DNA from: Ridgeia piscesae | Taxonomy: Eukaryota > Annelida > Polychaeta > Sabellida > Siboglinidae | Reading direction: 5' to 3' | Length of the DNA stretch: 64,000 nucleotides | Assembly (NCBI GenBank): GCA_025642075.2 | Contig: JAODUO010000938.1 | Span: forward strand, 217,001-281,000 | In this document: positions 1 through 64,000 of the stretch, piece by piece | Layout of the letters: each line of letters opens with the position of its first letter | Numbering within the stretch: position 1 is the stretch's first letter | Program-made: the position numbers and the translations under genes | Notes under the pieces: generated by a model | What the model saw: only the letters and a program-made list of their open reading frames with translations | Told to the model about the DNA's origin: nothing | Databases searched by the model: none

Positions 1-212
1 TTCTTATTTTGGGATTCTTATACGTTGATGTGGAATTACTCAATTTTTTAGTGACAAATTTTGCCTTCGTTTGAGTGCGCCAAATAATTACGCCCGGTTT
101 TCGTTTTCATCAAGGATGCGGATGTATATTTTTGTTAATAACTTCCCAATTTTAAAGTAAAAAATATCCAAATGGCTCAATGTAAACTTTGATGTATGTT
201 TTATATTTTCAG

Positions 213-14777
<14,565 letters not shown>

Positions 14778-16275
14778 CATCGGAGCTAGTAGCGCATTCC
14801 ATATTTTTCTACGACACAAGCATGACACCATGCAACGGAGTGACCTGATTGGGTAGGTCACTGTCAGTGCAATAGGTGGCAGTTGATGATGCCAGCAGCA
14901 CAATCGATTCACAATATGCAAACGTGCAGCGAGAGGCATGTCGATTTGGAAATGTGTTGTTTTGTAATGCCCTTTCGTCACAGAACTTGTACAGTTCTGT
15001 ATATAACGATCAGGTGTCATGTAAAGAATTTTGCAGTGTCTCGTCTACAGATACGACTGTCTCATCTCATTTGTGTGTGTGTGTGTGTGTGTGCAATGGC
15101 TACTTCGGCGGCAAATATGCCTACCACGAGGGAACGATATGATTTGACAATTCCCAGACAGTTTGACTGATGAGCCAGTCATTGGTGATTCATATATCAG
15201 TACCCTTGAATCGTGTTTGACCGACACCTGTGTGAATCAAGTTGCATTTGTCATGAGTCGTGCCATAAACTGGTAGACAAAGTCTCAGCTATCTGTAAAT
15301 ACCACTGCTTCAACGATGACTCGAATCAAACAGTGTAAGAACAATTTACCTGTTCTATAATACAGGTTGTAGATACTCTGTTCTATAATACAGGTTGTAG
15401 ATACTCTGTTCTATAACAATCATGCACCTAAATTGATATTGACGGTGAAGAGCCCACACTGTCAGATACATTGCAGTTGTGCAAATGCTGATTTTAATAT
15501 CCAATGTAGTTGAAATCTCACTGGTTCACCTGTGTTTTGAATTGACCCCTTGTCTATGTCCAGTCTCTAGATGACCCCTTATTAATGACATCAGAGTTTC
15601 AGTCGGGTGGACATGGAACGGCAGTATTAAACTTTGGCAGCTTTGTAGCATTTTAGACTACATTTCCAGATGAACGGATTGAGTGTTCCTAGCATGTCCT
15701 ATTTGTCTCAGGTTTTGATCACAGAATAGCAGACGAAGTGTAATTGAATCAAATCTAGCCACACGGGCAGTGTATGATGGCAGCGATGTTGCTGCGGTCG
15801 GAACACATGCGACATTATTTATTGGTCTTGTACATACAGCCACTTGTCCAGAACTTGCATGTAGTGTACAGAGAAATAAATCACATTTTATATGATGTGC
15901 TGGTGGGTGTGTTTTGTATAGTTACTGTATTAAAAAAAAATACTTGTGGAAAAGCACAAGTCCTGTGACCTTGCTGCATGGATTGGATACTACAATAATG
16001 GAGCATAGCATGTGTGAGTGGAGTTGGCTGTATTGGGTCGGCATGCACAAATATGAAGAGTCGCAGGGAATTTGTGACAGACGAAACTTGTGGGGAGACC
16101 ATGACAGTCTTGGAAAGCATGACGTTTGTATCTGACATAAAACGGCTCATTTTTATTCAGGATGACCAGTCTTGAATTGTATGCATGGAATGAATGAAGG
16201 CATGAACAGAAATTGGTCAATACACTCAAAGCTGCACTAGACTTACTAACCAGAAATAAATATATACTATAAATA
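14778..16275 (+). other. MIER 3' UTR
   Basis: No coding potential. Contains a (TG)n tract at about 15071-15092, a 31-bp direct duplication at about 15355-15418 and two AATAAA signals at 15875-15880 and 16255-16260. The exact cleavage site is not decided by sequence alone. Confidence 0.6.
15875..15880 (+). terminator. poly(A) signal AATAAA, MIER (proximal)
   Basis: AATAAA about 1.1 kb after the MIER stop, followed by TG-rich sequence (tgtgctggtgggtgtgtttt). A second AATAAA lies at 16255-16260. Confidence 0.55.
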
Positions 16276-16315
16276 TGGTATTCAACTAATTTTTAACCCT
16301 ATCCGTCACCCTGGG

Positions 16316-16738
16316 GCCGGTTTCATAGAGCCTGTTTACGACGTCGTAGCGGGCGATAACTCGTCTAGCCTAAAACGTTGAAAAGTTACGCTAGTTGTGT
16401 TTCACGAGTGTGCGTCATAGTTGCACTTAGGCTGCGCCATGTATTTAGTAGGCGTAACTTTATGCTAGTTGAAATATTTACGAGATGCTCCCCTAGTTTG
16501 TTGATGCTCCGACACACCCACTCTCAACTTTTTTTTTTTTTTTTTACAATGGATATCCTTTACACTGATCATAGCTTGTCAGTTGCCATAGGAACGGCAA
16601 AGGCGGCAGCTAAAGTGAAAAAGGGTGTCTACAGACACCACAAATACAGGGATTCCCCACCGCGTCCTAATTAGGTCAATTCTATTCTTCTAATTCTATT
16701 TGTTTACACGAATGCTAAATTGGTATCATGAAACCGGC
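16316..16738. mobile_element. small inverted-repeat element (MITE-like)
   Basis: gccggtttcat at 16316-16326 is exactly inverted as atgaaaccggc at 16728-16738, bounding about 420 bp. The left side contains the palindrome tacgacgtcgta. No transposase is seen. A target duplication was not identified, so the superfamily is left open. Confidence 0.6.
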
Positions 16739-18660
16739 TGTAAGCTACACTGAATAGTCACTGTTAGCTGCAACCAGTAGACCGCGTAATTACTTGTACC
16801 TGGCCCCTGGTCAAGAGCCATATTGGTAGTGTTTTTCTGTACATTTTCAGCAGTTTGTTGCAACAACTAGTGGCCATTCGTGTTTTACAATACACAGCCA
16901 GATGCAATGCAACGGAGAGCATCAATGGTGTCCTAATGGAAATAGGTAAATAAACTAAATTTATGTGCACATCCAGCAGCAAATCTGTAGATGAAAATAT
17001 TAGTATCTTTATGATGAAAAAAATTTACTTCTATGATTGCTGTTACATGAAACAACATGCCACACAGCAGCTTACCATGCTGAACGCCTACATGTACTCG
17101 AATGTCGCTGATATCTGACAAGTCAGTAGTTTTGTGACAAGCAGATGAATTAACATGTTTGGTGGGCATAGCATGAGTTTGGAATCAACATACTTCATAT
17201 TTGGTGCATTACCTAAGAAGAGAAATAGACAAACCACACTTCTGGGAAACTTGTGGAGGTGTACGTCAGAAATTATTTAGCTGCTAGATAATGGAAATAT
17301 CTGAGAGGTCCTGCATATCTTACATTTTGTTTGAATAATAAAAGCAACATGTTTATTATTAAATTGACATCTCCATAATTCGAGTTCAGACGAAATCCAC
17401 CCAAAGTATTGTGGTTTCTAGTGGCCCATCATAAAAAGAGCAATTTAGACATTCAGTAATATAATTTGATAACCTAAACAAATTTGAATCTTAAAATTAT
17501 GAAGTTTCAAGTTATACAGATAATTTGCTGGCAACTAACGAACATTTAGTTGACGAATGCTCGTTAATTAAAACCATAACAACGTTTCTTTTTGTTGATA
17601 TAAAAAATATTAATAATGTTATTATTGCTTAGTTACAAGATAACCACACGGCCATCATTAAACATTGGGTAGCAAATGGACTTAAGAGGTATATACTGAG
17701 AATCAAATATTTGTGGTACATTGTTAGTAATATGGATAACCCACCCTTTTGAAAAAAGTTTCAGTATTTTAGTTAAACATTCATCATAGGATCCATACTG
17801 CATTTTCACAATAAATCAGCAGATAGATTAATTTATTCAATTAAATAATGTTGCATGAATGAAGAAAATACATATTTGATTAATAAAATAATTTGCGACA
17901 TTGTGTTTCAAGTAGTGCACTATTTCGGATGGGTGTCAAATCCGAGTCAGAAGTGTGATAAGGGAGAGGGATTTATCATCTACTCTGTGAAGCCTCTCGC
18001 TCACTCTGAGACTGTGTCACAGTCAGTGATCTATAGATAGACATGCGAGCCTTCTGGTCTTTTATGTAGGTCAAAGCTCTCGCTACGTCGCCTCAAGTCT
18101 ATACAAGAACGTAGCACGGATAAAACGAGAAAAATACAAGGTATCAACGCTTACATATCATCATGATCATATCCTATGTCAGGGAACGTGTTACAGGTTC
18201 TATTATTCGCCACATCTTGCAATGACATTATCAGAATAATGACTTAAGAGTATAATTTCGTTTCGCAGAATAGAAACTTTCGTAGATTGGGTAGGATGGA
18301 ATGTCATGTGTATAACTTCACTCAATCAAAAAAATTCTAACTTGGGGGCTCTTGAATTAAACAAATAAATGTTGTTCAAAACAACAGGTAGCTCATTAAA
18401 CAATGTATTGACATCATTTATGCAGTGAGCTTGATAAAGTCGCACTTTTGTGAAGGAAGCAGACTCCGAATCCAACTTCAAAATAATCAAACAGTTCGCG
18501 CCACATTTAGTCAGGGAATGCCGGGAATGAGTTAAGAAACATTATGTTTAATATAAAATAGATAAATAAGGTGATACTGTCTATGTGTATAACCAATTTT
18601 CACGTGGTTTAAAACTGTCATTCTAAGCCACCAGAGTTGAGCACTCCATTTTAAAAACCC
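16739..18660. other. intergenic region; nothing seen
   Basis: AT-rich spacer between the MIER 3' end and the Tudor-gene promoter. No gene, RNA or repeat family recognised. Confidence 0.5.
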
Positions 18661-18811
18661 TAGAAAATGGGCCCCATGAAAGGTGGCGCTTCTGTCGCTT
18701 CCCACGTGTGCGGTCCTACAAATATGGCGCCCGTAAATTGCTGATGATAATCGTCATCAGGCGAAACCATGCGTTAGGTGGTTATAGGCAGAAGGGTCAA
18801 AATTAGCAGTC
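18661..18811 (+). promoter_or_regulatory. probable promoter/5' leader of the Tudor gene
   Basis: The only GC-richer patch in the spacer, immediately before the ATG. Contains an E-box cacgtg at 18703-18708 and an atatggcgccc motif just after. An in-frame TAG at 18785-18787 supports ATG 18812 as the start. The transcription start is not visible, and an upstream non-coding exon cannot be excluded. Confidence 0.4.
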
Positions 18812-21078
18812 ATGTTGGAAAAAGGCGATAAGATCGATTTGTTCGTCACATACGTCGAAGCAGAGGGCTCCGTTGTTAATCTGTGGAGTCAGACTGACTT
18901 CGAACAGTATGCCGAACTGGAAGCTCTTATGAAAGACGTCGATGTGAGGCAGGCCGGCGACGCTAGCGTAGATCCAGATTCACTAAGCGTAGGTGACGTT
19001 TACTTAGCCAAGTATTCAGGAGATGGCAATTGGTATCGCGCACAAGTGATCGAAGTCGATAAGTCGGTCGGTGTTGTCAATGTATTCTTCATTGATTTCG
19101 GAAACACTGAAACTGTGACGTTTCTTAGCGTGATTAAAGGTGCATCGAAGTACTTTGCGTTACCTCCGCAAGCAGCCAAATTTCGACTGGCTGACATATC
19201 TCCCGCGAACTGTGGTTGGTCATCAGGTGAAACAGACTATCTAAAAGAAAAACTTTCTTACGGAGAATTTTCAGGCATAGTGCTTGAAGCAGGTACGGTC
19301 GGACTTGGTCCAACAGTGAGAGTGTTTGACCCTGAAAGGAAAGATTCCAACATTCCATTGGTATCAAACTTCATCAGTAATGGGATCGGTGCAAGCTACG
19401 ACAATGCACACCTTGACAAAATTTCATTTGGGAGACGTGGGTTAAAAGCAGGCATAGACCATCACGTGTTCATGAGCTACACAACGTCCCCATTTGACTT
19501 CTGGGTTCGACAAGTTGATGCTGAGGCAGCACTCGAAGAGCTGCATGCACTGCTCGCAGACTATCTGACTAGTCCAGCTAGCATAGACGCATGTAGTGTG
19601 GACATTGGTGCCTCCTGTCTTTGTCAGTATGGCGACACTGAATCCTACTATCGGGCAATTGTCACAAATGTCTTCAAGGACAAATCCAAATGTCAGATCA
19701 CATTCATTGACTACGGCGACTCAGAAATAGTGGATCTTGACTGCATCAAGTTTCTGCCTGCAGAGTTTGCAGCTCATCCACCTCATGCCATCCACTGTAG
19801 TGTGAGTGGCGAGGCAGTCAACACAATTGACTTCGACAAGCTCATCGAGTCGGATCAAATCTACTTGCGTGTCTTAACTCGCCTTCATTCTGGCACCCAC
19901 ATTGTGGAATTGTCTGAACGTCGATCGTCATCCGCGGCAAAGAGTCCTTCACAGTCGAATGTAGCCGTGTATTCTCACATCCAGTTTGATGCCAATTGCT
20001 TCCAGGACGTGTGTGTCTCGGACGTTGATAACACTGGCCACTTCAGTGTTCAACTTGTGTCTACGGCGCAGTATCTTGATGACCTGATGGCTGATCTACA
20101 AGACATCAGTTTGGTGCCACTGACAAACCCCGAAGTTGGCACGCCTTGTCTCATGAAAGATGCTAACGATGGACTTGTCTATCGTGTGGAGATCACAGCA
20201 ACTTCACCACATCAGGCTCGTGTCAGATTTGTTGATTTCAGCTCAGATGGTGCAGTTGTTGTCAATAACAGTCAGTTATACGCGATTTCACCAATGTTTG
20301 CAAAGCTGCCGACGCAGGCAATACCCTGTAGTTTGTCCGGTGTGGAAGACAGACAGCCTGCTGAAATTTCTGAAGTGCTGAGACGTTACTCCGGGAAGAC
20401 GCCACTTGTTGGTAAATTTGTTTGCAAGACAGCCAAGTCATTCCAGGTGGAATTGTACGACACAAGGGGTGAAAGAGACGTCAAAATATCCGACATCGTC
20501 AATGGTAATGGGGCGGTTACAGGAGCATCTTCTGCCATCAGTAGACAACCCAAGCTTCCCGAACTAGAGGTGCTTGCAACCGAGAAGCTGTACGTGACGT
20601 GCATTCTGGATGACTCCACCTTTGTTGGCCAGTTGTCCAGGTTTCCAATGGCAACGCTGGAACGGTTCCAGTACGAGCTCTGTGACTTGTACTCCACCAA
20701 GAATGTACCAAATCTCTCGAACCCAAGTCCAGGGGATATATGCTGCACCAGTTTCTCCCTCGATGGCGCTTTCTACCGCGGCACTGTACAGGAAGTCTGC
20801 GGGTCAAAGGTCACAGTGAAGTTTATCGATTACGGTAACTCAGAGGTGAAGGAGATGAATGATGTGAAGGTGTTGTCATCGGAGTTCCATGATTTTCCAC
20901 CGCAAGGCGTTACCTGTCACCTCGACAAGAGTTACGAGGGATTGACAAAAGAGAATCTCGAGGCTGCGCTGTTGGAGAAAGAGATCATGGTTGCCATTGA
21001 CGACAAGATCAGATCGATCTACCTAGTCACACTGGCAGCCTGTCCAGAAAACAGAGAAATAGTTTCCCATCTGAAAAG
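18812..21078 (+). CDS. Tudor gene exon 1: start codon and Tudor cores 1-4
   Basis: ATG after an in-frame TAG. Cores: NWYRAQVIEV...FFIDFGNTE, SYYRAIV...FIDYGDSE, LVYRVEI...FVDFSSDG (degenerate) and AFYRGTV...FIDYGNSE. The open frame runs on to 21130, but the AG|gtatag donor at 21078 gives exactly the phase needed by exon 2, so the last 17 codons of that open frame are read as intron. Confidence 0.9.
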
Positions 21079-22474
21079 GTATAGCTGCTGGTTAGAGACG
21101 ACTGAAGGATATAATAGTGTCAGACATTAGTTGAACAATGTTTGTCGATTTAGCAATTATCATTTATTTATTTTAAGGAAGTTATCTTTTCACCAGTTGA
21201 AGCATTCATATGATGTTTCTTCACTGGTGTGTGCCATCGGTTAAGCTTAAAAAATATTTTAGATAAACAGATGATACTAAAAAACCTCTACTGTGCCAGA
21301 TGTTGAAAACATTGTAATGAGTTTGCCAACTATTTGGACTAGACTAGCATGGAACATTCCATGTAATATTAACTTCTAAACTGTGCCAGTATCTACAGAC
21401 AATATGCATTTGTAAACTAGAATATTTGTTTCATGCAAACTTCTTCATATATGAATGCCTGAGAAAAGTTATGCTAAAAGTGTGTATTTAAAAAAAATAG
21501 GACATGCAGATCTTAATTATAAATTGTGTTGCATTTTATTGTTATTATTAAATGAATCAAATTGTATCTGTCGAATATTTTTCAGCTTTGGACAGACAGG
21601 ACAGACTTCAAGGAATGATCACCTTGGATCTAGGAAGACGGCTATGACACTACACGGGTATGATTTTAAAGAGGCTGGCTAGAAGTGTCTGTAAACAATT
21701 TGTAATACCTATAGAAATTACCACTGCTAACTTTCACGCAAATTATATTCCTATTAAAAGTGCCATTTCTGAAAAGGATCATTTATCTCCATTTTACTTC
21801 AAAATTATTCTATCACTATTAAATTACAAACTGAGTATGTTTGCACCTAGACCCAAGCAGACAACCAGGCAATGTGGGAAACTGTTTTTCACCTGTGTCT
21901 GTTCAACACTAGACTTCAAAGTGTCTTATTTGTCTAAAACATACTTTTTTTGTGCTGTGATTGCAGCGAGGCTGAATGTTTTACATATTTGCAGACGTTT
22001 CTGATTGCCTCTGGTAGCTGTTAAAATTGATCTCTGTATATGAGGACCTGATCATGTTGCACAGTCAAGCATTATTTTATAATTTCTGTTCCGGCAGTGA
22101 CATGGATTTCACACCACCCACCATCAAACCCAACGTCTGGTCAGAGGTCGTTGTCACCCTGGTGGATGACCCTGAGCACTTCTACTGTCAGCTGACAGCA
22201 TCGGAGGGGAAGCTCAATGACCTCATGGCAGAGATTGATGACTACTGCAACCACCTGGTGGCCGGCGAAGGCGACCCTGGCAAGGTTATGCTTCATATGC
22301 CGCTGATTGCCAAATACAGCGAGGATGAGGGGTGGTACCGCGCCCGGGTCACAGGTCAGTCACCCCAGGGGTCATCTCAGTTATTGTTTTTACAAGATAG
22401 ATACACTAGTTTAGTTTGCAGTTTCGATGTTTAAATACAATTCGTATGATCCAAAATAACTGATCGATCGAGCT

Positions 22475-22515
<41 letters not shown>

Positions 22516-25500
22516 TGTGTGTGTGTGTGTGTGTGTATCTGACGTATGTATGTGATGCACTTCAGGCATCAGAACTTTCAGGAAATTATTTGTGATATTT
22601 TGAAAGTAAAGTAATGCCTCTATTTCTTAACAGCTCTCTCTGTTAATGAAGCATTTTTTATTAAAAATTTTGGGGTTGACATTGCACCATTTTATGTTTC
22701 ATCAATGAAAGGATTGCCAGTTTGTTTGGTGATTATTATATATAACTCCAGTTGCAAAATATATGTCATAATAGACATAGTTTACTCTGGTTGTGAATAG
22801 TTTTCTGGCTGCGTAACACACTCATTTTGTAATAATGATGAAGATTTATTTTACTGTGACCATTTGTGGTTGGGGTCTGACTCTGACTGGTATGGTTTGA
22901 TTTGTACTGGACAATGTACCATAATTAGTTCACTCCATTTTGTGACATAGTGTTGAAAGTTGACAGCATACACAAACTGTATATGCAGGGGTAGTCCATA
23001 TACCAGGGGTAGTCAGCTAGTCCACTAGTAAAGATGGGGGTGGACTTGTAAAGCTGACAACTAAATAGTCTAACAGTCTAGTAAAGGTCAATGTCATTCA
23101 CCCCTCCCTAGAGTAGTCAGCCAAGCCTATCTAGTCACAGTCACCCTAACCTGTCCATAGGCCCAGATGTAACCGAATCCCAAGTCGTTAAGACACTGAT
23201 AAATTGTTGCCAGTGAACAACTGGCTACTGCAGTGACAGCTTCATTTACTGATAAATGATTATATGTTCTTAGGCATGGCCACTGAAATAAAAATCAATT
23301 TAATTGTCTGGGCATTATTTTTAGTAAGATTAGTGTTTTTATTTTTTTATTTTAAATGAAATTATAGTGTTAAAATTTGGGTTGTTTTTATATTTTGCAA
23401 GCTTTCGGTAGACTGGTAAACTTTTGTCTTTACTAGTGCTGCTGTCTAGTAAAATAAATGCTGGAATTCTATCCTTGATATGTGACAATTAAGTTGAGAT
23501 TGTACTTTTGTCGTTCATGAATATGCATGATTTAGTTTTGAACTAATTCCTTTCCAAATGACGAAGTTAAATGAATTCTTTGAGAATTGTTAACTCTTTG
23601 TAATGCAACTTTTAATTAATCCTGTCAACATAATTATTTCATGTAATTCTACTTATGCCTGCATTTAGTTACAATGAAATGTTTGTAACCCTACAACATA
23701 TCAAAAACTAACTTGATGTATGCAGTGTTTCTAGTGTGTGCTCTACTTATTCTATCTGTATGAGGCATAGTCATGAATATTCGGTTCAATTTGCCAGACT
23801 TCGGTTTTATCCAACAAGTTCATTATGTTTTAAGTCAATGGTCAGTCTGTCATGGCGTGGTTCACTGCGTGTGCATGAATATTCATTATAATCTAGCTGC
23901 ATAATTAATCACACCGGTCAGCTTGATGTACCCTGCATAATAAACAATATGTCGCTAATCACTCCATTTAGCTATGCTCACAAGCAATAGAAAGGCTTGT
24001 TTGACCTATTGTTGACATTAGTTGTAAGTTTGCAACTAGTACACGACAGGCTCCCTATTATTACTCATTATACGCAAGGCCATTAATTGATTGATCAACC
24101 AAATATCAATATAGGTTTTATCTAATTGTATATTTGACAGATCTCATCACCAGAAAAGATGCATGTCACAACATGTTTTAGCATTTCTAGCATGCACTAC
24201 CCAGGTTGAAATTACAGTCGATTTATACACTATTACAATTAACTAATTTGGAAAATTATTCAGTTCAAGTAATCAGTTACTGAGCTGTCAAATGATGTTT
24301 TAAAATAAGTAATAATTATGTTTATCAATGTTTGAATCATTGTGAGGCAACAAGACCAGAATAGACTGATTTCTTTCAACTTTTCCTATAACATAATTGT
24401 TTACATTACTGGTGGGTGTTAGACGTTGGGTGGCTGTTGATAACCGAAAGATATCCAGTTTATTTGCCCCGTACAAACAAAAACAAGCAAAGATAAATAC
24501 CACATTAAAAATCACAGTAAGAAACAGATATAAACATTATAAAAAATCACACAAAAGTGTTTATGTAATAAGTGTAGTTGACAACCTACACCCACTGAAG
24601 ATGGGTATAGGTCGTCATGAAGTACGTCTAAGTTTTTTTGTCAATTGTCTCAGGTAGTGTGTATCATACCTTTCTAGTTTTTACAATATAATAAAAATAT
24701 TATTGTCTGATTGTTATTTCAAATTTGGTCTGAGAGGCTAAAAGGTGCTGCCACCTCACGGCGTCAGTCGCCATTTTGTTTATCGTTTCTGCGGCGCAAA
24801 ATGATCATTTACTTTCGTAACATCAGAATTTTATCACGGCGTCACTACATAAATGAGCTTCAGAAATGTTTGTTTTATCCTAAACTAATATGAAACTTAG
24901 CATAAACTCAGTAGGCCTATCTTACGTTTGTCGTCGCTCAACATAACTAGAAATTTGGAGAAAAATAAAATAAGTATCGATTGCGAGCGGCTGTAAATTT
25001 AAATGGATCACCAGTTGTGGGTCGAGATCCCGCACGCTTTCTCCGTTCCCAGCATCCATTGTACCGAACAGAAATGGTCGCTGCCATCTTTAAATATTAT
25101 TGAAATAATTTTTTCTCAAAATAAAGTTAACTGTCCACCCTAGCAGGTGAAAAATAACAAAAAATCGCTGTCTGCGTCCACCAGGTGGCCGCTCATCTCA
25201 GGGATATTTCCGTTGAAAAGTGATCGGGACATCGGAACACTGTCCGTACATAGCAGGTGGTCGCTCGTCGCGGGGGCCGCTGAAGACAGGTTTTACTGTA
25301 GTGTTCCCATTGTCCAGGCAACATGATTCTTAATTAAATTAAGCCATGCTGTTGTCTATAAGAGTGGCAAAATAGAGGAATTAGCAACCTATTGTTTACC
25401 CTGCTTGGCACGTCATGCTGACTGGTTATTTGGGTCAGTGTGATATGCGATCGTTTAGGCAGCTTCAACAGAACCTAACGGTGAATAATGCAGTCATGTA

Positions 25501-28500
25501 CTGCTGATAACGTCAATAATAAAGACCGAAATAACGTTTGGGCAATTTGGCGAAGAGTTTTATTTTGTTTTCATCCCAAATAGCAAACCGTTTCGCCTAT
25601 GGCGCAATTGGTGATCGGCAGTGTTAGCCTAGGAAATAGAAAAGTAAACAAAACATTTGTAAGATCTTAGGACTGATATCAAACTATCTTAATTAGAACT
25701 CTTAAACAGTATAACTGAGTGTATGCCTCTTTGACAATAGTGTTGGTACTCTTTTTCCACCAGCTTAAGCCATTATCAATGATGACCCCTAGATATTTCA
25801 TATTGGTATGTCTTCAATCGCTCAACTCCTTTGATGACCAAAAAATCAGGCACATTTGCCATATATGTGTTTAGCTTTCTTTTATGCTAATCACGTTATG
25901 AGTGTTTGGTTAATAAAAATTGCGTGTTTTGTTTTCTTGTAAATAATATAAAGCATTTTTCTATAATATTGTGTTGTGTTTTGCATTTAAGTTGAGCAGT
26001 GTGATTGATGGCTAATAAAAGGATAAAGAAAATCTCATTTGGGTAAACAAATTGTGACCTTTAGCCAACTTGGCTATAAGCCCAACGCTGGCCTAGGGCT
26101 TTTCCCACAAAGTGCAGACTACAACTATAATTGTATTCTTGATACAAAGCATAACGACGAATAGAATTGTATTCTCGATAGAAAGCGTAACTACGAATAG
26201 AATTGTGTTCTGGATAGAAAACGTAACTACGAATAGAATTGTATTCCAGATAAAAAGCGTAACTATGAATGGAATTGTATTCCGGATGGAAAGCGGAACT
26301 ACGAATAGAATTGTATTCCGGATAGAAAGCGGAACTACGAATAGAAATGTATTCCGGATAGAAAGCGGAACTATGAATATAATTGTATTCCGGATAGAAA
26401 GCGTAACTACGAGTAGAATTGTATTCCGGATCAAATGGGTTGAACAATATACAACGTAGAGAAAAGGACAAGTTTAGTGTTGTGAAGATAACATGTCACT
26501 GTCCAACCATGACCTTAATTGTGAGGTGCCTGTATTACAGAAGTTGCATAGAGACGGACATTTGGAAGCAAAATCAATTCAGAGAAAAGTGGAGTATTGG
26601 ATCACAGTACCCGATAATCAGCTAAGAAGTTCACAGTTGGATTGTCCTTTCGAAGCTGTATATAAGCACCTGGCTGTAGACAGTGGTGTGTGCGTGTGAG
26701 TGAGCTCAGTAATTGTGGTGTGGCTGAATGCTTCCCAGAGAAGCTGCATTTAAATTTGAGTGAACTGACGATGAAATGCAAGGAGCAGATGAAGTGAACA
26801 AGACAGTGTATAAGAAGGAACCTTTGCATTAACTGTTTCGCCCTACAGCCCTCTCTGTTGTGTGTTGTAGGTGTGCTGGCCAGTAGGGGCGGGGTCGAGG
26901 TGATGTTTGTAGACTACGGCAACCACGAGGTGGTGACCCCCGCGGCCCTCAGAAGGATGCTGCCACAGTTCATGAAGCTACCGACACAGGCAATTCCCTG
27001 CAGTCTCGCAGGGGTCAAAAGTCAGGGCAGGACCGAATGGTCGCAGGACGACACAGACGCCTTCAGTGCGATTGTCCTGGAGGGCAAGCACCAGGCGCTC
27101 TTTGACGATTCGCTGTTCGGGGTCAAAGGTCAGTACGTCACCGACCTATACGATGGCACCACCAGCATCAACGCAAAGTTCCTAGCGTGTGTCGACAAGC
27201 TGAGTAGGGAATTTCAGAGTCAAAGTCCATCACAAGTGGCCGCGGCCCCAGGCAGACGCAATGGCTCAGTGGCGGCCTCTGGTGGCCACGATGAGGAAAC
27301 CATCCGTAAGCCTCGCACCACGAGCATTGCCGCGACCATGCTCAGGTCTCCCAGCGATAAACCGATGGCGAGATACAAACAACCGAGTCTGCCTGAGAAC
27401 CAGTACTTTGACCTGTACGTGGCTCACAGCATCAATCCCGGTCGATTCTGGTGTCAGGCCGCCAGCAGCACCGCTCAGCTGGACACCATGATGGAGAAAC
27501 TGGACGCGGAGTACTCCGGTCTCGGTCCGTCGGAGCTACGTCTGAGTCGACTGGGGCAGGGGGAGATGTGCTGTGCGCGCTACAGCGTAGACGGCAGCTG
27601 GTACAGGGCCGTGATACGCAGCATGACCAGTGACAGCGAAGCGACAGTGCAGTTTGTTGACTATGGCAATGAAGAGAGACAGCCAGTGGAAGGAATCAAG
27701 CAGCTGAGGGTGGAGTACGTTGACCTGGCAGCGCAGGCGTTCCAGTGTTGTCTGGCCGGCGTGATGCCGCTACCGGCCGGCGCGTGGTCAACAGAAGCAT
27801 GTGCCATGTTCGAAGAACTCACCGGTACCGGTGAGGCAGTGAAGATTGTCGGCTGCATCATTGAGAAGGACGTCAGCGCTGCCGTCTACACGGTCGAGTT
27901 GAACCGGTCTAACGGCCCGGTGCACGAGGAGTTGATCAAGGTGGGATTCGCCGTCAGCACGGAGGCACCGCTTCAGCGCCGCTTGTCGGAGAGTTCGACT
28001 GCGAGTCGCACGAGTAATTCCAGCAGGGGGAGTGGCGGTAGGCTGACCGACGAATCGAAGTACAAGAGCCTGCAGTTGAAGACGGGGCAGTTTGTGGACG
28101 TCAACGTGTCACACGTGACGTCCCCAGTGAATTTCTGGTGCCAGTTGACGGAGTTCAGCAAAGATCTTCAGCAGATCACAGAACAGCTGGCCGTCACGTA
28201 CGAGGGGCTGGCGACCTCCGACCTGGAGCTTCTCGCCCCTGCGGTTGGCCGCGTGTGTTGCGGGAGGTTCACGGAGGACGACCTGTGGTATCGGGGCGTC
28301 ATCGTTGAGTTGGAGCGCGACCGGTGTCTCGTCCAGTTTGTCGACTACGGCAACGACGAGTGGCTGTCACGCGACCGCATCAAGCAGCTGAAGAGTTCTC
28401 TGGCAGAGCTTCCGACTCAGGCGTTGCAATGCTCCCTTGAAGGGATCAGTCCTTGCGGCCCTGCATGGACGGATGAGGAGAAGCAGGCGTTTGAAGACCT

Positions 28501-31500
28501 GATGATTGACAAGAATCTGCTGGCAAAGCTATCGCAGCGTGTGAAAGGAGGTCCCAGTCCTGTCACACTCTCCTTGGTGGATGATGCCAGTGGCACGGAG
28601 GTGCAGATCGCTGATGAGCTGGTGAGGCGTGGGTTTGCCCTGTCGACTAGCGGCACAGTGTCGGCGAGTCAAAGGAGTCCTCCCAAGAGACAGGTGGAGC
28701 CACCAGTAGTGTTCACCGCGGTCGAGGTGGAGAGAGGCAGACAGTACAGAGTTGCTGTGTCGTGGGTGAACAGTCCGAGCGACTTCTTCTGCCAGCTGGC
28801 GCGGTCAGCTGACCAGATGTCCACACTCGCCGAGAACATGTACAAGTTCTATGATCGACTGGGCTCAAATGAGCTGCCGCTGACCGGTGTGACCATCGGT
28901 CAGCCGTGTGTCGCCCACTACCCGGCGGACGGCTGCTGGTATCGCAGTTGTATCACCGAAATCATCCCCAACGGTCGACTCGTTGTCAAGTACGTCGACT
29001 ATGGAAACACAGAGACTGTTGTCACATCCAAGGTGAAGGCCATCACCCCCGAGTTCGCCAAGCTGCCAATGCAGGCGATTGGCTGTTGCCTTGGGAACGT
29101 ACAGGCACCTGATGGCAGTGGCTGGAACAAGGACATTGTCAGCCAGTTTGAAATGTTGGTCTCCGAGCCGTTGATGTTGACAAGTATGTCCGTGTCCAGT
29201 GGGGTCCACACTGTTGGTCTGACCACTAGAAATGGCAACAATATCGCTGAAGTATTCTCAAAGGTTTTAGCCCCACCGCAGCCTGAGAGGAGACCTGCCA
29301 ATGTGGCGCAAGCACGGCAAACAAATGTGGCGCAAGCACCGCCTGCCCGACAAGCACCGCCTGCCCGACAAGCACCGCCTGCCCGGCAAGCACCGCCTGT
29401 CGGAGTGAGTCCCTCAGCACCGTCAGCCAAGTACGCATCATCCTACAACTGTGTTGACCTGTCACGTCGCTACCGGCCTGGTGAAAAAGTAGAAGTGGAA
29501 GTGGCCCACGTTGACAGTCTCACCAAGTTCTACATCCAGGTTGTCACCGACATCCCTCAGCTGGACGACCTCATGAACACAATGGAGACGTACTACGCGA
29601 AGCCCGAGAACACGGCCGAGCATCCCGATGTTGCATTCTCCGTCGACACAGCTTGCGTGGCACAGTTCTGCGAGGATGACCTTTGGTATCGTGCCAAGGT
29701 CACTGGCATCGCCGGCGATACGTGGACGGTGCACTTTGTCGATTACGGAAATTCTGAAGTGACCGGTCGATCACGACTGCGACCTTTGCCTTCGGAGTTC
29801 GCGAAGCTGCCACCGCAGGCAGTGGAGTGTTCGCTCGCTGACATAGGTGCAGTGCAGGTGCAAGCCGCTATCACTGAGCTGTCGTCGTTGGCACTCTCTA
29901 AACGGTGCCAGGTGACTGTGAAGGCAGCCACGCAATCCTCCATGCAGGTGCATCTGCAGGTGGATGGAGTCGACATCAACGCAAAGTTCCAAAGTGCAGC
30001 ACCAGCCGGCGCTGTTGAGAAGTACGTCGCCCCTGTGGTTCCAGCGACGGGCGCAGTGGACGTGTATGTGACATCGGTCGTGTCACTCTCACATTTCTAT
30101 GTTCAGATCGTGGCCAATGAGGACAAGGTCGTCGAACTCGCAGAGAAGATCACAGAAGAATACGTCGCACTGCCACCTGGTGACAGACCTGTGTCGCAGC
30201 TTGCCGTCGGCATGGCAGTGTGTGCGATGTACTCGGTTGATGGCGCGTGGTACCGTGCCGTGGTGACGGAGGTGTGTGCCGATAGCCGCGTGTCTGTCAG
30301 GTTTATCGACTACGGCAACGTGGAGACGGTTGACGCTGGAGACCTGCGATCACTGACAGCCGAGTATCTGTCTATGCCACCATTCTGCATCAGATGCGCC
30401 TTGTCAGGGGTACAGTCGGGGAACCCTGAGAACATCGAGACGTTCACGACCCTGACAGAAGGAGGAGAGAAGATACTTCAAGCGGAGTTCCTGTCATCGG
30501 TTGAACCATGCCGCGTGACACTGCATGACGGAGACATTGACATCGCAGCCGTGTTCCCCGCCTGTGAGACGCCGGAAGGATTCGCAAGCGTCACGCCACC
30601 TGGTGGTGAAGTCGAGGTATACGTGAGTCACGTTGAGTCACCAAATGAGTTCTACGTGCAACTCGTGAGTCGCGAAGCCGAACTCGAGACGATGGTCGAG
30701 TCGCTGCTCGCGTACGCACAAGATGGACAGAAGTTGGCAAGTGTCGATGTTGGTCAGGCGTGTGTTGCCTGTTTCCATGACGACGAGGCGTGGTACCGAG
30801 CCCTGGTGACAGCAGTATCAGGAAATGACGTGACGGTCAGATATATCGACTTCGGAAACTCTAGTTCAGTCTCTCTCAGTGACGACATCAAAGACTTCAT
30901 TGATGTTGCACACAAGACGCCCGAACCTGTCGCCATTCAATGTACCCTCAGTGATGTCACAACGCCCCCTGGTGGCTGGCTGGCTGGCGCTAAGGACACC
31001 CTGACGGAGTTGACCGCCGATAAAGCACTTGCTGTGAGCTTCGAAACGACCAGTGAACCATGTCAACTCAAGTTCACCGATGTCATGATAATTGACGGAA
31101 TCAAGCAGGCGACACCATCAGGTGATGTTGAGCAGACAATATCACCCGAGGTCACGGGAGTCGACCAGGCGACACCACCAGAGGTCACACAGTACCCCGA
31201 CATCACTGTCCCGTCAGAGAAGTGCCAGGTGTATGTATGTCAGGTGACAAGTCCGACTGAGGTCTACCTGCAGCTCTTGAAGAACGAGGCTACATTGAAC
31301 GAACTCGTAGACAAAGTGGACAAGATCTACAGCAGTCTGAGTGACACGGAGAGGACCCTAAAAGATCCCGAGGTTGGCACGCCATGCTGTGCCATGCAGG
31401 CCGACGTCTGGTACCGAGCTGTGGTCTCTGAACGCACCGATGACGGCATAGTTGTCAAGTTTGTTGACTATGGCAACACTGATACCGTCGACAAGGTGAA

Positions 31501-34500
31501 GCAGATAGATGGCGCTCTGTGCCAGATGGCGCCACTTGCCTACCAGTGCAGCCTCGCTGGCATTCAGCCAACAGACGGGAAAGAGTGGCCTGAGGTTGTG
31601 TCCGATAAAATATTCGAACTCACTGATCAGAAGGTTTTGACTGCCGAATTCCTAACATCCGATGCAGTTCCATACACCATTGCATTATGGGAGAACACAA
31701 CGAACATTAGCGATGAGCTGGTGTCGGCACTACCCGAAGTCGAGGCTAAGGCAGTTGCAGAGGAGAGTGACGGCCAGGATAAAGAGTTGCCTGTCGATGA
31801 TGCAAGCAAATACCCAAAGGTGGCGCTGCCGTCACAGGAGCAGGCAGGGTTTGTTGCAGCTTTTGTAAATCCGGGCAACTTCTACGTGCAGCTCTCCGAC
31901 CATGAGTCTGATTTGGCTGAGCTGATGTCATCTCTTTTCACCACGTATAACGGCCCCGATTCCAGCAGCCTCGTTCTCGCCAACCCAGCACCAGGTGGCA
32001 CCTGCTGTGTACGCAGCAGCACTGATGACCAGTGGTATCGTGCTGTGATTGATTCTTTGGAAGACGATACAGCGACTGTCACATTGATCGACTGCGGAAC
32101 ATCGGAGACTCTCTTGACGGCGGAACTACGTCGCGTCCTCCCGGAGTTCCTACGACAGCCGCCTTTTGCAATACACTGCCACCTGGCGGGGCTTGATAAC
32201 ACTGCCGAGTGGACGTTAGACGAGATGACGTTGTTCCTGGAGAGGGCACTGGATAAGGACCTGATGGTGACGTTGGGACACGACGCGAAGGGAGACATTG
32301 AGGCCCGCCTCATGGACGGCACGGTTGACATTGCTTCCTTGTTCCCAGGCCGGACAGCACTGATGGCCATAGTGGAGGAGGGGGACGGAGACACGACCGA
32401 GGCTGACCAGTCAGGTGAGAGTTGCCACATTTATTGCAGTTTGTAAAGTTGACACGGAAGGTTAATTATTGTGTCCTTTGTCACCTCATTCATCACCATG
32501 ACAACATCCATGTAATTAATTCTTTTGCTGAGTATAGTGACTGGCCATGTTGGAGTCAGACATATCCTTTGTGAATGATTTATTGAGATTATTCAATAAA
32601 TACATGCAAACAAGAGTTTTTGTGGTGAGAATGCCTGAATCAACCCTAGTCACATTCTTGGCCAGAAAACCTGAATATGCCTAAATACACATGGGCACAT
32701 TTCAATTACGCACTGCAAAAAACTCTAATAAAAGCAATTTATTTTGTCAGTTAGCTGAAACAATGGTGAAGTATCACTGGCAAGTTTGCATCAGAAGTTA
32801 TAAATAGTAAAAGTACAATACATAAATATTATACGATAACATGATGTGACAAAATAAATAGATGATTACACTAATCAAATAAGTCAAATATTTAGACAAA
32901 GGTGTTATTCTACACATAATTATAAGTAATAATATCAAGTTTAAAAGAACTACATTAATACTGTTGAAACATAACAATGAGTTTCTTTTTTCTTTCTGTT
33001 GCTGTAGACGACAAGATTACTACACTGCAGACCGACACTAGTGACTTGGTGGGACACAAGATCGAGGTGTACGTCAGTCACTTCGTGTCACCAACTCGCT
33101 TCTGGTGTCAGCTGGTCCGCAATGAGGCAGAGTTGACATCACTGTCAGAGAAACTTAGTGACACGTCACCTGAAGACGATTGGGAGCCGAGTATTGGAGC
33201 GCTCTGTGTCATAAGGTTGGTGACTTGGAGCTTTCATGATGTTGATTTCATTTACAAAATGACAGATAACTTAAAGCTTTTTTCTGCGTTTAAGATTGAA
33301 TTTCTCCAGTGCCAGCGTGGATATGTAGCACTGATTTGCATTTAAAAACTGTACTCAGGGTGTAAACTAATCAGTGTTACTGGTAATGTAAATATTTTGT
33401 AGTCTGAATGTAATTTTACTTGGTTATTTTTAATTCCAGGTTAGCCTTGATTAGCCAGGCTCCATAAGGTGGCAGCACTTGTCAGCACCTCCTGGTGTAT
33501 TTATGGGAGATCGATGTAGCCGACAGGGCGGTCTTACCCCAGAATAGGGTAGAGATGCTAAATGGTTCTCAGGCTAAATTTGAAATAATAAATTAAATAA
33601 GTATTATCAGATAATACTATATTACGACAAATCAAAATTAAACTTATATTCACACAAATGTAAAAATTTAAATTTGTATATAAATAATGAATTATGGCAG
33701 GATTAGCCCCGAGTGATTACCCAGGCTCTGTTAGGTGGCAGGCTGGCAGCACTTTACATGGATTACATTTAGAAGCCTGCTAGCTGACCAGACTCGTTTG
33801 AATCTTTTCGGCGAAGTTTTGCAGCCGAGCGAGAGTCGGTTAAACGAGACTAGTTCCAGGTTTGTACCACCAGAAACCTGTGGGACCATTCCGGGGATGG
33901 GTAGAATGTCCAAGATTTGTAGTTCCAGTCGTCAATGCCCCAAATAAGTTCATTTCTATCCTTGATATGTTGTAAAGGCGTGATTTCTGTCAACAGATAC
34001 AAAGATGACAGCCTCTACAGGGCTCGTGTCCTCGACATAGATGACGACATGATCAGTGTATTCTGCATTGACTACGGCAACACGACATCCGTGCCCCGCA
34101 AGTCGGCCTATCCCAGCAGACTGGAGTGGAACGGGGCGTCGTCGTTCGCCCTCCAGTGTAGGCTGGACGGAATCACAGCAGTCAGCGAGGACGGGTGGAC
34201 AGAGGAGACACAGCGTGTGTTTGCTGTGACTGTCACCGACAAAACACTACTGGCAGAGTTTGTGTCGGTGGATGAGATCGGGGAGGGTGACGCGCCCGGC
34301 CCCAGCTACGCGGTGAACCTGTGGGACAAGGACGTGTCGGTGCGGCAGCGTCTACTCGACTCCGTCGAAAACTCCACAGAGGACTCTTTCTGCACGGCGG
34401 AAAACTCGGAAGAAGAAGATGTTGATGTCGTCAATGGTGACGCCAGTGATGTGGCGCTGGTTCTAGACGCATGCGAGTTGTCACGTCAAGGCAAGTTTGA

Positions 34501-37500
34501 GGTGTGTGTATCGCATGTGATGTCGCCCAGTGAGTTCTGGGTTCAGAAACGCGGCTCGGAGGCCAAGCTGAAGGAGCTGTCGGACAGCATGCAGGAGGGT
34601 TATGCTGCACGCCCCATGGCAGACTTCACCGTTGAAGTCGGTTGTGTCTGCGCCGTCAGATCGGTCGAGGAAGAGAGTTGGTGTCGAGCCCGTGTCACCA
34701 GTATCGATGCTGACAATGTCGATGTGGTGTACGTGGACTATGGAAACATCGAAACTGTTGACCGCTCAAATGTGCACCCACTGCTGAAGAAGTTCGCCAC
34801 GTTGTCAGTTCAAGCTGTGGTGTGTCGACTCGATGGAGTGGCGCCCCCTGGGGGTTCATGGAGTGACAGTGCCATCGGACTGTTTACCGAGTCGACATGC
34901 CAACGGTGTCTGATTGCGGAGGTGACAAATGTCACTGACGATGACACGTACGTTGTCCATCTGCTGGACATGGGCATGTCAGTCGCACAGAAGATGATAG
35001 ATGCACAGGTAGCCGTTGACACGAAGGCACACGACACAGACACACTTGACAGCAGTGTCGATGACAGAGAGACAGACAGTGTGAGGTGAGTCAGTGAGTG
35101 GGCAGTTGTTTCAATTAGTAGATGCTTAACAGTAACAGACCTTCTTGATTCCTCTCAACCTGGTGGAGATTAGCATAGATACTGAAGGGTAAAGTGACTG
35201 ACATCATTGATTGCAGAGGTCATGTTTTGAGAGCCCAGGTGATTTTGTTTTGAGAGCCTAGTGTAGATGGTGTGAGGTAGTTCATCACCCAGGAACTTAC
35301 GATATCTCAAACTGTGATGAAAATTCTTTCATTGGCAAAAAGTAATGTTTAAACATCTAAGTATGTGTTTTGCCTCAAAACATTAGATTTTCATAGATAT
35401 TATAGTTTTGAATGATTGTGTTTATGTGTAACAATGTGTGCCTCTCACCAGGAAAAGCCATCCTTGAATATCTAGCCAACTGCTCACTGGGGAAATGTTT
35501 GCTCTATGTAGATGACAGGGTACAAAGACTATGTTTGTGTCTTGCAGAGGTAAAGCATTTTGTATCTATATTTTGACCAAAAAATAAAATAAAAATGTAT
35601 AGCAAGAATTATTTGGTTTTTGAAGAAGTAGATTTGTATGATTTACTGTAGCCCTAATACCATGTGCATGTATCCAGATACACGTGCACGCCCCTCAAGA
35701 AGGGCGATACCCTGGAGGTCCACGTTGTGTCCGCTGTCTCACCCTGCAACTTCTGGTGTCAACCCGCAAAGTCTTCAACAACAGACCTTCCCCTCCTCAT
35801 GGACAAGATCCAGGACTGTTACTCGGGGTCAGAGGTCGTGAGCAAAGAGGTCGACGACCTGTCGATAGGCATGCCGTGTGTGTCGCAGTTCTCTAACGAC
35901 GAGATCTGGCACCGAGCGATGATAACGTCCATTGATGGCGACAGCGTCACCGTGCGCTTCGTGGATTACGGCAACACGAGGGACGTGTCTAGGTCAAAGG
36001 TCAGGGCGATCGTGTCACACTTCACTGAGCTGCCGATGCAGGCATTCAAGTGCGTCCTATCGGGGGTGTCCCCCGTTGGAGGGGCGTGGGACGCTGCCAG
36101 CTGCAACCGTTTCCAGGAGATGGTTGTGTTCGAGGAGAGCAAGGAATTCACGGTTGAGGTGATTACTGTGACACAGGGCGACGTTCTCGAGGTCAGTGTC
36201 ACACTCTGGGATGGTCAGTCGTCTATCGGTCAGCAGCTGGTGGACAGCGGATATGGCGTGGAGTCAACGCAACTTGATGACACCAGTGAGGCGACCAGTG
36301 ACTGGTCACTCCAGAAGCTCATTGACGTAAGTCGTTGTTTAGTGTTTATTTGGACACCATTCTACCCGTCTTTTGGACAGGTAGAAATTTGGGTAGACAG
36401 CTAAATGGATGGAAAAACGTTCAGGAGGACGAAAAAAACTGATTTCGTTTATATGTGTTATCAATTATGCTTTGAAAATGGGTCTCACACACTTGTGTCT
36501 GCAGTTATTAGTGTGTACTACTCGACACATCTGGCCTCTAAGTAGGCAATTGCACAAGTACATTTTTATTAGGATACTTTTGCACTGGCACATACGTTAT
36601 CCTGCAAAAAGACCTTTGCAGCTGGGAAAGTGTATGTAGACTCGTTGACGTAATGGTCAGATGAGACAGCATGACTAATGACTTATTCATCGTAAAGTCC
36701 CATACCAGTTTACAATCAAATGCCAGTTAGAAATTGGTAACATATTATTTTGTGAATGAGTGCGAAAAAACGTGCAGATTACAAAACGGCGCAGCAGGTC
36801 CTTTGCAGCAGTGTGACATTTTACAGAAATGTTTTGTAAGATATGCGCATGTTTAAAGTTGTGAAACATGTAGTGATTTGTGTTACAATCTGTGATTGAC
36901 AGAACTCCACCTACATGTCCCTGGACGTGACCACTAGACCAGACTTGCTAACAATGCTTGTGTTCGGTGACTCTCCAAGGAGATTCATGTTGCGGGTCAC
37001 CGAATATATGCCTGGAATCAAGGAAGTGATTGCGGAGGCCGTGGCAGCTGATACAACTACACCTGGGACGGGAGAGAGATACGCAGTAGAGGACGCGTGT
37101 CTTGTTAGAAGTGGACGGGATAGTGAATGGCACAGGGCCTTCGTGACAGCCACACACGATGACACCTATGAGGTATATCATGCAAGCACAGTTTAGAATT
37201 ACCCGAAGCCAGCGACCGATAACTGACAAAAATCCTGCACTGTGTCATCAGACTTTCTGTTTTCAAAACAAGTGTCTTTAGACTATGTCATTAACTTTTT
37301 ATTATGACCACAAACGTACAGAGTTGAAGGTCTAGCTGACCACCAATGTTGAAAGTTGGATAGCATGGTATCAAAATAAAAACATTATAGTAAGTGTAAC
37401 AATTTCATGGAACACTTGATGTGACTTAAAGAATATTTGTTATAGATAAACAAACACCCACAACGTCATTATATATCGCTGCTTTGGAGAATCATTTTAT

Positions 37501-40500
37501 TTAGCTACTCGTACATCAGCTGCAACAACCACCTTAATTTGGTTTAGATATTCCTTAGCTCTGTGCATTTTGTCGTTCTTTCCCTTCGATGCAAATTGTT
37601 TTATAGCACAATTATAAGATTATGGTTATACAAAGCTGAGGCACGTACATGACTTCACATGACAGGAAGTACTTATAATCTATCTCCATTCTCCACTCAC
37701 AGAAGAGCTCTAGGATGATGACAGGCAATGACTTTTTCAGGTGGTACTTGTGGACTACGGCACACGGGCAACGGTCAATGCTGAAGATGTCCGGCCAGTG
37801 ACCGAGCCCATACTGGACATTCCAGCTCAGGTGTTAACCTGCTCGCTCGACGGAATTGAGGCACCAAACTGGACACCAGAGGGCAGCAAGTACTTTAAGG
37901 GTGAGTGAATGCAGGAAACTTGTCTGGCTGTCACTGGAGGTTGGCAGGAATGATTAGGATGTCGAAAGTGTACTAGCTTGTGTGATAAACCGAACTATCG
38001 CGCAGAATAAATTTTATGTAATCGTTATATTTATATGTTAATTGTCGTTTGTTCAATATATGTTCCCTGAGGTGATACTGTCGACTCGTTCTTTGAAATG
38101 ACGATGGCAGGAATTTTGGTATTGCTCACTCATATGAGCCCTGTCTTATGGGGTGGTGAAGGGAGGGTCCTGATGACAGTAAATGTTTTGTTTCCAGAAA
38201 TCTGTTCTGACAGAGAGTTGAGACTGAGCTTCACGTCACATGAGGATAACAACGTGTACCCTGTGTACATGTACGACGCGACAAATAACAGTACGGCAAC
38301 CATCAACACTATGCTTGTGGAGCGAGGCTTTGCATCGATGCGTTACTACGGCACAAACATACTCGGTACGGTGCTTATTCAGTGTCTCGTGTGTTTGAAT
38401 AACTTTTATAAAATATTTATTGTGTGCCACAAGTTGTGAGGATCGTGTTGGCATCAATTGAAATTAACACGGATGAACGCAGCAATGCAACCAACTGCTG
38501 GTGGAATATTTCGCTTAAAATCTCAATGATGAATGGGAAAGGTTGGCTTGAACCGCAAGTTGCTGTTTCAGAGAGGTCGTTCCTGGAGGGTGAGGAGGGT
38601 GAGGAGGATGAGGAGACGGACGCGGGGGCAGAGAGAATAGATGGCAGAGAAACACAAGTGACACAACCAGGTCAGTGTTGTCAAAAGTCACCACCCCTCC
38701 CATGGCTTGTTTAGAAGCATTGTCACAGCACAGTGACAGAAACGACCGTCCATTGTGATGGTATCCTCAAGAAGCTCAGCTATCAGTGAAACACCAGACT
38801 TATGAAGTGGTTTATCATGAAGAGGGACGTATAAAAGTTAACACTAGACTGAGGTAGTTCAAGGTAGGACTCAGTCACAAAGTAAAGAAATCATAGGTTC
38901 TGGAAATGTTGCTCAAATAGGAACATACATATATAAAATGTGGTCTCCAACAAGATATGATTGCTCTTATTCTGCAAAGGCAGCTAGTGAATATATTCTG
39001 GCCAAACGGAATTAAATAAATATTGAGCAGATTATCAACATTTAGCATTTTCTTTATAATTTGCATTTTAATAACCACAGTAAAGTCATATAAATATAGT
39101 GTCATGATTGTTTCAAACAAACATTCTGTGCCAACTTACAATGAACAGTATAAAGTGAATTAAAAATATATTCTTAGTCATCAGAGACGTAATCTTGTTA
39201 CATAATGACCCCGTTTGGTTGCGACAGACATTGAGATGTTCCACCAGCTTGCCTACGTGGCTGGCCAGCAGGTGGCAGTACAGGTAGTGAGCGCACGAGA
39301 CCCCGACAACATCGTGTGTCAACGCATCGACTCGGACAACACATTCCAGACTCTCATGACACAACTCGCTGTCGAATACGCAGGTAGGACATTGGCGTGT
39401 CATTGTCACTGACGAATAAATAATATCGAATAAAAAGGTTCATTCATTTTATTGGAGGCAAAGAAAGAACCAAATTGCTTATTCGTTAAGTCAAACATTG
39501 GGTTTGTTGATCGCATCATATATTGTGAACAGTTTCTTTTAATCAGATAAGAAATGTTGTGTGTTTACGACTTTCTGATGTGTGACATAAAATATGTGAA
39601 TATACTAAAGAAATGTTTCTTTCTGATTGATGAATGTTCGTATGTGCCACAGACGACTATTCTGACCCCTAAACCCCTTTCATCCTAAACAGCACAGACG
39701 CAGGCTGTTCTGGCGAATCCATGCATCGGGCAGCCATGTTGTGTGCGCTACACAAGAGACGGCACCTGGCGGCGAGCGCAGGTACTAGCTGTGCGAGACG
39801 ACACTGTCGACGTTTACCACGTGGATTATGGGAAGAAGGAGATGGTTCCAACGACGGCGGTGCGAGATCTACAGGCACGATTCCTGGCATTGCCGGCGCA
39901 GACTACGCGGTGCTGTCTGCACCGCGTGGAGCCAACATCTCTCGCATGGTCTGATGGTAAGTGGGGCGAACCATCAGTGGTAGTTGTAGTGGGTAAACAG
40001 ACCACTGGGGCTACTTTTTCTCTGCTTGGTATCTGTCATCATGGGTGAAAGTAGCCATGGTTACCATCGTCTTTTTCTGTGTCTTTTCTATCCTCACTTT
40101 TCTCTCACTGCGTTCTCTAACCCCATTCTCCTCCCATTTTCTCCCGATCCCTCTTAACACAATCTTCCCATTGCATTTTCAGTTTTCCTCACCTCCTTTT
40201 TCCCTCCACTTTCTGGACATCTCTTAGCCAGTTTTTCATCTCCATTCGTTCCCACTTGTGCCACAGAAAACTACTGTCTGTAAGCATGTTTCTTTTTCTG
40301 TTTGGTTTGTTATTTTTTTAACCGAACTTATGCATCAGAAATGTTTTTAAAATAGCACCATTAAACAGGGGTATCATAACAGGGGCTACTGGGTTAACGA
40401 CATGTCATGATTGCAGACGTCCAGGATATTGAAGGTGTAGGAAGAGACATGTATGTGAGGGGTGAGGGGTTAATGATGTGTCGTGATTGCAGACATCCTG

Positions 40501-43500
40501 GATATTGAACGTGTTGGGATAGACATGTTTGTGAGGGGTAAGGGGTTAATGATGTGTCATGATTGCAGACATCCTGGATATTGAATGTGTTGGAATAGAC
40601 ATGTATGTGAGTGGTAATGGGTTAATGATGTGTCATGATTGCAGACATCCTGGATACTGAACGTGTTGGAAGAGACATGTTTGTAAGGGGTAATGGGTTA
40701 ATAGTGTGTCATAATTGCAGACATCCGGGACGTGTTGGAGGAGGCGTGTTGTCGAGAGAGTAATGACGGTCAGTCGTTGCCTGTCACCCTCACTGTCATC
40801 AGCACCGACGACGATGACAGAATCATCGTCGACATCGAGACGTGGTGAGTCACTAGAAATTGCAGCAGGGTCACCAAATGAATCAATTCTAGAACTGTCT
40901 CACAGCAGTTGATTAATTATGAACATTGAATGATTACAACCATTGAAATATATGTAAGTATTGATCAGCAACCCACTTGTGATGTCCAAATGTGACGTTT
41001 ATATTTGTCTATTTGTCTGGTTGTCATTGTCAACTTGTATGGCTAGAGTGAGTACCTTTGTTTTCTGTGTCGATCGGTCGAAGATTGTTGCCATAACAAT
41101 TAAACAGGCCCACCAAATTGGGTTAAATAACCCTGAAACAGTGTTTGTAGTATGAATGGAGTGGCCAGGAAATGTTAAAAATCATCACACCTGGCTCAGT
41201 CACATCACAATGTAATCTATTACTTAGTTTCAATCCTAGTACTGTTACATTCCGAATGCAACATACTGCATTACTACCGCTCCTGGTTTACAAATCGTAA
41301 ACAGAACCTACTCGTAAACCTATTGGCAATGTTGTGGAGGGTCTCTTGCTTTACCACGTTGTTCTCGTCTTGTGCCTGTCGTCAGGGGTGAGGTTGTCAT
41401 CTTTTCTTCGTCCTTTCTTTCCTCTCATTTATCCCTCATTGCGTTCTCTATCACCAGTCTCCAGCTTCTATGTTTTGCTTGTCTCCATTCTCCTCCCAGT
41501 CTTTCCAACACCTTTTAATGCACACACCACTCCCACATTCAATATAATATATGCAGTGAACTTCCTGCTAATAATTCCCATGCTAGGCTGATTGAGGGTC
41601 CGATGAGACCCGGCCAGTGAATGTGGGTTGCTGAGGTCCTGTGTCCCTGTTGCAGTGAGGGCGTCAACCTGCGGGAACTTCTGATGGACAGGAAACTGGC
41701 CGTGGTGGACGGTCACGACCCGGAGGCCTTTGACGCCATAGAGGAGGAGGAGGCAGAGGGCGAGGATGGGAGCGGGGAGCAGGAGATGACCGGGAACCCA
41801 CTGGAGGAGGATGTGAGTGCGGAGGTAAATTGGGAGCGGGACTCATGGAGTACTGACTACTGTGGCTGGTAGTGGTGGTGCGGTGGTGCAATGGCTAAAT
41901 CTTTGGACTCTACTAAGAGAACCCGGGTTCGAATCCTGTGCTGCTGCGTCAAACCTTGGGCAAGTTTGTTCACTCTACATTGCTCCAGTTCACTCAGCCG
42001 TATAAATGAGAACCTGGCTGTAGACATCAGTGGATATTTGTGTACGAATAGTCTTCGCACATTTATAGCAGCGTGGCTAGATGCTTACCAGTTTCATTAT
42101 ACAGGTCTGCAAGGGAGTAAAAAAGTGTAAAGCGCTTTGAGTAATCTCGAGGATTGGATACTGCGCTATATAAGAACTTTACTTCGCAAGCATGTAGCCA
42201 ACAGATTGTCATCAGTGTATCGTGTAAGCTGGAAGTGCATTGTAGAAATGTAGTGTAGCGTGTGTCGGGGGATGTAACAAGTGTTACAAAACATGTAATA
42301 AGTTTCGCATACAAAATGTAACATGTACTGGAGCATCTGTAACACGTATATGTCATACATGTAGTGAATCATGTGTCTGTCACACATGTAGTGTATCATG
42401 TGTCTGTCACACATGTAGTGTATCACGTGTCTGTCACACAGGTAGTGTATCATGTGTCTGTCATATATGTAGTCTATCATGTGTCTGTCACACATGTAGT
42501 GTATCATGTGTCTATCACACATGTAGTGTATCATGTGTCTGTCACACAGGTAGTGTATCATGTGTCTGTCATATATGTAGTCTATCATGTGTCTGTCACA
42601 CATGTAGTGTATCATGTGTCTGTCCCACATGTAGTGTATCACGTGTCTGTCACACAGGTAGTGTATCATGTTTCTGTCACACATGTAGTGTATCACCTGT
42701 CTTTCACACATGTAGTGTATCATGTATCTGTCACACATGTAGTGTATCATGTGTCTGTCACACATCTAGTGTATCATGTATCTGTCACACATGTAGTGTA
42801 TCATGTGTCTGTCACACATCTAGTGTATCATGTGTCTGTCACACATGTAGTGTATCATGTATCTGTCACACATGTAGTGTATCACGTGTCTTTCACACAT
42901 GTAGTGTATCATGTATCTGTCACACATGTAGTGTATCATGTGTCTGTCACACATGTAGTGTATCATGTGTCTGTCACACATGTAGTGTATCATGTGTCTG
43001 TCACACATGTAGTGTATCATGTGTCTGTCACACATGTAGTGTATCATGTATCTGTCATATCATGTGCCTGCTGTTAAAACAAACTCTAGCAGGTGTATCG
43101 TGTATGTCATACAACCCATAACAGTCTGACAAAGTGACAGGTGTCATTCACTATTAATGAGCAGGTGTCTTGTTCTAACTGTAGCGAGTGTTTTCTACAA
43201 ATTGTAACACGCGTTGTTTGTACCAGCCTGCTGCTCTGTGTGTGGAGTACAAGCCACGCACCCTGAAAGAGGGAGACCACTGCAGCGTCTTCCTGAGTCA
43301 CTGCGTCAACCCGGGTCAGATTTGGTGTCAGGTTGCATCCGATGACCTCCAAGTACTCATGGATCGCATGCAAGGTGAGTCTTGTTGAGATGGTCCTGTG
43401 GGTTGATGATGTAATTAATGGCTTTTGTTCCGTTGTAAGGCTTACATTTTTCCGGCGTTATAAATGTCCCGATTGACGTTTCTGCACATGCGCGATAAAT

Positions 43501-46500
43501 GTAAAAATCACCAATGTGCAGCGAAACGACAAAGCATTTATGGTATAAATACCACAGGCTGTTCGTTAGGATGTATATAACCTCTCAGCAAAGTTATTTA
43601 TCCCAAATTAACACAAGGCAAACAAGTTTTGAGGCATGTTTCGATAGCAAGCGCAAAACATGTGTCTGTAGTGCGCTATAATCCGTGACAGTGATAAACA
43701 AATGTAATATTTTAATGTATTGAACGGCATTTTAAGCAACTCTTCACAGTAATCATCACAGAGAGTTAACGAACAGCTCGTGGCATTTATACCATAAATG
43801 CTTTGTTGTTTCGCTGCACAATGATGATTTTTACATTTATCGTGCATGCGCAGAAACGTCGATCAGACAGTTTATAACAATCGGAAAAATGTAAGTGCAA
43901 CACCGTGTGTATAAGGTGTGTTTGTGTTCCAAACGTTGTGTGGTGTGTTTGTGGGTTCCAGACATTGTCTGTGGCATGTGTTCAGTGTGTTTGTGTGTTT
44001 CAGACTACTACTGTGATGAAGATATGGAGGCTGCACCGTCTCATCTCAAGGACGGGGACATGTGCTGTGTGTTGTCCACTGAAGACAACCTGTGGTACAG
44101 GGCCCAGGTCAGTGCGGGTCATTTGGTACAGGCAAGGTCAGTGGGGGTCATTTGGTACAGGCAAGGTCAGTGGGGTCATTTGGTACAGGGCAAGGTCAGT
44201 GGGGTCATTTGGTACAGGGCATAGATCAGTGGGGGTCATTTGGCACAGGGCACAGGTCAGTGCGGGTCATTTGGTACAGGCAAGGTCAGTGGGGGTCATT
44301 TGGTACAGGGCAAAGGTCAGTGGGGGTCATTTGGTACAGGGCATAGATCAGTGGGGGTCATTTGGTACAGGGCACAGGTCAGTGGGGGTCATTTGGTACA
44401 GGGCATAGATCAGTGGGGGTCATTTGGCACAGGGCACAGGTCAGTGGGGGTCATTTGGTACAGGGCATAGATCAGTGGGGGTCATTTGGCACAGGGCATA
44501 GGTCAGTGGGGGTCATTTGGTACAGGGCATAGATCAGTGGGGGTCATTTGGCACAGGGCATAGGTCAGTGGGGGTCATTTGGTACAGGGCATAGATCAGT
44601 GGGGGTCATTTGGCACAGGGCATAGGTCAGTGGGGGTCATTTGGTACAGGGCATAGATCAGTGGGGGTCATTTGGCATACAGGGCATAGGGTCAGTGGGG
44701 GTCATTTGGTACAGGGCCACAGGTCAGTGGGGGTCATTTGGTACAGGAAGTCAGTGGGGGTCATTTGGACAGGGCAGGTCAGTGGGGGTCATTTGGTACA
44801 GGCAAGTCAGTGGGGGTCATTTGGACAGCAAGGTCAGTGGGGGTCATTTGGTACAGGGCATAGATCAGTGGGGGTCATTTGGCACAGGGCATAGGTCAGT
44901 GGGGGTCATTTGGTACAGGGCATAGATCAGTGGGGGTCATTTGGCACAGGCCACAGGTCAGTGGGGGTCATTTGGTACAGGGCATAGATCAGTGGGGGTC
45001 ATTTGGCACAGGGCATAGGTCAGTGGGGGTCATTTGGTACAGGGCATAGATCAGTGGGGGTCATTTGGCACAGGGCACAGGTCAGTGGGGGTCATTTGGT
45101 ACAGGGCATAGATCAGTGGGGGTCATTTGGCACAGGGCACAGGTCAGTGGGGGTCATTTGGTACAGGGCATAGATCAGTGGGGGTCATTTGGCACAGGGC
45201 CCAGGTCAGTGCGGGTCATTTGGTACAGGGCATAGATCAGTGGGGGTCATTTGGCACAGGGCACAGGTCAGTGCGGGTCATTTGGTACAGGGCATAGATC
45301 AGTGGGGGTCATTTGGTACAGGGCACAGGTCAGTGGGGGTCATTTGGTACAGGGCATAGATCAGTGGGGGTCATTTGGTACAGGGCAAAGGTCAGTGGGG
45401 GTCATTTGGTACAGCGCAAGGGTCAGTGGGGGTCATTTGGTACAGGGCACAGTTCAGTGGGGTCATACACACGCACGACACAACACGCACATACACCAAT
45501 GGTCTTTTTCACACCCCATATTTAAAGTTACATCTGAGAACAGACCAGTGACACTATTCATGTGAAATCACTCTTCTTGCAGTAATCATTTTAATTGTGC
45601 AATTAATATTTTTCATTCAAATTAGAGCGTGACGTTAGTTTTTGTGGCTTAATGTTAGAAAGTGTTTGTTGTGCAGGTGGAGAGCTGCTATTATAGAGCT
45701 GTGTCCATTGTATGCCGGTAGAGAGCTCATATGATGTTAGAGCTGCGTTTATTGTGCAGGTAGAGAGCTATGATGTTGGAGCTGTGTTTGTTGTGTGCAG
45801 GTAGAGAGCTCCTGTGATGTTAGAGCTGTGTTTGTTGTGTGCAGGTAGAGAGCTCCTGTGATGTTAGAGCTGTGTTTGTTGTGTGCATGTAGAGAGCTCC
45901 TGTGATGTTAGAGCTGTGTTTGTTGTGTGCATGTAGAGAGCTCCTGTGATGTTAGACTGTGTTTGTTGTGTGCATGTAGAGAGCTCCTGTGATGTTAGAG
46001 CTGTGTTTGTTGTGTGCATGTAGAGAGCTCCTGTGATGTTAGAGCTGTGTTTGTTGTGTGCATGTAGAGAGCTCCTGTGATGTTAGAGCTGTGTTTGTTG
46101 TGTGCATGTAGAGAGCTCCTGTGATGTTAGAGCTGTGTTTGTTGTGTGCATGTAGAGAGCTCCTGTGATGTTAGAGCTGTGTTTGTTGTGTGCATGTAGA
46201 GAGCTCCTGTGATGTTAGAGCTGTGTTTGTTGTGTGCATGTAGAGAGCTCCTGTGATGTTAGAGCTGTGTTTGTTGTGTGCATGTAGAGAGCTCCTGTGA
46301 TGTTAGACTGTGTTTGTTGTGTGCATGTAGAGAGTGCCTGTGATGTTAGAGCTGTGTTTGTTGTGTGCATGTAGAGAGCTCCTGTGATGTTAGATCTGTG
46401 TTTGTTGTGTGCATGTAGAGAGCTCCTGTGATGTTAGAGCTGTGTTTGTTGTGTGCATGTAGAGAGCTCCTGTGATGTTAGAGCTGTGTTTGTTGTGTGC

Positions 46501-49500
46501 ATGTAGAGAGCTCCTGTGATGTTAGAGCTGTGTTTGTTGTGTGCATGTAGAGAGCTCCTGTGATGTTAGAGCTGTGTTTGTTGTGTGCATGTAGAGAGCT
46601 CTGTGATGTTAGAGCTGTGTTTGTTGTGTGCATGTAGAGAGCTTCTGTGATGTTAGATGTGTTTGTTGTGTGCATGTAGAGAGCTCCTGTGATGTTAGAG
46701 CTGTGTTTGTTGTGTGCATGTAGAGAGCTCCTGTGATGTTAGATATGTGTTTGTTGTGTGCATGTAGAGAGCTCCTGTGATGTTAGAGCTGTGTTTGTTG
46801 TGTGCATGTAGAGAGCTCCTGTGATGTTAGAGCTGTGTTTGTTGTGTGCATGTAGAGAGCTCCTGTGATGTTAGAGCTGTGTTTGTTGTGTGCATGTAGA
46901 GAGCTCCTGTGATGTTAGAGCTGTGTTTGTTGTGTGCATGTAGAGAGCTCCTGTGATGTTAGAGCTGTGTTTGTTGTGTGCATGTAGAGAGTGCCTGTGA
47001 TGTTAGAGCTGTGTTTGTTGTGTGCATGTAGAGAGCTCCTGTGATGTTAGAGCTGTGTTTGTTGTGTGCATGTAGAGAGCTCCTGTGATGTTAGAGCTGT
47101 GTTTGTTGTGTGCATGTAGAGAGCTCCTGTGATGTTAGAGCTGTGTTTGTTGTGTGCAGGTAGAGAGCTCCTGTGATGTTAGAGCTGTGTTTGTTGTGTG
47201 CATGTAGAGAGCTCCTGTGATGTTAGAGCTGTGTTTGTTGTGTGCATGTAGAGAGCTCCTGTGATGTTAGAGCTGTGTTTGTTGTGTGCAGGTAGAGAGC
47301 TCCTGTGATGTTAGAGCTGTGTTTGTTGTGTGCATGTAGAGAGCTCCTGTGATGTTAGATCTGTGTTTGTTGTGTGCAGGTAGAGAGCTCCTGTGATGTT
47401 AGAGCTGTGTTTGTTGTGTGCATGTAGAGAGCTCCTGTGATGTTAGATCTGTGTTTGTTGTGTGCATGTAGAGAGCGCCTGTGATGTTAGAGCTGTGTTT
47501 GTTGTGTGCATGTAGAGAGCGCCTGTGATGTTAGATCTGTGTTTGTTGTGTGCATGTAGAGAGCTCCTGTGATGTTAGACTGTGTTTGTTGTGTGCATGT
47601 AGAGAGTGCCTGTGATGTTAGATCTGTGTTTGTTGTGTGCATGTAGAGAGCTCCTGTGATGTTAGATCTGTGTTTGTTGTGTGCAGGTAGAGAGCTCCTG
47701 TGATGTTAGAGCTGTGTTTGTTGTGTGCATGTAGAGAGCGCCTGTGATGTTAGAGCTGTGTTTGTTGTGTGCATGTAGAGAGCGCCTGTGATGTTAGATC
47801 TGTGTTTGTTGTGTGCATGTAGAGAGCTCCTGTGATGTTAGAGCTGTGTTTGTTGTGTGCATGTAGAGAGCTCCTGTGATGTTAGATCTGTGTTTGTTGT
47901 GTGCATGTAGAGAGCTCCTGTGATGTTAGATCTGTGTTTGTTGTGTGCAGGTAGAGAGCGCCTGTGATGTTAGATCTGTGTTTGTTGTGTGCATGTAGAG
48001 AGCGCCTGTGATGTTAGAGCTGTGTTTGTTGTGTGCATGTAGAGAGCTCCTGTGATGTTAGATCTGTGTTTGTTGTGTGCATGTAGAGAGTGCCTGTGAT
48101 GTTAGAGCTGTGTTTGTTGTGTGCATGTAGAGAGCTCCTGTGATGTTAGAGCTGTGTTTGTTGTGTGCATGTAGAGAGTGCCTGTGATGTTAGATCTGTG
48201 TTTGTTGTGTGCATGTAGAGAGCTCCTGTGATGTTAGATCTGTGTTTGTTGTGTGCAGGTAGAGAGTGCCTGTGATGTTAGAGCTGTGTTTGTTGTGTGC
48301 ATGTAGAGAGCTCCTGTGATGTTAGATCTGTGTTTGTTGTGTGCATGTAGAGAGTGCCTGTGATGTTAGAGCTGTGTTTGTTGTGTGCATGTAGAGAGTG
48401 CCTGTGATGTTAGATCTGTGTTTGTTGTGTGCATGTAGAGAGCTCCTGTGATGTTAGATCTGTGTTTGTTGTGTGCAGTAGAGAGCTCCTGTGATGTTAG
48501 AGCTGTGTTTGTTGTGTGCATGTAGAGAGCGCCTGTGATGTTAGAGCTGTGTTTGTTGTGTGCATGTAGAGAGCGCCTGTGATGTTAGATCTGTGTTTGT
48601 TGTGTGCATGTAGAGAGCTCCTGTGATGTTAGAGCTGTGTTTGTTGTGTGCATGTAGAGAGCTCCTGTGATGTTAGATCTGTGTTTGTTGTGTGCATGTA
48701 GAGAGCTCCTGTGATGTTAGATCTGTGTTTGTTGTGTGCATGTAGAGAGCTCCTGTGATGTTAGATCTGTGTTTGTTGTGTGCATGTAGAGAGTGCCTGT
48801 GATGTTAGATCTGTGTTTGTTGTGTGCATGTAGAGAGCTCCTGTGATGTTAGATCTGTGTTTGTTGTGTGCATGTAGAGAGCTCCTGTGATGTTAGAGCT
48901 GTGTTTGTTGTGTGCATGTAGAGAGCTCCTGTGATGTTAGATCTGTGTTTGTTGTGTGCATGTAGAGAGCGCCTGTGATGTTAGATCTGTGTTTGTTGTG
49001 TGCATGTAGAGAGCGCCTGTGATGTTAGATCTGTGTTTGTTGTGTGCATGTAGAGAGCTCCTGTGATGTTAGATCTGTGTTTGTTGTGTGCATGTAGAGA
49101 GCTCCTGTGATGTTAGATCTGTGTTTGTTGTGTGCATGTAGAGAGCTCCTGTGATGTTAGAGCTGTGTTTGTTGTGTGCAGGTAGAGAGCTCCTGTGATG
49201 TTAGAGCTGTGTTTGTTGTGTGCATGTAGAGAGCGCCTGTGATGTTAGAGCTGTGTTTGTTGTGTGCATGTAGAGAGCTCCTGTGATGTTAGAGCTGTGT
49301 TTGTTGTGTGCATGTAGAGAGCGCCTGTGATGTTAGAGCTGTGTTTGTTGTGTGCATGTAGAGAGCGCCTGTGATGTTAGATCTGTGTTTGTTGTGTGCA
49401 TGTAGAGAGCTCCTGTGATGTTAGAGCTGTGTTTGTTGTGTGCATGTAGAGAGCTCCTGTGATGTTAGAGCTGTGTTTGTTGTGTGCAGGTAGAGAGCTC

Positions 49501-52500
49501 CTGTGATGTTAGAGCTGTGTTTGTTGTGTGCAGATAGAGAGCTCCTGTGATGTTAGAGCTGTGTTTGTTGTGTGCATGTAGAGAGCTCCTGTGATGTTAG
49601 AGCTGTGTTTGTTGTGTGCATGTAGAGAGCTCCTGTGATGTTAGAGCTGTGTTTGTTGTGTGCAGGTAGAGAGCTCCTGTGATGTTAGATCTGTGTTTGT
49701 TGTGTGCATGTAGAGAGCTCCTGTGATGTTAGATCTGTGTTTGTTGTGTGCAGGTAGAGAGCGCCTGTGATGTTAGAGCTGTGTTTGTTGTGTGCATGTA
49801 GAGAGCTCCTGTGATGTTAGACCTGTGTTTGTTGTGTGCATGTAGAGAGCTCCTGTGATGTTAGAGCTGTGTTTGTTGTGTGCATGTAGAGAGCTCCTGT
49901 GATGTTAGACCTGTGTTTGTTGTGTGCATGTAGAGAGCGCCTGTGATGTTAGAGCTGTGTTTGTTGTGTGCATGTAGAGAGCGCCTGTGATGTTAGAGCT
50001 GTGTTTGTTGTGTGCATGTAGAGAGCTCCTGTGATGTTAGAGCTGTGTTTGTTGTGTGCATGTAGAGAGCGCCTGTGATGTTAGATCTGTGTTTGTTGTG
50101 TGCATGTAGAGAGCTCCTGTGATGTTAGATCTGTGTTTGTTGTGTGCAGGTAGAGAGCTCCTGTGATGTTAGATCTGTGTTTGTTGTGTGCAGGTAGAGA
50201 GCTCCTGTGATGTTAGATCTGTGTTTGTTGTGTGCAGATAGAGAGCTCCTGTGATGTTAGAGCTGTGTTTGTTGTGTGCATGTAGAGAGCTCCTGTGATG
50301 TTAGAGCTGTGTTTGTTGTGTGCATGTAGAGAGTGCCTGTGATGTTAGATCTGTGTTTGTTGTGTGCAGGTAGAGAGCTCCTGTGATGTTAGAGCTGTGT
50401 TTGTTGTGTGCATGTAGAGAGTGCCTGTGATGTTAGATCTGTGTTTGTTGTGTGCATGTAGAGAGCTCCTGTGATGTTAGAGCTGTGTTTGTTGTGTGCA
50501 TGTAGAGAGCTCCTGTGATGTTAGAGCTGTGTTTGTTGTGTGCATGTAGAGAGCTCCTGTGATGTTAGAGCTGTGTTTGTTGTGTGCATGTAGAGAGCTC
50601 CTGTGATGTTAGAGCTGTGTTTGTTGTGTGCAGGTAGAGAGCTCCTGTGATGTTAGAGCTGTGTTTGTTGTGTGCATGTAGAGAGCTCCTGTGATGTTAG
50701 AGCTGTGTTTGTTGTGTGCAGGTAGAGAGTGCCTGTGATGTTAGAGCTGTGTTTGTTGTGTGCATGTAGAGAGTGCCTGTGATGTTAGATCTGTGTTTGT
50801 TGTGTGCATGTAGAGAGCTCCTGTGATGTTAGATCTGTGTTTGTTGTGTGCATGTAGAGAGCGCCTGTGATGTTAGAGCTGTGTTTGTTGTGTGCATGTA
50901 GAGAGCGCCTGTGATGTTAGATCTGTGTTTGTTGTGTGCATGTAGAGAGCTCCTGTGATGTTAGATCTGTGTTTGTTGTGTGCATGTAGAGAGCTCCTGT
51001 GATGTTAGAGCTGTGTTTGTTGTGTGCATGTAGAGAGCTCCTGTGATGTTAGAGCTGTGTTTGTTGTGTGCATGTAGAGAGCTCCTGTGATGTTAGATCT
51101 GTGTTTGTTGTGTGCATGTAGAGAGCTCCTGTGATGTTAGATCTGTGTTTGTTGTGTGCATGTAGAGAGCTCCTGTGATGTTAGAGCTGTGTTTGTTGTG
51201 TGCATGTAGAGAGCGCCTGTGATGTTAGAGCTGTGTTTGTTGTGTGCATGTAGAGAGCTCCTGTGATGTTAGAGCTGTGTTTGTTGTGTGCATGTAGAGA
51301 GCTCCTGTGATGTTAGAGCTGTGTTTGTTGTGTGCATGTAGAGAGCTCCTGTGATGTTAGAGCTGTGTTTGTTGTGTGCATGTAGAGAGCTCCTGTGATG
51401 TTAGAGCTGTGTTTGTTGTGTGCATGTAGAGAGCTCCTGTGATGTTAGAGCTGTGTTTGTTGTGTGCATGTAGAGAGCTCCTGTGATGTTAGAGCTGTGT
51501 TTGTTGTGTGCATGTAGAGAGCTCCTGTGATGTTAGAGCTGTGTTTGTTGTGTGCATGTAGAGAGCGCCTGTGATGTTAGACTGTGTTTGTTGTGTGCAT
51601 GTAGAGAGCTCCTGTGATGTTAGACTGTGTTTGTTGTGTGCATGTAGAGAGCTCCTGTGATGTTAGACTGTGTTTGTTGTGTGCATGTAGAGAGCTCCTG
51701 TGATGTTAGAGCTGTGTTTGTTGTGTGCATGTAGAGAGCTCCTGTGATGTTAGAGCTGTGTTTGTTGTGTGCATGTAGAGAGCTCCTGTGATGTTAGAGC
51801 TGTGTTTGTTGTGTGCATGTAGAGAGTGCCTGTGATGTTAGAGCTGTGTTTGTTGTGTGCATGTAGAGAGCTCCTGTGATGTTAGAGCTGTGTTTGTTGT
51901 GTGCATGTAGAGAGCCTGTGATGTTAGAGCTGTGTTTGTTGTGTGCATGTAGAGAGTGCCTGTGATGTTAGATCTGTGTTTGTTGTGTGCATGTAGAGAG
52001 CTCCTGTGATGTTAGAGCTGTGTTTGTTGTGTGCATGTAGAGAGCTCCTGTGATGTTAGAGCTGTGTTTGTTGTGTGCATGTAGAGAGTGCCTGTGATGT
52101 TAGAGCTGTGTTTGTTGTGTGCATGTAGAGTGCCTGTGATGTTAGATCTGTGTTTGTTGTGTGCATGTAGAGAGCTCCTGTGATGTTAGAGCTGTGTTTG
52201 TTGTGTGCATGTAGAGAGTGCCTGTGATGTTAGAGCTGTGTTTGTTGTGTGCATGTAGAGAGTGCCTGTGATGTTAGATCTGTGTTTGTTGTGTGCATGT
52301 AGAGAGCTCCTGTGATGTTAGAGCTGTGTTTGTTGTGTGCATGTAGAGAGCTCCTGTGATGTTAGAGCTGTGTTTGTTGTGTGCATGTAGAGAGCTCCTG
52401 TGATGTTAGAGCTGTGTTTGTTGTGTGCATGTAGAGAGTGCCTGTGATGTTAGATATGTGTTTGTTGTGTGCAGGTAGAGAGCGCCTGTGATGTTAGAGC

Positions 52501-54267
52501 TGTGTTTGTTGTGTGCATGTAGAGAGCTCCTGTGATGTTAGAGCTGTGTTTGTTGTGTGCATGTAGAGAGCTCCTGTGATGTTAGAGCTGTGTTTGTTGT
52601 GTGCAGGTAGAGAGCTCCTGTGATGTTAGAGCTGTGTTTGTTGTGTGCAGGTAGAGAGCTCCTGTGATGTTAGAGCTGTGTTTGTTGTGTGCAGGTAGAG
52701 AGCTCCTGTGATGTTAGAGCTGTGTTTGTTGTGTGCATGTAGAGAGCGCCTGTGATGTTAGAGCTGTGTTTGTTGTGTGCAGATAGAGAGCTCCTGTGAT
52801 GTTAGAGCTGTGTTTGTTGTGTGCATGTAGAGAGCTCCTGTGATGTTAGAGCTGTGTTTGTTGTGTGCATGTAGAGAGCTCCTGTGATGTTAGAGCTGTG
52901 TTTGTTGTGTGCATGTAGAGAGCGCCTGTGATGTTAGAGCTGTGTTTGTTGTGTGCATGTAGAGAGCTCCTGTGATGTTAGATATGTGTTTGTTGTGTGC
53001 ATGTAGAGAGCTCCTGTGATGTTAGAGCTGTGTTTGTTGTGTGCATGTAGAGAGCTCCTGTGATGTTAGATATGTGTTTGTTGTGTGCATGTAGAGAGCT
53101 CCTGTGATGTTAGATATGTGTTTGTTGTGTGCATGTAGAGAGCTCCTGTGATGTTAGAGCTGTGTTTGTTGTGTGCAGGTAGAGAGCTCCTGTGATGTTA
53201 GAGCTGTGTTTGTTGTGTGCATGTAGAGAGCTCCTGTGATGTTAGAGCTGTGTTTGTTGTGTGCATGTAGAGAGCTCCTGTGATGTTAGAGCTGTGTTTG
53301 TTGTGTGCAGGTAGAGAGCTCCTGTGATGTTAGAGCTGTGTTTGTTGTGTGCATGTAGAGAGCTCCTGTGATGTTAGAGCTGTGTTTGTTGTGTGCATGT
53401 AGAGAGCTCCTGTGATGTTAGATATGTGTTTGTTGTGTGCATGTAGAGAGCTCCTGTGATGTTAGATCTGTGTTTGTTGTGTGCATGTAGAGAGCTCCTG
53501 TGATGTTAGAGCTGTGTTTGTTGTGTGCATGTAGAGAGCTCCTGTGATGTTAGAGCTGTGTTTGTTGTGTGCATGTAGAGAGCTCCTGTGATGTTAGAGC
53601 TGTGTTTGTTGTGTGCATGTAGAGAGCTCCTGTGATGTTAGATATGTGTTTGTTGTGTGCATGTAGAGAGCTCCTGTGATGTTAGAGCTGTGTTTGTTGT
53701 GTGCAGATAGAGAGCTCCTGTGATGTTAGAGCTGTGTTTGTTGTGTGCATGTAGAGAGCTCCTGTGACGATAGAGCTGTTTGTTGTGCAGGTGGAGAGCT
53801 GTGTTTGTTGTGCAGGTGGAGAGCTGTGATAGAGCTGTGTTTGTTGTGCAGGTGGAGAGCTGTGATAGAGCTGTGTTTGTTGTGCAGGTGGAGAGCTGTG
53901 ATAGAGCTGTGTTTGTTGTGCAGGTGGAGAGCTGTGATAGAGCTGTGTTGTGTTGCATGAGAGCTGTGAGTAGAGCTGTTTGTTGTGCAGGTGTAGAGCT
54001 GTGTTTGTTGTGCAGGTGGAGAGCTGTGATAGAGCTGTGTTTGTTGTGCAGGTGGAGAGCTGTGATAGAGCTGTGTTTGTTGTGCAGGTGGAGAGCTGTG
54101 ATAGAGCTGTGTTTGTTGTGCAGGTGGAGAGCTGTGATAGAGCTGTGTTTGTTGTGCAGGTGGAGAGCTCCTACGAGGACGTGTACACGGTGTTGTTTGT
54201 TGACCACGTCCATAGGCACCCGTCTGGCCGATGGCGCCTCCTGGATGTAGCCATGTTCCGTCACTAA
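18812..54267 (+). CDS. giant multi-Tudor germline protein (about 19 Tudor domains)
   Basis: Tudor-domain family protein (Drosophila Tudor/TDRD1/TDRD6/TDRD15 type). Such proteins scaffold germ granules by binding symmetrically dimethylated arginines of Piwi proteins (family knowledge). Exons: 18812-21078, 22098-22354, 26871-32414, 33008-33215, 33997-35085, 35678-36326, 36903-37172, 37741-37900, 38198-38365, 38572-38670, 39228-39383, 39693-39956, 40721-40844, 41656-41812, 43227-43374, 44004-44107, 54160-54267. All join in phase to 3,923 residues. Tudor cores start near residues 61, 267, 442, 643, 825, 1073, 1300, 1518, 1767, 1955, 2136, 2344, 2550, 2750, 2973, 3186, 3400, 3628 and 3868, spaced about 180-250 as in extended Tudor units. 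Most keep WYRA and F(V/I)DYGN; cores 3 (DFSSDG), 13 (DCGTSE), 17 (DYGTRA) and 18 (DYGKKE) lack cage or Asn residues. The nineteenth stops short after FVDH. No RNA-binding, MYND or helicase domain was seen. Confidence 0.93.
21079..22097. other. Tudor-gene intron; nothing seen
   Basis: AT-rich. Open frames at 21455-22004 have no Tudor similarity or splice support. Confidence 0.55.
22098..22354 (+). CDS. Tudor gene exon 2: N-terminal half of Tudor core 5
   Basis: Acceptor ccggcag, donor gtcagt. Encodes VVVTLVDDPEHFYCQLTASE (the extended-Tudor SN-like lead-in) and IAKYSEDEGWYRARVT. The Tudor core is completed by exon 3 after a 4.5-kb intron. Confidence 0.93.
22476..22536 (+). repeat. (GT)n microsatellite
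   Basis: About 60 bp of nearly pure GT dinucleotides with one GG interruption at the middle. Confidence 0.97.
26126..26440. repeat. 36-bp minisatellite in Tudor-gene intron
   Basis: About nine copies of a 36-bp unit (theme attgtattccggatagaaa plus gcgtaactacgaatag). Because 36 is a multiple of 3, open frames with 12-residue periodicity appear on both strands; they are side effects. Confidence 0.95.
26871..32414 (+). CDS. Tudor gene exon 3: end of core 5 and cores 6-13
   Basis: A 5.5-kb exon with acceptor tgttgtag and donor gtgaga. Contains MFVDYGNHE (core 5) and then eight complete extended-Tudor repeats with WYRA/WYRG/WYRS and FVDYGN-type cores (VQFVDYGNEE, VQFVDYGNDE, VKYVDYGNTE, VHFVDYGNSE, VRFIDYGNVE, VRYIDFGNSS, VKFVDYGNTD, VTLIDCGTSE). 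Each is preceded by a lead-in of the form VxVSHVxSPxxFWCQL. Core 13 lacks the aromatic Tyr and Asn of the methylarginine cage. Confidence 0.95.
29327..29398 (+). repeat. 18-bp coding repeat (APPARQ)n
   Basis: In-frame tandem repeat in exon 3, about four copies of QAPPAR in the linker between Tudor cores 8 and 9. Unit length is a multiple of three, so length change keeps the frame. Confidence 0.9.
32415..33007. other. Tudor-gene intron; nothing seen
   Basis: AT-rich intron; no repeats or coding signal recognised. Confidence 0.6.
33008..33215 (+). CDS. Tudor gene exon 4: lead-in of core 14
   Basis: Acceptor gctgtag, donor gttggt. Encodes KIEVYVSHFVSPTRFWCQLV and ends ALCVIR, continued by YKDDSLYRARV in exon 5 with matching phase. 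Confidence 0.93.
33216..33996. other. Tudor-gene intron with a duplicated segment
   Basis: Two related stretches, about 33440-33480 and 33696-33755, share gattagcc...caggctc...aggtggcag...gcagcact. Possibly an old repeat, not classified. No exon expected. Confidence 0.4.
33997..35085 (+). CDS. Tudor gene exon 5: end of core 14 and core 15
   Basis: Acceptor caacag, donor gtgagt. Contains FCIDYGNTTSV (core 14) and a full core 15 with SWCRARV (Cys for the usual Tyr in WYRA) and VYVDYGNIETV. The acidic linker ENSEEEDVDVVNGD lies between. Confidence 0.94.
35086..35677. other. Tudor-gene intron; nothing seen
   Basis: AT-rich intron with no recognised element. Confidence 0.6.
35678..36326 (+). CDS. 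Tudor gene exon 6: core 16
   Basis: Acceptor tatccag, donor gtaagt. Encodes LEVHVVSAVSPCNFWCQ, IWHRAMI (His in place of Tyr) and VRFVDYGNTRDV, plus a C-terminal extended-Tudor segment with IGQQLVDSGYG. Ends at phase 0. Confidence 0.94.
36327..36902. other. Tudor-gene intron; nothing seen
   Basis: AT-rich intron with no recognised element. Confidence 0.6.
36903..37172 (+). CDS. Tudor gene exon 7: first half of core 17
   Basis: Acceptor attgacag, donor gtatat. Exactly 90 codons, phase 0-0. Encodes CLVRSGRDSEWHRAFV and ends DTYE, continued by VVLVDYGTRATV in exon 8. Confidence 0.9.
37173..37740. other. Tudor-gene intron; nothing seen
   Basis: AT-rich intron splitting Tudor core 17; no recognised element. 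Confidence 0.6.
37741..37900 (+). CDS. Tudor gene exon 8: second half of core 17
   Basis: Acceptor ctttttcag, donor gtgagt. VVLVDYGTRATV keeps DYG but has Thr in place of the cage Asn, followed by the usual IPAQVLTCSLDGIEAP strand. Leaves at phase 1. Confidence 0.92.
38198..38365 (+). CDS. Tudor gene exon 9: C-terminal extended-Tudor segment
   Basis: Acceptor tttccag, donor gtacgg. 168 nt, phase 1-1. Encodes LRLSFTSHEDNNVYPVYMYD and MLVERGFAS, the closing SN-like strand and helix of an extended Tudor. Confidence 0.88.
38572..38670 (+). CDS. Tudor gene exon 10: acidic linker
   Basis: Acceptor gtttcag, donor gtcagt. 99 nt, phase 1-1. Encodes SFLEGEEGEEDEETDAGAE, a low-complexity acidic spacer. 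Skipping it would keep the frame. Confidence 0.8.
38671..39227. other. Tudor-gene intron; nothing seen
   Basis: AT-rich intron with no recognised element. Confidence 0.6.
39228..39383 (+). CDS. Tudor gene exon 11: lead-in of core 18
   Basis: Acceptor gcgacag, donor gtagga. 156 nt, phase 1-1. Encodes QQVAVQVVSARDPDNIVCQR and LMTQLAVEYA, the SN-like lead-in strand and helix. Confidence 0.9.
39693..39956 (+). CDS. Tudor gene exon 12: core 18
   Basis: Acceptor taaacag, donor gtaagt. 264 nt, phase 1-1. Encodes GQPCCVRYTRDGTWRRAQV and VYHVDYGKKEMV: Arg replaces the Tyr of WYRA and Lys replaces the cage Asn, so methylarginine binding is doubtful (inference). Confidence 0.93.
39957..40416. other. 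Tudor-gene intron, upstream part
   Basis: Pyrimidine-rich stretch around 40050-40230 on the plus strand (many ttctcc/ttcct words), otherwise nothing recognised. It leads into the splice-acceptor repeats. Confidence 0.55.
40414..40720 (+). repeat. 76-bp tandem repeat of an acceptor plus exon start
   Basis: Acceptor-like gattgcag ends at 40416, 40492, 40568 and 40644, and the real one at 40720: a constant 76-bp step. Each is followed by acatcctggatattgaa-type sequence resembling the real exon start acatccgggacgtgttgg. Four decoys precede the functional acceptor. The unit is not a multiple of three. Confidence 0.93.
40721..40844 (+). CDS. Tudor gene exon 13
   Basis: Acceptor taattgcag, donor gtgagt. 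Encodes DIRDVLEEACCRESNDGQSL and VTLTVISTDDDDRIIVDIET. Split codon tg|t gives Cys with exon 14. It is a C-terminal extended-Tudor strand following core 18. Confidence 0.9.
40845..41655. other. Tudor-gene intron; nothing seen
   Basis: Pyrimidine-rich patch near 41400-41520, otherwise no recognised element. Confidence 0.55.
41656..41812 (+). CDS. Tudor gene exon 14: VNLRELL helix and acidic linker
   Basis: Acceptor gttgcag. Encodes EGVNLRELLMDRKLAVV, the closing helix typical of extended Tudors, then an acidic EEEEAEGEDGSGEQEM run. Two phase-0 donors are possible: gtgagt after 41812 (chosen) and gtaaat after 41824, which would add four residues. Confidence 0.88.
41876..42182 (+). mobile_element. 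tRNA-derived SINE
   Basis: The head resembles a tRNA, with an A-box-like tggctaaatctttgg (about 41893-41907) and a perfect B box ggttcgaatcc (41926-41936). A conserved-looking middle (ccttgggcaagtttgttcac, ctcagccgtataaatgagaa) and the tail aaagcgctttgagta...gcgctatataag follow; all three are typical of SINEs of marine invertebrates (family knowledge, subfamily not assigned). Lies in the sense direction in the intron after exon 14. Confidence 0.85.
42360..43060. repeat. 27-bp minisatellite in Tudor-gene intron
   Basis: About 26 copies of gtcacacatgtagtgtatca plus tgtgtct. Unit is nine codons, so both strands carry long open frames (VTHVVYHVS and MCDRHMIHY periodicity) that are not genes. No match to the flanking exons. 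Confidence 0.96.
43227..43374 (+). CDS. Tudor gene exon 15: lead-in of core 19
   Basis: Acceptor gtaccag, donor gtgagt. Encodes YKPRTLKEGDHCSVFLSHC and NPGQIWCQVASDD, the SN-like lead-in of a further Tudor unit. Leaves at phase 1. Confidence 0.92.
43441..43895. mobile_element. fold-back element with about 120-bp inverted arms
   Basis: The left arm (43441 to about 43555) and the right arm (about 43775 to 43895) are near-perfect inverted copies: cttacatttttcc against ggaaaaatgtaag at the tips, and catttatggtataaat against atttataccataaatg inside. About 220 bp of unique sequence lies between. No coding capacity; a non-autonomous element in an intron. Confidence 0.85.
44004..44107 (+). CDS. Tudor gene exon 16: first half of core 19
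   Basis: Acceptor tttcag, donor gtcagt. Encodes DGDMCCVLSTEDNLWYRAQ. The exon end tggtacagggcccag and its donor are the seed of the downstream 31-bp array. Confidence 0.93.
44090..45466 (+). repeat. 31-bp array built from the exon-16 splice donor
   Basis: Begins at the end of exon 16 itself. The unit is tggtacagggcacag followed by gtcagtgggggtcatt: the WYRAQ codons plus the 5' splice site and first intron bases. About 43 copies, alternating between variants tacagggcacag|gtcag, gcacagggcatag|gtcag and tacagggcatag|atcag. Many copies keep an AG|gtcagt donor. The 31-bp step changes frame each time, so all three forward frames look open in patches. Confidence 0.95.
45660..53770 (+). repeat. 8-kb array of 44-bp units related to the exon-17 acceptor
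   Basis: About 185 copies of gtagagagctcctgtgatgt plus tagagctgtgtttgttgtgtgcat. The end of the unit and the start of the next (tttgttgtgtgca[g/t]gtagagagctcc) mirror the real junction tttgttgtgcag|gtggagagctcc at 54159/54160. In most copies the acceptor AG reads AT (gcatg); a minority keep gcagg or gcaga. Other alternations are gagctgtg/gatctgtg and gagctcctg/gagcgcctg/gagtgcctg. Confidence 0.95.
53771..54159 (+). repeat. 36-bp sub-array with intact, in-frame acceptors
   Basis: Shorter units, gtggagagctgtgatagagc plus tgtgtttgttgtgcag, all ending in CAG. Acceptors at 54015, 54051, 54087, 54123 and the functional 54159 are 36 nt apart and in frame with exon 17. Each upstream choice would add the 12 residues VESCDRAVFVVQ with no stop. 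Confidence 0.9.
54160..54267 (+). CDS. Tudor gene exon 17: end of core 19, truncated
   Basis: Acceptor ttgtgcag. Encodes VESSYEDVYTVLFVDH, joined in phase to WYRAQ, then leaves the Tudor pattern (VHRHPSGRWRLLDVAMFRH) and stops at TAA 54265-54267. The expected YGN and the following IPxQAxxCxL strand are missing. Either this is a short terminal exon, or the exon is spliced onward to 56639 with a donor I cannot fix. Confidence 0.75.
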   Translation: MESSYEDVYTVLFVDHVHRHPSGRWRLLDVAMFRH

Positions 54268-55815
54268 GCTCTGCGTTGCACTTTGCGTCATGTAGCCACT
54301 GCCGGATGGAGCCTCTCAGTGAGTAGCCATCAGCCAGCGTCCGTAGACCTGTCTCTATGGTGGGCTGCTTCCCGCAATATTTTCTGTTTTTAAAGCACTT
54401 TAGCAATTTGGTTGCATTGACCTTAGAGATATGTATTATTCCATTATGGTCCTGCCAGATCTTGTTGGCCAGGATCCTGTGGCCTTGCTTTTTTTTACTG
54501 CTACTCCAGTCCATATGTTGATCCGATCCATCGCAGTATGTGCTGTTGTCTTTTGAGTGGTAGAGACCATAGAATATGTGTCAGCTAGATCTCTGTGTTG
54601 ACAGTTTGACGAGTCATGTAGCCCATAGTTAGCCTGCTCTCATCACTGTCACACCTGGTGAGTTTGTTAGAGTGTGCTAATAGAGTACGAGAGCTCGCTG
54701 TGATGAGAGCGGTTAGGTGCATAATATTGTTCGCGGGATGTTTCAGCTATCTCTGTTGGTATTAAACGATTGACATTTTAGAGATAGCTAGTAATTATGT
54801 CTGTTTTGAATGGTGTTGTGATCCAGTGTGGACTCTGGATAGCACTGTTGTTAGTTGCATATCAATTTAACTTTTTATGTAATTAAAGTTACCATATCTT
54901 GATTGAGTAATAACGGTTGTTGGTGTGTTTAGTGAGTGGTCAGACAGACTCAATTAGACATAGCTCTGAGAGTGCTTAGCAGAGCTCCGATTATATATGA
55001 TTAGGTTGGTAGAGGTGCCATTGTAGACGTCAGATTGTTGAGTTGACCCCACGACTTGGCAATTGGGGCAGTGTTGTGCCATGTGGCGTTGAGTTAAGCT
55101 TGTAAAAATTTGAGTGCTGTAGAGTGTCTTCTAGTGATTTAGGAGCTAAAAGGGAATTTGGGCTATTGTATAGACTACAGCAGACTGTTTGTTGGGATAC
55201 AGTACCCTATGACTTCCTATGTTGTTGAACAGGTCCAAATCACGTGATGAATTGTAATTGTATGTGTCTTTTAGAGTTGTGGTATAGATAGTGTGACTTG
55301 TAGGAAACATAAAAAAAATTTTATTTCATAACATTTTTACTTTTATTTAATTTTGCCAAAAATTTGATTGATGAATAAGTGATCGGGGCGTAGGGTAATG
55401 TTCACTGGACAGATAACAGACGATGACAATTAGCTACAAAGCTTGAAAATGCTTAACAGGCAACCCAGAATCTATAAATAGATTTTTGTTTTTCAAGAAA
55501 AATTTTGACTTTTTTTGTTAAAAAAAAAAAAACTTTATTGAAAAAGTGGTTTGGGCAAATTTGGGGAGGTATTGGCCTGTTTTTTAATTTTTTTCTTTGA
55601 GTTTTGTTTTTCTTAATTTGTAAATATTTATTTCGGTGCAAAAAAAAAATTTGTAAGCTATCTTATAAATCGTACTACAGTTACTACATGTTTAAGTTGG
55701 AAAAGGACATAACACTTTACCCGTCACATGACTTCCACTATGTCCTTTCAACAGGTCCAACAACTCACCGATGATGAAGTTGGTTGAATTGTAGTCTCTT
55801 TTCTATAATATGTGG
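54268..55815. other. 3' UTR or intron after exon 17
   Basis: No coding exon found; in particular no Tudor YGN segment. ATTAAA at 54882-54887 followed by GT-rich sequence (ggttgttggtgtgttt) could serve as a poly(A) signal for a transcript ending after exon 17. Confidence 0.45.
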
Positions 55816-55827
55816 TACTAAGCAATA

Positions 55828-56508
55828 GTGTCAACACAGCTAGGACTCAACATCAACAGAAGCAAGACAAGAATTATGAAAGCCAACACAAAGAACAACA
55901 ACCCCATTAGAGTCATTCACATACCTGGGCAGTACAATCAATAAACATGGAGGCACACAAGAAGACATCAAAGCAAGGATACAGAAAGCAAGAGTTGCAT
56001 TCATCATGTTGAGAAACATTTGGAGCGCAAAACAAATCAAAACTAACACCAAACTGAGAATATCCAATTCAAATGTCAAGGCAGTTTTACTCTATGGATC
56101 GGAGACATGGCGAAGTACACAGAAGACACTAAAAAGAATACAGACCTTCATCAACAAATGCCTGCATAGAATCCTACACCTGAAGTGGACAGACAAGATA
56201 TCCAACACTACACTCTGGAAAATGACCAAGCAACTACCCATAGAAAATTAAATAAAGAAGAGAAAATGGAGGTGGATAGGACATACACTCAGGAAACCAC
56301 AAAACACCATCACCCGTCAAGCCATCACATGGAACCCCCCAGGGAAGAGGCGAAGAGGTAGGCCACGAAACACCTGGCAAAGAGACACGGAAAAAGGAGC
56401 GAAGGAGATGGGATACACCAGGAGAGAAATGGAGAGGATGGCCACGGACAGAAAACGGTGGCGTTCCTTGGTCGATGGCCTATGCTCCCAGCGAGCAAAC
56501 AGGCATAA
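55828..56508 (+). mobile_element. 5'-truncated non-LTR retrotransposon with 13-bp target duplication
   Basis: Encodes the C-terminal part of a LINE endonuclease-reverse transcriptase protein, broken by a frameshift and a stop: GSTINKHGGTQEDIKARIQK, AVLLYGSETWRSTQKTLKRI, FINKCLHRIL, KRKWRWIGHTLRKP and GKRRRGRPRNTW. It is bounded by the direct repeat gtactaagcaata at 55815-55827 and 56509-56521, a target-site duplication. Only the 3' end was inserted. Clade not assigned. Confidence 0.9.
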
Positions 56509-56638
56509 GTACTAAGCAATATTATTATTACTATTTTGTTGTTGAATAAACTGATATTCATTCATTCATAACTTGAGTTACCTGTCCTCAGTGAAAGGTG
56601 AGACAGAATCAAGTTTACATGGGTCTGTCTGTCCTCAG

Positions 56639-57138
56639 CTCCCCGGACTGTCATCCCTGACAAGGTAGTGGTGGGAGAACAGGGAGATCTGTCCCAGGAA
56701 GCCGTTGGGGAATCGGGAGCATCTGCAGAGGTGGAAGGTGCAGCCACCCAGAATGGAGTCGAGTCCTCCCCCAACCAGGATTCTGGGAGTGATGCAGAGG
56801 CGCCCTCTGGAGACAGGCAGGGAGATGGAGCGGCCGCTCCGGAGCACAGCCACGATGACGCCGCGGTCGTGTCGGGAGGTGACGCGTCTTGTGTCAGTGG
56901 TGCATCGTGTGGTACTACGGATACACCCGATGGCGTCACGGATACACCAAACGATGTCGTTGATACATCTAGAGGTACCAGCAATACACCAGATGGTACC
57001 AGTGAAGTGTGCGATGGTTCGATCGACACACCCGGTGCTGCCACTGATACAGTGGACGGTGCCAGCGATACACCAACTGGTGCCATAGATAAATCAAGTG
57101 ATGCCAGCGGTGTACCGGTATCGAGTGAGGATTCCTAA
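56639..57138 (+). CDS. possible alternative last exon of the Tudor gene: acidic repeat tail
   Basis: Acceptor tctgtcctcag at 56638. The single open frame (entering at phase 1) reads PRTVIPDKVVVGEQGDLSQE, then an acidic Ser/Gly/Ala-rich segment and nine degenerate heptads of the TDTPDGV type, to a TAA stop. It is followed by a 3' UTR with AATAAA signals, so it looks like a terminal exon. I could not identify a convincing phase-1 donor in exon 17, so its link to the Tudor gene is inference; it could be the end of another transcript. Confidence 0.5.
56917..57111 (+). repeat. 21-bp coding repeat (TDTPDGV-like heptads)
   Basis: About nine degenerate in-frame 21-bp units (acggatacacccgatggcgtc and relatives) in the candidate terminal exon. 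Confidence 0.85.
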
Positions 57139-58030
57139 GCGAGGCCGCCAACGGTAGTTTGAATTAGTGATAAGAATTGTATTTTTGAAATGCCATCCAC
57201 CGTTGGTATGACAAGTTGCGAGAAATACACATTATTATTATCATCATATAGTAACACTACTATTACAGTGTTGGTACTACACTGAATGGTTGTAATTTCT
57301 ACTGTTATTACGGTGTTGATGTTACACTGAGTGTTTGTAATCACAACACTGGAGCAAGCCTGGCTGGTTAGAAGATATTTATTTTTGCGTGTCGTTTTTC
57401 AATTCAGGAAGCCTTAGAATTAGTTAGCAGCAGCTACATTTAGTTTCTATGCAATTTCACCTCGTAATAATATTAATGAGGTTTACATTTTTTATTATGT
57501 AATTGTGTGTTGTTAACAGTTATGTAATTTGTTTAACATGTTTACTAGTTGTTTCATATTCTAATTTTTTACTGTGTCGTTGCCATACCAACACGAAGGA
57601 GTAATTTTCTTTGGTGTTTGCAGAATTTTGGCAATTGGAGAACCACGATATCTTAAACTTCCATTGTTTTTTCTCGCTGTCTTAGATGGCAGACAAATTA
57701 CAGAATTCCGTTTTAAAAAGTTACAGTTGATTAGTGTTATGATCATATATTGGAATACAATAGTTGCTGAATAGTTTCACCGTTGCTTGATATTATGTTT
57801 CTACAATCGTTTGACAAGATTTTGTCAACATTCTCTCCCGGTTACTTCTAGCGTGCCCCGGTGTGACTAACAGAAACAAACTGTTCAGTGTGAAATAAAA
57901 ATGAGCAGTTGCTGCTGCCAGTGTAGGAATGTTGGTGGTTGATTTGTCGAGGCTTCAATTTCGCACGCGGTTGTTCGTTGTAATCACACTTGTTATAAAG
58001 TTTTCAATAAAGCGTTTACGCTTCACCTGT
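57139..58030 (+). other. 3' UTR of the terminal exon
   Basis: Non-coding, AT-rich. AATAAA at 57894-57899 and 58006-58011, the latter followed by ttgttttgtgtg, a good downstream GU element. Confidence 0.55.
58006..58011 (+). terminator. poly(A) signal AATAAA
   Basis: AATAAA in a ttttcaataaagcg context, with a GU-rich element within 25 bp downstream. Best candidate for the 3' end of the plus-strand transcription unit. Confidence 0.6.
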
Positions 58031-58100
58031 TGTTTTGTGTGTACGAGTGACAGTGGTGGTGATTGTTCTGTGCAGTAGTGACTATGAGTTCCTGTATCGG

Positions 58101-58480
58101 GTGCTGTACTACACTGGGACATGGCAATACAGGAGCCTAGTTAATCTTATACTTCCACCAGCACACGTCAATGTTTTGTGCGGAAGAAACACGGATGTTT
58201 GACTTAGACCATTGCCCAATCACCATGCAGACGTAGCTTGTGTTACATGTAATGTGTGACAAATCTTAACACTACTGATAGAATATGACGTAAATATAAT
58301 CGTTTCCCTGCCTGTACTACGACTGGTCCAAACCAAAATTGGCCTAACTCTGTAGGCAGCTTGGTGATTGGCAATGGTCAGACATCCGTGTTTCTTCTGT
58401 ACAAATACATCGACGTGCGCTGGTGAAAGTATAAGGTTAACTAGGCTCCAGTGTTGCCATGTGCCAGTGTAGAACGGCAC
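58101..58480. mobile_element. fold-back element with about 130-bp inverted arms
   Basis: The left arm (58101 to about 58230) and the right arm (about 58352 to 58480) are inverted copies: gtgctgtactacactggga against the complement of the right end gtgccgttctacactggca, and gaagaaacacggatgt against acatccgtgtttcttc inside. About 120 bp of spacer. Sits between the convergent 3' ends of the Tudor and PEX3 genes. Confidence 0.85.
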
Positions 58481-59742
58481 TAATTAGAAGAACTCGTATT
58501 TACTATTGCCTGACATGACATATAGTGAGAATTGGTTGTGTTCAGCCCATATCATGGCACAGAGACTGGACACATCAGCATCGCCCGTGTTATTTTTACG
58601 GAATGTTTTACATGCCATTCTCATTTACAATAAACATGCACAAGAAAATATAAAAGGAAAACCAGTAACGTTGATAAACAATTCCCTGACCAACTCACTG
58701 GGTCACTTGAAAATAATAAGTCGTTGAGTCAAGAAGATATGATTTATTCTTGCCATTATATTTACATTTTTTTCATATTAAAAAAACTTGATTTAGACAT
58801 ACCAGATTAATGAAACTTGTTAATCATTTCAGTTTGACTACACGGTAGTAGTCACCACGAACTCGCATGCTAATGTCATCGCAGAAAGCACTGACTGCTC
58901 GCGACTTAAACAGTCATTATGTCCTTGTGATCCCCCCATTACTGATCTTAATATCCGTCACGGAATAGTGTTCCATAGTCTTATAAATCTTGTTAAATTG
59001 GCCCCTCTATTTTTTATAAAGATGTAAAACTGATTTTGAAAGGCACAATAATTATCCACATTATGGTACAATGTTGTTAGACTGAATATAAAATATATGA
59101 AATCCTTACACTACGGCCCTATCAATCGTTAAAACGTCCTGTCTTATGCTACATAGTTTTGTTGAAGCGATATACAGGAATAACATAGAAGCTATGTATA
59201 CAGAGTACATACTGGTGGCTGACTGGCATACACAAGGTAACTGAAAGATCAATACAAGTTGTCTACTAAACAGACTGCCATTAACACCTGCAGAATTTTC
59301 AATCAATGTATTTTCTAGCATGCAAGACAATTTAGTTTTTCGCGTAGCAATAAAATAATTTATAATACTGGTAAATAATCATTGTCTACTGAACGGTAGT
59401 TAATATTAAAATTATATGAAGTACCAGGTAGTTTTTACATATTTCCCACATTTGTATTCCTTGTCACTGACATTTCTAGCATTTACTAAACATCAACCAC
59501 TTGTTAAGCATTGTACATTAATTATATATTATGAAATACATTATTAATAATAAGGTGATTAAGTTAGTCAAGGAAACAAAGAATGAATGCATCAAAATAT
59601 ATTTTTCGCCGAAATATTTGTTATATCTGAAATGGTGTATTGGTAGATCATCTCAATCACGGTACGTTCTTCATGTTCAGTCTCCAGTTTGCTCTTCACT
59701 CCATAGACCAAGACTGCATAAGTTCACGACCTTGTTGTGGGT
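58481..59742. other. PEX3 3' flank; nothing seen
   Basis: AT-rich. Presumably includes the PEX3 3' UTR (minus strand). No other gene recognised. Confidence 0.5.
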
Positions 59743-59832
59743 TCACGACCTTGTCATAGCAGGCTCGGTTTGACTAAATGCCTCGTAAATATTTGCAGCA
59801 AACTTCTTCAGCGGTTCTTTCAGCAGCAATTC
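59743..59832 (-). CDS. PEX3: PEX3 last coding exon
   Basis: Acceptor accttgcag (minus). 30 codons including TGA. Encodes ELLLKEPLKKFAANIYEAFS, equivalent to the conserved KDFAANVYEAFS C-terminus. Confidence 0.94.
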   Translation of the reverse strand, partial: ELLLKEPLKKFAANIYEAFSQTEPAMTRS

Positions 59833-62800
59833 CTGCAAGGTGAAAATAAGAATGTTTGTAATAATATAATAATAATACATGACTAATTGAGAAAGTTACA
59901 AGACAGAATTATTCAAAAACCACATATTTTTTATTTTATTTTGGCAAACTGTTTAGAACTTTAGATTTTGTCAAGAAACATCACACATTGGAACTAAATT
60001 TTGCAACGTCTCTGGTTGATAGTATACTGAAGGAAATGTGGAAGTATTTGTACTGTGAGGCTGGATATATAAATATTGTACCATTACTGTGGGGTTGGGG
60101 AGTTTGTACTTACCTGTACTATGTGGTTGGGGAGTTTGTACTTACCTGTACTATGTGGTTGGGGAGTTTGTACTTACCTGTACTATGTGGTTGGGGAGTT
60201 TGTACTTACCTGTACTATGTGGTTGGGGAGTTTGTACTTACCTGTACTATGTGGTTGGGGAGTTTGTACTTACCTGTACTATGTGGTTGGGGAGTTTGTA
60301 CTTACCTGTACTATGTGGTTGGGGAGTTTGTACTTACCTGTATTATGTGGTTGGGGAGTTTGTACTTACCTGTACTATGTGGTTGGGGAGTTTGTACTTA
60401 CCTGTACTATGTGGTTGGGGAGTTTGTACTTACCTGTACTGTGTGGTTGAGATGTCTACTTATTTGTACTTTGGGGTTGGGGAATCTGCACTTACCTGTA
60501 CTATGGGGTTGTGGAATCTACCTACCTGTATTATTGCATTGGGGAGTACTTACCTGTACTACTGAATTAGGGTGCCTGTACTTACTGTACCATAGGGTTG
60601 GGGAGTCTGTACTTACCTGTACTATGGGGTTGAGGCATCTGTACTTACCTGTACTATGGGGTTCGGTGTGTTTCCACACACGGTGTAGAGCAGTCCGTTC
60701 ATGATGGGGATCACCTTTGCTAGCGGCATCTCAACATCATTAGGACTGAAACATGACACATCAATAGACAACATTCTGAACAAGGTTTGAAACTAAATAA
60801 ATAATTTTGTAATAATATGTGTGCTGAAATAAAATGCTGATCACCAGTAATTTATAGATTGTGTTATAACATCAATAGGTATCAAATAACCTGAAACTTC
60901 AGTTAATTAAGTAAACATTGAATGGACGCTTCACTGTAAACATTTTAAATTCAAGAATGTTTTTTCTGGGAGCAGAACTGGAGTCAATTCCTTTCAATCA
61001 ATTCCAATTCCTTTTGATTCAATTCCAATTTCTTTTCAATTTTGCTGCTCCTGCTTCAATACCACACAGCAAAGGTTTGTCAAAGCTCATAATAATTTTG
61101 TCTAATGGGATATGGACCCTCGGGTACTTACTTGAAAATTGTTCCATTCTGTTGCGATGCTGGCTTAAAGTATTCTGCAATCCTGTCGACAATTCGTGAA
61201 AAGGCCGTGTCGAGACAAGTCCGCAAGACAGCATGGAAGTCTGAGCTGCAAGTTGAAGGATGTTGCCTGGATTAGGTGCTGTGACACAGTCCACAAACTA
61301 GGTCAATGTCACTTTCATGTTATCATGGACATGTTGGTGTTTCTCTAAATGTCTTCAATTACTCCCTAAATTCTCAACTAATTTAGCACAGAACTTCAAT
61401 ACGATAGCATATTGGCATGGATAACCACCCCACAGCAAAGCATTCCACGTTACAAGTTAGCCTCCACGGCACAGGTTAACTTCCACGCCACAGGTTAACT
61501 TCCATGGCACAGGTTAACTTCCACGTCACAGGTTAACTTCCATGGCACAGGTTAACTTCCATCACAGGTTAACTTCCACGTCACAGGTTACCTTCCATGT
61601 CACAGGTTAACCTCCATGTCACAGGTTAACTTCCATGTCACAGGTTAACTTCCATGTCACAGGTTAACTTCCATGTCACAGGTTAACTTCCATGGCACAG
61701 GTTAACTTCCATGTCACAGGTTAACCTCCATGTCACAGGTTAACTTACAGGTTAACTTCCACGTCACAGGTTAACTTCCATGGCACAGGTTAACTTCCAT
61801 GTCACAGGTTAACTTCCACGTCACAGGTTACCTTCCATGTCACAGGTTAACCTCCATGTCACAGGTTAACCTCCATGTCACATGTTAACTTCCATGTCAC
61901 AGGTAACTTCCATGTCACAGGTTAACTTCCATGGCACAGGTTAACTTCCATGGCACAGGTTAACCTCCATGTCACAGGTTAACTTCCATGTCACAGGTTA
62001 ACTTACAGGTTAACTTCCATGTCACAGGTTAACTTCCATGTCACAGGTTAACTTCCACGTCACAGGTTAACTTCCACGTCACAGGTTAACTTCCATGTCA
62101 CAGGTTAACCTCCATGTCACAGGTTAACCTCCATGTCACATGTTAACTTCCATGTCACAGGTAACTTCCATGTCACAGGTTAACCTCCATGGCACAGGTT
62201 AACTTCCATGTCACAGGTTAACTTCCATGTCACAGGTTAACTTCCACGTCACAGGTTACCTTCCATGTCACAGGTTAACCTCCATGTCACAGGTTAACCT
62301 CCATGTCACAGGTTAACCTCCATGGCACAGGTTAACTTCCATGTCACAGGTTAACTTCCATGTCACAGGTTAACTTCCATGTCACAGGTTAACTTCCATG
62401 TCACAGGTTAACTTCCATGTCACAGGTTAACTTCCATGTCACAGGTTAACTTCCATGTCACAGGTTAACTTCCATGTCACAGGTTAACCTCCATGTCACA
62501 GGTTAACTTCCATGTCACAGGTTAACTTCCATGTCACAGGTTAACTTCCATGTCACAGGTTAACTTCCATGTCACAGGTTAACTTCCATGTCACAGGTTA
62601 ACTTCCATGGCACAGGTTAACTTCCATGTCACAGGTTAACTTCCATGGCACAGGTTAACTTCCATGTCACAGGTTAACCTCCATGTCACAGGTTAACCTC
62701 CATGTCACAGGTTAACTTCCATGGCACAGGTTAACTTCCATGTCACAGGTTAACTTCCATGGCACAGGTTAACTTACAGGTTAACTTCCACGTCACAGGT

Positions 62801-63974
62801 TAACTTCCATGGCACAGGTTAACTTCCATGTCACAGGTTAACTTCCATGGCATAGGTTAACTTCCATGTCACAGGTTAACTTCCATGTCACAGGTTAACT
62901 TCCATGACACAGGTTAACCTCCATGTCACAGGTTAACTTCCATGTCACAGGTTAACTTCCATGGCACAGGTTAACTTCCATATCACAGGTTAACTTCCAT
63001 GTCAAAAGGTTAACTTCCATGGCATAGGTTGCCAAACGTCAACCCCATGGCTAAAGGTCACCTGTTGTGACAATAGGTCAGGGAGGCCTATGACCTGTCA
63101 CGAACTCGGCAGTAAACTTGGGAAGCTACATATAGAAATAAAACTGCCGAACGCCTACAGTAGATATAATAATGAGCAGTTACCTGTCCAGCACGTCCTG
63201 TGTTTCCTTCATTAACTTCTGGAATATGATTTCATCATGACTCAAACACACCGCCTGAAATACAGTTCACACAACACACTGAAATCACATGGCAAACTTC
63301 TCCCATGTCAAACTACAGGACAGGTACAATTTAAGTGGTCAAATAATTGAAGTAATGATGAATGATGTATATAATTTTACAACTGCCAGCAGGAAAACGT
63401 AAAGGTTAGCAGCGTTGATTGAATTACTTTCTATTTTTACTTTGTACTTGAGTAAACACACAAGTAACTCAACATTGAAACAACTTAAAGTAAAAGTACA
63501 TTGAAAAAACTTACTTGAGTAAAAAGTAACATTCAAAAGTACTTGAAGTATGAGCATGAGTACAATACACTGTTTAAACTGAAACATTTAATATAGCATG
63601 CAAAAAATACGAGACTAAAATAGCTACATTACTCCATGAACCATAACCCAAAAGAAGTCATTAAATTTGTATGTATATATAAAAAATATATATAATATAA
63701 ACACACAGCAGATATGATTTATATCAACAAACATGATTTGCAATAGTCTAAAGGTGGCGCGGAAGAGTTTTAACTTCAGAAGACCAATTGTCTAGGTTGT
63801 ATTACCCCTCCAGGAGTTCCTGTCTCTGCAATGGTCGACATCACGTATTGACACAGGCTAGACAATGGCGACTCCTGGTGGTAATGGGTTTGCGGTGAAC
63901 ATTCAAGCTGTCTGCGGATGTCACCGATCATTGTCTGGATGGTTGACAGTGACATCTGTTGCTTCAGTGAGGTA
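59743..63974 (-). CDS. PEX3: PEX3, peroxisomal biogenesis factor 3 (C-terminal half)
   Basis: PEX3 is the peroxisomal-membrane anchor for PEX19 and is needed to insert peroxisomal membrane proteins (family knowledge). Five minus-strand exons join in phase: 63806-63974, 63184-63254, 61132-61245, 60649-60745 and 59743-59832, about 180 residues to TGA. They read in order TSLKQQMSLSTIQTMIGDI, AVCLSHDEIIFQKLMKETQD, SDFHAVLRTCLDTAFSRIVD, PLAKVIPIMNGLLYTVCGN and KKFAANIYEAFSQTEP. They match vertebrate PEX3 SLKHSLSLLDLEQ, LLNETRDMLESPDFSTVL, LPLAKIIPIVNGQIHSVC and KDFAANVYEAFSTPQQ. The N-terminal membrane and PEX19-binding half lies beyond the window end. Confidence 0.94.
60088..60648 (-). repeat. 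32-bp array built from a PEX3 splice donor
   Basis: On the minus strand the unit reads catagtacag followed by gtaagtacaaactcccc. The PEX3 exon 60649-60745 ends ccccatagtacag and is followed by gtaagtacagatgcc, so the repeat is the exon's last bases plus its 5' splice site. About 17 copies run downstream of the exon. The copies nearest the exon are the most varied and the far ones nearly identical. Most keep a strong CAG|GTAAGT donor. Confidence 0.95.
60649..60745 (-). CDS. PEX3: PEX3 exon, PLAKVIPIMNG segment
   Basis: Acceptor gtttcag, donor gtaagt (minus). Encodes PNDVEMPLAKVIPIMNGLLY and TVCGNTPNPIVQ; the conserved PLAKIIPIVNG block of PEX3 identifies the gene. Confidence 0.95.
61132..61245 (-). 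CDS. PEX3: PEX3 exon, SDFHAVL segment
   Basis: Acceptor cttgcag, donor gtaagt (minus). Encodes SDFHAVLRTCLDTAFSRIVD and RIAEYFKPASQQNGTIF, matching [26 protein letters not shown]. Confidence 0.95.
61436..63025. repeat. 19-bp minisatellite in PEX3 intron
   Basis: About 80 copies of cacaggttaacttccatgt, with variants ggcacag, cacgtcacag and acctccatg, and occasional partial units (ttaacttacaggttaac). It fills most of the intron between the 63184 and 61132 exons. No clear match to either flanking exon. Confidence 0.97.
63184..63254 (-). CDS. PEX3: PEX3 exon, SHDEIIFQKLMKETQD segment
   Basis: Acceptor tatttcag, donor gtaact (minus). Encodes AVCLSHDEIIFQKLMKETQD and VLDS; split codon AG|C joins SDFH in the next exon. 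Confidence 0.92.
63255..63805. other. PEX3 intron; nothing seen
   Basis: AT-rich intron. Some short acttgagtaaaaagta-like repetition near 63440-63560, no recognised element. Confidence 0.55.
63806..63974 (-). CDS. PEX3: PEX3 exon, SLKQQMSLSTIQ segment
   Basis: Acceptor ttcaactgtag, donor gtaata (minus). Encodes TSLKQQMSLSTIQTMIGDIR and SPLSSLCQYVMSTIAETGTP, matching SLKHSLSLLDLEQKLKEIR and LLCHYMMPDEETP of vertebrate PEX3. The upstream exon border relies on the weaker tag acceptor. Confidence 0.85.
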
Positions 63975-64000
63975 CTACAGTTGAATACAGTCACAGCTTA

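Follow-up and report, generated by a model that had tools for sequence, protein, structure and literature searches.

Two unrelated minisatellites that span its own splice junctions occupy nearly all of a 10-kb intron in a Tudor-domain gene

Gene content of the window

The window, by which we mean the whole stretch of 64,000 nucleotides that was analysed, carries models of three protein-coding genes, whole or in part, which Pfam searches identified as a MIER1-like gene with an ELM2 domain, a large Tudor-domain gene, and a PEX3-like gene on the minus strand. The Tudor gene (18812-54267, plus strand) was modelled with 18 exons that encode 3,951 aa without an internal stop, the 72-bp exon 2 being the least certain of them. 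Its product is thus a very large protein, and at least 16 Tudor-type motif matches were found along its length.

Intron 17 of this gene comprises 10,052 bp (44108-54159) and separates exon 17 (44004..44107, plus strand) from exon 18 (54160..54267, plus strand, stop codon included). A previous sequence-only reading of this DNA had proposed the same intron coordinates, which the gene model reproduces exactly, whereas the flanking exons that it numbered 16 and 17 are exons 17 and 18 in the model. The last 15 bp of exon 17 and the first 10-13 bp of exon 18 recur inside the intron as the exonic parts of tandemly repeated donor and acceptor units, respectively.

Several other features of the window were recorded alongside the gene models. 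Just upstream, intron 16 of the Tudor gene holds an inverted repeat (43457-43568 and 43767-43878) with 112-nt arms that are 88% complementary and lie 198 nt apart, and this repeat looks like a MITE. Open frames at 55880-56512 on the plus strand match Pfam DUF6451 and presumably represent the end of a non-LTR retrotransposon. Those at 3762-4585 on the minus strand resemble a PIF/Harbinger transposase, and one piece of them had no match in Pfam. The sequence at 41870-42190 has the look of a tRNA-derived SINE; ARAGORN detected no tRNA in it. A separate Rfam search gave no match.

Donor- and acceptor-spanning arrays of intron 17

The donor side of intron 17 is occupied by a tandem array of 45 copies of a 31-bp unit (44093..45466, plus strand), each consisting of 15 exonic and 16 intronic bases, and the first copy is the true donor of exon 17. 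This is close to the number proposed from the sequence, where about 43 units holding the exon end and the donor had been noticed; our count includes the true one. The donor dinucleotide is GT in 28 of the 45 copies, AT in 16 and TT in one, and over long stretches of the array GT and AT copies alternate, giving rise to a higher-order unit of 62 bp. When the 24-mer centred on the true donor was searched for, 32 copies at 20/24 or better were found in its own intron (best 23/24), compared with a best match of 15/24 in the other 28 modelled introns, and the 9-mer of the donor is common to 12 of the 45 copies, the true one included.

The acceptor side carries two related arrays on the plus strand. 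Tandem-repeat analysis delimited 185 copies of a 44-bp unit at about 45664..53770, which are followed by 12 copies of a 36-bp unit, edge copies included, at 53771..54169, the last being the true acceptor of exon 18. Acceptor units thus total about 197, the true one included, and their exonic share is 10-13 bp. The arrays span about 45664-54159 of the intron, which agrees with the roughly 8.5 kb of 44- and 36-bp acceptor units reported before. Even the most distant part of the arrays still resembles the exon edge, as a distal copy at 45666 is identical to the true acceptor junction at 25 of 28 bases. For the true acceptor 24-mer, 30 copies at 20/24 or better were detected in its own intron (best 23/24), and the best match in other modelled introns reached 14/24; a 21-base acceptor word occurs in 11 exact copies, again counting the true one. 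The AG dinucleotide is kept in 29 of the 185 44-bp copies, as counted at column 23 of that unit, and in 9 of the 12 36-bp copies, while CAT replaces the acceptor CAG in 154 of the 185. The 44-bp array comprises 30 variants in irregular order, and the longest repeated run of variants is five copies. The earlier reading makes no mention of these lost splice sites.

According to the tandem-repeat boundaries, the arrays make up 9,825 of the 10,052 bp of intron 17 (97.7%), and once the additional acceptor copy at 45666 is counted, about 197 bp of non-array sequence are left. This core, which belongs to neither array, lies at 45467..45663, very near the interval of about 45470-45660 that had been given for the small remainder, and the description of the intron as built almost wholly from arrays of its own splice sites is borne out, since approximately 98% of it consists of tandem junction copies. 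The donor and acceptor units themselves are unrelated: their alignment is no better than that of shuffled sequences, with 200 of 200 and 104 of 200 shuffles being as good. Since three arrays in other introns are moreover one-sided (see below), two independent amplifications fit better than the single event that the earlier word bidirectional suggests, whereas amplification of the intron's own junctions holds.

Junction arrays in other introns

The analysis was extended to 58 junctions of 29 modelled introns in the three genes, using in each case a 24-mer of 12 exonic and 12 intronic bases; exons outside the models, in the 5' regions of the MIER- and the PEX3-like gene, do not contribute to this set. 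Copies in the own intron at 20/24 or better (range 20-24) were obtained for five of the 58 junctions, located in four of the 29 introns and in all three genes. For the other 53 junctions the best match in the own intron was at most 17/24, which equals the level seen in foreign introns, where the best match was only 14-17/24 for all 58 junctions in the window. A closer match of the units to some other repeat family than to the adjoining exons had been named as a refutation; this is not the case in the window, where no further modelled intron matches the junction words. Two donors and three acceptors bear arrays, so that both types of boundary are affected, and in each of the five arrays the true junction forms the exon-side end. 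Amplification on both sides is confined to intron 17, one of the 29 modelled introns.

The three one-sided arrays differ in unit and copy number. Tandem-repeat analysis together with the gene model placed five copies of a 76-bp acceptor unit at exon 14 of the Tudor gene (acceptor 40721; array 40391..40730, plus strand), where two copies in the own intron reach 20/24 or better, the best inner one 20/24, and where AG is found in 5/5 copies. In the MIER1-like gene, 46 copies of a 66-bp acceptor unit (9569..12573, plus strand) extend 32 bp into the modelled exon 8 (acceptor 12542), with AG in 46/46 copies. The PEX3-like gene contributes 19 copies of a 32-bp donor unit, a partial one at the end included (60085..60663, minus strand; donor 60648), with GT in 17/19, one AT and one gap. 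One unreadable edge row was left out of the site counts in the 76-bp Tudor array and in the PEX3-like array each. Altogether 15 of the 19 PEX3-like copies equal the true site (true one included); any two of the 11 full copies on the distal side show no more than two differences, and the seven exon-proximal ones are diverse. Divergence in the arrays is often greater at their edges.

Nine long intronic arrays (at least 300 bp) were obtained from 31 tandem-repeat rows after overlaps had been merged and the 44- and 36-bp arrays joined, shorter rows and a GT microsatellite being left aside. Five of the nine span a junction, compared with 1.58 expected under uniform seeding of non-array intron sequence (P = 0.009), a modest enrichment under a simple model that was picked after seeing the data. 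Because little non-array sequence exists in most such introns and a unit of 30-70 bp would often touch an edge, the association in part needs no special cause. The remaining four arrays (8002-9111, 26118-26431, 42351-43065 and 61443-63030) contain no junction. The 35-bp unit of these non-spanning arrays holds a donor-like GTCAGTGAG.

Pairwise comparison of the units revealed that 7 of 45 pairs reach a level at which at most 10 of 200 shuffles are as good; one of these is the 44/36 pair, and the rest are weak. The best of these weak pairs is MIER35 with TUD27 (1 of 200 shuffles as good), and the donor units TUD31 and PEX32 are matched by 5 of 200 shuffles. On the coding strand, with 45694-54169 taken for the acceptor arrays of intron 17, the G skew amounts to 0.44-0.66 in MIER66, TUD76, TUD31, TUD44, and TUD36, compared with 0.05 in other intron sequence; the PEX32 unit is skewed in the opposite direction (-0.37), and the non-spanning MIER35 unit has a skew of 0.58. 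The G-richness of five of the six junction units could point to a composition-driven origin, but the values of PEX32 and of the non-spanning MIER35 do not follow that pattern.

Reading frame and choice of splice sites

When the outermost donor and the outermost acceptor of intron 17 are joined, the reading frame stays open and 13 residues are placed between WYRA and FVD of the Tudor domain, in keeping with the spacing of 13-15 residues in the 15 other motif matches of the protein (16 in all). Inner sites mostly behave differently. Seven inner donor copies, one without GT, were tested, and only copy 4, located 87 bp in, reads through. Among the inner 36-bp acceptors with AG, eight were tested, and only the nearest four, which lie 36, 72, 108, and 144 bp upstream, read through; their use would insert one to four copies of VESCDRAVFVVQ, that is 12-48 residues. 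All remaining inner donors and 36-bp acceptors tested lead to a frameshift or an early stop. Since many array copies are identical to the true sites, position and not local strength must decide between them if the outermost sites are used.

As the most likely course, we propose that each junction of intron 17 would first have undergone a short tandem duplication across the exon edge, of 31 bp on the donor side and 36-44 bp on the acceptor side, and that the spliceosome would keep to the donor nearest the 5' end and the acceptor nearest the 3' end. With the outermost sites in use, inner copies become intronic and the mRNA is unchanged, so that arrays would be tolerated and free to expand. They may then have expanded and homogenised as minisatellites via slippage or unequal exchange, turning an intron of perhaps a few hundred bases into one of 10 kb. 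This scheme assumes that the junction copies are neutral. Both main units vary in few columns, and the splice dinucleotide is among these, a possible sign that decoys are selected against as opposed to full neutrality; there is little splice-site loss in the three other junction arrays. Taken together, we hold with good confidence that intron 17 consists to about 98% of two junction-spanning minisatellites with unrelated units, of the kind named mirages, and that these likely grew because splicing takes the copies outermost towards the exons.

Alternative explanations

The near acceptors raise the question of whether the arrays were selected as a splicing device, in which decoys slow or regulate splicing and the four acceptors at 36-144 bp, which retain both AG and an open frame, add Tudor cassettes of 12 residues. 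However, beyond these four of eight tested 36-bp acceptors, only one of seven tested donors reads through, the site is gone from most of the distal acceptor copies, and the insert would lie within a domain whose motifs are spaced by 13-15 residues, so that we regard such a function as improbable. That the arrays or their lengths arose during assembly deserves mention because one mirage was aberrantly assembled in a draft genome according to the accessible part of the amphioxus globin report. The lengths given here are those of the assembly, but the copies of the 44-bp array vary in irregular order, with a longest repeated run of only five, and the junctions of three genes carry five arrays that differ in their units, which makes an artefact very unlikely.

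The origin of the intron itself was also considered. Intron 17 might have been born when an AGGT segment within an exon was duplicated in tandem, as in the model of Rogers, in which case the donor and acceptor copies would share one origin. Both of its junctions indeed read CAG before and GT after the boundary, and the globin authors, in the part of their text that is accessible, propose that new introns can come from mirages. Nevertheless, the intron start matches the exon 18 start at 8/30 positions and the intron end matches the exon 17 end at 10/30, where chance gives 7.5 in both cases, and the alignment of the donor with the acceptor units does not exceed that of shuffled sequences, as described above. 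The likeness between exon and intron that this type of gain requires is absent, and we rejected it as highly implausible. Introners make introns in many eukaryotes, as excerpts of the relevant literature state, and units that stem from such a dispersed element, or from a satellite, could have brought the splice sites along. Similar copies would then be expected in several unrelated introns, yet no such copies are present among the modelled introns of the window, where all five junction 24-mers reach 20/24 or better solely in their own intron. A dispersed repeat was consequently dismissed, its chance of being the source being minimal. The growth of intron 17 from duplications of its own junctions remains our preferred reading.

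Placement of the host

The host was placed with the MIER protein, which makes it a likely relative of annelids and molluscs. Among the matches listed, the closest are lophotrochozoan, namely Capitella, Solemya, and Lingula; the window protein is 66-71% identical to those of Lingula, Capitella, and Solemya and 47-50% identical to those of Branchiostoma. Trees were built from 36 of 120 listed proteins and from 26 of 163 fetched ones, picked for taxon spread. In a one-gene tree that includes Branchiostoma, the window protein falls with protostomes at 100/98, and it groups with Lophotrochozoa at 90/82 in one tree and at 90/88 in the other, where the group includes Priapulus; neither tree has a star on this branch. 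A cephalochordate host, which the amphioxus literature would lead one to expect, was rejected, as the AU test on the one-gene MIER tree excluded a grouping of the window with Branchiostoma (p = 0.024); a grouping with all deuterostomes of the set (p = 0.15) and one with Lophotrochozoa (p = 0.25) were not rejected. The C-terminal part of the Tudor protein was useless for this purpose, as only 11 homologues at 22-26% identity were found among 2,007 scored.

Implications

Provided that the copies at the junctions of intron 17 are, as we think probable, removed unnoticed by splicing, the lengthening of introns from their junctions would cost little, as has been suggested for the mirage repeats of amphioxus. 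A wider generalisation is put forward more tentatively, and we find it about as easy to doubt as to accept: splice junctions may be birthplaces of minisatellites in a protostome too, where splicing shields straddling duplications, introns grow inward from their splice sites, and the spliceosome picks, by position alone, the outermost among about 66 sites with GT or AG retained, many of them identical. Should the placement prove right, long arrays across junctions are no oddity of amphioxus and maybe represent a general, overlooked route of intron lengthening. Intron 17 moreover offers a natural series of near-identical rival splice sites whose main difference is where they lie, and as the outermost of many identical sites would be chosen by position, it constitutes a natural test of exon definition. 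Because many array copies resemble the exon edge, junction arrays would also mislead gene prediction.

Comparison with known systems

Human introns that derive from tandem arrays are reportedly the subject of a PNAS title of 2007. The sequence-only reading knew of no described class of such introns, a view that fails because junction-spanning tandem repeats, termed mirages, have already been published from amphioxus. The papers used for comparison with mirages, boundary repeats, and minisatellites (PMC3087553, PMC3902484, PMC2812944, PMC2206037, PMC12783039, PMC7653826) were accessible in part. According to them, mirages were named in amphioxus Adh3 and also occur in globin, troponin C, and PGBD5 genes, with amplification possible at 5' as well as at 3' boundaries. 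The Adh3 data and RT-PCR on globins are said to suggest that regular splicing is undisturbed by mirages, and in the globin genes the cluster edges escape homogenisation. By name, mirages were encountered solely in amphioxus in a literature covered mostly outside subscription journals, so that earlier reports from protostomes are possible.

Boundary repeats outside amphioxus are likewise in print. In human genes located in segmental duplications, minisatellite-like repeats, some of them at exon-intron boundaries, are said to cause novel introns (PMC2812944). In contrast to the arrays of intron 17, these comprise units of about 30 bp repeated four times, 160 bp on average, and the accessible part of that report deals with the elongation of exons and introns and with new introns, not with extended arrays in which an intron repeats its own junction. 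Intron 17 shares the tandem duplication involving splice sites with the Rogers model and with the intron gain described for potato RdRp, again as far as the accessible excerpts go, but it was lengthened at its edges and its donor and acceptor units are unrelated. Long and variable tandem arrays inside an intron are also known from the minisatellite in intron 1 of the earthworm metallothionein gene (PMC12783039), whose monomers are not described as holding exon sequence in the accessible part of that paper, which mentions a separate duplication of exon 4.

The closest counterparts are the amphioxus mirages of the globin genes BflGb6 and BflGb9, Adh3, troponin C, and PGBD5. As in these, the units in the window span an exon-intron boundary at either the 5' or the 3' side, splice signals are present in many but not all units, and cluster edges are less homogenised. 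Published unit sizes are 10-72 bp for Adh3 and 150-160 bp for the globins, in the portions available; the window units of 31, 32, 36, 44, and 66 bp fall within the Adh3 range, and the 76-bp unit lies between the two. The same portions give six and three units for the haplotypes of BflGb6 and two to seven repeats for PGBD5. Unlike these globin and PGBD5 mirages, intron 17 is two-sided, with 45 donor and about 197 acceptor copies that fill 98% of 10 kb, and unlike in all amphioxus examples, the host is not amphioxus by the MIER tree. The junction arrays of the window therefore have the appearance of mirages from a different phylum, and their copies greatly outnumber those of the globin cases. 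As far as our literature search reaches, the novelty lies in the host, in the amplification of one intron at both ends, and in the number of copies.
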